A DNA stretch of 53,029 bases, taken from assembly GCA_002689385.1 (NCBI GenBank), contig NZFX01000083.1:1-53029 (forward strand), in the 5' to 3' direction. The position numbers and the translations under genes were made by a program. The notes under the pieces were generated by a model. It made no database searches. It saw only the letters and a list, made by a program, of their open reading frames with translations, and had not been told where the DNA came from. This document shows positions 1-53,029 of the stretch, in pieces. Each line of letters begins with the position of its first letter. Within the stretch, counting starts at the first letter, position 1. The DNA is from Phycisphaerae bacterium (lineage in GTDB: Bacteria; Planctomycetota; Phycisphaerae; Phycisphaerales; SM1A02).

Positions 1-609
1 GGAATACCCGAAAATCTCATCGTGGCGCTTCGAGATAGTGGCGCGAAAGATCTCACCTGTGTTTCGAATAACGCCGGCGTTGATGATTGGGGTTTGGGCT
101 TACTTTTACAAACAAAACAGATTAAAAAAATGCTCAGTTCGTATGTCGGTGAAAATGCTGAATTTGAACGGCAATTCATGGCTAAAGAGTTAGAGATTGA
201 ATTTTGCCCACAAGGCACCCTTGCAGAACGGCTCCGCGCAGGCGGTGCAGGCATACGTGGTTTTTACACCAAAACGGGCGTTGGCACTGTTGTCGCAGAA
301 GGCAAAGAAACGATGGAGTTTGAAGGCGAAACATGTGTGCTTGAACGTGGTATCGTTGCTGATGTTTCACTGGTGAAGGCGTGGAAAGCTGACGAAGCTG
401 GTAACCTCATCTATAGAAAAACAGCACGCAACTTTAACCCGATGGTTGCAATGGCAGGCAAAGTCACCATTGCAGAGGTGGAAGAAATCGTTCCTACTGG
501 TACGTTCGATCCTGACCAGATTCATACGCCATCTATTTATGTAAACCGTATCGTGCAGGGCTCTTTTGAGAAGCGAATAGAACAACGAACGGTCACACCT
601 ACATCGTGA
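1..609 (+). CDS. scoA: 3-oxoacid CoA-transferase subunit A, 5'-truncated by window edge
   Basis: Family I CoA-transferase subunit A, which with subunit B moves CoA between succinyl-CoA and an acetoacetate-type acid in the cytoplasm. The frame is open from base 1, and the visible 202 residues lack only about 30 N-terminal residues of the usual 230-235. Family signatures include SNNAG, the FYTKTGVGT segment, the RNFNP motif and a C-terminal [11 protein letters not shown]. The catalytic glutamate lies in subunit B, which normally follows directly; here the next gene is an unrelated exported protein, so subunit B must lie upstream or elsewhere. The stop is followed by a 141-base gap. Related acyl-CoA transferases such as AtoD cannot be excluded. 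Confidence 0.88.
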
Positions 610-750
610 AGCAGTCCGATAGCCCAAATTTTAAAATAAACCGTCATATTTATTATGCAAGTGCGTTGAACTACCTGTATGTTCAAACCGAAAGTAGACT
701 TTCTACCTGTTTTGCCAACGTAAAACTCATGCAATGAGAAGGACCTTACA

Positions 751-2100
751 ATGACCCTAAAACCAATAAAAACGATCTTATTCGCTACTGCAGCACTGAT
801 TTCAACCTTTTGGATGCCTAGCACTGCCTCGGCTCAAATGGAATACATGGCAGAAGCCATGCAGCCAGCATATTTTTCACGCGATCTTGTTGTGTTTGCA
901 GAAGGTCTCAACCTTGACGAAACCCAAGAAGTCATTGTCGAGGCGATGTTTGAATCGTACACAGACGACTTTGAATACGGTTGGGCTGCCACGCAAGAAC
1001 GGCTAAATAAAGTTGCTGAAGAAATGAAGGAACAAACTCCTTCAAGCAGCAAGGACACACTTGAGCCAGTGCTCAACGCATTGGGTGATTGGCTTATACA
1101 AAAAAGACAACTTGACCAAGGTCTGCTTGAAAACATTCAGGCAATTCTTGTCCCAGAGCAGAGAGCACTTTGGCCTAGTTTTTCACAACGACTCTATAGG
1201 GAAAAACATATGAGCCGAGGGCGTTTGAGTGGCGAGTCAGTGGACCTTTTCCTCATAATGCGCGATTGCAATCTCTCCCCTGTTGCGGAAAGCACTATTG
1301 CAGATTCACTTGACGAATATGCTCTCGCGCTCGACATCGCTATGCGAAACCGCGATTCAATTTTGCGAGGCAATCCAAAAAAATTGTTTGACAACATTCT
1401 TTCAGGCAACGATAAACGTGATGCTAGTCTAAGTGATGACCTGATTAAGGCCCGCGTTGAAGTCCGCGACTTGAACGACCGGTACACAGAAATAGTTTGC
1501 AGCCAACTCTCGCCTATAGATAGTGAAGACTTTCGCGCCCGATCATTGAAACGTGGATACACCCGTATTTACAGGCGAACCCCAGCCCAGCGTCTTTTCC
1601 AACAAGCTGCAGAAAACCCAGCATATGCTACTGAAGTTACTGCTCAAATTCGTGCACTTGAACTTTCCTACAATCAAGAGTTAAGCGCTATAAACTTCCA
1701 ACTTCTTGGCCTCACTCGAAAGCATGAGCCAGAAGCACAACTGCATCGTGAACAAGCTGGGCAAATCAGAAAAGCCGGCGGTACACCAAGCGCACTGGAA
1801 GATCCCACACGGGCAATCTATAAGAAACGCGAAGCACTTGGAAAAGAATATATCGAGATGCTACGCGCCCTACTTAGTGCCGATGAATTCCTTGAACTCG
1901 ATGGTTCCCGAAGATGGGTTCCACGTTCCGAACAACCAGCTTCACCACCTAGCTCACCAGGGGCTGGTGGAAACAGCGAACTTTCCCTTTCAGGCGGAAA
2001 AGTTAATCCAAGTGGAAAAAGCAAGGGCAAGGGAAATAAAAAAGGCCCAAATGATGGCGCTAATAGTGGCTGGAACAACAAGGGCAAGCCAGGCAGTTAA
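751..2100 (+). CDS. Exported protein of unknown function at the head of the T2SS operon
   Basis: The ATG is preceded by GAAGGA at good spacing. Residues 1-28 form a signal peptide (basic start, hydrophobic core, ASA-like cleavage site before QMEYM). The mature protein of about 420 residues is charged and mostly helical in character, and ends in a Gly/Ser/Lys/Pro-rich low-complexity tail from about residue 395. I recognise no family. It stops 12 bases before gspE on the same strand, so it is probably the first gene of the secretion operon. It could be a periplasmic accessory factor or a substrate of that system; nothing in the sequence decides this. ORFs inside it in other frames are shadows. 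Confidence 0.75.
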   Translation: MTLKPIKTILFATAALISTFWMPSTASAQMEYMAEAMQPAYFSRDLVVFAEGLNLDETQEVIVEAMFESYTDDFEYGWAATQERLNKVAEEMKEQTPSSSKDTLEPVLNALGDWLIQKRQLDQGLLENIQAILVPEQRALWPSFSQRLYREKHMSRGRLSGESVDLFLIMRDCNLSPVAESTIADSLDEYALALDIAMRNRDSILRGNPKKLFDNILSGNDKRDASLSDDLIKARVEVRDLNDRYTEIVCSQLSPIDSEDFRARSLKRGYTRIYRRTPAQRLFQQAAENPAYATEVTAQIRALELSYNQELSAINFQLLGLTRKHEPEAQLHREQAGQIRKAGGTPSALEDPTRAIYKKREALGKEYIEMLRALLSADEFLELDGSRRWVPRSEQPASPPSSPGAGGNSELSLSGGKVNPSGKSKGKGNKKGPNDGANSGWNNKGKPGS

Positions 2101-2112
2101 CATACAAACCCT

Positions 2113-3723
2113 ATGGAAAACGAATCGAGCATTACAAGTGTAGAAAGCATCGAGAGTCCCAGTGCTCCTGATGCAAAGGTCGACTGCGAAACAATGGGGT
2201 TGCAGTGGATAGATTCTTCACCTGAAGTTGAAGACAATACCATCCGTTTGCTCGACGCCGAACTCGCCGTTCGCCTTCGAGTATTGCCAATCGCTATCGA
2301 GCAAGGACGCTTGCTGGTTGCGATGCTAAATCCCGCTGACATCGAAGCATCCGATGAACTTGCCACTGTTACGCAATACCCAATTACTCGCTGTGGCATG
2401 GATAAACAAATTTTTTCCGAGCTCATGCGAAAACATTATGGTACGACTGCCGCAAGAATGGCTGAAAGCTTGGGTGGTGATGCGCAAGACTCCGACACGC
2501 TTGACCATAATGTTGATGCTATTGAAACCGACAACATCCTTGTCATGGCGGAGCAACCGACCCTCATCAATCTCGTCAACTTACTTCTCCTTGAAGCGAT
2601 TCAACAAAGAGCAAGTGATGTTCATATTGAGCCATTTGAGACAGAACTTAAGGTTAAATACAGGGTAGACGGTGTCCTAGTTGAACAGACTCCCCCACCG
2701 AAACATTTACAAGCTGCTCTAACAGGCCGAATCAAAATCATGTCTTCAATGAACATTGCTGAACGATATGTTCCACAAGACGGGCACATTGCGTTGCGTT
2801 TCGAAGGACGCAAAGTCGACATCCGTGTTTCAACTGTGCCAACGCTTTACGGCGAATCCGTTGTCATGCGTATCCTCGATAAGAGCACGCTTCCTCTTGA
2901 CCTTCTCTCTCTTGGCATGGACCAAGAAATGCAAGACAAGATGGACAAGTTGATCGAAAAACCACACGGGCTCGTGCTTGTCACAGGCCCAACTGGATCA
3001 GGTAAAACAACGTCGTTGTATGCAGCATTGAACAAACTGTACGACCCAAGAAAAAAAATTATTACGATAGAAGACCCTGTTGAATACGAACTCAACGGCA
3101 TAAATCAGATACCGGTAAACCCCAAACGTGGACTCACGTTTGCTGCGGGGCTGCGTTCGATTCTTCGACAAGATCCAGACATCGTTTTTGTTGGCGAGAT
3201 TCGTGACGGCGAAACGGCAGACATTTCAATTCGCTCTGCACTTACTGGCCACTTGATTTTCTCCACCATACACACAAACGACGCAGTTAGTTCAATCGGC
3301 CGACTCGTCGACATGGGTGTTGAACCGTACCTTGTTGCGTCAGTACTTGAAGGCGTACTTGCGCAGCGGCTTGGCCGAAAAATCTGCAAGGAATGCAAAC
3401 AACAAGTCCCCATCTCGAACGATCTCTCCCACCGACTCACTCCAGAAGAACGAACAATGTTCACTGCAGGTATGTGGATTGGCAAAGGTTGCGACAAGTG
3501 CAACAATTCTGGGTTTAGCGGTAGAGTTGGATTCTTCGAACTTGTTGTCATTGACCCACAAGTCCGCAGCGCAATTTCAGATAATCGAACTGCTTCGGAT
3601 TTAACCGCACTACTTCCTGACGCGCACGTAACGATGCGTGCAGATGCTATCAAGAAAGCAGTGAACGGCATAACGACCATCGGCGAAGTTTTGCGTGCAA
3701 CGCAAGATGTTGACAGTGAGTAA
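2113..3723 (+). CDS. gspE: Type II secretion ATPase GspE
   Basis: Cytoplasmic hexameric ATPase that powers pseudopilus assembly. The protein is 536 residues. An N-terminal GspE/PilB domain (about 1-150) is followed by the ATPase domain with Walker A GPTGSGKT at residues 292-299, an aspartate-box ITIEDPVEYEL and Walker B-type RQDPDIVFVGEIRD. A zinc-binding tetracysteine motif is present (Cys425, Cys428, Cys460, Cys463), typical of true GspE/PilB. It lies 12 bases after the exported protein gene and 8 bases before gspF, in one operon. PilB of type IV pili is the alternative, but the following pseudopilin set and secretin argue for type II secretion. Confidence 0.96.
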   Translation: MENESSITSVESIESPSAPDAKVDCETMGLQWIDSSPEVEDNTIRLLDAELAVRLRVLPIAIEQGRLLVAMLNPADIEASDELATVTQYPITRCGMDKQIFSELMRKHYGTTAARMAESLGGDAQDSDTLDHNVDAIETDNILVMAEQPTLINLVNLLLLEAIQQRASDVHIEPFETELKVKYRVDGVLVEQTPPPKHLQAALTGRIKIMSSMNIAERYVPQDGHIALRFEGRKVDIRVSTVPTLYGESVVMRILDKSTLPLDLLSLGMDQEMQDKMDKLIEKPHGLVLVTGPTGSGKTTSLYAALNKLYDPRKKIITIEDPVEYELNGINQIPVNPKRGLTFAAGLRSILRQDPDIVFVGEIRDGETADISIRSALTGHLIFSTIHTNDAVSSIGRLVDMGVEPYLVASVLEGVLAQRLGRKICKECKQQVPISNDLSHRLTPEERTMFTAGMWIGKGCDKCNNSGFSGRVGFFELVVIDPQVRSAISDNRTASDLTALLPDAHVTMRADAIKKAVNGITTIGEVLRATQDVDSE

Positions 3724-3731
3724 TACATTCC

Positions 3732-4940
3732 ATGGTCGACTTTCGCTATCAATCAATAACTACCAGCGGTGAAGCAAAAAACGGCGTCCTTAAAGGACGA
3801 GATCGTGCCGACATCATCCAACAACTAAGCAGCCGTGGTGAAACCGCAACAAAAGTAGAAAAAGCAAAAGCAGCTGACAAACTTTCAGGCGTAAGTCAAA
3901 CACGAAAAAAACGTCTTTCCAAAATTGAAATGTCTGCCATGATTCGCGAACTTGCAACTGCGCAAGAAGCCGGTCTTCCGCTCATGCAAGCGTTGCGTAC
4001 TATTCGACGGCAAGCAACGCCTTCAGCTGGTGATGTGCTCGACCATTTTATTGCCTGTGTTGAAGCGGGCGACCCAATGTACAAAGCTGCAGCAGAATGG
4101 GGCGACCCGTTTGATGACTTAATTGTTGGCATGCTCCGAGCTTCTGATGCATCAGGTCAAATGAGCGTCATCCTGCACCAACTTGCAGATCTCATGGACC
4201 GGTCGCTTGAACTAAAACGAGAGCTCCTTGGCGCAATCATGTACCCAGCAATCATTGCTGGTTTGATTGCAATTAGTGGCATTGTACTCGTAACTGTTTT
4301 AGTTCCACGCCTTATCGAACCACTTGCTGGCCAGATGGAATTACCTTGGCCCACCCTTGTTGTCATGGGTTTTGCGAACTTCATTTTACACTGGTGGATT
4401 TGGATTGTTGTTGGCTTTGGAGCAATTGTGGTCGCGTGGAAAAGCTGGATCGGCGTTCCCGAAAACCGTTTCAAACTTGATCACGCCAAACTCCGGACGC
4501 CACTTTTAGGAAAACTATTGCGCGATGTTGCCGTTGCTCGGTTTACACGAACACTCGGCACACTTGCTTCTGCTGGCCTTCCAATCCTTGACGCACTTCG
4601 CATTACTCGCGATACACTCGGAAATGCCGCGCTTGCAGAAGCAGTCGATGCAGTACAAGAAGAAGTTTCAAGCGGTAAGCCTCTTGCTAACCCGCTTGAA
4701 GAATCCGGCCTGTTCCCACCGCTTCTTGTTCAGGTAGTCAATCTTGGAGAACGTTCAGGGAAGTTGGAAGAGATGTTATTGCATTCTGCAACCGCCTTTG
4801 ATCGCCAAGTAAATGCTTCTCTAAACCTTTTCACAAAAGCACTGCCCCCCGTTTTACTCATTGTAATGGCGTCACTTGCTTGTTTTGTACTCGCAGCCAT
4901 ACTACTCCCTCTACTTGAATTGCAATCGCTCGTGCGTTAA
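3732..4940 (+). CDS. gspF: Type II secretion inner-membrane platform protein GspF
   Basis: Polytopic platform protein that couples the GspE ATPase to the pseudopilus. At 402 residues it matches the family length. Two repeated GspF cytoplasmic domains are visible (about 65-190 and 270-390), each with the ATAQEAGLPL or LGTLASAGLPIL type signature, and hydrophobic segments lie near residues 165-190, 210-235 and 375-398. It starts 8 bases after gspE and is followed by gspG after 19 bases, consistent with translational coupling in one transcript. Confidence 0.95.
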   Translation: MVDFRYQSITTSGEAKNGVLKGRDRADIIQQLSSRGETATKVEKAKAADKLSGVSQTRKKRLSKIEMSAMIRELATAQEAGLPLMQALRTIRRQATPSAGDVLDHFIACVEAGDPMYKAAAEWGDPFDDLIVGMLRASDASGQMSVILHQLADLMDRSLELKRELLGAIMYPAIIAGLIAISGIVLVTVLVPRLIEPLAGQMELPWPTLVVMGFANFILHWWIWIVVGFGAIVVAWKSWIGVPENRFKLDHAKLRTPLLGKLLRDVAVARFTRTLGTLASAGLPILDALRITRDTLGNAALAEAVDAVQEEVSSGKPLANPLEESGLFPPLLVQVVNLGERSGKLEEMLLHSATAFDRQVNASLNLFTKALPPVLLIVMASLACFVLAAILLPLLELQSLVR

Positions 4941-4959
4941 ACACGTTATAGGAAATACT

Positions 4960-5397
4960 ATGCCACAAAAAACAAAAACACATCGTCCTGCCCGAAGAGG
5001 TTTTACGCTCCTTGAAATCATTGTTGTTGTCATGATTATTGCAGTCCTTGCAACGCTCATCGCACCAAAATTACTCAGTCGAGTTGGCACTGCAAAACAT
5101 GCTGCTGCAAAATCCAAAGCGAGTGCTATTGCTCAGGCTGTTGAGTTGTACCACCTCGAAATGGGTCTTTCTAAAGTAAGCGATGATTTTGAACTCGAAC
5201 TACTGCTTCTCCCACAAGAAGATGGTGGTGCGCCTGGCGGTCCCTTTTTGCAAAAAAATGATGACATTGTTGACCCTTGGGGCAACACGTTTGAAATTCT
5301 TGTTCCTGGAAATATAAACTACAGCTACGACATCGTCAGTTTTGGTGAAGACGGAGAGCCAGGAGGCGAAGACATCAACGCTGATGTCACGCAATAA
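4960..5397 (+). CDS. gspG: Major pseudopilin GspG
   Basis: Major subunit of the type II secretion pseudopilus. I chose the ATG at 4960, 19 bases after the gspF stop; an upstream in-frame start would overlap gspF. The prepilin signal is RRG|FTLLEIIVVV with Glu at +5 after a short basic leader, followed by a hydrophobic helix. The C-terminal domain has the GspG hallmark DPWGN and an acidic calcium-loop tail (FGEDGEPGGED). The product is 145 residues, normal for the family. Processing needs a prepilin peptidase, which is not encoded in this window. Confidence 0.95.
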   Translation: MPQKTKTHRPARRGFTLLEIIVVVMIIAVLATLIAPKLLSRVGTAKHAAAKSKASAIAQAVELYHLEMGLSKVSDDFELELLLLPQEDGGAPGGPFLQKNDDIVDPWGNTFEILVPGNINYSYDIVSFGEDGEPGGEDINADVTQ

Positions 5398-5400
5398 TGC

Positions 5401-5970
5401 ATGAACTTTGCTTGTGCTTCCCATAGAAAGGCATTCACCCTTTTAGAAATAATCATTGTTGTCATTATTATTGGAATTATGTCCGCGATGATACTGCCAC
5501 GCCTTGCCGGGAACGCCAGTCGAGAATTCACGCTTACTGTTGAACGAGTTACAGATATAGTGTTGATGTACGCGCACCGAAACATCACAAGCAATCAGCC
5601 CTCTGCTTTGCAATACAACGCAAATTTAAAGGAGTTTGCCCTTCTTACAAAAGTTGAAGAAGATGGTGAACGGTTCTGGGAATTCGACCCGCTTGCCAAA
5701 CCAATAGTACTTCCAAGTTGGCTTGACCAAGACGCACTTGCCATTTATGTCGATGGAGATTTAACAGACACTTCGCAGTGGCCGGTCACTTCCACGCCCG
5801 GCGAAGCGCGCCCACTCATTGAGGTCATGTTGCAATGGGAAAATCGATCCGCTGTTATTTCACTTCCGACGCATGCCATTGGTCCAAAAGTTTGGCTTGA
5901 CGGTGAAGGCGTAGAACCGCTTATGCCAATTGATCTTGATGCACAAGGTAGAGGGCGCGAAGAATGGTAA
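5401..5970 (+). CDS. gspH: Minor pseudopilin, GspH-like
   Basis: Prepilin-type protein of 189 residues with the leader-peptide site KA|FTLLEIIIVV (Ala instead of Gly just before the cut, Glu at +5) and a single N-terminal hydrophobic helix. The position between gspG and the gspI-like gene and the size fit the minor pseudopilin GspH. The globular part is poorly conserved, so the letter assignment rests on gene order. It starts 3 bases after the gspG stop and overlaps the next gene by 7 bases. The Ala at -1 differs from the usual Gly and is tolerated in some prepilins. Confidence 0.8.
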   Translation: MNFACASHRKAFTLLEIIIVVIIIGIMSAMILPRLAGNASREFTLTVERVTDIVLMYAHRNITSNQPSALQYNANLKEFALLTKVEEDGERFWEFDPLAKPIVLPSWLDQDALAIYVDGDLTDTSQWPVTSTPGEARPLIEVMLQWENRSAVISLPTHAIGPKVWLDGEGVEPLMPIDLDAQGRGREEW

Positions 5971-6425
5971 AGCAACGGAATGGTTTTGCGCTATTAGATG
6001 TGATTATTGGCTCTGCAATGCTTGCTGTTGGGCTTGCTGTAGTCATCTCTATTAGCAGTCGATCCTTGACAAGGCAAACAAACGCTGAAAAACAGATCAC
6101 TGCTTCATGGCTTGCCGATGAGCTCATTTCAATGGTCCTGATTGTCGGGCCAGATGAATATGAAAAAGCGTACCCAAAGACAGATCAGTTCGACCCGCCC
6201 TTCCAAGATTTTTCGTACGAAATAGCACTCGACGGCGATTCTGAGTACCTTCCGGTACACGCAATTGTCACCGTTTTCTGGGTAGTTGGAGGTGGAGAAA
6301 AGTCGCTAGCTATAGAGACTGAAATAGCTCGTGTTCATGGTGAACCTGTTGACCGCTCGCCAGCAGAGCCTGTAGACCGAGAAGCACGATACTGGGAAGA
6401 TATTGAAGCGAGGGAACTAAATTGA
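5964..6425 (+). CDS. gspI: Minor pseudopilin, GspI-like
   Basis: Small pseudopilin (153 residues) with leader MVKQRNG|FALLDVIIGSAML and one hydrophobic helix (about 8-30). Size and place between the GspH- and GspJ-like genes fit GspI, which nucleates the pseudopilus tip with GspJ and GspK. Position +5 of the mature protein is Asp, not the nearly invariant Glu. The start overlaps the previous gene by 7 bases and the stop overlaps the next start (TTGA), so the genes are translationally coupled. Confidence 0.78.
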   Translation: MVKQRNGFALLDVIIGSAMLAVGLAVVISISSRSLTRQTNAEKQITASWLADELISMVLIVGPDEYEKAYPKTDQFDPPFQDFSYEIALDGDSEYLPVHAIVTVFWVVGGGEKSLAIETEIARVHGEPVDRSPAEPVDREARYWEDIEARELN

Positions 6426-7348
6426 ATCGCCGCGGCTTTACCATTATTGAACTTATGATTGCAGGCATGATGGCAACCATCGTACTAGGTGGCATCACTG
6501 TTTCGCTCTCGCAACTCGGTTCCGCAAAAGCTATAAGTAGGCAACGGCTTGAAGCATTTTCACGATGCGATAATGCTCTGCGAACAATTCGCCGTGACAC
6601 CATTACTGTATTGCGCCGAGGTGATTTGTTTGCCACGCGTGTGTTCATTTCCGACAGCACAGGAAGATATGACGGAGACATGGTTTCTCGAGATGAGTTA
6701 TTGATCTTCAATGGGAACTTACGCGCAAACAAAGAAATCGACTTTAACGGCGAAGGCTTTGAATACGAAACACAATTTAGAATTGAAGACAACGACACTG
6801 GCGTTGCTTTATGGAAACGTCGCGACCCTATTCTTGACGACAACCCAACTGGTGGCGGCATAGCAACGCCAATTTCAGAAGGTATTGTCGCAATTGAACT
6901 CGAAGCATTTGACGGAACTTCTTGGTTTAGGCAATGGGATTCTGATGAAAGCGGTATACCAGTAGCAATACGTATTACTGTAACTTCATCTGGGATGGAA
7001 GAAAATGACATTTCTACGACATCCGTGACACTGCGCACGATTGTCCCACTTGACCGTGTTCGTTCGCCAGATGATAAGCTCGTCCTCCTTGCACAGTTGC
7101 TTGACGAAGAACGTGTAGCCAATGGCGACTTTCCTGGTGAAGGTGGTGGGCTCAGCGGAAATGGTGCAGGTGCGGCAGATCGAGGTGAAACAGATGACTC
7201 GGGCTCTGGCGAAGCCGGTGGCGGTGTATCATCGGGCAATGAAACTGCTGGAGGCACTGCAGGCAATGGTGGCATCAACAGTGCAGGCGGTCGGACCACT
7301 ACGTTTGTCGCCCCCGATGGTACTGAAATTGAGATTCCAATCGAATGA
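6422..7348 (+). CDS. gspJ: Minor pseudopilin, GspJ-like, with Gly-rich tail
   Basis: Pseudopilin of 308 residues starting at TTG inside the TTGA overlap with gspI. The prepilin site RRG|FTIIELMIAG has Glu at +5 and a hydrophobic helix follows. Order and size fit GspJ. The last 70 or so residues are Gly/Ser/Ala-rich (many GG and GNG steps, about residues 235-295), beyond the usual GspJ length of about 200, and look like a flexible low-complexity extension. The stop overlaps the gspK start as ATGA. Confidence 0.8.
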   Translation: MNRRGFTIIELMIAGMMATIVLGGITVSLSQLGSAKAISRQRLEAFSRCDNALRTIRRDTITVLRRGDLFATRVFISDSTGRYDGDMVSRDELLIFNGNLRANKEIDFNGEGFEYETQFRIEDNDTGVALWKRRDPILDDNPTGGGIATPISEGIVAIELEAFDGTSWFRQWDSDESGIPVAIRITVTSSGMEENDISTTSVTLRTIVPLDRVRSPDDKLVLLAQLLDEERVANGDFPGEGGGLSGNGAGAADRGETDDSGSGEAGGGVSSGNETAGGTAGNGGINSAGGRTTTFVAPDGTEIEIPIE

Positions 7349-8643
7349 CGTGCAGAACAAAAAAACGTGGTTCCGTTATTGTGCTCTCTTTGTGGGCACT
7401 TGGGATTGCTGCAATTGTGACATCGTCCATTCAAGTTTTCTCACATCGGCAGTCCCTTCTTGGCATCGAAGTGCATGACCGCATCCAAGCGCGTTGGGCT
7501 GCACGTGCAGGTATTGAATCCTCTATAGCCGCAATGGCTGACCACACCGCAAGGCCAGTTCCAAACAACGCTTTTGCATTAGTTGACAACCTTGATTACG
7601 TTGCAAAAGGCCAAGCAGGAAAAGCAACGTGGGACATTCGGCACCACATTGAGGGCAAAGATTGGACCGGCCCGATGGATGAACACGCAAAGTTCAACAT
7701 CAACTCAGAAAACAACGCAGCCTTCCAACTTGTTATTGATGAAATTCTCGCTTTCGGCGTAATGGAATCAATCCTCGATTGGATTGATAGTGACGATGAA
7801 CCAAGGAACCTAGGCGTTGAACGAGACTATTACTTAGGACTTGAAACAAGTTACGAACCAAGAAACGGCTTGCTTCAATCCATCGCTGAACTTGAACTTA
7901 TCGCCGGCGTTATGCCCGATGATGTTCGCGGGGAAGATTGGGATTTAGATTTTCGGCTCGATGCAAATGAGGATGACGGTGGCGAAAGTTTACCTTGGGA
8001 TGAACCAGATAAATACCTTGAGGGTGGCTGGGCTTCATTACTGACAACGTCATCGGTTGAAGGTGGCGGGACAGAAAGTGGTTACGCTCGGCTCAATCTT
8101 GCGCGAGAAAATGCACAAACGCTCCAACTTCGTCTTGGCATCGAGCCCGCGCAAGCAGATGCATTGCTTGCATTTGGCGCAAGTGCAACTTCATTATCTA
8201 CCCTGCTCACGCAAACACTCCGCTCTATTTCAGGAGATGCCGAGGGCGTGACCAACCTAACGGATGACCAACTTCGAGTCATTTTCGCTGAAACATGCCT
8301 TTTTCACGCACACGAAGCACCTCCTGGCAAACTCAATATAAATACAGTTTCTCCAACAATTTTGTATCGTTTGTTTCCTGATAATTCTCGGCTTGTAGAA
8401 GAATTGATTTACCTAAGAAACAACAACGCCGGTGGCATCAGCAGCCCAGTAGACTATCTTGAAATTCCGGGCATTGAGCCGACAATGATTGATTTTATAT
8501 ATGCTCTTTTTGACACTCGATCCAACGTATTCACTATTTCGAGTCTCGGAAAAGTTGAAGGAAGTAGCGTAGAACAGGAAATTATTGTTATAGTCGACCG
8601 TTCTACCCTTCCTGTGACGATACTAGAATACCGAGAGCAATGA
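7345..8643 (+). CDS. gspK: Pseudopilus tip protein GspK
   Basis: Large minor pseudopilin (432 residues) that caps the pseudopilus. The leader TKKRG|SVIVLSLWAL lacks Glu at +5, which is the normal condition for GspK. The mature part has the GspK pattern ARAGIESS, then DEHAKFNINSEN, ILDWIDSDDEPR and, towards the C-terminus, LNINTVSPTIL followed by the GIEPTMID region. It overlaps gspJ and the next gene by 4 bases each. Assignment is firm from these motifs and gene order. Confidence 0.92.
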   Translation: MTCRTKKRGSVIVLSLWALGIAAIVTSSIQVFSHRQSLLGIEVHDRIQARWAARAGIESSIAAMADHTARPVPNNAFALVDNLDYVAKGQAGKATWDIRHHIEGKDWTGPMDEHAKFNINSENNAAFQLVIDEILAFGVMESILDWIDSDDEPRNLGVERDYYLGLETSYEPRNGLLQSIAELELIAGVMPDDVRGEDWDLDFRLDANEDDGGESLPWDEPDKYLEGGWASLLTTSSVEGGGTESGYARLNLARENAQTLQLRLGIEPAQADALLAFGASATSLSTLLTQTLRSISGDAEGVTNLTDDQLRVIFAETCLFHAHEAPPGKLNINTVSPTILYRLFPDNSRLVEELIYLRNNNAGGISSPVDYLEIPGIEPTMIDFIYALFDTRSNVFTISSLGKVEGSSVEQEIIVIVDRSTLPVTILEYREQ

Positions 8644-10547
8644 GTACCCTAACCAAATCAATAAAAGCAAGCGAAACCAACGACAATAGTTCGATTACTG
8701 CCGTTGTCCATCGAGTCGGCACAACCTGGCGGTGTGTTATCGCTGACACACATACGTCTGACCCAACGAAACGTGTCGAGTTGCTCGATGCTATCGAAGT
8801 TTCCTCAGACGAAGCGCTCGTGGCTCTTATTCAAGAGAAATCCCCAAAACGCTTGTTTGGCATCTTGCCCGGCTCTTCAACAGTATGCAGAACGACTACG
8901 CTGCCAAACGTAGGCGATGAGCAAATTTTCGAAGCGTTACGATTGCAGGTTGAAGCAAAATTATTGGGCCAAGCTGACACCCACCGCCGAGCATTTGCTC
9001 CGCTTGATGCCGCTATTGGCGAAACCAACAGAGTTGGACTCATAGTTGCTTGGCCAGAAAATGCCAAGATTACTTTTCCCCATTGCCTGGATCACGCAAG
9101 CTTCATCCCAGACGCTGCCTCTATCGCAGCATTACTCAATGGCTTTAGACCAAACGAACCGGCTGTTCTCGCTGACCCCTCAGACGGCACAGTCACAATC
9201 TCGATTTCACACGCCAACGGTTCAGCACTTCGTGCTACACGAGAAAATAATATAAGTAAGGACACATTCATTGAGGGTATTGTTCGGGTTGCAAACGAAA
9301 CTGCCACGTTGCACAACCATACTGACTCCTTCACTGAAGCCATGACCCAGCAATTGCGCGCTACCGTCGGTGTCCAGTACAACAACGATTTGCTCTTTAT
9401 TCTACCAAGTAGTATTTCTGAAAACGCATCAAAACGCGTTGCAAACACGCCCGCTGATGATGCGTCTTGGTGGTCCACTTGGGGCATTGCTATCGGTGGT
9501 CTGCTCGCGAGCACCGGGTCATTACAAAACCTCACGACTATGCGGCAACATGCTGAGGTGTTGCACCCCTCATTGGCAGATCGACTCATCACTAAGTTTG
9601 ATAATCGGTCGTTTGCACTTCGACTTGCAACTGTTGCTGTTCTTTTGCTTGCTCTTGGGCCTGCATTGTTTTCTGGCATTCGATTAGCCATGCTTGAAAT
9701 GATGAACCCCGAAATCAGCTCGCAATACAATGCACTTGTCGAATCCAGAAAACAACAAGTTATCTACAAAGAACTTGGCAAAACAGCGTGGCCGATGACA
9801 AAAGTCATAGCAGATGTTGCAAACAACATCCCCATAGGCATTGAAATTGAATCCATCCGAATTGATATTGGCCAACCTGTATCTGTTCGTGGCCGAGCAA
9901 TCAATGCTGATGGAAAGACTGCTGCGGAGCTCATTGCAAAAATGCAAACCAATTTGCAACAGACAGGTATGTTCAATGAAATCACCTTTGCCTACGACCC
10001 TGCGGGAACGTACGGCGACCGGGAGTTTGATTTATGGGCTACGGTCAGTTCCGCAATTCGAAGACCACGGTATACGACAGATCAAGATTTTGGGAAATGG
10101 ACCCTTGCAATGCGCCAAGCCGGTATCGCCCCTGAAGAAAAAGCCGTCGAAGTTGCAGCGCCTACCAACGCTTCCAATGATGAAAATGTTTCACCTATGG
10201 AATCAGCAAACGCGGATGACATTCCTCTACAAACCACACCAATTAAAACGCTCGATAATCAACCTGTCCGTGAAACAAGCCGACCTAGACCGCCAAGTGG
10301 TTCTGACAATTCAGGTGCCTCTTCACATAGCGGCAACCGCGATGCAGACAGCCCAACACTACGTGTGCCGGATCCAATATCACCAGAGCAAATAAAGTTA
10401 ATGAATCGCAGCGAAGTCATGATTGCAGTCAAAGATATTGCAGAAGCAAAGAAGCGTGTCGGCCGCGCAAATCCAGAAGTTAAAGAACGATTGCAAAAAG
10501 AATTTCGTTTGTTAATGGATCATCTGAAGGATCTCCCAAATGAGTAA
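8640..10547 (+). CDS. gspL: GspL-like assembly protein combining PilM- and PilN-like parts
   Basis: Inner-membrane assembly protein expected to link the GspE ATPase to the periplasmic parts. At 635 residues it is longer than usual GspL (about 400). Residues 1-315 look like a cytoplasmic actin-like PilM/GspL domain, one membrane helix lies at about 328-348, and about 350-470 resemble the PilN periplasmic ferredoxin-like domain (IGIEIESIRIDI region). A polar, Pro/Ser-rich linker and a charged helical tail (about 585-635) follow. It overlaps gspK (ATGA) and the next gene (8 bases). Sequence conservation is low, so order and architecture carry the call. Confidence 0.75.
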   Translation: MSTLTKSIKASETNDNSSITAVVHRVGTTWRCVIADTHTSDPTKRVELLDAIEVSSDEALVALIQEKSPKRLFGILPGSSTVCRTTTLPNVGDEQIFEALRLQVEAKLLGQADTHRRAFAPLDAAIGETNRVGLIVAWPENAKITFPHCLDHASFIPDAASIAALLNGFRPNEPAVLADPSDGTVTISISHANGSALRATRENNISKDTFIEGIVRVANETATLHNHTDSFTEAMTQQLRATVGVQYNNDLLFILPSSISENASKRVANTPADDASWWSTWGIAIGGLLASTGSLQNLTTMRQHAEVLHPSLADRLITKFDNRSFALRLATVAVLLLALGPALFSGIRLAMLEMMNPEISSQYNALVESRKQQVIYKELGKTAWPMTKVIADVANNIPIGIEIESIRIDIGQPVSVRGRAINADGKTAAELIAKMQTNLQQTGMFNEITFAYDPAGTYGDREFDLWATVSSAIRRPRYTTDQDFGKWTLAMRQAGIAPEEKAVEVAAPTNASNDENVSPMESANADDIPLQTTPIKTLDNQPVRETSRPRPPSGSDNSGASSHSGNRDADSPTLRVPDPISPEQIKLMNRSEVMIAVKDIAEAKKRVGRANPEVKERLQKEFRLLMDHLKDLPNE

Positions 10548-11139
10548 TCAACTTCGGCAGCTACTCGAACAAGTCTCCGCTTGGTCGCGGGCAATGCAAT
10601 GGGCTTTCTGGTCCATCATTTTCACATTGGCTTTTCTCGTGTGGGACGCAACTGTTGCAGACATCGGTGCGCAATGGTCAGCAAAGGCAAATGAGATTAA
10701 AATGCAAATCCAAGAAGTGAATAAACCAATTCAACTGACTTCTTCTGACAAGAAAAATATTGCAACGTTTGGCGAGGTTTCACTCCCCCGCAGCAAAGCA
10801 ATTGGGACTGCAGAGATGACCGATGCCGTACACGCTATTCTTGAATCACACAATGTAAAGAATGATGAGTACACTCGAACAAAAACAACTCGAATGAAAT
10901 CTGGCTCATTACCAGGGATCGCAAAATCAGGCCAGCAGATTGAACAAATTATTGGCGATATTCGATTCGAAGCGACTCAAGAAGATATTCTTAAAGTCAT
11001 TGCTGACCTAGAAAGTAGCTCAGCCATTGATACTGTTTCCGATATTCGACTCACACGCAAAGAAGGTCGACTGATCCGAGTCGACCTAGCCGTTGAAGCG
11101 TGGGTCGTCGCAAGTTCAAGCAGGAAAGGTCGAAGATAA
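10540..11139 (+). CDS. gspM: GspM/PilO-like membrane protein
   Basis: Bitopic protein of 199 residues with a membrane helix at about 20-40 (WAFWSIIFTLAFLVW) and a periplasmic part with a coiled stretch and a ferredoxin-like region. Size, topology and place after the GspL-like gene fit GspM or PilO, which pair with GspL/PilN to form the inner-membrane ring. The start overlaps the preceding gene by 8 bases and the stop shares a base with the next start (TAATG). No residue-level signature identifies the family. Confidence 0.68.
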   Translation: MSNQLRQLLEQVSAWSRAMQWAFWSIIFTLAFLVWDATVADIGAQWSAKANEIKMQIQEVNKPIQLTSSDKKNIATFGEVSLPRSKAIGTAEMTDAVHAILESHNVKNDEYTRTKTTRMKSGSLPGIAKSGQQIEQIIGDIRFEATQEDILKVIADLESSSAIDTVSDIRLTRKEGRLIRVDLAVEAWVVASSSRKGRR

Positions 11140-11741
11140 TGGAACTTGACAAACTCAAAGGCCCTTTAGGCTGGAGTGCACTCTCTATTCTCGTGATTCT
11201 CATTCTTTGCTTTATGGGTGTTTCTTCAGTACTTACGCCACTTCTGGGTCAATCCAGTAGCGGAGTCTCATCGAATGCTTCAAGCACACTACTAGAGCAA
11301 TACGACACTAACGTGCGAATGGACATCGACCGATTCAATGGTCGATCGGCTTTCTTCAAGCCAATCCGGATTGTTAAAAACGTACCAGCACCTCCGCCAC
11401 CACCGCCCAGGCAGGACACGCCAGACGTTCCAGATAAAATCGTCGATGAAGGGCCACCACCACCCCCAGCACGGTATATGGGACCACCCCTAATCGCTAT
11501 AATTGGGGAAGAAGCATGGTTCAGGGGCTCAGGCAGCGGGCCTGATGCTGTCATGCGGATTAAAATTGGAGAAGAAAACCAGGGTGTAAAAGTGGTTAGC
11601 ACGAATGCACCTTCCCAAGTGACCGTCGAACATCGTGGTGGTGTATATCCTATTCCGCTTTTTGAATCGAGTGAAGACTTCTTCACCCAAGAGGCTCCCG
11701 CACACGCGCCAGACAACTTTTTAAAAGAGGTCGAGGGGTAA
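11139..11741 (+). CDS. gspC: GspC/PilP-like protein
   Basis: Bitopic protein of 200 residues. I chose the ATG at 11139, which overlaps the previous stop as TAATG, over an upstream GTG inside gspM. A membrane helix spans about 12-34, a Pro-rich stretch follows (PPPPPP and DEGPPPPPARY, about 85-115), and the C-terminal part (about 115-190) has the GspC HR / PilP look, with PLIAIIGEEAW and VEHRGGVYPIPL. This protein would connect the inner-membrane platform to the secretin. GspC is usually the first gene of the operon; here it comes last before the gap to gspD. Confidence 0.68.
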   Translation: MELDKLKGPLGWSALSILVILILCFMGVSSVLTPLLGQSSSGVSSNASSTLLEQYDTNVRMDIDRFNGRSAFFKPIRIVKNVPAPPPPPPRQDTPDVPDKIVDEGPPPPPARYMGPPLIAIIGEEAWFRGSGSGPDAVMRIKIGEENQGVKVVSTNAPSQVTVEHRGGVYPIPLFESSEDFFTQEAPAHAPDNFLKEVEG

Positions 11742-11964
11742 CTAAGCGCTGCGATCCTTCGCTGGATATTTCCAAAATCTCCAGAGTCTAATATTTCGCT
11801 TTTCTGTTACGAGGAGCCCTATTTTGCCGATGAAAGTCCGATAGGTATTCTTCACATACATACAAAAATAGAAGTAATATTCCCCCTAATCTAACGTTAT
11901 TCTCTTTCCTGAAGTTGGCCATTTGTAGTCCAAATAAAAAGAGCAGAGAGAAGGAATCTAAAAA
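11742..11964. other. Gap between gspC and gspD
   Basis: A 223-base A/T-rich stretch without a supportable gene. It probably carries the promoter or leader of gspD; a purine-rich GAGAGAAGGAA near 11945-11955 is the likely ribosome binding site of the GTG start. No clear terminator hairpin was found. Confidence 0.4.
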
Positions 11965-14574
11965 GTGAGCAAAGTCAACGTGATACAAATCAAACTCCTC
12001 GTAGCAACAGCCATTACAAGCGTTGCATTTGCACAAGACCGCCCTGCTCCTGAGTCAGCACCAACTATTGAGATTCCTGAGATAGTGGAGGAAGTCATCG
12101 TAGAGGTTCCGGCTGAAGACATTGTCATCGAAGAAATAATTATTGAAGAGCCCGTTCCGACAAAAGAGGTTGAAGTTCTTACCGGCCCTGATGTCGCAAA
12201 AATGATCCGGTGGCCTTTGAAAGTCCCCATTCCATCAGGCCTTGTAGTTCTTGCTTTCAACGAGGTCGCTATCGAGGACACGCTTGGGTTTATTGCTCAA
12301 ACGACAGGCAAAGTTGTCATTCCAGTAAGCGCGACGTCGCTGCGCGCGAAGAAAGTTACACTGCGCAACAACGAGCCCGTCGATCGTGCCGTTGCACTCG
12401 ACCTTCTCTTTCAGGCATTTCGATTGAACCAAGTCGGCGTTATCGAACGCGACGATATGATTATCATTGGCCCGCTTGATTCTATGCTCGGTGACATCGG
12501 CGACATCCCCGTTCTTGGCGTAGATGACAATGTAATGAATCGTCAAGACCGTGGCACACTCGTCATTAAGGTGTTTAGTATTGAGCGAACTGAAGCCGCT
12601 GTTATTGGCGACCGCATAAATGAGATGTTTCCCGACTATGGATCTTTAACAGTTTATCCTGTGTCAAATCAAATCGTGCTTCTTGGCGACGTCGGTCTTT
12701 GCCAGCGAATCCAAGTGCTCATTGATCAACTCGATCGAATTTGGCGAAGTGGTGAAGTAAAAACATTTCGTCTCAAATATGCAGATGCTTCAGAAATTTC
12801 CACGAACATTCTAGACCTTTTTGATGAATCTGGTTCTTCGTCATCCAGCAGTAGCTCGAACAACAGAAACCAACGTAATGCAAGAACGCAAACTTCAACA
12901 ACATCTGGTTCTGAAAAAGTCGAGTTGCGCCTCACCGTAAACATGCAACAAAATTCGGTCACTGTGCAAGCAGAGCCAGATGTTATGGAAGACATTGAAG
13001 AGCTTATCATGAGCGAGTGGGATTTACCACGCCCGACTGAAACCAGCAAAATGTATGTCTTGCAATACAGTGACCCAATTAAAATCCGTAATTTGCTTCA
13101 AGAAATTTTAGGTGATGGGTCATCCAATAGTGGTGGCAGTGTAAGAGGCGGGCAACAAGCAGGACGTGCTGATGTGACCGAAGCAATGAGCGGAGTCTAT
13201 CGTTTTGAAGCGTACCCAGATAAAAATGCGTTGTTAGTTTTATCAAAGACTGAAGAAAGCTTCGCGTTTCTTGATTCGATTATTGATTCACTCGATATGC
13301 CAAGCGATGTTGGATTGCCTAAAGTCGTGGAACTAAAACATGCTGACGCTGTCTCACTTTCAGAAGAAATCAACGCGCTTCTTGCATCACCCGGTGTTTC
13401 TGCAACAATCCAACGGCCAGACGTCGGTCTCTCTGGGGAGGGCTTTGGCGATTCTGCAACAGCAACGGATAATGAATCGGGTGGGCAAATGGGTTTCCCA
13501 TGGCAACAAGGCGGTGCAAACTCTGATGACCAATCGCCTGAATCATCTTTAATCGCAAAGATACGCCTCGTGCCAATCGTAAGACAAAATGCTCTTGCAA
13601 TTGTTGCACCACCAGAATATATGCAACATGTTCTTGACGTCATAGATGAATTTGATAGACCAACAAGGCAAGTTATGATTTCCGCAACTATTGCTTCGGT
13701 CACACTTGCAGATGACCTTACAGTCGGACTTCGATGGGGTTCTGGTGTCAGTGGCGATGGCGACAACTCCATTGGTGTTAGCGGCGCTCTACAAGATGCC
13801 CAAATCACCGACATTCTTGGCGGCATCTTCTCGGGTGGTGGAGCAGTCCTCGATGTCACTGGGTCTGTCGGTGTAGCGCTTGATGCATTAAACAAGTTAA
13901 CAAATGTTCGTATTATCCAACAGCCAAGAACATTCACTGCAGATAACAAAGAATCCATCTTCTTCAATGGCTCCGAAGTACCCGTCCGAACAACAAGCAA
14001 CACCACGAGCGCTGGTCTAGTTGAAGGCGGTTTTGATTACCGTGATGTAGGCGTCATGTTGAATGTTCGACCACGCATCACTGCTCACGGTGATGTCGAC
14101 CTGACGATTAATGTTGAACTTTCCGATCAAGCAGGAACCGGCGTTGGGGACAACCCCGTATTTACTCGCCGGCAAGTACGAAGTCAAATCCAACTTCGGG
14201 ATGGCCAAACAGTCTTGATTGGTGGCATTCTAAAAGAAAGTGAATCGAAGACAAAGCGAAAATTCCCTCTCCTTGGCGACATTCCGTTGATTGGCGCCCT
14301 CTTTACCTCCGTCGATGACACAACGATTCGCGAAGAGCTGCTCGTCTTTATCACGCCAACCATTGTTGAAACGCTAAACGACAACGGAGATAATTACAAC
14401 CTTGACTACCTCCAACGATTACAAGAGATTTCCTTGCCTGTCGACCAACAAATAAAGCGAATTGAATCAAATAAAAATGATTTCCTTGTCGAGCGTTTAC
14501 GAAATCCAGCGGCAGACTACACACCAGATAGTGAAGCAATTCAGTCAACGTTCGATGCTGCTGAAGTCGAATAA
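11965..14574 (+). CDS. gspD: Type II secretion secretin GspD
   Basis: Outer-membrane secretin of 869 residues. The GTG start follows a purine-rich ribosome site; residues 1-23 are a signal peptide (cleavage near AFA|QD). An acidic Val/Ile/Glu-rich stretch (about 30-70) precedes the N0 and N-domain repeats (about 85-560), interrupted by Ser-rich (about 289-300) and Gly/Ser-rich loops. The C-terminal secretin domain (about 570-810) has the signatures VPVRTTSN, YRDVGVMLNVRPRI and LIGGILKE...FPLLGDIPLIGALF. It lies 223 bases after gspC, probably with its own promoter. The acidic stretch after the signal peptide is unusual. Confidence 0.96.
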   Translation: MSKVNVIQIKLLVATAITSVAFAQDRPAPESAPTIEIPEIVEEVIVEVPAEDIVIEEIIIEEPVPTKEVEVLTGPDVAKMIRWPLKVPIPSGLVVLAFNEVAIEDTLGFIAQTTGKVVIPVSATSLRAKKVTLRNNEPVDRAVALDLLFQAFRLNQVGVIERDDMIIIGPLDSMLGDIGDIPVLGVDDNVMNRQDRGTLVIKVFSIERTEAAVIGDRINEMFPDYGSLTVYPVSNQIVLLGDVGLCQRIQVLIDQLDRIWRSGEVKTFRLKYADASEISTNILDLFDESGSSSSSSSSNNRNQRNARTQTSTTSGSEKVELRLTVNMQQNSVTVQAEPDVMEDIEELIMSEWDLPRPTETSKMYVLQYSDPIKIRNLLQEILGDGSSNSGGSVRGGQQAGRADVTEAMSGVYRFEAYPDKNALLVLSKTEESFAFLDSIIDSLDMPSDVGLPKVVELKHADAVSLSEEINALLASPGVSATIQRPDVGLSGEGFGDSATATDNESGGQMGFPWQQGGANSDDQSPESSLIAKIRLVPIVRQNALAIVAPPEYMQHVLDVIDEFDRPTRQVMISATIASVTLADDLTVGLRWGSGVSGDGDNSIGVSGALQDAQITDILGGIFSGGGAVLDVTGSVGVALDALNKLTNVRIIQQPRTFTADNKESIFFNGSEVPVRTTSNTTSAGLVEGGFDYRDVGVMLNVRPRITAHGDVDLTINVELSDQAGTGVGDNPVFTRRQVRSQIQLRDGQTVLIGGILKESESKTKRKFPLLGDIPLIGALFTSVDDTTIREELLVFITPTIVETLNDNGDNYNLDYLQRLQEISLPVDQQIKRIESNKNDFLVERLRNPAADYTPDSEAIQSTFDAAEVE

Positions 14575-15712
14575 AATTATTTTTCTATTAAGTACGTTTG
14601 TACTTTGCAGTTGTGGTGGAGCGCCAAAGACGGCCAAGCCGGTTGCGAGTCTCGAGACAAAACGTGAAGCGATGAACACGCTTAACTCGATTCTTACGCC
14701 AGCGAAAAAAGCCCTCGTTTCTTCATCACACGATATAGATTGGCCTGCGGGTGAATTGCCCTGGGACCGAATCACACTTCCTGTAATCTCGCCCAACGGC
14801 CTGCATGCAATAGTGCAACTTGGAAAAACTCCTCCAATTGCGTTGCTCTGTGGCAATACAAATGCACCAGTACAGACGACTACGATTGAGTTGCATGCAC
14901 TCGATCCAATTCGAGGTCGCCGCATTGCGCCGTTTACCATCGAGAGAAGTGGGCTTCTTCTTGGTCGAAGTGCGAACAACGATTTTACTCTCGTAAGCGC
15001 ACCAAATGGAGACCAAGGTCGATGGATTGGCAAAGTGGATTGGGCAACTGGAGCACTACGTTGGATTGTTTCAGATGATGCCATCAATTGCTTCCCTACC
15101 ACCAACGAACTTGGCTCTCTCGCTTGGTCAAGGCGATCTCAAGAAGAAAATCGTTTTCACCTTGTTGTGAAAACGCAAAGCGGCCAACGCGTGATCGACG
15201 ATGGCGAGAGCGATTGGCTGTTGCCTTGTTTTGTCGGCCAAGACCGTCTTCGAGCCTACAAAATTGCAAACGGCAGACTTGCACTAGTTGAGTTTGATCT
15301 GCGCGCAACTAATCCGATACTCACATCCATTGCGCTACCGATTTTACAGTCTGGGGCTACCCGAGCAATTGTATGGCAGATTGCAACCACAAACCCATTC
15401 TCACCCTCAAGCAGTTCCCATGCGTTCTACGACCCCGTGCGCAACCGGATGGTTGTCTGGCAACCACGCGAGGCTGTCGAAACTATTGCACTTGCTCAGG
15501 GAAGCGTCGCTGCTGCTCCTGTTTCTGATGCTACTTGGCTCGTTACAACTGCAAACAGAGTCCTACGGCAAAATCCGAGCGTAGACGATGGTATCCACAT
15601 CCGAAACCGGCTTGCAATTCCATTTGCTACCACCTCGGCTAAGTGGACCCATTTTCTACTGATACCTGACGGCAATCGCCTCAAAATCCGCGCCATCAAC
15701 CTCAGTCAATAA
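14555..15712 (+). CDS. Lipoprotein of unknown function overlapping gspD
   Basis: I chose the ATG at 14555, which overlaps the gspD end by 20 bases and gives a classical lipoprotein signal: short basic start, hydrophobic core and lipobox LCSC (Cys at about residue 21). The 385-residue product has repeated short strands and could form a beta-propeller, but no repeat is clear enough to name a family. Translational coupling to the secretin suggests a link with the secretion system. Pilotins are also lipoproteins but are much shorter (about 130 residues), so that role is only a guess. Confidence 0.7.
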   Translation: MLLKSNKIIFLLSTFVLCSCGGAPKTAKPVASLETKREAMNTLNSILTPAKKALVSSSHDIDWPAGELPWDRITLPVISPNGLHAIVQLGKTPPIALLCGNTNAPVQTTTIELHALDPIRGRRIAPFTIERSGLLLGRSANNDFTLVSAPNGDQGRWIGKVDWATGALRWIVSDDAINCFPTTNELGSLAWSRRSQEENRFHLVVKTQSGQRVIDDGESDWLLPCFVGQDRLRAYKIANGRLALVEFDLRATNPILTSIALPILQSGATRAIVWQIATTNPFSPSSSSHAFYDPVRNRMVVWQPREAVETIALAQGSVAAAPVSDATWLVTTANRVLRQNPSVDDGIHIRNRLAIPFATTSAKWTHFLLIPDGNRLKIRAINLSQ

Positions 15713-15760
15713 CCCCGCACACCTTTCATTTATACGTGCCTCCCCAAAAGGACAGGCCCT

Positions 15761-15806
15761 AGTTTTTTATTTTTCAAAGTTGCTGTCACATTGAAAAATA
15801 AAAAGT
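15761..15806. repeat. Palindromic repeat copy A, bidirectional terminator-like
   Basis: TTTTTATTTTTCAA at 15764-15777 is exactly complementary to TTGAAAAATAAAAA at 15791-15804, a perfect 14-bp inverted repeat around a 13-base loop containing GCTGTCACA. It lies between two convergent genes and has T-runs on both strands, so it can terminate both. Related copies occur near 40982, 45302 and 52855. Confidence 0.75.
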
Positions 15807-15842
15807 GATGAGGACAAAGGTGGAGTGATTCAACAAAATATG

Positions 15843-17945
15843 TTATTCAATTTGGGCTGAAGCTGAAACCATTCCATCGTCTTGGATGTAGGTCTTAGGT
15901 ACATAAAAGTAGCCAACAAAAACAAAAATAATGGCGGTTCCAAGCATCAACCACGTGAAAAAATCAAAATATGCCGCACCTGCAAGTGTCGTAGCACCAC
16001 CTATTTGCCATGTAATGGCAAAGTTGTGGTTTTGTTTCACAATTGCATCCGTAGACACTTTTTCTGTATCAGGCAGGTACTGTTCCCATGTTGCCAAGGT
16101 ATTGCCTGCTTCTATAGCTTTTTCTGCCTCAATTTCTGCTTTGCGCACAACAATCCAGGTATGGTTTGGATGGAAACTTGATGCTTCAGTTGGACCAGTA
16201 TTTTCTGCAACCATTTCCTCTTGTTGCTCAACCGTGTGTGACTCTACACTTACTTCTGCGCGAACATCATTACTCGTCATAAACATTTGGTCTGGACCTT
16301 CGCTCGTTATCTCAAAGTTGCGCCGGTTCACCAAACGGTAATGAAGTGGTTTTCCCCAAGGATCTTGTAAATTCCGCATTGCGTTTAAACCTTCATCAGC
16401 AAATGGGAGTCGGTCGTTTGCATCCCAAAACTGCCCTATATTCGCGATGGCTTCTTTCATGACAGCGACTTCTGTGGTCACAAGAGATTGCCTTGAAAGA
16501 TCCGGCGCATACCCAACTCGAATATCATCGTTGCTGATTGATTTTTCCCACCCTTGGAGAAGAAGTTCAAAACCGTTCTCAGTCTGTTTATACGAAAAAC
16601 CCTTTTGTTCAGCTTCACCGGCACGCTTACTATGCGTTGCTGAATCTACGTCTTCATCTGCCTCTTCAACGCCCCACTTTGCAACAAGAGATTTTGCCTC
16701 GTTTAGCCCATCAGGAACAACAATGAAGTGATTTACACCAGCGGTAAACAAGTTTCCTAGGGCAACACTCATCAAGAAGAGTGCCATAATCATAGACTTC
16801 ATTCGTTTTGGTGCTTGCGTATAGGCAAACTCTAAGCCTGTAATGGAAACCATAACTTCAGATGCAGTAAGAATCGCGTACGCAAGCACCTGCCAGCCAA
16901 TCGACGGTCGCTGCCCCGCATCAATCCAACTCTGTACAACACCAACCATTGCGAATCCCGCAACCATGACGAACAAGCCAATCGAGATTTTTCGGATTGG
17001 TGTTAGTTTGAATACTTTGTTTATCAGTGGATACACCACAAACTGAAAGACCGGTATGTACACCAAAATCATGATTGGATTCACTGCTTGAATCTGTGAA
17101 GACAGCCAATTCATTCCTAGCCAATTTCGATTTAAATCTTCAGCTTGCAAAACCCACGAAGAACCTGTTTGGTCAAATAATGCCCAAAAAACAGCGATGA
17201 ATATAAAGATGATTGCAAGCTTTAAAATCGCTTTCAATCCTTCACCTGAGAATGTTTCTTTAAACCAAGCCATGCCCCCAGCAGGAATATGAATGAACTT
17301 TTTACGGCCCATCCAGAATGCAAACGTTGCCAACGCCATCAACACACCTGGCACGCCGAATGCCCAGTGTGGGCCGTACCATTCGAGCAACCATGGAGTG
17401 AGCATCGTGGATAAAAAGGCACCTGTATTGATTGAAAAATAAAACCATCCGAACACTTTTTCGAGTAAATGTGAATTTTTCGTACCGAACTGATCGCCAA
17501 CATGTGCTGAAACACAAGGTTTAATTCCGCCCGAGCCAACTGATATGAGCACAAGCCCTAGCGCGAGAACAATGCCTGGAGACATGCCAAGCCATGCTGT
17601 AGAACCCATTGCGGCAAGTACACCATGCCCCGCGCAGTACACAAGACTTAACAACATTATTGTTAAATATTTACCAAGAACAATATCTGCGAGTAATGCG
17701 CCCATGATTGGGAAAAAGTACACCGCTGTTGTAAATAAATGGTAATTTTCCATCGCTGCCGGCTTCGACATCGCTTCAGCACCAGAACCTGGCAACATAA
17801 ACAAATACTGTGTCATGAAGATAACAAGGATGCCCTTCATACCATAAAAGCTAAACCGCTCAGCGGCTTCATTGCTAATGATGTAGGGAATACCACTTGG
17901 CATTTTTTCTGAAGCGACAGGGGCATCTAAATATTTTTTTGACAT
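15843..17945 (-). CDS. POT/PTR2 proton-coupled peptide transporter with inserted GspG-like domain
   Basis: Proton-dependent oligopeptide symporter of the inner membrane. The motifs ERFSFYGM (about 29-36), VGSGGIKPCVSAHVGDQF and FYFSINTGA identify the POT family. The usual length is about 500; this one is 700 because about 230 residues (about 411-640) are inserted between the last two family helices (about 382-410 and 655-680), a loop expected to face the periplasm. Inside the insert, an AIANIGQFWDANDRLP stretch, DPWGK at 528-532, LHYRL and FEITSEGPD reproduce the C-terminal signature of pseudopilin GspG. It is the last gene of a minus-strand unit, 7 bases after the asparaginase-like gene. Confidence 0.92.
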   Translation of the reverse strand: MSKKYLDAPVASEKMPSGIPYIISNEAAERFSFYGMKGILVIFMTQYLFMLPGSGAEAMSKPAAMENYHLFTTAVYFFPIMGALLADIVLGKYLTIMLLSLVYCAGHGVLAAMGSTAWLGMSPGIVLALGLVLISVGSGGIKPCVSAHVGDQFGTKNSHLLEKVFGWFYFSINTGAFLSTMLTPWLLEWYGPHWAFGVPGVLMALATFAFWMGRKKFIHIPAGGMAWFKETFSGEGLKAILKLAIIFIFIAVFWALFDQTGSSWVLQAEDLNRNWLGMNWLSSQIQAVNPIMILVYIPVFQFVVYPLINKVFKLTPIRKISIGLFVMVAGFAMVGVVQSWIDAGQRPSIGWQVLAYAILTASEVMVSITGLEFAYTQAPKRMKSMIMALFLMSVALGNLFTAGVNHFIVVPDGLNEAKSLVAKWGVEEADEDVDSATHSKRAGEAEQKGFSYKQTENGFELLLQGWEKSISNDDIRVGYAPDLSRQSLVTTEVAVMKEAIANIGQFWDANDRLPFADEGLNAMRNLQDPWGKPLHYRLVNRRNFEITSEGPDQMFMTSNDVRAEVSVESHTVEQQEEMVAENTGPTEASSFHPNHTWIVVRKAEIEAEKAIEAGNTLATWEQYLPDTEKVSTDAIVKQNHNFAITWQIGGATTLAGAAYFDFFTWLMLGTAIIFVFVGYFYVPKTYIQDDGMVSASAQIE

Positions 17946-17952
17946 CGTAGGA

Positions 17953-18471
17953 TTAACTTTCTTTTTGAATGAAACGTAAATTTTCCGTATCTTTTACAAC
18001 ACCCGGAAATTGTAACACGCGATTATGCATCGCAACGTACACACCTGCTTTAAGTAATTTTACAACCGAGAATGATTCTACAAGATTCTGCATTGCATCT
18101 GTATTTCGCATAATCCAGGGTCGCATGGCACCTGTAATAACACAGGGAATTGAAATGTCTGGGCATGTTTCTACGATACGCTCTCCTGTGACTGACAAAG
18201 TGTCTGTGCCATGAACAACGACAATGCCGTCATACTCTGTCGAATACTCTGCTACTGTACGAGCAATCAGTTCATGATCAGCATCAGTCATATCTAAACT
18301 ATCTTTATCCATAAGCTGAATACGTGTAATAGCAAGGCCATCAAGTTGCAAAGACCCAAGCATCATTTCAAGCACTGATGTGCCATTAGCAAGAATACCC
18401 TCGTGGGCATCGTACGTCTTTTCGATTGTGCCGCCTGTAGAAATCAAGGCAACTTTACATACTTGTTCCAA
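17953..18471 (-). CDS. Half-length asparaginase-like protein
   Basis: Only the N-terminal domain of the L-asparaginase fold (172 residues against about 330). I chose a TTG start at 18471: GGAG lies 8 bases before it, formed over the stop of the upstream gene. The first active-site motif STGGTIEK (Thr15) and the second HGTDTL (Thr89, Asp90) are intact, and a Tyr (20) is in place. The lysine that normally precedes the GAMRP motif appears to be Ile108. Single-domain asparaginase-like proteins are known, and their role is not settled. No signal peptide, so cytoplasmic. Activity is uncertain. Confidence 0.82.
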   Translation of the reverse strand: MEQVCKVALISTGGTIEKTYDAHEGILANGTSVLEMMLGSLQLDGLAITRIQLMDKDSLDMTDADHELIARTVAEYSTEYDGIVVVHGTDTLSVTGERIVETCPDISIPCVITGAMRPWIMRNTDAMQNLVESFSVVKLLKAGVYVAMHNRVLQFPGVVKDTENLRFIQKES

Positions 18472-18476
18472 CTGAT

Positions 18477-20819
18477 TTACTCCACAACAACCGCACAAGG
18501 AACGCGGACGTCTTCGGCTTCTAAGCATGTTTGCTCATTGCACGTTTGCCAACGAGCCATGATGGTTACAATGCCACTAGCGTTCTCATTTGCCGTTGCG
18601 GTAATCGGAAACGTGACGGAACCACTAAAAACAGAAACTTGTTCACCCGCAGAAACCATCAACTCACTTTCTGGCCATGCGACTGAAAGCGTTACATTAT
18701 CGTCGAGCGATGTAAAAGCAAGCGGAATAGTGAATTCATTTCCTGGATTATTCGAGTTCACATGCCAATGATTTGCCATCTGCAGCGTAATATCAAACAC
18801 AACTGACGATCCCTTAGCCACATTAACCGATGGATTTTCACATGTCATCCGCACCATTGACGCTTCGCCAATAGCTGGCTCCCATGCACCATCAAATTTT
18901 TCGGGATGCGACTGCAACAATGTATCGAGGTGCATAGTTGCAACAATAGAAGCAAGTGGTTGTCCAGACATCATCTGACTTACTGAGTCAAGCGTGGCCA
19001 TTGCGTCATCCAAGAAGCGAACATCCTGCGCTGTTTCTGCAAGTGTTATCAAATCACCTAAGATGATCGAAGTCGCTGCTGGAATCGCGCCATCTGAAAG
19101 AGCGCGCGTGCGGACAAAAAGATCGGACTTTCCTTGTTCAGTGTCGTACCAACCTTCGCCCTCAACGAAAAACAAACTCCTTGCCTTGTCGTATAAGACA
19201 GTCGCTTCATCAAGCATCTGCTGATTTCGATTCGCATCATAAATTGCAAGAAGTCCGTGTATCAGTGCAGCGTAATCTATGAGGAATGCTTCAGCACCAC
19301 CCTTACCATTGCGCCATGTCCGAAGAAGTTTACCGTTTGGCAACTTCATTTCAGTAAGGATAAAATTTGCTGCACGTATTGCGCGATCTATCCATGCAGC
19401 ATTTTGCATTGTTTTTCCAGCATTTGCATATCCTGCAATCATTACTCCGTTCCATGCGGTGATGATTTTATCGTCTGTCGCAGGTTGGTCACGCGTATCC
19501 CGTAGTTCAAGCAATGCAGAATTAATGTTGTCTAGTTTCGACCGAAACTCTTCGTAGCTCATCGTATGTTTCGACGCGAGTCTGTCTGGATGATTTGAAA
19601 AAAACAACACATTTGTTGCTGGTTCATTGGGATGATGCGGGTCTTGAAAATTTGTGCCCTTGTTGACACCGTACACTTGTAATGCAAAATCAATGTCGTC
19701 TTCCATTCCCGCTTTTAAAAGCGCTTCGCGTAATTGAGCTTCACGCCATAAGTATGTTTCGCCTTCAAGGTGATTCGTTTCCGCATCTTGGGCTGAAAAG
19801 AATCCGCCATCGGGTGCACTCAATTCACGGTCAACATACGCAAGCGTCTCCTCAATGACTTTCGCATACGTTGCTTCGCCTGTTAACTCGTAGGCTTTTG
19901 CGTATGTTGTGACAAGTTGGCCATTGTCGTACAGCATTTTTTCGAAGTGAGGCACAAGCCATTTTGCATCTGTCGAATAACGGTGAAAACCGCCGCCAAT
20001 TTGGTCGTACATTCCGCCCATAAGCATAGCGTCGAGTGTTTTCTTTACTGCCTTTTGTACTTGTGGAATTTTCCAACCTGCCGACATTAAAAAATCGCTG
20101 TAAATAGGCATTGGAAACTTAGGCTTTCCAGAGAATCCGCCCAGTTTGGAATCGTGCCTTGAGAGTAAAGAGGAAACACCTTTTGTTACCACTTCTGCTG
20201 AAAGGCCTACTGGTTCCTGCAATGAAGTTAACCGAGCGATGACTGCGTTAGCAACGAGTTCAGCACGTTCAGTTATTTTCTCTTTGTCATTTGTCCACGT
20301 TTGCTCCATCTTGCTCATGAAATTTATGAAGTCTGATTTTGATAAATATGTGGCTCCCCATACTGGTTTTAAATCGCTGGGTTCCAAGAATAAAGAAATG
20401 GGCCAACCCCCGCGACCGCGCGTCATCATTTGAAGTGCAGTCATATATATCTCATCGATGTCTGGACGTTCTTCTCGATCAACTTTTATCGCGATAAAAT
20501 CCTTGTTGAGCAAGTCTGCAACTTCTTGGTCTTCGAAACATTCACGCTCCATAACATGGCACCAATAACAAGTTGAATATCCAATGCTCAGGAAAATCAG
20601 TTTGTTTTGATCACGCGCAGCTTTAAAAGCTTCTTCACACCAAGGATGCCAATGCACTGGGTTGTGTTGATGCTGAAGAAGATAAGGACTTGTGGTATCA
20701 CCCAAATGATTGCAACCCTTGTTTGCGGGTTGAAGGCTCTGCTCTTTACCCTGAGCAAACGAGAATATGGTCAAACAGGTGAACATAGCAATCAACACAT
20801 ATATAAATTCTTCTTTCAT
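18477..20819 (-). CDS. DUF255/YyaL-type thioredoxin-domain protein fused to an nDsbD-like domain
   Basis: Exported 780-residue protein. A signal peptide (about 1-22, FSFAQG) is followed by the DUF255 thioredoxin-like domain with SPYLLQH, NPVHWHPW and the CYWC motif (Cys84, Cys87), then the six-hairpin glycosidase-like region (PHFEKMLYDN, QDAETN). The last 120 residues or so (about 655-780) look like the N-terminal periplasmic domain of DsbD, with WHVNSNNPG and a CNEQTC pair. YyaL-type proteins normally end near 690 and lack this part. It heads a minus-strand unit with the asparaginase-like and POT genes. The biochemical role of the DUF255 family is unknown; the fusion suggests thiol redox work outside the cytoplasm. 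Confidence 0.88.
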   Translation of the reverse strand: MKEEFIYVLIAMFTCLTIFSFAQGKEQSLQPANKGCNHLGDTTSPYLLQHQHNPVHWHPWCEEAFKAARDQNKLIFLSIGYSTCYWCHVMERECFEDQEVADLLNKDFIAIKVDREERPDIDEIYMTALQMMTRGRGGWPISLFLEPSDLKPVWGATYLSKSDFINFMSKMEQTWTNDKEKITERAELVANAVIARLTSLQEPVGLSAEVVTKGVSSLLSRHDSKLGGFSGKPKFPMPIYSDFLMSAGWKIPQVQKAVKKTLDAMLMGGMYDQIGGGFHRYSTDAKWLVPHFEKMLYDNGQLVTTYAKAYELTGEATYAKVIEETLAYVDRELSAPDGGFFSAQDAETNHLEGETYLWREAQLREALLKAGMEDDIDFALQVYGVNKGTNFQDPHHPNEPATNVLFFSNHPDRLASKHTMSYEEFRSKLDNINSALLELRDTRDQPATDDKIITAWNGVMIAGYANAGKTMQNAAWIDRAIRAANFILTEMKLPNGKLLRTWRNGKGGAEAFLIDYAALIHGLLAIYDANRNQQMLDEATVLYDKARSLFFVEGEGWYDTEQGKSDLFVRTRALSDGAIPAATSIILGDLITLAETAQDVRFLDDAMATLDSVSQMMSGQPLASIVATMHLDTLLQSHPEKFDGAWEPAIGEASMVRMTCENPSVNVAKGSSVVFDITLQMANHWHVNSNNPGNEFTIPLAFTSLDDNVTLSVAWPESELMVSAGEQVSVFSGSVTFPITATANENASGIVTIMARWQTCNEQTCLEAEDVRVPCAVVVE

Positions 20820-20859
20820 TGCTATATGCTAGCACACACCGAATAATGGGGTAAATATT

Positions 20860-20888
20860 GGTGTCAGACACCTGGAATCAGACACCTT
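20860..20888. repeat. Short palindrome and direct repeat, REP-like
   Basis: GGTGTCAGACACC (20860-20872) is a perfect palindrome around one central base, and TCAGACACCT occurs twice, at 20864 and 20879. It lies in the gap between divergent genes. Motifs of this kind are common in REP-like elements, but only this copy was seen. Confidence 0.45.
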
Positions 20889-20946
20889 TGAATTTTTTCA
20901 TGAAATGAAGGCGGTGCTGAATCCCAATGACGATAAGAGGTATTGC

Positions 20947-21756
20947 ATGGAACAAATTGCGCCATTTATTGTCCCCGTTATTGCTGGTATTACAGCACTT
21001 ATTTTGCTCGTAGCAGGAGGCACGTTACTTAAGCCAGCTATTGGATTGAGTGCCGGACTTCTTGGTGCTGGCGCTGGGCTCATGCTTGCCCCCATGCAAG
21101 ACACGGTTCCTCCACTTGTTTCAGCACTTGTGCTTGGTCTCATCTGTGCCATTGTTGCTGTGTATGTAGCGAAATTCGCAATATTGCTTCTTTTAAGTGT
21201 TTCATGTGCTTGCCTGTTACCAGTCATTACGTGGAGCATTGCTGATTTAGGTGACGGATCAAAAGTTATTGAGGAGGTCGTCGAAGCGGCAACCATACCA
21301 AACGAACCGACACAAACAAACAATAGAAAGTTCGATAATGAGAGTGCAATGAACATTACACAAGATGCCATGACTATGGCGTTTGCTATGCTCTCTGAAG
21401 ATGCGAGCAGAGCAATCGGTAGTGCAAAACGTCGCGCTCTTTCTGCGTGGAATGCCGTTCCTTCAGGACCACGCATTATTCTTGTAGGTGCCTCAATGGC
21501 TGGATTATTGCTTGGTCTACTTATTGCGACGTTTATGCCGTTCCTTGCCTCTGTGATTGTGACATCTTTCGGCGGAAGCTTGTTGCTCGTTGAGGCCGTT
21601 CGGAATTTCATAACACTCATTTGGTCTCAACAAACAATGGCATCAATGTCATCGACTGTTCTGCTTGGAGCTACTGTAGTTCTCGCATTTGCTGGCCTTG
21701 GCCTACAGCTAACACTTTCGAAAAAAGCCGCCAAAGTTTCAAATTCCCCAGAATAA
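20947..21756 (+). CDS. Multi-pass membrane protein of unknown function
   Basis: I chose ATG 20947 because GAGG lies 6 bases upstream (AAGAGGT); an in-frame ATG at 20905 would add 14 polar residues and lacks such a site. The 269-residue protein has four N-terminal and central hydrophobic segments (about 6-28, 30-50, 57-78, 80-100), a polar middle part (about 105-175), then three more helices to about 260. No family signature is recognised. It stands alone on the plus strand between two minus-strand units, so it has its own promoter. The ORF on the opposite strand over the same bases is a shadow. Confidence 0.7.
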   Translation: MEQIAPFIVPVIAGITALILLVAGGTLLKPAIGLSAGLLGAGAGLMLAPMQDTVPPLVSALVLGLICAIVAVYVAKFAILLLLSVSCACLLPVITWSIADLGDGSKVIEEVVEAATIPNEPTQTNNRKFDNESAMNITQDAMTMAFAMLSEDASRAIGSAKRRALSAWNAVPSGPRIILVGASMAGLLLGLLIATFMPFLASVIVTSFGGSLLLVEAVRNFITLIWSQQTMASMSSTVLLGATVVLAFAGLGLQLTLSKKAAKVSNSPE

Positions 21757-21978
21757 CAGCACACCCCCAACTCCCCCCAAACACAATAAAAACTCCTCTG
21801 AGACTTTAATGCGTGATTTATTCACATAAATGCTTTGATTGCAAATACGAACACGCTCAAAAAAGAAGTACGCAATGAACGATTCATCTACCTTCATAAA
21901 ACAGCACGAAGTCCTTTGACAACTAGTGTTTACGAACGAATGAGCAGACGTAAAGTCTCTGAGAAATTAATCGAGAAA

Positions 21979-23475
21979 TTATTCGGTTTCGCTAACGGCT
22001 TGTTCCGCATCAGCAACGATGTTTGTCAAGACCAGCGGGCCTGCAAGCGCAATGATTGCCGAAAGAATAGCGGCGACGAACGGCCACCGCAATGCTACAC
22101 GAACTGTATCGCTTCGTGGTGTTGTCGATGACAAAACGCTCAGGCCAATCAATCGAAGGTAGTACCAAGCGCTGATAGCACTTGCTACCGCTGCGACTAG
22201 CACAAGCATCAACTGCCCAGCTGCAATACCTGCAGCAAACAACAAAAGCTTTCCCCAAAATCCAAAGAGGGGTGGAATGCCAAGAAGTGAACCACATGAA
22301 ACAGCAAGAGACGTTGCCGCAAGTGGACTGCGTTTGTGCAAACCAGAAATATCTTCTAACGAATCCACCGTTTCGCCATCGCGCGACAAACATGCAAGCG
22401 TAGCGAACGCCGAAGTGTTTGTTGCTCCGTAAATGACCAAGTACACAAGTACTGCAACAATGCCAAGTGGTGGGCCTGCAATAATGCCAATCAACATATA
22501 TCCACTGTGGGCAATCGAACTGTACCCGAGCATGCGTTGCGTTGATGTTTGAAGCAATGCACCTATGTTTCCAAGAAGCATCGTCAGCACGGCAACAACC
22601 CACAGAGCCATTTCAATAACAGGTGGCAGGCCCTCTTCCCAGCCTACGAGCGTACACAACAAAATGATGGCGAGCATGCCAGCTGTTTTAGGAATAAATG
22701 CCAAGAATGCGGTCACCGCTGCTGAAGCACCTTGGTACACATCTGGTGCATACAAGTGCATAGGAGCTGCTGCAATTTTGTAACACAAACCAAAGATGGC
22801 AAGCAACAAACCGGTTTGTCCAACGACTGCAATACCGCCCTCTGCTCGTTGCATCGCGAAGACATCGACCATTTCTGTAAACACGAATGTGCCCGTTGCA
22901 AGATAGAGAAGCGCAAAACCGTACAACATCAACGCCGCTGAAACAGCGCCAAGGAAGAAGTATTTCATCGCTGCTTCTTGCGCTACTTTCGACCAACGAC
23001 TGATAGCAACCATGACATAGGTCGGCAATGAAACCAATTCTAAAGCAAGGAACAACCAAATCAAATCACGTGCTTCGCAGATAAGCATTACACCGGCAAT
23101 ACTCAAGAGCATAAGTGCATGAAATTCACCACCGCTGGTTCGCAAGGCGCTGAAAGTTGCTTTACCTTTAGCAATAGCGTGCTCATATTTTCTGTCCATA
23201 AGCCCGCCTGCAGACATGACAAGAAGAATACCAAGCAATGCAGCAAAAAACTTAATGTATTTGCCAATATGAGGCAGAAGCGAATCTGCAGTCGCAATTC
23301 GTTCTGGAGTGTAAACAAATGGAACCGAAATGCATGCAAGCGCTAAAAAAGCGCAAGCAATAAAACCAACATTGCGACGAATGCCCGCAGTCGTAGAAAG
23401 ACCTGCGAGTGCACACATGACCGCACCTGCAAGCACAATCAATTCAGGAATAAGGAACCAAAGTCGATCAGCCAT
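21979..23475 (-). CDS. nuoN: NADH-quinone oxidoreductase subunit N
   Basis: Antiporter-like membrane subunit of complex I, part of the proton-pumping arm. I chose ATG 23475 (MADRLWFLIPEL) because AAGGAG lies 4 bases before it; a start 18 bases upstream would lose this site. The product is 498 residues, typical for NuoN, with about 14 hydrophobic helices and signatures such as LALELVSLPTYV, KIAAAPMHLYAPDVYQG and GYSSIAHSGYML. It overlaps the nuoM end by 8 bases and is the last gene of the nuoJKLMN run. Confidence 0.95.
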   Translation of the reverse strand: MADRLWFLIPELIVLAGAVMCALAGLSTTAGIRRNVGFIACAFLALACISVPFVYTPERIATADSLLPHIGKYIKFFAALLGILLVMSAGGLMDRKYEHAIAKGKATFSALRTSGGEFHALMLLSIAGVMLICEARDLIWLFLALELVSLPTYVMVAISRWSKVAQEAAMKYFFLGAVSAALMLYGFALLYLATGTFVFTEMVDVFAMQRAEGGIAVVGQTGLLLAIFGLCYKIAAAPMHLYAPDVYQGASAAVTAFLAFIPKTAGMLAIILLCTLVGWEEGLPPVIEMALWVVAVLTMLLGNIGALLQTSTQRMLGYSSIAHSGYMLIGIIAGPPLGIVAVLVYLVIYGATNTSAFATLACLSRDGETVDSLEDISGLHKRSPLAATSLAVSCGSLLGIPPLFGFWGKLLLFAAGIAAGQLMLVLVAAVASAISAWYYLRLIGLSVLSSTTPRSDTVRVALRWPFVAAILSAIIALAGPLVLTNIVADAEQAVSETE

Positions 23476-25060
23476 TCTGCTCCTTCTTCTCAATAATTAT
23501 TGGAGTTTGTGGAGCGCCATGCTCTTCTTGCACAATACGTGGGTAAGGTGATAGAACATCTTCAACTGAACCACGCATTGCATCTGTTAACACGGTAGGT
23601 TGTACACCAATCCAAATACATAATGCCGCCATAGGAACAAGAATGCCAATCTCGCGCGGATTCAAGTCGGATGGCAATAAACTATGTGCGCCATCGTGCT
23701 CAGGTTCTTTAAGTTTTCCAAAGACAACTTTACCAACCATAATCAATAGATACATGGCTGCAAGCACCATACCAATTGCAGCGATTGCTGCGTACTCTGG
23801 ACCTAAAACACCAGGCCATTGCGCCGCAGTATCTGTAGCAACGAAGGTGCCAAGCAAACACATGAATTCACTTACAAAACCGTTCAATCCTGGCAGACCT
23901 ACACTTGCAAGCACAAAGAACACCATGAAGCATGACCACACAGGCATTTTCTTTGCGAGCCCGCCGATTGCATTCATGTCTCTAGTGTGGTATCGCTCGT
24001 ACATCATGCCAATCAAGAAGAACAATGCGCCTGTTGAAAGCCCGTGGTTAATCATGTACAGCACTGCGCCTTCAAGACCAATTGGGTTTAACGCAATCAA
24101 ACCAAGCACGCAGAAACCAAGGTGACTTACTGAAGAGTATGCAACGAGTTTTTTCACATCGTCTTGCACCCAACAAATTAATGCGGCGTACAAAATACCA
24201 ACAATCGCAAGTACGGCAATTGCTGGAGCGTATGCTACGAGTGCTTCGGGAACCATTGGTAACACAAAGCGGTACACACCAAACGTACCAAGTTTAAGTA
24301 GAACACCCGCAAGAATAACCGAACCCGCTGTCGGTGCCTCGGTGTGCGCAAGAGGCAGCCATGTATGCACAGGAAACACCGGGATCTTGACTGCAAATCC
24401 AGCAAGGAGTGCTAGAAGCACCCAGCCCTGCTCAGATGCTGTCAAACTTGTTGATGCAAACTGTGCTAAATCTGAAATTGCAAATGACCAAACACCGTAC
24501 TGGGACATTTGATATTGCCAAGCAACATACACGAAACCAGCAAGCGTAAACAGCGAGCCAGTGAATGTATAGATGAAAAATTTCACACTTGCGTGAGCGC
24601 GATTAGCGCCGCCGTAAATAGCGATTAAAAAGAACATTGGAACGAGTGTCAATTCAAAGCTTACATAGAACAGAATTAAATCTTGTGCACTAAATACGCC
24701 GAGCATGGCTGTTTCTAAAATCAAAAGCCAAGCGTAGTACTCTTTTCGCCGTGCAGTAATCGCAGAGAACGAACCCCAAACACAAAGCGGCGTCAGGAAT
24801 GTCGTAAGCAAAACAAGCAACATCGCAACGGAGTCCACACCAACATCAAGCGTTACGCCTAGTTGGCTCAACCAAGAAACGTGCGACACTAACCCTGTTT
24901 CCGATGTTCCCCAAACATCAAATTGCACCGCCATCAATAAACTGATAACAAAGACCACTGTTGAAACACCAAGTGAAATCCATTTTGCTAATGCGGCCTT
25001 AGCAAGAAAGATGCTCATTGCGCCAGCAAGAGGAACAAGAAGAAGTAACCACAATGTCAT
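23468..25060 (-). CDS. nuoM: NADH-quinone oxidoreductase subunit M
   Basis: Antiporter-like complex I subunit of 530 residues, close to the usual length. The essential glutamate motif is present in YVSFELTLVPMFFL and the proton-channel lysine in KIPVFPVHTWLPLAHTEAP. The ATG overlaps the nuoL stop (ATGA), showing tight coupling. About 14 hydrophobic helices are visible. The neighbours nuoL and nuoN confirm the identity. Confidence 0.96.
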   Translation of the reverse strand: MTLWLLLLVPLAGAMSIFLAKAALAKWISLGVSTVVFVISLLMAVQFDVWGTSETGLVSHVSWLSQLGVTLDVGVDSVAMLLVLLTTFLTPLCVWGSFSAITARRKEYYAWLLILETAMLGVFSAQDLILFYVSFELTLVPMFFLIAIYGGANRAHASVKFFIYTFTGSLFTLAGFVYVAWQYQMSQYGVWSFAISDLAQFASTSLTASEQGWVLLALLAGFAVKIPVFPVHTWLPLAHTEAPTAGSVILAGVLLKLGTFGVYRFVLPMVPEALVAYAPAIAVLAIVGILYAALICWVQDDVKKLVAYSSVSHLGFCVLGLIALNPIGLEGAVLYMINHGLSTGALFFLIGMMYERYHTRDMNAIGGLAKKMPVWSCFMVFFVLASVGLPGLNGFVSEFMCLLGTFVATDTAAQWPGVLGPEYAAIAAIGMVLAAMYLLIMVGKVVFGKLKEPEHDGAHSLLPSDLNPREIGILVPMAALCIWIGVQPTVLTDAMRGSVEDVLSPYPRIVQEEHGAPQTPIIIEKKEQNG

Positions 25061-27276
25061 TGTGCACCTCCCACTGTTCGTACTACTTGTTCAATGTTTT
25101 GGGCTTGAGAATTCATCGATTTCAAAAGCGAAACGATTTCAGGCATGAAGAGCATTAACAAAACAACGAGAACTGCACCGCCCACCATCGAGATTGCGTA
25201 ACTTTGAAGCGAACCATTGTGCAATGGTGCGAACCAACGTGCGCTTGCTCGAGGAAGCGATGCAACACCATTCACTAAAGCACCATCAATAATGTATTTA
25301 TCAAAGAGCGAGAAGAATTTACCAAGAATCCAAAGCGGTGAACGGATCAGCGCGATGTAGACTTCATCAACGTACCACTTGTTTTCCATAGCTGTAGGGA
25401 GCCAACGAGTCGCTCGATTCGCAAGGAGTTTACTCCGAAGTGTATCCGCGGAAGACCTAAAGAAAAGATGCAAGAATAACGCGATGCCAATCCCGATAAA
25501 GCCAACCACACCAGAAATGTAGTACATCGCTTTGTGCGGATCCATTCCAAGAATGTCACCGTGAGGAATGTTGTGTTCAATCGTACCGTGCGCTTCAACT
25601 AGTGGTGCGTGCGCAACAGAGTTGTTACCTGGAACACCTGCGCTTGCTGGCGAATCGTTCACCATTTCAGCAATCCAACCACCGTGCAAGTGTTCCGTTT
25701 CATTTGGCATAAAGTAAGGCAACGCTGCGAGTAATGCTCCAAGTGCAATTGCAACCAGAACAAAGTTAATTGCAAAGCGAGGTGCGTGTGGATGGAAGTT
25801 TGCAGGGTCTTCACCATGCAATTCATCACCGGGTTCAAAATAGACAGGGCCGGCACACACTCTAAACCAAACGCGGAACGTGTAGTACGCGGTCAACCCT
25901 GCGGTAAAGATTGCAAGCCAGCCAAGGAATTGAAAACCTGGTCCTTGAGTTACAAATGCCTCAGCAAGAATCGCATCTTTAGAGAAGTACCCGCTTGTGA
26001 ACGGGAATCCCGCAAGGCAAAGACAACCAACTAGCATCGTGTAACTGACTATTTTCCAGCCCTTCATTTTCCGAAGGCCAGAGAGTCGCCGAAGGTCAAG
26101 TTGGCCCGCAAAACCATGCATTATCGCGCCGCAAGTTAAAAACAATACTGCTTTAAAGAAGGCATGGGTAAATACGTGATATGCCGCGCCATAGGAAGTA
26201 ACAACGCCCAGCCCTAGAAACATGTATCCAAGTTGCGACACGGTTGAATAAGCCATTATGCGCTTGATGTCGTATTGCGCCATTCCAATCGTCGCTGCAA
26301 AGAATGCGGTCAGCCCGCCAACCCATGCCACAGTTGGTAATGCATACTCATCTAGCATGAAAAGCGGGTATGTCCGGATGATTAAGTAAATTCCTGCCGT
26401 CACCATTGTCGCAGCGTGAATCAACGCAGAGACGGGAGTTGGACCTTCCATCGCATCAGGTAACCAAACATAGAGTGGCAACTGCGCCGACTTACCAAAT
26501 GCTGCGAGCATAAGTAAGTACGGGATTGCGTGCACTGTCCAACCGCCGAATGTTGTGTCGTACGAATGCGATTGCAACACAGTTGTAATTTCGTCGTACT
26601 GAACAGTACCAAAAGTAGTCCAGATAAGATAAATGGCGAGTGCTAAGCCGACGTCACCAATTCTGTTAACGATAAAGGCTTTCTTTGCTGCCGCAACCGC
26701 TGATGGTTTTTGGTAAAAATACCCAATCAGCCAGTAAGAAGCGAAGCCAACACCTTCCCAACCAAGATACAACACGAGAAGGTTGTCACCCATGACTAAG
26801 CAGGTCATCGCGAATAGGAAAACGCTCACACCTGCAAAAAATCGCGTGTATCCCTTACCCACATCGTGCTCCATATACTCAGAAGCATACACCGCTATAA
26901 GTGTGCCAAGCCCCGTTACAAAGAGCATCCAAAGCAGCGTCAATGAGTCAACATACAACGCAAAGTTTGCAACAAAGGAACCCTCTTCCCAATGAATCTG
27001 CAGCCAATCAAAGAGGTGAATCGTCTCTGGCTGGGTGTAGCTATTCCAGAGAAACAACGTCAGAACAAATGATGTCGCAAGACAAATAATCGTGATAACT
27101 GCAGGCGCTTTAGTTTTTACTTTAAACGCCGCGCATAATCCACAAAGAACAAGTGAGATTAGTGGCATCCACAGAATGAAGCCCGCCCAACTTAGATCGA
27201 CTGCGTGCAAAACATCTGCTGATGGGACTGCCGGCATAGTCGCAAGTTTTGAAAGAATGGAGACTGTTTCAATCAT
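25057..27276 (-). CDS. nuoL: NADH-quinone oxidoreductase subunit L
   Basis: Largest antiporter-like subunit of complex I, with the long lateral helix at its C-terminus. Signatures are GWEGVGFASYWLIGYFY, LPLYVWLPDAMEGPTPVSALIHAATMVTAGIY and MAYSTVSQLGYMFLGLG. At 739 residues it is longer than the usual 610-650; an extra His/Gly-rich hydrophilic stretch (about 525-575, GGWIAEMVNDSP to IPHGDILGMDP) accounts for part of the difference. The start overlaps the nuoK stop (ATGA). Confidence 0.96.
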   Translation of the reverse strand: MIETVSILSKLATMPAVPSADVLHAVDLSWAGFILWMPLISLVLCGLCAAFKVKTKAPAVITIICLATSFVLTLFLWNSYTQPETIHLFDWLQIHWEEGSFVANFALYVDSLTLLWMLFVTGLGTLIAVYASEYMEHDVGKGYTRFFAGVSVFLFAMTCLVMGDNLLVLYLGWEGVGFASYWLIGYFYQKPSAVAAAKKAFIVNRIGDVGLALAIYLIWTTFGTVQYDEITTVLQSHSYDTTFGGWTVHAIPYLLMLAAFGKSAQLPLYVWLPDAMEGPTPVSALIHAATMVTAGIYLIIRTYPLFMLDEYALPTVAWVGGLTAFFAATIGMAQYDIKRIMAYSTVSQLGYMFLGLGVVTSYGAAYHVFTHAFFKAVLFLTCGAIMHGFAGQLDLRRLSGLRKMKGWKIVSYTMLVGCLCLAGFPFTSGYFSKDAILAEAFVTQGPGFQFLGWLAIFTAGLTAYYTFRVWFRVCAGPVYFEPGDELHGEDPANFHPHAPRFAINFVLVAIALGALLAALPYFMPNETEHLHGGWIAEMVNDSPASAGVPGNNSVAHAPLVEAHGTIEHNIPHGDILGMDPHKAMYYISGVVGFIGIGIALFLHLFFRSSADTLRSKLLANRATRWLPTAMENKWYVDEVYIALIRSPLWILGKFFSLFDKYIIDGALVNGVASLPRASARWFAPLHNGSLQSYAISMVGGAVLVVLLMLFMPEIVSLLKSMNSQAQNIEQVVRTVGGAQ

Positions 27277-27593
27277 TCTTGCAACTCTCCATACGCATCT
27301 GAATCAAGTGTGTCTTTTTGTCTGTGCAAAAGAACAACAAGGGCAAGTGCGAGCGCTGCTTCAGCAGCAGCAACAGTCAGAATAAAAATAACCATCACTT
27401 GCCCTGAGTAGTCGAGCAAATATCTGCCGACTGCTACGAAGGCAATTGCTGCACCTTGAAACATAAGTTCGGTGCAAAGAAACATCACAATCAAGTTACG
27501 TCTTACTAAAAAACCAATGATGCCAATGGTCAATAGGAGACCTGAAACAATTAAGTACCCCGCAAGGGCTGAGGGCGCAAACGAAGTCATCAT
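27273..27593 (-). CDS. nuoK: NADH-quinone oxidoreductase subunit K
   Basis: Small three-helix membrane subunit of complex I (106 residues, normal). The conserved glutamates in membrane helices are visible (LCTELMFQG and AAAEAALALALVV). It overlaps nuoJ and nuoL by four bases each, so the operon reads J-K-L-M-N leftwards. Confidence 0.95.
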   Translation of the reverse strand: MMTSFAPSALAGYLIVSGLLLTIGIIGFLVRRNLIVMFLCTELMFQGAAIAFVAVGRYLLDYSGQVMVIFILTVAAAEAALALALVVLLHRQKDTLDSDAYGELQE

Positions 27594-28522
27594 GCGTCAC
27601 CCCCTGTTTCTTCGGTATCTTCGCCGAGAATGGCAATGCGTTTATCACGTTCAGTGAGTTCTATCGCTCGCCGTGCTAATACTGCTGCGCCGAACATAGC
27701 CATCAATAAAATAACGCCAGCAAGTTCGATTGTCACAGGAAAATCGTTTACAAGCGACCAGCCAACCATCTGCGTGTTTGTTGGGAAAACTGAGGCATCG
27801 AGAAGTAACACCTCGCCATCTTGCGAAACAATGAATGCTCCGTCCATACCAGACTGAATCATTTTTTCATTTTCGATTATAGGCGGCCAAGCAAAACTCG
27901 GCGCAAGTTTTTGAACATTCGTTTCAAACTGCGCTGGAAGTTTTTCGAGCACAAACCATTGGGAATATGTGTTTGCCTCGTTGTGTGTATCAGGAGTTCC
28001 ACCAATAACTGTTCCGCTTATCAAGCAAAGCAATAAAAAACCAACCGTTACTGCAGCTGCTGGCTCACGAGGAACTCTGTCGTAGTTTGTTTTTCTATAG
28101 GGCTCTTCTGGATTTTCAGCTTGATTAGCGAGCATCAAGACAAACATATATGTGATAAGAATCGCACCTGCGTACACGATGATAAGCGCAAACGCCATGA
28201 ATTCGGCTTCGAGCATAAGAAGTAAACCGGCTGTTGCAATAACGACAAGCACAAAATGCAATGCACAATAAATTGGTCGCTCGTGCGTGACCATCCTAAT
28301 CGCCGCTGCGATTGCGCATAACGCAAAAATGATAAAAAATATTCCGTGGGTCAATTCACCGAAAGAGGTAAGCGAACCGATCACAATGCCGAGCAGCCAG
28401 CCCGTTGCAGCAACGCCGACTGCAATCATGCCAACTTGAACCGTTGGGGGTGAAGGGCGAAGTGCTGCGTAGATCGTCAGTGCCAACGTTAAGCAGGCGA
28501 TGTAGGGAAGGAACATGTCCAT
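27590..28522 (-). CDS. nuoJ: NADH-quinone oxidoreductase subunit J, enlarged
   Basis: Membrane subunit of complex I and first gene of the nuoJKLMN unit. The family motif LEAEFMAFALIIVYAGAI is present. At 310 residues it is well above the usual 160-200: about 85 polar residues (roughly 180-265, containing WFVLEKLPAQFE and FIVSQDGEVLLLDAS) are inserted before the last membrane helix (IELAGVILLMAMFGAAVLARR). The insert has no recognised domain. No strong ribosome site precedes the ATG. The other nuo genes (A-I) are not in this window. Confidence 0.92.
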   Translation of the reverse strand: MDMFLPYIACLTLALTIYAALRPSPPTVQVGMIAVGVAATGWLLGIVIGSLTSFGELTHGIFFIIFALCAIAAAIRMVTHERPIYCALHFVLVVIATAGLLLMLEAEFMAFALIIVYAGAILITYMFVLMLANQAENPEEPYRKTNYDRVPREPAAAVTVGFLLLCLISGTVIGGTPDTHNEANTYSQWFVLEKLPAQFETNVQKLAPSFAWPPIIENEKMIQSGMDGAFIVSQDGEVLLLDASVFPTNTQMVGWSLVNDFPVTIELAGVILLMAMFGAAVLARRAIELTERDKRIAILGEDTEETGGDA

Positions 28523-28637
28523 ATAGGAATGGTTGATTTCTTAAAAAGAGTGTCTAACAAATACTGTAAAAAGTGGCAAGATATGTCCATTAGCAACGAT
28601 TCGCAACCACTTTGGCGGTTAAAGGTAGAATGGTTTT

Positions 28638-29276
28638 ATGGACCAAGCAATGAAGCGTAGAATCCCTAATGCAATCACGATGTTGCGCATACTTATCGCT
28701 GGAGCTTTCTTCGCTGTACTTGGTGGCTATCGCTTCCCTGAACAAGGAATTCTCTGGGGAAACGTGGCTATTGTCTTCTTTGTAATCGCCGCAATGACCG
28801 ATTTCGTCGATGGATACCTTGCTCGAAAATGGAATGTTGTTTCAATGTTTGGGAGGCTAATGGACCCCTTCTGCGACAAGGTTTTAATCTTGGGAACCTT
28901 TATTTACTTTGCTGGACCTCGATTCAGTGTGGAGGCATGGGTCCAGAACGATCAACTCCTCACAATGGCAACTGGTATCTACCCTTGGATGGTCGTTGTC
29001 ATTATTGCACGAGAACTTCTAGTCACCTCTATCAGGGGCATTTTGGAGTCAATGGGGCACAAAGGTGGTGCTAAATGGGCAGGCAAAATCAAAATGATTT
29101 TTCAATCGTTTGCATTGCCCCTCATTTTGTTGCTTGTGGTGAACTGTAACCCTGAGAAAAATGAAGACGTTATGTTGTTTATCAACATCCTTGCATGGAT
29201 GCTTCTTGCCATAACTGTTTGGTCTGGCTTACCTTACGTGACTGGACTCGTTGCTGTTATGCGCAAAGACACATGA
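28638..29276 (+). CDS. pgsA: CDP-diacylglycerol-glycerol-3-phosphate 3-phosphatidyltransferase
   Basis: Membrane enzyme that makes phosphatidylglycerol phosphate. The CDP-alcohol phosphatidyltransferase signature D-x2-DG-x2-AR-x8-G-x3-D-x3-D is complete, running from DFVDGYLAR to MDPFCDK. The 212-residue product has about five or six helices, as expected. The stop overlaps pgpA (ATGA), which catalyses the next step. TAGAAT lies 6 bases before the ATG and there is no evident ribosome site, so the mRNA may be leaderless; a second in-frame ATG lies 12 bases on. Confidence 0.94.
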   Translation: MDQAMKRRIPNAITMLRILIAGAFFAVLGGYRFPEQGILWGNVAIVFFVIAAMTDFVDGYLARKWNVVSMFGRLMDPFCDKVLILGTFIYFAGPRFSVEAWVQNDQLLTMATGIYPWMVVVIIARELLVTSIRGILESMGHKGGAKWAGKIKMIFQSFALPLILLLVVNCNPEKNEDVMLFINILAWMLLAITVWSGLPYVTGLVAVMRKDT

Positions 29277-29764
29277 AATTACTACTTTGTACAAGCTTTG
29301 GACTTGGTCTCCTGCCAAAAGCTCCTGGGACTTGGGGCTCACTCGCCCCCTTGTTTGTTGTTCTTTGCTGTGGTCATTTTGCCGTTTCCCCACTCTGGCT
29401 GATTTGTCTTTTAGCATTCTTACTCCTTGCTTCATCAATAGTTACTGTGCAACTTGCCCCCTGGTATGAAGCGCATTTTGGACAAAAAGATCCCGGCCAA
29501 GTCGTCAGCGACGAAGTTGCTGGTCAATCCATTGCTCTTCTGGGCATGGCATGGCTCGAACCAAGTAATCAGGTATCCCCAGCGATTTGGATAGGCCTCG
29601 CTTTGTATGCATTTGCCCTTTTTCGCCTCTTTGACATTTGGAAACCATGGATTATTGACAAATCTCAGCATCTTCGCGCCGGCTGGGGTGTCCTCGCGGA
29701 CGACCTTCTCGCTGGCATTATTGCAGGTATCCTGGTCCTCATCCCGGCCCTCCTCCTTGGATAA
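29273..29764 (+). CDS. pgpA: Phosphatidylglycerophosphatase A
   Basis: Dephosphorylates phosphatidylglycerol phosphate to phosphatidylglycerol, directly after PgsA. I chose ATG 29273, which overlaps the pgsA stop and gives the family start SFGLGLLPKAPGTWGSL; an upstream in-frame start would lie deep in pgsA. The active-site region QVVSDEVAGQ and the ending FDIWKPWIIDK with GVLADDLLAGI match PgpA. The length, 163 residues, is normal, with about four hydrophobic helices. Confidence 0.95.
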   Translation: MKLLLCTSFGLGLLPKAPGTWGSLAPLFVVLCCGHFAVSPLWLICLLAFLLLASSIVTVQLAPWYEAHFGQKDPGQVVSDEVAGQSIALLGMAWLEPSNQVSPAIWIGLALYAFALFRLFDIWKPWIIDKSQHLRAGWGVLADDLLAGIIAGILVLIPALLLG

Positions 29765-29780
29765 AACAATCCCGCGGGCA

Positions 29781-31277
29781 TTATTTGAAAGCGAGGATTG
29801 GCTTGCGAGCTGCTGCTACTTCGTCAGCGCGGGCGATATCAGATTCTAGTGGTGACTGTTGCACGAGCTCTATCTCTGAAGAAATTTCGTCAGCAATTTG
29901 AAGCATCACATCCACAAAACTGTCCAAGGCTTGCTTTGATTCTGTCTCGGTAGGTTCGACCATCAAGCAATCGTGCATTGGCCAATGCATTGTTGGAGGG
30001 TGTACACCGTAATCAATCATGCGCTTGGTAATATCGATGAGTGTAACACCCTTGTCAAGTAAATTTTGAGGCACAGTCACAAACTCATGGGCGCAAAATT
30101 TACCATTCTTTGGATCAAAGAACGGCATCGGATATTTTTCGCACAATCTCGCAGCAAGATAGTTCGCATTCAATACTGCAGTTTCTGAAACATTACGCAA
30201 TCCGTTTGGACCGCATGCCGAGATATACGCCCAGCAACGAACGAGCACGCCAAACTGACCAATGAATGACCGAACTTTGCCTATAGATTTTTCTCGTTCA
30301 CGATCAAGGTAAAAACTTCCATCATCTGCCATCATGACTTGTGGCACTGGTAAATACGGAGCAAGTTCTTCTGTCACAGCGATTGGCCCACTGCCTGGAC
30401 CGCCGCCACCGTGTGGCGTGCTAAACGTTTTGTGCGTGTTGTAATGCATTGCATCTGCACCAAAATCGCCTGGACGAACACGACCTAGCAACGCATTCAT
30501 ATTTGCACCGTCTAGATATAACTTTGCACCAACTTCGTGAACAATATCAGCAATTTCTTGTATATTTGAGTCAAACAAACCAGCGGTACTTGGATTGGTA
30601 ATCATGAACGCCGAAATATTTCCTCCGCCAATGCGCGCAATCACTTCTTTCAAATGCGACAAATCTGTCTGCCCATTTACAGTGCGAACAGTTTCAACAG
30701 AAGCACCGCACATAGTGCACGATGCTGGATTTGTTCCATGCGCAGTGTCTGCAGCAAGGACAACCGTTCGATTTGTTTGCCCATGATCTGCAAAATAGGC
30801 GCGTATAACTTTAAGAGCAGTGAACTCGCCGTGCGCACCTGCTGCTGGTTGCAATGAAACTTCATGCAAACCAGCAATCTCTTCAAGCATCGTCCTTGTT
30901 TCATACAACAACCGAAGTGCACCTTGAATTTCTTCTTCGTCTTGCAATGGATGCAGACAAGCAAAACCTGGCAACGCTGCTCCCCACTCATTAATTCGTG
31001 GGTTGTGTTTCATGGTACAAGAACCAAGTGGATAAAAATTTCCGTCAACTGAAAAGTTTCGGTCTGAAAGATGGGTGTAATGCGCCATCACATCATGCTG
31101 ACCAAATGAAGGCAACGTAGTGCATCCACCTGCAACTTCTTCTGGTACTTTTGTTTCTGAAACATCAAGTGGTGGAAAATCAACACCAATAGCGCCAGCA
31201 ACATGTTTCTCAAACACTAAGGGTTCTGTTGGTTTATCGCCTCGTGATTGTTTTTTCATTGTTTTTAAAGTGGTCAT
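29781..31277 (-). CDS. gcvPB: Glycine dehydrogenase (decarboxylating) subunit 2
   Basis: PLP-carrying half of the P-protein of the glycine cleavage system; it decarboxylates glycine onto the H-protein lipoamide. The pyridoxal lysine lies in HYNTHKTFSTPHGGGGPG. The 498-residue length fits the split two-subunit form. It overlaps gcvPA by four bases. Genes for the T and H proteins are not in the window, and no glycine riboswitch is seen upstream, where only 44 bases separate the pair from the next start. Confidence 0.96.
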   Translation of the reverse strand: MTTLKTMKKQSRGDKPTEPLVFEKHVAGAIGVDFPPLDVSETKVPEEVAGGCTTLPSFGQHDVMAHYTHLSDRNFSVDGNFYPLGSCTMKHNPRINEWGAALPGFACLHPLQDEEEIQGALRLLYETRTMLEEIAGLHEVSLQPAAGAHGEFTALKVIRAYFADHGQTNRTVVLAADTAHGTNPASCTMCGASVETVRTVNGQTDLSHLKEVIARIGGGNISAFMITNPSTAGLFDSNIQEIADIVHEVGAKLYLDGANMNALLGRVRPGDFGADAMHYNTHKTFSTPHGGGGPGSGPIAVTEELAPYLPVPQVMMADDGSFYLDREREKSIGKVRSFIGQFGVLVRCWAYISACGPNGLRNVSETAVLNANYLAARLCEKYPMPFFDPKNGKFCAHEFVTVPQNLLDKGVTLIDITKRMIDYGVHPPTMHWPMHDCLMVEPTETESKQALDSFVDVMLQIADEISSEIELVQQSPLESDIARADEVAAARKPILAFK

Positions 31278-32629
31278 GCTGACACCTCCTGCAACAATGC
31301 AACGAGTGCATCCATCTCATGTTTTGTTCGCTTTTCAGTTACAGCGATAATCAATTCGTTCCCCGATGACAACCCCTGCATTCTTCGACCTGCCGCGGCT
31401 ACCCCAGGAAGTACACCGTTTGATTTACAAAAATCGACAACTTTTGTAACATCGCAGGGACAAGTCACCGTAAATTCATTGAAGAACGGGCCGCCGTGTG
31501 TCAACTTCCAACCTTCTAACTTCACAATTTCATTTGCAAGATAATGGGCTTTGTGCCAGCTTTGCGTTGCCATTTCTTTTATGCCATCACTCCCGAGCGT
31601 CGTCATAAACATCGAAGCACGCATCGCCATTAACCCCTGATTCGTGCACACATTGCTCGTTGCTTTTGCGCCTCGAATATGTTGCTCGCGTGTTTGCAAA
31701 GTCAAACAGAAAACACGCCGTCCATCTTCATCCTTGGTCATTCCTACAAGTCGACCCGGCATTTTCCGAGTGTAGGATTCTTTTGCAGCGAGTAAACCGA
31801 GATACGGGCCACCAAGATTTAGTGCATTGCCCAGTGGTTGTCCTTCGGCAACTGCTATGTCGGCACCACATGAACCAGGCGTTTTTAACATGCCACATGC
31901 AATCGGATTAAACACAGAAATTCCTGCTGTTTTTGGCACTTTATGTGCCTCTGCAAAACAGCCATCCCAATCTTCAATTTGTCCCCAAATATTTGGCGAT
32001 TGCACGATTACGCCTGCAACTGCATCAGACATATTCAATGCCACTGTTGCGGGCGAAATTGTGCCATCAGTTGCTTCGAGCAACGTAATTGCTATGTTGA
32101 CATCAGAAAGAACCGTTCGCAACACTGCGATATATTCTGGATGCATTGTTGAAGCGACAAGCACTTCTTTTCTTCGGGTTGTGTTCGTCGCAAGGAGTGC
32201 TGCTTCCGCAACAGCCGTTGCACCGTCGTACAAACTCGCATTTGCAATATCAAGACCTGTGAGCCGAGCTATTTGCGTTTGGAATTCAAAAAACGCTTGC
32301 AACGAACCTTGCGAAGCTTCTGCTTGGTACGGCGTGTACGAAGTTAAAAACTCGCCGCGGCTAATCAACTGGTCAATTAACGCTGGGTAAAAATGGTCAT
32401 ATGCACCACACCCCATAAAACAGGGCATGTCGTGGGCTCCATGATTATGGGATGCCATTTCCGCCAGTGCGCGTTGCAACTCCAATTCACTCAATGCAGG
32501 CATCAAATCTAGGCCCTTTTCGCACCGAATTTCAGCAGGAATCACATTGAAGAGCTCATCAATCGATTGAATACCAATTGTGGCTAACATTTCTTGTCTT
32601 TGGGAAGTATTTAATTGGGTGTAATCCAT
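31274..32629 (-). CDS. gcvPA: Glycine dehydrogenase (decarboxylating) subunit 1
   Basis: Partner subunit of GcvPB. The 451-residue protein shows the family motifs FMGCGAYDHFYPA, FLTSYTPYQAEASQG, NASLYDGATAVAEA and a LQTREQHIRGAKATSNVCTNQ segment. The ATG follows a weak GAG-containing site. It starts 44 bases from the divergent M28 peptidase gene, so the promoters of the two genes must be compact and may overlap coding sequence. Confidence 0.96.
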   Translation of the reverse strand: MDYTQLNTSQRQEMLATIGIQSIDELFNVIPAEIRCEKGLDLMPALSELELQRALAEMASHNHGAHDMPCFMGCGAYDHFYPALIDQLISRGEFLTSYTPYQAEASQGSLQAFFEFQTQIARLTGLDIANASLYDGATAVAEAALLATNTTRRKEVLVASTMHPEYIAVLRTVLSDVNIAITLLEATDGTISPATVALNMSDAVAGVIVQSPNIWGQIEDWDGCFAEAHKVPKTAGISVFNPIACGMLKTPGSCGADIAVAEGQPLGNALNLGGPYLGLLAAKESYTRKMPGRLVGMTKDEDGRRVFCLTLQTREQHIRGAKATSNVCTNQGLMAMRASMFMTTLGSDGIKEMATQSWHKAHYLANEIVKLEGWKLTHGGPFFNEFTVTCPCDVTKVVDFCKSNGVLPGVAAAGRRMQGLSSGNELIIAVTEKRTKHEMDALVALLQEVSA

Positions 32630-32673
32630 ATTTTCACTCGCTGTTTATGACCGGTAAGTATAAACTCTATTGG

Positions 32674-34557
32674 ATGCTACGACTCATATTTATTGCACTT
32701 CTTTTTTCATTTCCTACTCTTGCGCAGCCAACAGGCGAAGTGACCGATGGTCCCTTTTCCATTCGGCAATTTCGACCTGAATCAACACCCAAAGACGATG
32801 CGCTCGAAGCATATTTCAACGAATCAGACCCACTCGCTGTTGAATTTTTCGAACACCTCTCCTTGCTTGCAAACCCTTGGCTAGGTGGTCGCCAACCCGG
32901 CACCGAAGGAAGCAAACTCGCAGGGCAATATATTACGTGGAACTTAGAACGCTTTGGTCTTACCCCTGCCTTCAATAAAAACACTTCTTGGTACCAACCC
33001 TTTGATTTTGACCTCGATGGAACACCGCCAATCGTACACCATGCGTTTCTCGCAATTGGAGATATGGCACTTGTCAATGAGCGCGACTTCGTAGTGCTTG
33101 GCAATAGTGGCTCTGGCAATATCACGGCACCTATGACTTTTGTTGGCTACGCCATTGAAGATGGTGATGATGGGTACTCCAGTTTCGAAGATAACACTGA
33201 TTTAACTGGTCAGATTGCATTAATGCTTCGCTATGAGCCACTCGATGACAACGGCGTTAGCAAATGGGCAAGTAGACGATTCGGCCCTCACTCCAACATC
33301 AAAGATAAAATGCAAGCTGTGATTGACCGCGGTGCAGTTGGGGTGATGTTAGTGAACCCACCAAACTGCCGTGACGGAAGGCGCGGACTTGAGACTAACC
33401 GATCTGCACGTTTTGGTGCAACAAACATTCCAATAGTGCATATCACTGAGGACATGGCGAACCTCGCACTTGAAGATAGCAAGAGTATTGCATGGTTTCA
33501 ACAACAAGCAGATACTGGTGATGTTACAACCATGCCACTCAACCAGAGTGCTTCAATCACCACAGAAATCGAAACAGCTAATCTGCATGCGCAGAATATT
33601 GGTGGCGTGCTAAAAGGTCGCGGCAAACTCGCAAATGAATGGGTCGTTATCGGTTCGCATTATGATCACGTTGGCTATGGGTACACAGGCACTTCGTCTC
33701 CTGGAGAACTGCATCGAGGCGCAGATGACAATGCTTCAGGCACATCTGCTAATTTGCTTATCACACGCCTTTTTACTGAGTATTATGCAATAACGGAAGA
33801 CAAATCACTGCGTTCGGTTCTCTTCATGTACTTTGACGCCGAGGAAGCTGGACTGCTTGGTTCTGCCCACTTTGTCAAGGAACCCACCGTTGACCTGAAG
33901 TCAATCAACGCAATGATCAACCTCGACATGGTGGGAAACTTAAGCGACAACAATATTTCACTTTCGGGTACGGGCACGGCTGTTGAATTTAAAACGCTTG
34001 TTCCTGAAGTCGTAGCAACTTCTTCCATGACCGCAAGTTTAACTCCTGGCGGAACTGGTCCCTCTGACCATACTAATTTTTACAAAGAAGACATACCGGT
34101 TCTTTTCTTTTTCACTGGCTTGACGCCAGAATATCACACGCCGCAAGACGAAGTGTTTACAACTAACCCAGCAGGCGGAGCAATCGTTGCGCAACTTGCG
34201 TACGATTTTGCAAAGCGATTTGTAAATGACGAGAAACTCACGTTCACATCAAATACAAAAGGTGGTGCTAACAGAACGTCTCGGATGCCGGCCCCTGTCC
34301 GACTCGGTGTACATCCATCGTATTCTGAAATTTTAGAAACAGGCATTTTGATTACTGGCGTGAGTGAAGATACAAGCGCCGCCGATGCGGGTTTACTCGC
34401 CGATGATGTGCTTCTAGCATGGAACGATACTGAACTTACTGGCGGTCGCAAACTTATGGAGTTGCTAAAAGAATCAGTTCCGGGTGATATCATTGATTTC
34501 ACTGTGCGCCGAGGTAAAGCAAACATCATTGTGAAAGTTACTTTGAAAGCACCATAA
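32674..34557 (+). CDS. Exported M28-family metallopeptidase with PA and PDZ domains
   Basis: Predicted zinc aminopeptidase outside the cytoplasm. ATG 32674 gives a clean signal peptide (MLRLIFIALLFSFPTLA, cut before QPTGE); an in-frame ATG at 32647 is the alternative. A protease-associated insert (about 120-275) precedes the M28 core. The metal and catalytic residues are in place: His329 (GSHYDH), Asp352 (GADDNASG), Glu390-Glu391 (DAEEAG), Asp418 (NLDMVG) and His488 (EYHTPQ). The last 90 residues form a PDZ domain (ITGVSEDTSAADAGLLADDVL). A TATAAA lies 9 bases before the ATG and no ribosome site is seen. Confidence 0.92.
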   Translation: MLRLIFIALLFSFPTLAQPTGEVTDGPFSIRQFRPESTPKDDALEAYFNESDPLAVEFFEHLSLLANPWLGGRQPGTEGSKLAGQYITWNLERFGLTPAFNKNTSWYQPFDFDLDGTPPIVHHAFLAIGDMALVNERDFVVLGNSGSGNITAPMTFVGYAIEDGDDGYSSFEDNTDLTGQIALMLRYEPLDDNGVSKWASRRFGPHSNIKDKMQAVIDRGAVGVMLVNPPNCRDGRRGLETNRSARFGATNIPIVHITEDMANLALEDSKSIAWFQQQADTGDVTTMPLNQSASITTEIETANLHAQNIGGVLKGRGKLANEWVVIGSHYDHVGYGYTGTSSPGELHRGADDNASGTSANLLITRLFTEYYAITEDKSLRSVLFMYFDAEEAGLLGSAHFVKEPTVDLKSINAMINLDMVGNLSDNNISLSGTGTAVEFKTLVPEVVATSSMTASLTPGGTGPSDHTNFYKEDIPVLFFFTGLTPEYHTPQDEVFTTNPAGGAIVAQLAYDFAKRFVNDEKLTFTSNTKGGANRTSRMPAPVRLGVHPSYSEILETGILITGVSEDTSAADAGLLADDVLLAWNDTELTGGRKLMELLKESVPGDIIDFTVRRGKANIIVKVTLKAP

Positions 34558-34561
34558 ATGG

Positions 34562-34593
34562 ACAAGCCCCCGAACTTTCGTTCGAGGGCTTGT
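34562..34593. terminator. Hairpin between the M28 peptidase and RNase P RNA genes
   Basis: ACAAGCCCCCGAAC (34562-34575) pairs with GTTCGAGGGCTTGT (34580-34593), a 14-bp stem with one mismatch and a TTTC loop. It lies just after the peptidase stop and 12 bases beyond the RNase P RNA 3' end, so it may end both convergent transcripts. The T-runs are weak on both sides. Confidence 0.6.
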
Positions 34594-34605
34594 TAGCGAT
34601 TGCTT

Positions 34606-34974
34606 GTGGACGATAAGCCGGATTCTGTCGTGAACGGCCATTCATCTACGTTTACTGTTGCCAGCAAACTTTTGCACGCGACCCGTCCTCATTCCTCGGA
34701 CAAGGACATTCACAAAAGTGAATCGAGAACTGCTTGCGCTTGCACGCGGTGGGGTTTACCAAAGCCATGCCTGTCACCAAGCACGCGGTGCGCTCTTACC
34801 GCACCTTTTCACCCTTACCTGTGTTACGTCGAAACGTAACCATCGGCGGTCTAACTCTCTGTGGCACTGAGCCCTTACCTGCAATCAAAGGCGGGTGGAC
34901 GTTATCCACCACCGTGTCCTACCGTGTCCGGACTTTCCTCGCGTTTCTTACGAAACCCGCGACCGTCTATCCAC
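34606..34974 (-). ncRNA. rnpB: RNase P RNA, bacterial class A
   Basis: Catalytic RNA that removes the 5' leader of tRNA precursors. Read on the minus strand, it contains the universal GAGGAAAGTCCGG (CRI) near 34930, an AGGTAAGGGTGAAA core element near 34810-34825 and the 3' signature ACAGAATCCGGCTTAT ending near 34613. The ends pair (GTGGAT at the 5' end with GTCCAC at the 3' end, P1), which sets the limits and gives 369 nt, normal for type A. A minus-strand TACAAT at 34986-34981 is a well-placed -10 box. Apparent ORFs on the plus strand here are shadows. Confidence 0.95.
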
Positions 34975-35008
34975 GTGCATATTGTACGCCATCAAGTACA
35001 CTGCGTAC

Positions 35009-35875
35009 ATGGCAGAGAAGAAACCAACCCTCATTGCATGGATAGCGCCAGAGCAAGTAAAACTTGTCAAAGATGTTGCTAAAGCAGCAAATTTGAACCT
35101 CGTTGCGGTTGGCACCACGAACCAGAGTGATCTTCCAGCACTTGGTGAACTCGCAAAAACAGAAACGTGCAGCGATATTCGTGCGCTCGCGACCACATAT
35201 GATGATGCGATTTTCTGGATAGCAGAACCACATGCGTACGAGGTCTCACTTTGCGAATTGCTCCGCCACCGTGCGACTCAAACTGTCACTACAACGCCAC
35301 TTTCAGGGTCAATGGATACACTCGTTGATGAAGCAGGTAAAACACCTGCAGCAAAGTTTATTCCGCTCATGCGAAGAAGTGCGACCTATGGCGAAGCTCA
35401 GGACGACATCGAGCAATTTGGCCAACCAATTTCTGCGCATTGCACAATGACGTGTTCTTCCGTTGAGGGGACGCTCTGGTCACGGCTATTCGATGCTATG
35501 GATTTTATTCACGGGCTCTTCGGGCCACCCGAAGTTGTCCAAGCATTCTTGCATAGCAGCAGAGTTCCCGACAAACCAAGCGATTTACGCGGGCACATGA
35601 CTGTGAACGTGCAATTTCAACACAACCGCGTTGCGACTTTGTTACTCAGTGACCAATCGAGCTGGAAGCGGGAGTTACAAGTGATAAGTGACGAGCATTC
35701 ACTCACGTTTGGTGATGGAGGCACCACGATTGCACAACGTATCTCAGATGGCATTCATTCAACTGAATTTACTTCTGCAGATGCCCCGCGGGTTCTTGCA
35801 CTTTGCGAAGCTGCTCGGCTAAGCTGTTTGACAGGTTCACCCGAGCAACCATCGCGCGTCCTTGAGATGTTTTAA
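35009..35875 (+). CDS. Degenerate Gfo/Idh/MocA-like protein
   Basis: Protein of 288 residues starting at ATG 35009, just outside the RNase P gene; the longer upstream frame runs over rnpB and is rejected. The layout resembles Gfo/Idh/MocA oxidoreductases: a Rossmann-like N-terminal half (LIAWIAPEQ, NLVAVGTT, DDAIFWIAEPHAY), and a C-terminal half ending with ELQVISDEHSLTFGDGG, like the family's EL-V-G-GTL-DDG strand. The Gly-rich NAD loop is absent, and the EKP catalytic lysine motif appears as TTPLS, so dehydrogenase activity is doubtful. TACACT lies 6 bases before the ATG. It may be a non-catalytic family member. Confidence 0.65.
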   Translation: MAEKKPTLIAWIAPEQVKLVKDVAKAANLNLVAVGTTNQSDLPALGELAKTETCSDIRALATTYDDAIFWIAEPHAYEVSLCELLRHRATQTVTTTPLSGSMDTLVDEAGKTPAAKFIPLMRRSATYGEAQDDIEQFGQPISAHCTMTCSSVEGTLWSRLFDAMDFIHGLFGPPEVVQAFLHSSRVPDKPSDLRGHMTVNVQFQHNRVATLLLSDQSSWKRELQVISDEHSLTFGDGGTTIAQRISDGIHSTEFTSADAPRVLALCEAARLSCLTGSPEQPSRVLEMF

Positions 35876-35889
35876 TCAAACCCAACTAC

Positions 35890-36627
35890 TCATATACCAA
35901 TGGCTTGGTGTAGTGGAACAACGATATCTGGCACAACACGATGTTCGGCAATGTGCTCGATGTGACCAGCGAGGCTACTGAATGTTGCATCGAGTTCTTC
36001 AATCGCGTGAATTGGGCCGTTTTTCCGAATGGTTAAAAACACACTAATCGGCTCATCCCGAAAAACCTGCGTTGCTGCTTCTGAAGCCGATGTTCTTGTT
36101 TTCACTTCAACGAACGCTTGCAAATCGCAAGCTTCATTTAAAGCAAAACCTATTCTTGGTTGCACATCTAAAAGCGGTTCCATTGATTCATCGGCTAGCA
36201 AAGCGAGAGGCGTATTTTCCAAAAGCGTTTGCATTACGACGTTGTTTCGGTTTTCTCGTGCTGGCAAATCAAACCCATATACAAGTTCAACAAACTCCAC
36301 ATGCAACGGCGTAAGGGAAAGATAGTACGGCGAAAGTTCAAGGACCAGCCGGTGCAAACTATATGCATCTTCTATGTGATTTGGATTTACCATCCCCGAA
36401 GAAATGGAACGAGGACGCAAGCCAACCCACTGATATCTTCCATCTACTTCTTGCGTTTCGAGTGCTACCTCGCCATCAAAGGGTCGAACACGTTCAAATT
36501 CAGGAATTTCTTTACGAATTCGCTCAAACATTTCTGTCGCGGATTCTTGCACTTTGGGCAAATCAATGCTCAACGAAATTTTCTGGTTGACATAGAAATC
36601 ACTACAAATGGTTGCGAAAGATTGCAT
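35890..36627 (-). CDS. Hypothetical protein
   Basis: I chose ATG 36627 (MQSFATICSDFY), 23 bases after the stop of the DUF418 gene; the longer frame would overlap that gene. The 245-residue product has no signal peptide or membrane helix and looks like a soluble alpha/beta protein, with charged helices near the start and strand-rich middle parts. I do not recognise a family. It is the last gene of a leftward unit beginning with sucC and converges on the preceding gene, leaving 14 bases between stops. Confidence 0.65.
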   Translation of the reverse strand: MQSFATICSDFYVNQKISLSIDLPKVQESATEMFERIRKEIPEFERVRPFDGEVALETQEVDGRYQWVGLRPRSISSGMVNPNHIEDAYSLHRLVLELSPYYLSLTPLHVEFVELVYGFDLPARENRNNVVMQTLLENTPLALLADESMEPLLDVQPRIGFALNEACDLQAFVEVKTRTSASEAATQVFRDEPISVFLTIRKNGPIHAIEELDATFSSLAGHIEHIAEHRVVPDIVVPLHQAIGI

Positions 36628-36650
36628 CAGTGCATAATAGCAGAGAGCGT

Positions 36651-37877
36651 TTAACGTACGAGTGGTTGCCATGAAAGATACGTTGCGCTTCGCCATAGCC
36701 ACTCAAATGGTCCGAATCGGAATCGCTTAAGCCATAATACGCTAAACAAAATTTGGAATGTCCATATGGCTGCAACAACATAAAGCAATTCCACGCGTTC
36801 GAATGATTCATACCATCCTAGACCATGGCCGTAAAAGAGCAATGAGCAAATTATGCTTTGCATGAGGTAATTAGTCAAAGCCATACGGCCTGCTGCTGCA
36901 AGTGCTTTTTGAATCGCCCTAAATACACCTGTTTTGCATATAAGCATGACCATTGCAATCCAAGCAAATGCAATGAATACTCCACCGACGAGATTCCAAT
37001 GGGAATCAACAAAGCGAGTCATGATTGGGTCCCAACCATGTTGCTGCTTGTACCAAACACCAATTGCAATAAGTGGAAATCCTATACAACACGAAATGAA
37101 AAACAACCAAACATAAAACTTTACCGAACGTTTTGCAGAGAGAACCCCCCACTTCAAGCCTGCAATGCCAACCATCATCAAACCCAAGCAATGCCAAAAC
37201 AAAAAGAGCGGAGCAATCAACAGATGCATCATGAGAGAGAATGGACCTCTGTGCGTAAGTTGATCCATGTAACTGCCTGTGTATGCTGCAATTTCTTTCT
37301 GCATCTCTAGCGAAGATAACAAATTCGTACTCTGCATTAACAATACATCTTCTTCTGGCCAGAACTGTACAGTCCAGTAGAAGAACATCCAAGTTGCAAT
37401 CGGCACTATAAACATTGGAGCAAAACTAAGTAGAAACAAGGTCCAAGGTTTCCAATTTCGAACAAGCGCAATAGCAAATCCGCAAACTGCATAATTAACA
37501 AGAATGTCGCCATACCAAATGCCGTAAGCGTGAAAAAGACCAAACACGAGCAACCATGTCATTCGGCTGAATTGTAATTTCCATGCAGAATGTTTTTTTG
37601 CCTTGGCCCGCTCCATAAAAATATATACACCCGCGCCAAACAGGATTGAAAATATAGACATAAACTTCGTGTCTGCAAAGTAATGCAAGATAAGCCAAGT
37701 CCACCAATCAGCACCCTGCATATCATCGTACACTGTTGGCGAATCGTACGCGCTCGACACCATAGAAAATGAGACGATGTTCATCAACAAAATGCCAAGA
37801 ACTGCAAAACCACGCAATACGTCAAGCGAAGCAATACGCTCTTTACCTGTTACTGGTTGTGAATGTTGGTCATCCAA
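36651..37877 (-). CDS. DUF418 (YeiB-type) multi-pass membrane protein
   Basis: Inner-membrane protein of 408 residues with about ten hydrophobic helices. The start region RIASLDVLRGFAVLGILLMNI and the C-terminal GPFEWLWR are signatures of the YeiB/DUF418 family, whose function is not settled. The start overlaps the HAD gene by 28 bases. It lies third in a leftward unit after sucC and the HAD phosphatase; the association does not suggest a pathway. Confidence 0.88.
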   Translation of the reverse strand: MDDQHSQPVTGKERIASLDVLRGFAVLGILLMNIVSFSMVSSAYDSPTVYDDMQGADWWTWLILHYFADTKFMSIFSILFGAGVYIFMERAKAKKHSAWKLQFSRMTWLLVFGLFHAYGIWYGDILVNYAVCGFAIALVRNWKPWTLFLLSFAPMFIVPIATWMFFYWTVQFWPEEDVLLMQSTNLLSSLEMQKEIAAYTGSYMDQLTHRGPFSLMMHLLIAPLFLFWHCLGLMMVGIAGLKWGVLSAKRSVKFYVWLFFISCCIGFPLIAIGVWYKQQHGWDPIMTRFVDSHWNLVGGVFIAFAWIAMVMLICKTGVFRAIQKALAAAGRMALTNYLMQSIICSLLFYGHGLGWYESFERVELLYVVAAIWTFQILFSVLWLKRFRFGPFEWLWRSATYLSWQPLVR

Positions 37878-38518
37878 TGAAGTACTGCCTCAACATCTGA
37901 CAAGTCTTCTAGAAGAAGATCGGGCTCAGATGCCTCTAGTCTACCACGGTCGTGCGAACCCGTGCAAACTGCAATCACATTACAGCCCGCAGATTTACCA
38001 CTTGTTACATCGTGAATGGTGTCGCCAAGGAGCACCACAGGACCTACTTCATCATGATTCGCAATCGCCACAGGCGGTAACTCATTGCGTACTTTTCCAT
38101 CGGTGCCCCACGCATTCGCTGTAAAAATCGAAGAATCAAACCCCGCTTGTTCTACTTTCATTCGGCCAGTTTCCTCATAGTTTCCTGTGACGAGGCCAAG
38201 CGTAACATTGTCCGTAGCAGCAAGTGCAGAAACGAGGTCCTTCACGCCAGGAAGAACCGTCACTGCAACTGCTGAAATATTTTTGGCAAGTATGTCCACA
38301 TACCTTTTACGAAACTCATCGTGAAGCAACGCCGTATTCTTAATTTCATATTTAGCACAAACATCATCCCAAATTAAGGGGTCAAGACGACCACCAACTG
38401 GGATTCCATCAAGAGAACATGTTTTAGCAAACATTGCTTCGCAGGTTTCTTCAATCGAACGAACACCAACGCCTTCAGAAGAGAGCATCGTGCCATCAAT
38501 ATCAAAAAGCACTAGCAT
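37850..38518 (-). CDS. HAD-superfamily hydrolase, phosphoglycolate phosphatase-like
   Basis: Cytoplasmic phosphatase-type protein of 222 residues. The nucleophile motif DIDGTMLSS is at residues 6-14, motif II lies in LGLVTGNYEE, and motif III/IV in VVLLGDTIHDVTSGKSAG. A helical cap region (about 20-100) is present. The start shares a base with the sucC stop (TAATG). The substrate cannot be told from the sequence; Gph-like phosphoglycolate phosphatase or a related phosphatase is possible. Confidence 0.88.
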   Translation of the reverse strand: MLVLFDIDGTMLSSEGVGVRSIEETCEAMFAKTCSLDGIPVGGRLDPLIWDDVCAKYEIKNTALLHDEFRKRYVDILAKNISAVAVTVLPGVKDLVSALAATDNVTLGLVTGNYEETGRMKVEQAGFDSSIFTANAWGTDGKVRNELPPVAIANHDEVGPVVLLGDTIHDVTSGKSAGCNVIAVCTGSHDRGRLEASEPDLLLEDLSDVEAVLHWMTNIHNQ

Positions 38519-39726
38519 TACGCGCAGGTAGTTGCGACTGCGGATGCAACTTTTTCTGCAGCATCTTCAAGATCGGTCGCCGTTTGCATCGTTGGCAAAT
38601 CTGGTTGAGCAGCCGTGAGTATTTCTCGTGCCGCATCAACATTTGTGCCTTCAAGCCGAACAACCAATGGCACCGTGAAGCTCACTTCTTTTGCTGCTGC
38701 GACAATTGCTTCTGCAATAACGTCGCAGCGCATAATTCCGCCAAAAATATTCACAAGCACGCCTTCAACTTTTTCATCAGATAAGATAATTTTGAATGCT
38801 TCTGTAACTGTTTCAAGCGTAGCTGCGCCACCGACATCCAGGAAGTTCGCGGGGCTGCCGCCATACATTTTAATGATATCCATTGTTGCCATTGCGAGGC
38901 CTGCGCCGTTAACAAGGCAACCGATGTTTCCATCAAGGGCGATAAAGTTTAAGTCAAATTTTGCAGCTTCTAACTCCGCAGTATTTTCTTCTGTTGGGTC
39001 AAACATTTCTTGTACATTTTTATGACGGAACAAAGCGTTGTCATCAAAATCAAACTTTGCATCAATCGCAAGCACTTCACCGTCAGGATGCGCGTTCGTA
39101 GCTGGTGTAACAATTAACGGGTTGATTTCTGCAAGCGATGCATCTGTCTCCGTTACTAATTTTGCCATCTTCATCATAATAAAGGCGGCTTGGCCAACTT
39201 GTTTTCCTTTGAAGCCAACATTAAATGCCATTTCGCGCGCTTGGTACGGCTGCAAGCCTGCAAGTGGGTCAATACGAACTGTTTTAATTGCGTCTGGAGT
39301 TTCATGCGCAACTGTTTCGATTTCGACACCACCCTCGCTCGAGGCGATGAGTGCATTAGCACCTGAAGAACGGTCGGTTGTAATTGCTAGGTAGAACTCG
39401 CTAGCAATGTCGACGCCGTCAGCAATAAGAACTTTTGTTACATCGAGGCCTTCTGGGCCAGTCTGCACAGAAACCATTTTATTCCCAAACATAAATGTCG
39501 CCGCCTCATTCACTTCATCTGCAGAACGACAAAGTTTGACAAACCCTGCCTTGCCGCGACCACCTGCATGGACCTGTGCTTTAACAACAAGAAGTGTTGC
39601 GCCATTATCAAACAATACTTTTGCTGCATCGTTTGCGGCATCAATCGATGTAACCATCGTGCCTGAGGGGACTGGGATTCCTGCTTCTGCAAGAAGTGTA
39701 CGAGCTTGATATTCGTGAATTTTCAT
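38518..39726 (-). CDS. sucC: Succinyl-CoA ligase (ADP-forming) beta subunit
   Basis: Beta subunit of the TCA-cycle enzyme that makes ATP or GTP from succinyl-CoA. I chose ATG 39726 (MKIHEYQARTLLAEAG), the usual family start; an ATG 12 bases upstream falls inside a TATAAT. The 402-residue product has the ATP-grasp region (VVKAQVHAGGRGKAG), EINPLIV, the GNIGCLVNGAGLAMATMD loop and NIFGGIMRCDVIA. The alpha-subunit gene sucD normally follows but is absent; a HAD phosphatase takes its place. Confidence 0.95.
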   Translation of the reverse strand: MKIHEYQARTLLAEAGIPVPSGTMVTSIDAANDAAKVLFDNGATLLVVKAQVHAGGRGKAGFVKLCRSADEVNEAATFMFGNKMVSVQTGPEGLDVTKVLIADGVDIASEFYLAITTDRSSGANALIASSEGGVEIETVAHETPDAIKTVRIDPLAGLQPYQAREMAFNVGFKGKQVGQAAFIMMKMAKLVTETDASLAEINPLIVTPATNAHPDGEVLAIDAKFDFDDNALFRHKNVQEMFDPTEENTAELEAAKFDLNFIALDGNIGCLVNGAGLAMATMDIIKMYGGSPANFLDVGGAATLETVTEAFKIILSDEKVEGVLVNIFGGIMRCDVIAEAIVAAAKEVSFTVPLVVRLEGTNVDAAREILTAAQPDLPTMQTATDLEDAAEKVASAVATTCA

Positions 39727-39736
39727 TGAATAGACC

Positions 39737-39742
39737 ATTATA
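39737..39742 (-). promoter_or_regulatory. -10 box of the sucC unit, near-leaderless
   Basis: A perfect TATAAT on the minus strand ends 10 bases before the sucC ATG. Transcription would start within about 4 bases of the start codon, and no ribosome binding site fits. No good -35 was found at 16-18 bases. Confidence 0.5.
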
Positions 39743-39808
39743 CAGCATCAAATGCGCATACGTTTCCAAAGAACCATGAAGAAATTATTCATAAAACATG
39801 AAGTTTTC

Positions 39809-39837
39809 TTGCCATAGTCCAAAAAAAGACGCATACT
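39809..39837 (+). promoter_or_regulatory. Promoter of the candidate small RNA
   Basis: TTGCCA (39809-39814) and CATACT (39832-39837) are separated by exactly 17 bases. The expected start near 39844-39848 lies just before the structured segment. Confidence 0.5.
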
Positions 39838-39844
39838 CTTTACA

Positions 39845-39965
39845 CACAACGTACGGACTCCCAGACTGGGACGATTCCTAAAACCATGCCCCATAGGGCA
39901 ACGCGGGCTCATGAAGTACTGTTTCGTGGGATATACGAGAGGAGCCGTCCCAGACTTCTTTTTAT
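39845..39965 (+). ncRNA. Candidate structured small RNA or leader
   Basis: No gene fits the 358-base gap between sucC and the lipoprotein gene, but it holds strong pairing potential. TGGGACG (39867-39873) is complementary to CGTCCCA (39946-39952), extended inwards by TCCT with AGGA. Inside, TGCCC-CATA-GGGCA (39887-39900) and TCGT/ACGA hairpins form. TCCCA (39859-39863) can pair instead with the same TGGGA, so two folds exclude each other. A T-rich run (39957-39963) follows the main stem, as in an intrinsic terminator. I do not recognise SRP RNA, 6S RNA, tmRNA or a known riboswitch. It could be a free RNA or a leader of the next gene 130 bases on. Confidence 0.5.
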
Positions 39966-40096
39966 TCATTTTCAATCCGCAAAACCGACATAATCAGCGT
40001 ATCATGATGTGTAATTGAAACAAACCATGTCTTTCAGGCGTTGTATTGATGTCTTTTTTCCTACACGCCGAAACTTTATTCACAGGAGGTTCACAA

Positions 40097-40459
40097 ATGA
40101 ACAAAACACTACTTGGACTAACATTAACTGCACTCGCAACCACTTCTATGCTTGGTTGCAACAAAACTGAAGAAGGTGCTACTTGGGGTGCAGGCATTGG
40201 CGCTTTAGCTGGGCAAGCCATAGGTGGCGACACCGGCGGAACGCTCATTGGAGCTGGTGTAGGCGCACTGATTGGCGGCGCGATTGGCAACGACCAAGAG
40301 CAACAAAATCAGCGGCATCAACAACAAGCTGATGGCTCAACGATTCATCGAACAACCATTCATGAAACACTTAACCCAGACGGAACCGTTACTCGAACAG
40401 GAACAACCACTACTACTTCAAGCCAAACTAGTGATGGCTATACAGGTCTAGAAGATTAA
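40097..40459 (+). CDS. Glycine-zipper lipoprotein 1
   Basis: Small lipoprotein of 120 residues. ATG 40097 is preceded by AGGAGG at good spacing. The signal ends in a lipobox MLGC (Cys at about residue 21). A glycine-zipper segment with GxxxG spacing follows (GAGIGALAGQAIGGDTGG..., about 29-60), the kind that forms two membrane-inserting hairpin helices. The polar Gln/Thr-rich tail is unique to this copy. A paralogue lies 211 bases downstream. Function unknown; such proteins usually sit in the outer membrane or envelope. Confidence 0.85.
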   Translation: MNKTLLGLTLTALATTSMLGCNKTEEGATWGAGIGALAGQAIGGDTGGTLIGAGVGALIGGAIGNDQEQQNQRHQQQADGSTIHRTTIHETLNPDGTVTRTGTTTTTSSQTSDGYTGLED

Positions 40460-40468
40460 ACAACTCAG

Positions 40469-40657
40469 ATGAAAACTGTTTTATTATTAATTTTTTTCTG
40501 TAGTGCAACTGCTTGTGCAAAAACGCAAAAAAATTCTCAAAGAACGCAGCCGCTGGATGCAATTGTAAACGGTACGTTTGCAACTGACGCTGCAATGCAA
40601 GAAGAACGAACTATACAAGGTGATTACATCGCCGAACAAGAAGAACGGTATGAATAA
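40469..40657 (+). CDS. Small exported protein, possibly a lipoprotein
   Basis: A 62-residue ORF 9 bases after the first glycine-zipper gene. It begins with a lysine, a hydrophobic core (VLLLIFFCSATA) and a Cys at about residue 16, a weak lipobox (ATAC). The rest is polar and acidic (QEERTIQGDY, EQEERYE). Its placement between two paralogous lipoprotein genes on the same strand supports expression. No family recognised. Confidence 0.5.
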   Translation: MKTVLLLIFFCSATACAKTQKNSQRTQPLDAIVNGTFATDAAMQEERTIQGDYIAEQEERYE

Positions 40658-40670
40658 TAAAGGAATAAGA

Positions 40671-40880
40671 ATGAAAAAATTACTCGCAACAATCGCAATA
40701 ACTTCCGTAGTCATATTCTCTATGACCGGTTGCAATAAAACGCAAGAAGGTGCTGGTGTTGGCGCAGCAGTCGGCGCACTCGCCGGCTTAGCCATAGGTG
40801 GAGATACAGCAGGAACACTGATCGGTGCTGGCGCAGGTGCACTTGTTGGCGGAGCTGTAGGCAACGACCAAGATAATTAA
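40671..40880 (+). CDS. Glycine-zipper lipoprotein 2
   Basis: Lipoprotein of 69 residues. ATG 40671 has AGGA six bases upstream. The lipobox is SMTGC, and NKTQEG after the Cys matches NKTEEG of the first copy. The glycine-zipper part is nearly the same as in copy 1, with identical GGDTxGTLIGAG spacing, but the polar tail is missing. It is clearly a paralogue from tandem duplication. A strong terminator follows 21 bases after the stop. Confidence 0.85.
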   Translation: MKKLLATIAITSVVIFSMTGCNKTQEGAGVGAAVGALAGLAIGGDTAGTLIGAGAGALVGGAVGNDQDN

Positions 40881-40901
40881 TCCATAGGATTGACTGAACA
40901 A

Positions 40902-40936
40902 AAAAAGGCCCCGACTCTCTAAGTCGGGGCCTTTTT
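40902..40936 (+). terminator. Intrinsic terminator of the glycine-zipper operon
   Basis: AAAAAGGCCCCGACT (40902-40916) pairs perfectly with AGTCGGGGCCTTTTT (40922-40936): a 15-bp GC-rich stem, CTCTA loop and T-run. The A-run on the 5' side would make it work in both directions. Confidence 0.92.
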
Positions 40937-40981
40937 ACATGAACTTTATTCCTCAGGAACTGACTGCTTTCGAATCCCTGA

Positions 40982-41003
40982 CTTTTTATTTTTTAAAGTG
41001 ACT
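40982..41003. repeat. Palindromic repeat copy C, half element
   Basis: CTTTTTATTTTTTAAAGTGACTG matches the left half and centre of copies A and B, but the right arm is absent. It lies in the gap between the terminator and the convergent HEAT-repeat gene. Confidence 0.55.
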
Positions 41004-41137
41004 GCATAAACGAAGGATGATTTGGTAATAAAAAAGCAAAATCGCTATTTTGCGTCTGTGGACTACTCTTTACGAAAGTTACAATCTGACAACTGAGCCA
41101 GAGTGGCGCTTTCTGTTCATAAATCGAATGCTTGTTG

Positions 41138-43276
41138 TTACGGCAAGAAAATCATCACGGATGTGTTGGGTAGATTCAGAGCGCCATTTAACCGAGCTGC
41201 TGCATCAGCCAAACTGCCACTTGAATTTTCTGCTAAATCAACAACACGAGCAAGTTGCCAATCTCCGGTAAGGTTTCCCCAGCGGCGAACAGAACTCGCC
41301 GACTCATCTAGAAGCATGACTTGTGTTTCTGTAGAATCAGATGCTAATGCAGCTTCAACTAATGCACCCTGTGCTTTTGCACTATCAATCATTGAAAGTG
41401 TTTCAGCAATGACTACCTTGGAATCTGCATCTGCGATTGCAAGCGCTTCAACCAATGGTGTTGTTGCATCTTCAACGCGGAGTACCGAATCTGCAAGTGC
41501 GATATCTCGAAGCACCGCAAGCGCACGAGTAGAAAAGGCGCTTTGTTCTTCAAAACTTAAACGACCTCCTGCCGCTAAGCTGATAAGGTCTTCAATTATT
41601 GCTAAACGTGTCGAATCGGATTTATCAAGGTGCGTAACTGCAACCATCGAGTTACCGTCGAGCATATTTGATAACACTTGCTCGTCAGTACCTTCCGCGA
41701 GCAGAAACACTGGCGTAACCATTGTGTTAGGTAGCAGCGATGCTTGCTCAGTGATAATCTGCCCATGTTCGACACTGCGTGTCAAGCCAACAAGCAAATC
41801 GATACCTGCAACAGCACCCGCTGATGTAATTGCCTCATCAACAGAAGTCCCCTCGCCAACAACGGTCCAGTTATTTGCACTTAAGAACGCACGGATTTCT
41901 CGCCGGGCATCCGCATCATCGCCCACAACAATTGCAAATGATTCGCCTTGCTGGCGAATGGCAGACGCGAGTAATGGAACAACCCGGTAACTTCCCTCAA
42001 ATGAATCCTCTGGAAGTGTGGAAGCAAGAGTAAGTGCCGCTTCATATTGCACACGTCTATCAGGGTAGTTCATCGCAACTACAATTGGCTGCGAACTGGT
42101 ACCGAGTAACGCTTCTGCGCCTGCGGTTTCTGAAAGCGCAGCAATTGAATCAAGCACCAATGGCGTGTCGCTATCGTTCATTGATGATGTCAACACAAGC
42201 TGTGCGATTCTTGGCCCGAAGACTGTTGCATAAAACTCAGGGCTATACGCAAGATCGCCATAAACCAAATCGTCTCGACCTGCGAGTGCTCGGTTTCGGC
42301 GTAAGTTAGCACCGACAAAAGTACCCATTGCAGCAGCGTTATCGGCATCTGCTGAGAGCGCCTTCGAAGCAAAGTACATAGCCATCACATCAAAAAAAGC
42401 CTCCGATGGAACATCGAGCGCAACAAGTTGGTTGCCCGCATCCCATTCCCAAAACAAATTCAAACCGCCAATTGGCTGTGGCTGAAGCGAAGTTTCACCA
42501 TCATAGAATCTGTTTGCAACAACCGTTTGCAATGCAGAAAGATTACTTGCTTGTGTGCTAACACCCAACATACCAAGTGCCGCTTGCGCGGAAGTTCGAA
42601 CATCACTTGCATTATTTTCATTATTTGCACAAATGAGTAATGCTGGCGCAGCATGCTTGTACCCAATCTCACCAAGAATCTTCGCAACAAGTACTTTTGT
42701 TTCAGCGTCAACGTTTGGCAAAGCCGAACTTAAAGGCAAAACTGCATCGCGTCCTAGTCGAGTAAGCATTTCTCGAGCATTCTTAACACCACGAACATCG
42801 CTGCCGTTTTGCAATTGGCGAAGTAGCAGTGGCACTGCGTATTCGCCCGCTTCTTGCAATCGTTCATCTGCAAGGATACGTTGGCGAGTTGAACCATTGA
42901 GTAATTCAATTGATTCCGCAAGATTTTCTGCATTTCGAATTACACTGACTCGACCCGCTTCAAACTTATCTTCAAGCATAGAAGCGAGCGGCTCGAGGTC
43001 TTCAATAAAAAGCGCCCAGCCAATAGCACGGTCAAATCGCTGATGACGCTCTTTGGTCGCGATAACCATCTTATAGAAGTCCTCGTTCGACATAGCATCG
43101 CGAACAAGCGCCAATGCATACGCATCAGTAAATTCAACATTCGCTATCAATGCGTAATGAATAAAATCATCAAGTGCCGTTTCGGCATCCGATTCTTGTG
43201 CAATGACAGTTGGCTGAATAAGCGCAATTGTGAGTGCGAAAATAGCGAGGGTAAAACGATTTCTAAAATTGAACAT
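41138..43276 (-). CDS. Exported HEAT-repeat protein with an embedded receiver-like segment
   Basis: Protein of 712 residues with a signal peptide (about 1-26, cleavage near VIA|QE) and GGAG 7 bases before the ATG. Residues about 130-240 show HEAT-type repeats (AVPLLLRQL, KVLVAKILGEIGYKHAAPALL, RTSAQAALGML), and further helical repeats continue (about 290-440 and 580-690). Between them, about 445-570, is a segment like a response-regulator receiver: FAIVVGDDADARREIRAFL with an acidic pair, then GIDLLVG where the phosphoacceptor Asp would be missing, and VAVTHLDKSD. HEAT proteins are scaffolds for protein contacts; the partner is unknown. Confidence 0.8.
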   Translation of the reverse strand: MFNFRNRFTLAIFALTIALIQPTVIAQESDAETALDDFIHYALIANVEFTDAYALALVRDAMSNEDFYKMVIATKERHQRFDRAIGWALFIEDLEPLASMLEDKFEAGRVSVIRNAENLAESIELLNGSTRQRILADERLQEAGEYAVPLLLRQLQNGSDVRGVKNAREMLTRLGRDAVLPLSSALPNVDAETKVLVAKILGEIGYKHAAPALLICANNENNASDVRTSAQAALGMLGVSTQASNLSALQTVVANRFYDGETSLQPQPIGGLNLFWEWDAGNQLVALDVPSEAFFDVMAMYFASKALSADADNAAAMGTFVGANLRRNRALAGRDDLVYGDLAYSPEFYATVFGPRIAQLVLTSSMNDSDTPLVLDSIAALSETAGAEALLGTSSQPIVVAMNYPDRRVQYEAALTLASTLPEDSFEGSYRVVPLLASAIRQQGESFAIVVGDDADARREIRAFLSANNWTVVGEGTSVDEAITSAGAVAGIDLLVGLTRSVEHGQIITEQASLLPNTMVTPVFLLAEGTDEQVLSNMLDGNSMVAVTHLDKSDSTRLAIIEDLISLAAGGRLSFEEQSAFSTRALAVLRDIALADSVLRVEDATTPLVEALAIADADSKVVIAETLSMIDSAKAQGALVEAALASDSTETQVMLLDESASSVRRWGNLTGDWQLARVVDLAENSSGSLADAAARLNGALNLPNTSVMIFLP

Positions 43277-43382
43277 TCATAACTCCGTTGAGAAAACCTA
43301 AATAGACCACATTGGCCTTAGACAGAAATGCAAGACGTATCTTACCCCTTTTTGACACACTACGAGGCGGTCAAAAATCCTA

Positions 43383-43388
43383 TATAAT
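43383..43388 (+). promoter_or_regulatory. -10 box of the cobalamin riboswitch transcript
   Basis: A perfect TATAAT places the transcript start near 43395, two bases before the riboswitch P1 stem. A TTGACA at 43352 lies too far away (25 bases) to be its -35. Confidence 0.55.
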
Positions 43389-43396
43389 CTCATTTG

Positions 43397-43609
43397 TCAG
43401 GGCGTCATGCAGCTGTTCTGCATGATTGGCACAGAATTGTGCCAAAGGGAAGGTGGTGAAAAACCACCGCGGACGCGCCGCCGTAACGAGAATGCCGAAC
43501 TATATATAGAATCAATCTATGTCTACAAGGTACGAATTGCATCAATGTAACTGCTCATTTGAGTAGGAACACGAGCAAAACGACTCGGAGCCGGAAAATC
43601 TCCCCTGAT
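43397..43609 (+). ncRNA. Cobalamin riboswitch
   Basis: Binds adenosylcobalamin-type cofactors in the mRNA leader. The conserved core matches the E. coli btuB element position by position: AGGGAA at 43446-43451, the GGTGG-TGAAAA-ACCACC hairpin, GGACGCGCCGCCGTAACG, then ATGCCGAAC (43492-43500). The 3' part has GACTCGGAGCCGG (43582-43594). The ends close as P1: TCAGGG (43397-43402) with CCCTGA (43603-43608). Two perfect hairpins precede the core (CATGCAG/CTGCATG and TTGGCAC/GTGCCAA). It controls the dockerin-like protein and pseudopilin downstream. Confidence 0.88.
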
Positions 43610-43696
43610 TATCAGTGTTGCCTGCGCGAATCAGGCCACGACGCTGTGCCATACGTGGCATTTCTCGTGACTTTCGCAACGGCCTTTTATGGAGAT
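43598..43696 (+). promoter_or_regulatory. Riboswitch expression platform
   Basis: CCTGATT (43604-43610) overlaps the 3' arm of P1 and is also complementary to AATCAGG (43629-43635), so P1 and this helix exclude each other. ATCTCC (43598-43603) is complementary to the ribosome site GGAGAT (43691-43696), and GCCACG (43635-43640) and TGCCA (43647-43651) compete for CGTGGC/TGGCA (43654-43660). This layout suggests translational control by hiding the ribosome site. No terminator T-run is present. Confidence 0.55.
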
Positions 43697-43701
43697 CGCG
43701 A

Positions 43702-44583
43702 ATGTCGCCACTCACAATTATTGTTTTTTCATTACTCACAAATCCCTGGGCTGACTCAGTCGTCTCTTTCGATGAAGGCATCGGCGGAAGTGCCGGCTAC
43801 AACATACCGGAAGTAGCACTCGGTGAACCTAGCCGTTTCACTGGCGAAGATATTTGGCCTGGCGTTGTTAGTCCATTCAACCCACCATGGCTTGCTGATG
43901 AAATTGTTTCGATTGGTGCAGGTGGTTCTATCGTTGTTTCTTTTGTTGAACCTGTACAGAATGAACTAGGCAATCCCTGGGGCATTGACCTTATTATCTT
44001 TGGTAACACGGGCTGTGTTGACAACGCGTATCCAAAAGGAGTTGTCGGTGGAGCGTTCAGTGATGACGGTGGGCAAATTGAAGTTTCACAAGACGGCAAA
44101 ATATGGTATCCAATCGCAACTGAATTTTCGGATGGCCTTTGGCCAACGAGGGGATATCTAGATAGCCAGCCCTACGATGCCGTTGAGGGCACACAACCAA
44201 GTACTTTCACGTTACCCGTTGACCCTCGCCTTTCGCTCGATGATGTTATGAATCTTGATAACGATGCGCTTATGTCGTTCTACGGAACTTCAGGCGGTGG
44301 AACTCCAATTGACATCGGCGAAACTGGATTAAATGAAATTTCATTTGTTCGAGTTTCTGTTGACCCTAGCTCTAAACTTTCACCTGAAATCGATGGATTC
44401 GCTGATGTTTCTGCGCAAATACCTGGTGATGTTGATATGAATGGCACCATCGACGTGAATGATTTGCTTTTACTCATTGGTTCTTTTGGGCCACTTGAAA
44501 TCGGGGCTCCACTTGCAGATTTCAACAGCGACTTCATAGTGAATGTAACTGATTTACTTGTAATCATCGATAACTGGTCATGA
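43702..44583 (+). CDS. Secreted protein with C-terminal dockerin-like repeats, B12-regulated
   Basis: ATG 43702 has GGAG 7 bases upstream; longer frames run into the riboswitch. Residues 1-17 form a signal peptide (cut near PWA|DS). The main domain (about 20-235) is strand-rich with many Gly and Asp, including EIVSIGAGGSIVVSFVEP, GIDLIIFGNTG and EVSQDGKIWYP; this pattern resembles surface proteins of B12-regulated loci in other phyla, by my recollection only. The last 50 residues carry two calcium-loop motifs, DVDMNGTIDVNDLL and DFNSDFIVNVTDLL, as in dockerin type I. It is the first gene after the cobalamin riboswitch. A role in capturing or sensing corrinoids is inferred. Confidence 0.82.
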   Translation: MSPLTIIVFSLLTNPWADSVVSFDEGIGGSAGYNIPEVALGEPSRFTGEDIWPGVVSPFNPPWLADEIVSIGAGGSIVVSFVEPVQNELGNPWGIDLIIFGNTGCVDNAYPKGVVGGAFSDDGGQIEVSQDGKIWYPIATEFSDGLWPTRGYLDSQPYDAVEGTQPSTFTLPVDPRLSLDDVMNLDNDALMSFYGTSGGGTPIDIGETGLNEISFVRVSVDPSSKLSPEIDGFADVSAQIPGDVDMNGTIDVNDLLLLIGSFGPLEIGAPLADFNSDFIVNVTDLLVIIDNWS

Positions 44584-44589
44584 TCAAAC

Positions 44590-45240
44590 ATGAAAAAAGG
44601 TTTTTCCCTTATTGAAATACTTGCGGTCATCGCGATTGTTGGAATCCTCACTTCGGTGTTGGTTCCAGTAATCAGCGGCGGCTACGCCCATTCAAAAACT
44701 GCAGTGTGTAAAAATATGCAACGGCAACTTGTTGTAGCGGGAGCTGCGTATCAAAATGACCACAATGCCTTTCCTCCATCAGTCGTTTCCATGTTTGAAC
44801 ATTGGGATAGCGAAACTGTGCTCTGGCAATATGTTGGTAATACAAAAGAAACAATGGTATGCCCTGAACATTATGACGATCAGTTCTCGACAACTGGATT
44901 TAATTACAACACGTCGTTTCTTGGCGATGAATACATAATTGGAAGTGGCGCGCTACTAAAAGGGGTTGTTCCTTCAAGTTGTTCTCATCCGGCTCAATGT
45001 GCAATGTTCGGCGATGGATTTGACAATAAATTCATGCGCTCGACTTTGAGCAACTTATCCACTCGATGCGGCGGAAGACAAGCATTTCGACATAATCACT
45101 TTACTGTAGTCGGATGGCTTGATGGGCACGTCACCGCGCAGGACAAAAAATTTAACAACAACTGCGACAATGTTCCTGATGTCGGCTTTCTCAGCAATGA
45201 CGACAGTGCCTATGACCCTCGAACCCTGACGCTCTACTAG
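44590..45240 (+). CDS. Pseudopilin-like protein with H-X9-DG motif, B12-regulated
   Basis: Prepilin-type protein of 216 residues, 6 bases after the dockerin-like gene and so under the same riboswitch. The leader MKKG|FSLIEILAVIAIVGIL has Glu at +5 and a single hydrophobic helix. The C-terminal part contains HNHFTVVGWLDG, an exact H-X9-DG motif typical of the large pseudopilin-like families of Planctomycetes. Several Cys residues could form disulfides. It needs a prepilin peptidase. A repeat copy and the convergent moeA follow. Function unknown. Confidence 0.85.
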   Translation: MKKGFSLIEILAVIAIVGILTSVLVPVISGGYAHSKTAVCKNMQRQLVVAGAAYQNDHNAFPPSVVSMFEHWDSETVLWQYVGNTKETMVCPEHYDDQFSTTGFNYNTSFLGDEYIIGSGALLKGVVPSSCSHPAQCAMFGDGFDNKFMRSTLSNLSTRCGGRQAFRHNHFTVVGWLDGHVTAQDKKFNNNCDNVPDVGFLSNDDSAYDPRTLTLY

Positions 45241-45301
45241 ACACAACCAGTCTCAAAACCCCTCCCTCCCTTCAGGCAACAAGAGACACCTCCAAGTTAT
45301 C

Positions 45302-45345
45302 ACTTTTTATTTTTGAAAGTGACTGTCACTTTGAAAAAGGGAAAG
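45302..45345. repeat. Palindromic repeat copy B
   Basis: AAAGTGAC (45316-45323) and GTCACTTT (45325-45332) form a perfect 8-bp inverted repeat around one base, flanked by CTTTTTATTTTTG on the left and GAAAAAGGGAAAG on the right. It overlaps the 3' end of moeA, whose last codons and stop (45326) lie within it. Confidence 0.7.
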
Positions 45346-46531
45346 CAAGACAGGACACGAGTTCGCTGGCTTGAATTTCCACTGATGAAGCAGGCAGCTG
45401 AACAAGGCCATGCGTAGTCGCAGTATGGACTAAATCACCCGAGCCCTGCCACGTTGGAACTGTCACTTTTCCATTAACAAGTTGGCATGGTCTAAAACAA
45501 AGACGGTGCGGATTCGGCTGCACATTGCAAGCAAGCGGTATTTGTTGCCAAGGCAACAATGCGCTCATGCCTTGCATCATTCGAACGATTGGCCATCCAA
45601 ACACGCAACAACATGCCAGCGCAGAAACTGGATTTCCAGGGAGACCAAGAACGACAGTTTTAGCATGCTTGCCAACGATCACTGGTTTACCTGGTTGTAT
45701 CGAGGCACCCTTCATCGCAAGTTGCACGCCTGAATTTGCAAATGCACCCGGAAAAAAGTCTCGCTTGCCGGCACTAATACCGCCAATCGTTACAACTAAA
45801 TCGCAGCGACCATCAAGCGAACTCGCAATAGCCCTGTTTGTTGCATCTGGATCATCGAGTACATGGTGTGCCTCAATAATGTCGCAACCCATGGAGTTAA
45901 ATGCGGAAGAAATCATAGCACTGTTGCCATTGCGAATTTGATGCGCAAGCGGAGTTTCATTTGGTGGAACAACTTCGTCACCACTAGTGAGCACTACTAT
46001 TTTTGGTTTTGAAAGCACTTCAATTTGATGAACTCCAACACTCGCTGCGATGCCGATATGTTGAGGGGCGAGCCGTGTGTGTTTTGCAACAAGAACATCG
46101 CCAGTTTTTGCGTCAACACCTTGCACGTGGATTGCTTTCCCAACAGAAACCTTGTCGCAATGAAACGTAACTTGCTCTTTCCCATTGTCCGTCAATTCGT
46201 GCTGCACCACTGCATCAAAACTATTTGGCACTGGCGCGCCTGTAGCAATCGCAACGCATGTGTTTGGCGTGCGTTTGCCCTCAAACGTTGTACCTGCAGA
46301 AATTTGCCCAATAATGTTCATTGAAACGTCTTTTTTCACTTCACTTGCGACAACGGCAAATCCATCCATCTGGCTTCGGTTGTACGGAGGAAAATTGCGG
46401 TCGGCAATAACATCATTAGCAACAAAACACCCAAGCGAAGATTCAATGGGCACCGTCGATGTACTGGATGTTTTCTGCACTACTTCTAGAGCATTAGCAA
46501 GAGCTTCTTGGTACGAAGGCAGTTTGGACAT
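45326..46531 (-). CDS. moeA: Molybdopterin molybdenumtransferase MoeA
   Basis: Inserts molybdenum into adenylated molybdopterin. The 401-residue protein has the MoeA start motif (NFPPYNRSQMDGFAV), the catalytic-domain signature VVLTSGDEVV, RNGNSAMI, and GGISAGKRDF with a LGLPGNPVSALAC loop. It overlaps the moaD stop by one base (TAATG). The C-terminal end FPFSK is encoded inside repeat copy B. MoaD is the neighbour in the same cofactor pathway, but other molybdenum cofactor genes are not in the window. Confidence 0.95.
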   Translation of the reverse strand: MSKLPSYQEALANALEVVQKTSSTSTVPIESSLGCFVANDVIADRNFPPYNRSQMDGFAVVASEVKKDVSMNIIGQISAGTTFEGKRTPNTCVAIATGAPVPNSFDAVVQHELTDNGKEQVTFHCDKVSVGKAIHVQGVDAKTGDVLVAKHTRLAPQHIGIAASVGVHQIEVLSKPKIVVLTSGDEVVPPNETPLAHQIRNGNSAMISSAFNSMGCDIIEAHHVLDDPDATNRAIASSLDGRCDLVVTIGGISAGKRDFFPGAFANSGVQLAMKGASIQPGKPVIVGKHAKTVVLGLPGNPVSALACCCVFGWPIVRMMQGMSALLPWQQIPLACNVQPNPHRLCFRPCQLVNGKVTVPTWQGSGDLVHTATTHGLVQLPASSVEIQASELVSCLAFPFSK

Positions 46532-46791
46532 TATCCACCACTCACAGGCGGAAGAATTGCAAAAGTACTACCATCACAAAGCACCGTGTCTTGTTGAACA
46601 AGTTTTCCATCAACTGCAAGTGCACAAGAAGATGATAATGCTTGTAATTTCGGGCACTCTTTTGCGAGCAAATCAAAGGCATCGCCAACAGTTGCATTTG
46701 CAGTCAATAAAATTTCTTTCTCTGTACAACCTATAGCTTGGGACGCGGCTGCAAAAAACATCGCGGTACATTTTATTTCACCTTCTACCAA
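46531..46791 (-). CDS. moaD: Molybdopterin synthase sulfur carrier subunit MoaD
   Basis: Ubiquitin-like protein that donates sulfur to precursor Z as a C-terminal thiocarboxylate. The product ends in PPVSGG, the required double glycine. I chose a TTG start at 46791 because GGAG lies 7 bases before it; this gives 86 residues, the usual size, and overlaps mutL by 14 bases. A TTG at 46812 or ATG at 46761 are alternatives. The partner MoaE is not in the window. Confidence 0.88.
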   Translation of the reverse strand: MVEGEIKCTAMFFAAASQAIGCTEKEILLTANATVGDAFDLLAKECPKLQALSSSCALAVDGKLVQQDTVLCDGSTFAILPPVSGG

Positions 46792-48511
46792 AACGTTGCT
46801 CCAATTCTTCAATCGACAATCGCATGGTCGTCGGCCGGCCGTGCGGGCAGTTACTCCCCCGCTCTATCTCTTTTCGTTTCTTTAACAAATCTGCGAGTTC
46901 GCGAGGGTTCAAATAGTCTCCCGCCTTAATGGCCGCTTTGCAGGACATCATGTCAAGCACCTCGGATAACACTTCTTCTTCACTCGAAGGGAAGTTGCTT
47001 TGACCCAGTTTGTCGAGCAATTCTCGTATGAATGAAGCGCCATCGACGTTCCTTGAAACAAGTAATGTGGGCAAGGCATACACCGAAATAGATGCTGGCC
47101 CAGAGGCCGAAACATCGATTCCTAATTTTTCGAATAATGGTCTGTGTATTTGTATAGCATCAAGTTGTCCGCTGTCTGCATCAAACGCATCCGGAACAAG
47201 GAGACGTTGAGACTCTAAATTCCCCTTTGCAATTCTTTCTGAAAACTCTTCGAACATGATACGTTCGTGCAGAGCATGTTGATCAATAATGAGGATACCT
47301 TGTTCGTCTTGCGTGACGAGAAAACATTTTTGCACTTGCATCACTGAGTCGGGGCCCATAATCGTGGGTAGTGGAGTTGCTTGAGAAGGCAACTCGATGC
47401 CCGTCACTGCAGAGCGAGTTTGGTCAACTGAAAAAGAGGGCGTCGATGTAGGTCCAAACGAAGCTTGGAAGCCAGCACCTGAACTTTGCATGCCCGCGTT
47501 AACTGTTGGTATATACGCAGGGACGATGTCTTCTTTAGCAAGCGCACTTGCAATCGTTTTGTTGACAAGCCGCCAAATACTATCACGATCAGAAAAGCGT
47601 ACTTCGCTTTTTTGCGGATGCACGTTCACGTCAACAAGCGACGGCTCCATCTCTAAAAATATCGCAGCAGTTGGCCAACGCTTTGGTTCAATAAGTCCAC
47701 GAAATGCTTCTTTAAGTGCATGTGTGATGGAACTATCAGATATAGATCTGCCGTTTACATGCACGCGAATATGGCGTGATGTTGGCCTAGAAATGCTAGG
47801 TTTCCCTACGAGCCCCCAGAGAGTAACGTCCTTTATTGCACCTGCAAATTCAACCAATTCGCCATCAAGTTCACGACCAAAAATAGATAAAATCCGTTCT
47901 TTTGACGATTGCGATGGATACTCCAGTAGTGTTTTTTCGCCGCTTACAAACGTAAAAGCAACATCATGATGGGAAGCAGCGAGCCGTTGCACTACATCGC
48001 GAACACGAGTAGTTTCAGCACCATCTGACTTTAAAAACTTGCGCCTAGCAGGTGTGTTAAAAAATAACCGCTTTACATCAACGGTGGTGCCAACACTTGC
48101 TGCAACTGGTTTTAGCTGTGCCATCGCACCGCCATTAACTTCTATCTGAGTACCTGTCTCATCTTCTTTGCGTCGACTCTTAATTACCAAGCGGCTTATT
48201 GAACCAATGGAAGCAAGAGCTTCGCCGCGAAAACCAAGAGACGCTATGGCAGAAAGATCTGCTTCTTCTGTAATTTTGCTTGTTGCGTGTGGTGTAACTG
48301 CAAGTGTTAACTCGTCTGGTGCAATCCCAGTTCCGTTATCAGTGATACGAATAGAATCTTTGCCACCATGCAAGAGCTGAATAGCGACTCGAGTACTTCC
48401 AGCATCAATTGCATTCTCTACAAGTTCTTTCACTATACTTGCTGGTCGATCAACTACTTCGCCCGCGGCGATTTGGTTTATGAGTATTGTTGACAACTTC
48501 CGAATCGTCAT
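46778..48511 (-). CDS. mutL: DNA mismatch repair protein MutL
   Basis: Mismatch-repair ATPase that links MutS to strand removal. I chose ATG 48511 (MTIRKLSTILINQIAAGEVV), which overlaps the nadE stop (ATGA); the longer frame adds 8 residues inside nadE. GHKL motifs are clear: ELVENAIDAG, ITDNGTGI and GFRGEALASI. The C-terminal dimerisation part ends with NCPHGRPTTMRL and LEQRFGRR. The product is 577 residues. No QACKTAIKA-type or DQHA-E-E nuclease motif was checked in detail, although DQHALHERIMFEEF is visible. Confidence 0.95.
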   Translation of the reverse strand: MTIRKLSTILINQIAAGEVVDRPASIVKELVENAIDAGSTRVAIQLLHGGKDSIRITDNGTGIAPDELTLAVTPHATSKITEEADLSAIASLGFRGEALASIGSISRLVIKSRRKEDETGTQIEVNGGAMAQLKPVAASVGTTVDVKRLFFNTPARRKFLKSDGAETTRVRDVVQRLAASHHDVAFTFVSGEKTLLEYPSQSSKERILSIFGRELDGELVEFAGAIKDVTLWGLVGKPSISRPTSRHIRVHVNGRSISDSSITHALKEAFRGLIEPKRWPTAAIFLEMEPSLVDVNVHPQKSEVRFSDRDSIWRLVNKTIASALAKEDIVPAYIPTVNAGMQSSGAGFQASFGPTSTPSFSVDQTRSAVTGIELPSQATPLPTIMGPDSVMQVQKCFLVTQDEQGILIIDQHALHERIMFEEFSERIAKGNLESQRLLVPDAFDADSGQLDAIQIHRPLFEKLGIDVSASGPASISVYALPTLLVSRNVDGASFIRELLDKLGQSNFPSSEEEVLSEVLDMMSCKAAIKAGDYLNPRELADLLKKRKEIERGSNCPHGRPTTMRLSIEELEQRFGRR

Positions 48512-50166
48512 GTCGTTTCTCTCGCCGTTGCCCAATTTCTTTTCATAACAATAGGCATCCTACGACCTCGCCCAAAAGTGCGCGCAGAGGTCTTCAGAAT
48601 AACTGATGCTTGATCTCGTTTAAATTGCGCAATGTCGACCATCTTGATAATGTTTGCAACAAAACCCACTTCGAGGCCGAGTTCTTCTGCAACTTCAACG
48701 ATGCACATGTCCAAATCAATATGCAATCGTAATATTGCATCTAATTCGTCATAGGCAGGCAACGAGTCCTGGTCGATTTGGCCAGGGCGCAGTTCTGCTG
48801 ATGGTGGTTTTGTAATAGACGATTGAGGAATTGGAGTAGATATAAATCCACACTGAGCAAAGGTATGATTGATCCAATTCGACATTGCCCAAACATCAGT
48901 TTTGTATATATCGCCAATGACCGAAACAGCGCCAGACATATCACCGTACAGCGTGCTGTACCCAACAGAAAGTTCTGATTTATTGCCCGTTGCTAAAAGA
49001 AGTGAACCATGCTGATTTGCAAGTGCCATGAGGAGCAAACCCCGAATGCGCGCTTGTGCATTTTCTTCAGATAATCCCTTTGCTTCTAAACAGCTATCGC
49101 TGATTGTGCGTTCAAAGGCATCGTGCATATGCTCGATTGGCAAGGTCACCGTTTCAATGCGAAGGTCACGCGCAAGTTGTTCTGCATCTTCTACTGAACC
49201 GAGCGAAGAATACCTTGATGGCATCAAAACGCCAGTGACTGATTCTTTACCAAGCGCGGCCACAGCAATCGTTGCAACCAGTGCAGAGTCAATTCCTCCA
49301 GAAAGGCCAAGTAATGCTTTGGTATGCCCAGTTTTGTGGAAGTAATCTTTAGTGCCAAGAACCAATGCTTTGTACCGTTCTTCGTTTTCGCAAGATGCGA
49401 AAATATGTTCCACCGAATTTTTTTCTGTATCTACGACTAAAGAATCCGCTGCAAAAAGTTGCATCTTTCCGAGCAAGCCGTTTGATGATGCAACAAACGA
49501 ACCTCCGTCAAACACAAGGTCGTCGTTCCCGCCAACTTGATTGCACACAGCAATTGTGATGTCATGTTCAGCTGCAAGGTCCATTGCGTATTCAACGTGA
49601 GCTTCATGTTTACCCACAACAAATGGTGACGCACTTGGCGAGACAAGAAACGAGCACCCTGCATCAAGAAGTTGTTGCACAGGATTACATCCATACGTTG
49701 GTGCGGAATAGGCATCGAGCCCACGCCAAAAGTCTTCACAAATTGCGACGCCTATTTTGGTTTCACCAACTGTAAAACAACAAACCGTTTCACCGGAATC
49801 AAAATATCTTTTTTCGTCAAAAATATCGTAACTTGGAAGAAGTTGTTTATCACAAACTGCAACAACCTCACCACGTTGCAAAACGCTTACGCTATTGCGA
49901 ACTGTACTCGTAGCGCAATCAAGTCGGGGATGCCCAATTAACACTGTTTTCTGGGTGCATGCCTTTGCGACAGACTCCACCGCTTCTTGGCATGCTTGAA
50001 TAAATCCAGAACAGCAAAGCAAATCACGAGGCGGATATCCACAGATCGACATCTCTGGCGTGAGAATCACATCTGCATCCATTGAATGTATTGCATCAAT
50101 GATTTGCCGAGTGTTCCCTGCAACATCGCCGACAGTTGGATTTAGTTGAAGCATGCCTATATGCAT
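48508..50166 (-). CDS. nadE: Glutamine-dependent NAD+ synthetase
   Basis: Final step of NAD+ synthesis, using glutamine. ATG 50166 (MHIGMLQLNPTVGD) is the family start; a TTG 18 bases upstream lies in the promoter. The N-terminal glutaminase (carbon-nitrogen hydrolase) part has the Glu of TPEMSICGYPPRD, the Lys of KQLLPSYDIFDEKRYF and the nucleophile Cys of AICEDFW. The C-terminal ATP pyrophosphatase part has GLSGGIDSAL and FISTPIPQSSITKPPSAELRPGQ. Length 552. It heads the nadE-mutL-moaD-moeA unit. Confidence 0.96.
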   Translation of the reverse strand: MHIGMLQLNPTVGDVAGNTRQIIDAIHSMDADVILTPEMSICGYPPRDLLCCSGFIQACQEAVESVAKACTQKTVLIGHPRLDCATSTVRNSVSVLQRGEVVAVCDKQLLPSYDIFDEKRYFDSGETVCCFTVGETKIGVAICEDFWRGLDAYSAPTYGCNPVQQLLDAGCSFLVSPSASPFVVGKHEAHVEYAMDLAAEHDITIAVCNQVGGNDDLVFDGGSFVASSNGLLGKMQLFAADSLVVDTEKNSVEHIFASCENEERYKALVLGTKDYFHKTGHTKALLGLSGGIDSALVATIAVAALGKESVTGVLMPSRYSSLGSVEDAEQLARDLRIETVTLPIEHMHDAFERTISDSCLEAKGLSEENAQARIRGLLLMALANQHGSLLLATGNKSELSVGYSTLYGDMSGAVSVIGDIYKTDVWAMSNWINHTFAQCGFISTPIPQSSITKPPSAELRPGQIDQDSLPAYDELDAILRLHIDLDMCIVEVAEELGLEVGFVANIIKMVDIAQFKRDQASVILKTSARTFGRGRRMPIVMKRNWATARETT

Positions 50167-50174
50167 AGACTTGT

Positions 50175-50183
50175 ATTGTATCA
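50175..50183 (-). promoter_or_regulatory. Extended -10 box of the nadE unit
   Basis: TGATACAAT on the minus strand is an extended -10 (TGn plus TACAAT) ending 8 bases before the nadE ATG. The transcript would start at or within a base or two of the start codon. No ribosome site is seen. Confidence 0.55.
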
Positions 50184-50188
50184 AACAA

Positions 50189-50215
50189 CACGAGCCCGCT
50201 AAAAGCGGGCTCGTG
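50189..50215 (-). terminator. Hairpin terminator downstream of the HTH-receiver gene
   Basis: CACGAGCCCGCT (50189-50200) and AGCGGGCTCGTG (50204-50215) form a perfect 12-bp stem with a three-base loop, followed on the minus strand by TTGTTT. It ends the 50262-50843 gene just before the nadE promoter. Confidence 0.82.
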
Positions 50216-50261
50216 CATTACACACTGGTTCGGAGAAACCAGAAAGGAAAGGAGTTAAGCG

Positions 50262-50843
50262 TTAATAAACGAGCGCGACTGCGTTTTCGATTGAATCGAT
50301 TACTTGTCTGACAGTAAATGGCTTGCGAAGCACGCCATCAAATCCACTGCACGTAAGACGCGTGATTTGTCCATCTGTCAAACGGCCGCTCATTGCGATA
50401 ATTTTGGTTGACTGCATCTCGTCACTCTTTACAAAACCGTTTGTAAATGAAGTGTAATCTTCACCACAAAATGAGAGGTCAAACAACATGACATGTGGCC
50501 GAAATCGTTCGCATTCCACACCTGCAGAAAACGGGTTCGTGCACGCATGTACAACGTATTCTGTTTGTTCACTAAAGACACGTTCAAGTGTGCCTATGAC
50601 ATCTTTATCGCTGTCAACGATAAGCACTCGAGTGTTACCTGCCATCAATCCGTCAAGAGGAATGCCGTGTTCTTGCATGAACTTCATCAATGATTGCACT
50701 GGGATTCTTCGGTCTTTTGATCCGGGTATTCGGTAGCCATCTATTTGACCTGAGTCAAACCATTTGCTTACTGTTCGTGCTGCCACGTTGCAAATCTTTG
50801 CTACTTCACCGGTTGTTAATACGTCTTTATCGAATGGATTCAT
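50262..50843 (-). CDS. HTH (BldC/MerR-like) plus receiver-domain regulator
   Basis: Protein of 193 residues with AAAGGTG upstream of the ATG. Residues about 8-60 form a small MerR/excisionase-type DNA-binding domain (LTTGEVAKICNVAARTVSKWFDSGQIDGYRIPGSKDRRI). Residues about 72-190 form a receiver: acidic residues in RVLIVDSDKD, the phosphoacceptor Asp in HVMLFDLSF, Ser in IIAMSGR and Lys in LRKPF are all present. A histidine kinase partner is not nearby. The DNA-binding domain lies before the receiver, the reverse of most response regulators. A CCGCGT/ACGCGG hairpin lies in its leader (50876-50891). Confidence 0.85.
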   Translation of the reverse strand: MNPFDKDVLTTGEVAKICNVAARTVSKWFDSGQIDGYRIPGSKDRRIPVQSLMKFMQEHGIPLDGLMAGNTRVLIVDSDKDVIGTLERVFSEQTEYVVHACTNPFSAGVECERFRPHVMLFDLSFCGEDYTSFTNGFVKSDEMQSTKIIAMSGRLTDGQITRLTCSGFDGVLRKPFTVRQVIDSIENAVALVY

Positions 50844-51030
50844 TCCAATTCACCTTTCATTAGAGTTCAGTTACACCGCGTCTCTACGCGGGTTGATGAC
50901 TAAACTTGATTCGTCCATGCAAGGTGGTAGATTTACTCTGAGGGCAAGGAATATGCTGAAAAAACGCTCGGTTGTAAGGATTTTGCACTCCGCACGACCG
51001 ATAACGTCTTAAAGTGGAAATATAGGGAAT

Positions 51031-52605
51031 TTACACGACCGTTGGACCAGCAGCTCGTACAGCATCAGTCATATCGTGCTTCTGATCGTTGGCTTTGAAT
51101 TTGTTCGCAAGTTCTGTCGCGACAACATCATACGCACTTGCATCAGCCCATGTTTGCCTTGGGTTAAGTACTTCAGATGGGACATTTGGAGCGGTTGTTG
51201 GAATATGTAATCCAAAGATAGGATGCTGAGCATATTCTGACTCTGCAAGTGAACCATCGAGAATTGCTGTCACAAACGCTCGAGTCCATTTCAAACTAAA
51301 TCGAACACCAGTGCCGTAAGGGCCCCCTGTCCAGCCGGTATTCAACAGCCAGACATTCGCATTTTGTTCTTTGACCCGTTTTTCAAGCCAGTGCGCATAA
51401 TCCATTGGCTTTCTTGGCAGAAATGGGCCACCAAAGCACGGGCTAAAGTTTGGTTGTGGCTCAGTAATGCCTGCTTCTGTACCTGCTAGTTTTGATGTGT
51501 ACCCATTGATAAAGTAGTACATCGCTTGCTCAGGAGTAAGTTTACTTACAGGTGGAAGTACACCAAAGGCATCCGCTGTGAGAAAAATGACATTCTTAGG
51601 ATGACTACAAATACTTGGGATAACTGCGTCCGGAATAAAATCCACAGGGTATGCAGCACGAGTGTTTTCCGTTTTTGAGCCATCATCATAGTTAGGCATG
51701 CGCGTATCTTCATCGAGCACAACATTCTCAAGGACTGCGCCAAATTTAATCGCATCCCAAATTTGAGGTTCGCCTTCTTTGGAAAGTTTAATGCATTTTG
51801 CGTAACACCCACCTTCAAAGTTAAAAACACCGTCCGCACTCCAGCCATGTTCGTCATCACCGATGAGTGGACGGTTTGGATCAGCAGAGAGTGTTGTTTT
51901 ACCCGTTCCACTTAAACCGAAGAATAATGCTGCATTTGTTGGATCGTCTTTGTCCACATTCGCAGAACAGTGCATAGGAAACACATCAACTTCGGTCATA
52001 TCAAAATTCATTGCATAAAAAATTGATTTTTTGTTTTCACCAGCGTACTGCGTGCCACAGATGACCACTTTCTTTTGCTCCATTGACTGAATTACACAAA
52101 CGCCACTGTTCAAACCATAGTTTTCATAATCCTCAATCACAAGGTTGCATGCGTTAATAATGGTCCAGTCTGGATCGAAGTTGTCAGGATCTGCACCACG
52201 AATAAACATTCTTGAAACGAACAAACTGTGCCAAGCTTCTTCCGTCACAAATGAAACATTTAAACGGTACCGTTCATCAGCACCAGCAAAACCATCGAAC
52301 CGAAAAAGCTCTTCTTTCTTACCGAGGTAGTCCGTCGCAAGCGCTTCAATTTTTGCAAAATTTTCTGGCGAGATAGGCCGGTTGACGCTGGACCAATCAA
52401 TCGCATCATGAACGCCGGGAGTATCTTCGACGAATTTATCATTTGGTGATCGACCTGTCCGCTCACCAGTATCACAGCAGAGTGCGCCGTTTGCCGCGAG
52501 TACGCCTTCGCCTCGTGCGAGCGATGCCTCGACGAGCTTCGCAGTCGAAAGATTAGAGTGAATTTGGACACCGGGAAAATCAAGGCTTTTGGTTGCTATT
52601 TTCAT
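51031..52605 (-). CDS. pckA: Phosphoenolpyruvate carboxykinase (ATP)
   Basis: Gluconeogenic enzyme making PEP from oxaloacetate with ATP. I chose ATG 52605 (MKIATKSLDFPG) because the N-terminal domain starts there; the longer frame runs through the promoter region. The 524-residue product has GERTGRSPNDKF, the kinase loop FFGLSGTGKTTLSAD, the metal-site region DEHGW and a C-terminal YGTGVRFSLKWTRAF segment. The ATP-type signature separates it from the GTP enzyme. It stands alone, diverging from tRNA-His. Confidence 0.96.
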   Translation of the reverse strand: MKIATKSLDFPGVQIHSNLSTAKLVEASLARGEGVLAANGALCCDTGERTGRSPNDKFVEDTPGVHDAIDWSSVNRPISPENFAKIEALATDYLGKKEELFRFDGFAGADERYRLNVSFVTEEAWHSLFVSRMFIRGADPDNFDPDWTIINACNLVIEDYENYGLNSGVCVIQSMEQKKVVICGTQYAGENKKSIFYAMNFDMTEVDVFPMHCSANVDKDDPTNAALFFGLSGTGKTTLSADPNRPLIGDDEHGWSADGVFNFEGGCYAKCIKLSKEGEPQIWDAIKFGAVLENVVLDEDTRMPNYDDGSKTENTRAAYPVDFIPDAVIPSICSHPKNVIFLTADAFGVLPPVSKLTPEQAMYYFINGYTSKLAGTEAGITEPQPNFSPCFGGPFLPRKPMDYAHWLEKRVKEQNANVWLLNTGWTGGPYGTGVRFSLKWTRAFVTAILDGSLAESEYAQHPIFGLHIPTTAPNVPSEVLNPRQTWADASAYDVVATELANKFKANDQKHDMTDAVRAAGPTVV

Positions 52606-52725
52606 GGTATTTCTCGTGTGAAAGGGAGCGTTTGTGGGTCTAACTGAAACCGCATATTCTACCCCACACTCGACAATATTTCCACTTTTTATACAGTCCA
52701 AAATTAATCATTAGTGGGTGGTACA

Positions 52726-52754
52726 TTGACCAAGTGCTTCGTTGCGGATATCCT
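52726..52754 (+). promoter_or_regulatory. Promoter of tRNA-His
   Basis: TTGACC (52726-52731) and TATCCT (52749-52754) are separated by 17 bases, placing the start about 8-10 bases before the tRNA. Confidence 0.65.
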
Positions 52755-52769
52755 GCGCAATCCCCTTAT

Positions 52770-52843
52770 GGCGATCGTAGCTCAGTTGGTAGAGCACCGG
52801 GTTGTGATCCTGGATGTCGCGGGTTCAAGCCCCGTCGGTCGCC
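52770..52843 (+). tRNA. tRNA-His (GTG anticodon)
   Basis: All four arms fold: the acceptor GCGATCG/CGGTCGC, D arm GCTC/GAGC, anticodon arm CCGGG/CCTGG with loop TTGTGAT, and T arm GCGGG/CCCGT with TTCAAGC. The anticodon GTG reads His codons. G at 52770 pairs with C at 52843, the G-1:C73 pair unique to tRNA-His. The 3' CCA is not encoded; a T-run (52845-52849) follows directly. Confidence 0.96.
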
Positions 52844-52850
52844 CTTTTTG

Positions 52851-52886
52851 CTTTTCAGTGTGATAGTCACTTTGCTTTTTCTGAAA
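52851..52886. repeat. Palindromic repeat copy D, degenerate
   Basis: CTTTTCAGTGTGATAGTCACTTTG carries the GTCACTTT arm of the repeat core, with an imperfect left arm (AGTGTGAT) and T/A-rich flanks. It follows tRNA-His. The last 140 bases of the window after it show no gene I can support. Confidence 0.45.
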
Positions 52887-53029
52887 AATTTCCATTTTCA
52901 CTGCAAACATCTGTGCTCGTTACTTTTTGTGGATACCCGCAGTAAAGGCAATGGCCCTTCGACATGGTCGCTTTCGCTAAACAAGTGACAGCACCATAAA
53001 CGGCTCAAAGAGCCAGAGCGATGTCAATA

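Follow-up and report, generated by a model that had tools for sequence, protein, structure and literature searches.

The Riboswitch-Linked Cassette

Within the window, i.e., the whole analyzed stretch of 53,029 nucleotides (contig NZFX01000083.1 of a Phycisphaerae bacterium), a cobalamin riboswitch precedes two genes on the same strand (Table 1). The first-pass annotation, made from the letters alone, had described here a riboswitch, a signal-peptide protein with two dockerin loops (P1) and, 6 nt later, a prepilin-type protein with an exact H-X9-DG motif (P2). The riboswitch was recovered by an Infernal check and all features ascribed to P2, including the 6 nt gap, are seen. For P1, the two loops are visible, but the dockerin profile stays below its cut-off.

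Table 1. Features of the cassette (positions within the window).
Feature	Position	Strand	Evidence
Cobalamin riboswitch aptamer, RF00174	43383..43621	+	cmscan 42.7 bits, gathering cut-off 31.5; model positions 1-189
Leader hairpin with loop GCGCGAATC	43620..43636	+	Stem conserved in the genus; loop complementary to the aptamer
Shine-Dalgarno-like GGAG	43691..43694	+	Precedes ATG 43702; no variation of GAG and ATG among 10 genus sequences
P1, secreted protein with BtuH-like jelly-roll domain and C-terminal dockerin-like loop pair	43702..44583	+	Open reading frame; start by conservation
P1, BtuH-like domain	43744..44415	+	Alignment A1; AlphaFold2 pLDDT 94.6; Foldseek 8blw_B 2.3e-6; VIA Z
P1, two dockerin-like calcium loops	44422..44568	+	PF00404 16.7 bits, under the cut-off of 22.9
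P2, orphan prepilin/pseudopilin of a riboswitch-linked family	44590..45240	+	PF07963 and TIGR02532; AlphaFold2; orthologue count
P2, exact H-X9-DG motif	45091..45126	+	Regular expression; H168, D178 and G179 invariant or >=90% conserved in A2

The Riboswitch and its Leader

Riboswitches of the RF00174 family usually allow their genes to be made only when B12 is scarce. A second RF00174 copy was not found in the 1.94 Mb assembly of the window's genome. The stem of the leader hairpin varies among ten sequences of the genus (CCT/AGG in four, CCC/GGG in four, TCC/GGG and TCC/GGA in two). Here, a CGCGC within the aptamer is present in 10/10 and a downstream GCGCG in 9/10 of these sequences, and the pairing of the two is a candidate L5-L13 kissing loop. 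The fold of the window's leader has a z of -1.66. The start of P1 is best placed at the ATG following the invariant GAG, the window being one of the ten sequences compared. From these sequence elements, we infer that the riboswitch acts through translational control. A second pairing of Shine-Dalgarno and anti-Shine-Dalgarno type (aptamer ATCTCC with GGAGAT) is present in the window, but was dropped for lack of conservation within the genus. A sigma-70-like promoter was looked for upstream of the riboswitch and none was found.

The BtuH-Like Domain of P1

The signal peptide of P1 was judged by eye, and likewise by eye neither a cysteine in the signal region nor a lipobox is present. At the C-terminus, the P1 of the window fails the cut-off of the dockerin type I profile, which is passed by some riboswitch-linked relatives (L090 with 33.0, L097 with 34.0 bits); some relatives carry a PEP-CTERM tail instead.

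The model of the P1 domain found its best VIA matches in BtuH2 (7biz_B, Z 12.9) and the H-domain of BtuG1 (8blw_B, Z 12.4), and the next row after these two B12-binding structures lies about 3 Z units lower at 9.6. The alignment with 7biz_B is a partial fold match covering 142 of 224 residues at 3.5 Å. Using Foldseek, 8blw_B was the sole match under 0.001, again a partial one with a TM of 0.43 by query length and an rmsd of 15.5 over 309 columns. The fold is also common to sugar-binding CBM32/F5-8-type modules, which reach Z values of 8.2-9.4 in VIA.

On sequence level, direct searches of the PDB with P1 or its profile did not find BtuH and gave nothing useful, and the more divergent P1-like protein L097 likewise did not find BtuH there, returning only dockerins and a few weak rows. 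The connection is provided by riboswitch-linked intermediates. Their profile A3, comprising nine of 12 divergent P1-like domains (L097, L135, and L096 were omitted as too divergent), matches 8blw (3.8e-29) and 7biz (2.1e-21) by sequence, and the P1 profile A1, comprising 32 of 39 P1 domains, aligns with A3 in hhalign at 99.4% (E 6.2e-22).

For BtuH2, eight B12-contacting residues are listed in excerpts of PMC8941943, Asn399 being one of them. This residue aligns with an asparagine invariant in 32/32 aligned P1 sequences and is the only one of the eight listed contacts that is clearly kept in P1. The intermediates retain Gln333, whereas P1 does not. Trp577 is likewise not retained, the window has a glycine in place of Phe401, and the stretch containing His476, Tyr510, and Trp511 is not alignable to P1.

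As judged from the modeled fold and the profile comparisons, the P1 domain is a distant homologue of the BtuH domain, and corrinoid binding is predicted. It is filed as a distant domain homologue and not as BtuH, because it stands without a btuB operon: no TonB plug match was found in the genus and the receptor locus of genome G048 (see below) is devoid of P1. This type of domain is already known from Bacteroides; in this respect P1 does not bear out the undescribed system put forward in the first-pass annotation.

P2 is an Orphan Pseudopilin

The prepilin N-terminal motif of P2 scores above the cut-offs of PF07963 (25.1 vs. 21.2 bits) and TIGR02532 (29.8 vs. 16.3 bits), and the AlphaFold2 model (pLDDT 89.3) displays an N-terminal helix spanning residues 7-58. 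A fold comparison with the PDB gave no match under 0.001, the top rows being type IV pilins. P2 stays below the equivalog cut-offs of GspG (27.6 vs. 88.85 bits) and GspH (25.7 vs. 80 bits) and touches DUF1559 only weakly and below cut-off (13.2 vs. 23.3 bits). Alignment A2, on which the conservation of the H-X9-DG motif is based, comprises 34 of 55 P2 domains.

H-X9-DG-type prepilins are numerous in these genomes, with 6 to at least 44 relatives each. Exactly one strong P2 match (>170 bits) is present in 50 of the 61 genomes, the further listed matches reaching at most 121.9 bits, and 43 of these 50 are the riboswitch-linked gene. The other seven are located on another contig (G007, G012, G041, G060) or in genomes without a detected riboswitch (G008, G017, G033). 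A match above 170 bits is missing in 11/61 genomes, six of which (G037, G042, G044, G046, G050, G057) contain a weaker riboswitch-linked P2, while the others are G022, G026, G035, G045, and G048. P2 is a dedicated pseudopilin, which forms its own riboswitch-linked orthologue group.

Conservation of the Cassette

A riboswitch was found in 55 of the 61 genomes searched, and in 50 of these 55, P1 and/or P2 are located on the same strand within 3 kb downstream, both genes in 45. These counts are based on stop-to-stop frames with at least 60 bits for P1 and at least 100 bits for P2, using profiles that had been iterated on the same loci, and in searches of more than 40 genomes the riboswitch filters were stricter. 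Among the five genomes with neither gene, G007, G022, and G041 end after less than 900 nt, G048 harbors a variant locus, and for G012 the riboswitch contig lies outside the count and its riboswitch match is below the Rfam cut-off. No riboswitch was detected in six of the 61 genomes: G008, G017, and G033 carry P1 and P2 though the riboswitch is undetected, and no P1 match was found in G026 (72% complete), G035 (80%), and G045, the latter possessing neither riboswitch nor P1 at 98% completeness.

Since the cassette is conserved in 50 of the 55 riboswitch genomes, a chance association is very unlikely. The first-pass annotation had named the lack of such a link in related genomes as the outcome that would speak against its proposal; instead, the homologues stay associated with the riboswitch.

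A second set was drawn from the best 80 of 202 relatives, of which 23 were judged as already used and 57 remained (50 genomes plus seven loci). In 45 of the 50 further genomes, a riboswitch lies within 1 kb upstream of P1, that of G085 scoring below the Rfam cut-off; the five unlinked loci are L164, with only 388 nt upstream, L176, L184, L195, and L204. For the seven additional loci, cmscan revealed an upstream riboswitch in six, with L234 exactly at the cut-off, and the exception L224 has only ~230 nt upstream. Across the families f1-f6, the riboswitch and P1 and/or P2 stay together amid flanking reading frames that vary in size and strand. Family f1 often also retains a divergent gene of ~712 aa upstream.

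Variants of the Cassette and Other Planctomycete Loci

In G048, as the only one of the 61 genomes with a TonB receptor at the riboswitch, the riboswitch precedes a BtuB-like TonB receptor, and P1 as well as a strong P2 match are absent. In G044, G057, and one of the two loci of G056, a different small PEP-CTERM protein occupies the P1 slot and P2 is kept. These replacements (L100, L136, L095) display PEP-CTERM-type signals only, several of them below cut-off, and for L095 no PDB relative was found.

The first-pass annotation had regarded the two genes as a minimal version of a larger locus, which is in line with an extra cassette gene in some members of the order. Its product is a clear PQQ_2 beta-propeller in L085, matches PQQ_2 only below cut-off in L094, and is propeller-like only by eye in L090, L091, L093, and L097. 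For the propeller-like protein of L090, no sequence match to BtuG was detectable in the PDB.

In other planctomycetes, genes for TonB receptors or BtuF-like proteins can be located downstream of RF00174, and in an unrelated planctomycete a protein of PKD plus BtuH type follows the riboswitch, which is the layout of BtuH2. Pfam analysis of ten loci of the phylum, picked by eye and therefore biased as a rate, yielded seven TonB receptors, two BtuF-like proteins, and one PKD protein. The underlying 30 loci are the best-scoring riboswitches and not a random sample, and were viewed 1.5 kb downstream only, so that a P2 behind a longer cassette would be missed.

B12 Physiology and Transport

CbiC, the single corrin-ring marker used for de novo synthesis, was found in 0/61 genomes, and these planctomycetes appear to be unable to make B12. 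The B12-dependent methionine synthase MetH is present in the window's genome. A TonB-receptor plug was found in 0/13 genomes of the genus; of the 50 cassette-bearing genomes, 29 gave no plug match and 21 did. Secretins are present in 61/61 genomes, and the window itself contains a T2SS-like cluster.

The cassette harbors no transporter gene. BtuF/BtuC-type genes, which the first-pass annotation had considered as possible additions to the locus, are present in the window's genome, yet on other contigs. An ABC unit on contig C59 of G000 was not assignable to B12: BtuC is its best permease family but below cut-off, and the ATPase fits best as a heme transporter; BtuF was examined in the G001 counterpart of this unit. 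The families PF01032 and PF01497, used to count ABC units, also include transporters for siderophores and heme.

A Putative Corrinoid-Scavenging Module

We consider it likely, though well short of certain, that the riboswitch controls a two-gene surface corrinoid-scavenging module consisting of P1 and P2, which is probably exported or displayed by a type II secretion-like machinery. Low internal corrinoid would lead the switch to permit the synthesis of both proteins. P1 would then exit the cytoplasm via its Sec-type signal and be displayed outside the cell, held by the dockerin-like or, in relatives, the PEP-CTERM tail, where it would capture cobamides as BtuH does. As a pseudopilin specific to the cassette, P2 would become part of the type II secretion/pilus-type machinery and help to bring P1 to the surface or hold it there, and an unlinked BtuF/BtuC/BtuD-type ABC unit may carry the corrinoid across the inner membrane. 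The surface corrinoid-capture device under B12 control suggested in the first-pass annotation thereby gains strong support from the modeled BtuH fold, the transitive homology, and the conserved riboswitch link.

A more far-reaching reading, in which P1 and P2 would represent a TonB-independent outer-membrane corrinoid acquisition machine of TonB-receptor-less B12 auxotrophs, with capture or import by a pseudopilus-based device replacing BtuB under the same riboswitch, is rather unlikely. Still less likely is an uptake fiber, i.e., a retractable pseudopilus carrying corrinoid-loaded P1 through the secretin in place of BtuB. The lack of TonB plug matches in the genus and in 29 cassette-bearing genomes, the ubiquitous secretins, the receptor of G048 in the absence of P1 and a strong P2, and the retention of P2 in the three loci with another protein in the P1 slot would all fit. 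However, 21 cassette-bearing genomes do possess TonB plugs, and the swap in G048 is a single case. We also know of no pseudopilus that imports a vitamin, which counts against such a fiber. Further, excerpts of a study on a Synechococcus co-culture report genes for outer-membrane B12 receptors in its B12-requiring members, which include a Phycisphaera bin (PMC7029141), and this argues in the same direction.

The attached Phycisphaera bin of this co-culture is, in the same excerpts, without MetE and B12 synthesis genes (PMC7029141). This is consistent with a role in adhesion, in which P1 would bind carbohydrate and attach the cell to B12-producing partners at low B12, with P2 as part of an attachment pilus. 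The closeness of the P1 fold to CBM32/F5-8-type modules and the combination of a pilin with dockerin or PEP-CTERM parts would agree with this, but the two B12-binding structures rank clearly above the sugar-binding modules and the intermediates are BtuH homologues by sequence, which renders adhesion improbable, more so than the uptake fiber. Finally, P1 and P2 might be ordinary secreted proteins that inherited the riboswitch, an old synteny without B12 function. The compared genomes are indeed related, and the upstream gene is often kept in f1; nevertheless, the cassette stays together across f1-f6 while its flanks change, P1 is homologous to a B12-binding domain, and a PKD plus BtuH-type protein follows the riboswitch in an unrelated planctomycete. 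We regard such an inheritance as highly improbable.

Relation to Known Systems

B12 is scarce in many waters, and therefore the proposed scavenging route matters for models of aquatic communities. In this planctomycete order, whose members seem unable to make B12 and in many cases have no detected TonB receptor, the riboswitch chiefly controls a BtuH-related domain. This raises the question of how a large vitamin crosses the outer membrane without BtuB and which part the pseudopilin takes in it. A description of the cassette was not found in the literature searched, the scope of which left out subscription journals and preprints.

BtuH-type B12 capture is described, in excerpts of PMC8941943, for gut Bacteroidetes together with three Firmicutes matches, mostly beside BtuB, and more than 80% of the gut btuH homologues are located in operons with btuB. 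BtuH2 (BT_1956, Bacteroides thetaiotaomicron, PDB 7BIZ) resembles P1 in its related jelly roll, the cobalamin-riboswitch locus, the extracytoplasmic location, the (for P1 predicted) scavenging of B12, and Asn399. In contrast to P1, it is given there as a lipoprotein with N-terminal Ig/PKD domains (PMC8941943), and a lipidation signal is listed for BtuH1/H2 in excerpts of PMC12751083. P1 differs by the lack of a lipobox, a tail that is dockerin-like or, among its relatives, of the PEP-CTERM type, its pseudopilin partner, and the absence of a transporter.

The H-domain of BtuG1 (PDB 8BLW) offers a further parallel, since in some relatives within the order a propeller-like gene adjoins the BtuH-like gene. 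According to excerpts of PMC10404256, BtuG1 and the TonB transporter BtuB1 assemble into a complex, whereas no TonB receptor is linked to the cassette. BtuJ/DUF4465 proteins are also secreted beta-jelly-rolls; as far as the excerpts of PMC13398666 and PMC12751083 extend, DUF4465 proteins bind cobalamin, BtuJ occurs in riboswitch loci, and the family also reaches the PVC group. An identity of P1 with this family was dismissed, as P1 has no DUF4465 match in Pfam at E<=1.

With T2SS/T4P pseudopilins and the planctomycete H-X9-DG (DUF1559-type) prepilins, P2 shares the prepilin motif, the long N-terminal helix, and H-X9-DG. It differs from the T2SS/T4P pseudopilins by its scores below the equivalog cut-offs and by its own riboswitch-linked orthologue group, and offers a starting point for assigning a function to one clade of H-X9-DG-type prepilins.

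Gene layout of the cassette

The first-pass annotation had described a cobalamin riboswitch followed by a secreted protein (P1) and a prepilin-type protein with an exact H-X9-DG motif (P2). This layout was confirmed, since cmscan scores the riboswitch (RF00174) at 42.7 bits (gathering score 31.5), the prepilin motif of P2 exceeds the curated cut-offs and the exact H-X9-DG was matched in P2. The dockerin-type loops proposed for P1 stand only as dockerin-like loops at its C-terminus, which lie above the Pfam cut-off in some relatives and below it in the window copy. A whole-genome search of the 1.94 Mb assembly yielded no second cobalamin riboswitch.

Features of the window
Feature	Position	Strand	Remark
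Type II secretion-like cluster	2113-14574	+	about 30 kb before the cassette; genes named by eye
Secretin of this cluster	13885-14370		PF00263 profile match
RNase P RNA (class A)	34598-34978	-	
Two tandem small glycine-zipper proteins	40046-40880	+	
Secreted-looking protein, ~712 aa	41138-43276	-	divergent
Cobalamin riboswitch RF00174	43383-43621	+	
P1	43702-44583	+	start ATG
P2	44590-45240	+	downstream of P1
tRNA gene	52771-52843	+	

The start of P1 was set by comparing 10 genus sequences (the window and nine others), in which a GGAG precedes the ATG. The leader hairpin is conserved among them, with the loop GCGCG present in 9 and the complementary CGCGC of the aptamer in all 10. By complementarity this loop can pair with the aptamer, and such a pairing is an expected feature of the cobalamin riboswitch class.

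Conservation of the cassette

The main sample comprised 61 genomes, the window's own and 60 relatives. Here, P1 was matched in 46 and the riboswitch found in 55 (above the cut-off in 54; two copies in five). The fetched riboswitch loci were scanned with iterated P1 and P2 profiles, and a gene was counted as linked if it shares the strand of the riboswitch and lies at most 3 kb downstream of it. Riboswitch-linked homologues of both genes exist: among the 55 genomes P1 is linked in 46, P2 in 49, both in 45 and at least one in 50. In three of the remaining five the sequence runs out no more than 900 nt from the riboswitch, and for one the riboswitch contig was not among the fetched loci. The last, G048, has a TonB receptor at the riboswitch, the best family of which is the vitamin B12 receptor, at 269.9 bits below the cut-off of 599.7. 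The riboswitch was not found in six genomes; P1 and P2 are still present in three of these, and P1 was not matched in the other three, of which two are incomplete.

In a second, separate set out of the named genome collection, drawn from the best 80 of 202 relatives, the riboswitch lies within 1 kb upstream of P1 in 45 of 50 genomes (one below the Rfam cut-off), and cmscan placed it upstream of P1 in six of seven further loci. The operon is conserved. The named records are mostly titled Phycisphaerales, Phycisphaerae or Planctomycetota. Five P1 contigs (L164, L195, L200, L207, L209) come from records titled Caulobacteraceae, Kuenenia, Limnohabitans or Bacteroidia, and are probably planctomycete sequence that was mis-binned or mis-titled.

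The cassette can be longer in other families of this order, where the riboswitch is followed by a propeller-like protein, a P1-like protein and P2, or alternatively by P1, a PQQ_2 propeller and P2; the propeller is Pfam-backed in locus L085 and called by eye in the others. In G044 (L100), G057 (L136) and one of the two G056 loci (L095), P2 is retained and a different small PEP-CTERM-type protein occupies the first slot. These proteins gave no BtuH match and are possibly other corrinoid binders.

P1 carries a BtuH-related domain

A PDB sequence search with P1 or its family profile gave nothing useful. The AlphaFold2 model of P1 (32-sequence alignment; pLDDT 94.6, pTM 0.91) had a single Foldseek match below 0.001, the B12-binding protein BtuG1 of Bacteroides thetaiotaomicron, at 2.3e-6, yet with a TM of 0.43 and a high rmsd. 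Finer structural alignment gave Z 12.9 with BtuH2 (7BIZ; 142 of 224 residues, 3.5 Å) and Z 12.4 with the BtuG1 H-domain (8BLW), the next row being at 9.6. Furthermore, plain sequence comparison matches BtuH2 and BtuG1 to two riboswitch-linked P1-like proteins from other families; a third, more divergent one gave no such match. A profile of nine such intermediates (12 were found, three left out) spans the domain at 3.8e-29 for BtuG1 (8BLW) and 2.1e-21 for BtuH2 (7BIZ), and the P1 profile matches it at 99.4% (E 6.2e-22).

Due to this fold match and the sequence link via the intermediates, P1 is assigned a domain that shares descent and fold with BtuH, with a putative corrinoid pocket. The B12-contact residues of BtuH2 listed in its description (PMC8941943) were mapped onto P1 once the numbering had been checked. 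Among these, Asn399 falls on an asparagine that all 32 aligned P1 sequences share, Gln333 is retained in the intermediates only, Trp577 is not retained and Phe401 is variable; for the remaining listed residues no alignment to P1 was obtained. In contrast to BtuH proper, P1 has neither a lipobox nor a btuB neighbor and is therefore not classed as BtuH itself.

P2 and the secretion machinery

The P2 model shows the long N-terminal helix typical of pilins and has no close PDB match. A profile search of the 61 genomes found 6 to at least 44 P2 relatives per genome. Exactly one match above 170 bits is present in 50 genomes, all further matches reaching at most 121.9 bits. This strong match is the riboswitch-linked gene in 43 genomes; in four the riboswitch is on another contig and in three none was detected. 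Eleven genomes have no strong match, six of them with a weaker riboswitch-linked P2. Since the strong match is single and mostly riboswitch-linked, P2 is a dedicated orthologue in most genomes of the order examined and no random prepilin neighbor.

Secretins are present in all 61 genomes. The type II secretion-like cluster of the window contains the profile-matched secretin and, as judged by eye, an ATPase, an inner-membrane protein, several pseudopilins and a GspK-like protein.

B12 physiology and the riboswitch elsewhere in the phylum

CbiC, the one corrin-ring marker searched, was found in none of the 61 genomes and in 7 of 14 controls. B12-binding domains are present in all 61, and in the window's genome methionine synthase MetH and a mutase-type B12 domain exceed their cut-offs. 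FecCD-type permeases (BtuC family) occur in 60 and BtuF-type binding proteins in 56 genomes, both families also serving iron and heme; in the window's genome these genes lie on contigs other than that of the cassette.

The cobalamin riboswitch is present in 169 of 199 sampled planctomycete genomes. A P2 match on the riboswitch strand within 1.5 kb downstream was absent from the best 30 loci by score. Ten loci picked by eye lead to TonB receptors (seven), BtuF-like proteins (two) and a PKD protein (one), so that within the phylum this riboswitch can serve classical B12 uptake. In the window's order the P1-P2 cassette mostly occupies the place of these genes. The one PKD protein, at L241:1752-3188 in another planctomycete family (G120), also has a BtuH-type domain (2.8e-38), the layout of Bacteroides BtuH2. 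In other planctomycetes (L239, L242, L251 and L259), prepilin-type genes scoring 96-145 bits with the P2 profile sit close to the riboswitch, on the minus strand opposite to it.

Proposed function

Given the riboswitch, the conserved operon, the homology of P1 and the dedication of P2, the cassette is best read as a surface corrinoid-capture module. Low corrinoid would turn it on via the riboswitch, P1 would bind corrinoid at the cell surface, and P2, possibly in contact with P1, would be a cassette-specific pseudopilin aiding its export or holding, which is the function we favor. In a bolder reading, the pseudopilus replaces the outer-membrane receptor BtuB as import route. This agrees with those genomes in which no TonB receptor was found: the receptor plug was found in none of 13 genus genomes, in 25 of all 61 (controls: 3 of 14), and is absent from 29 and present in 21 of the 50 cassette genomes. 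The bolder reading also fits the TonB receptor found at the riboswitch of G048. Nevertheless, the data do not need this import route.

PMC8941943 describes BtuH for gut Bacteroidetes, with three Firmicutes matches. A full-text literature search found no paper on BtuH in planctomycetes, and related searches returned no listing describing the riboswitch-P1-P2 cassette.

The divergent secreted-looking protein of ~712 aa in the window has no NCBIfam match, and in many family members a gene of similar size and the same orientation is located upstream of the riboswitch. The glycine-zipper proteins have lipoprotein-like starts and look like duplicates.
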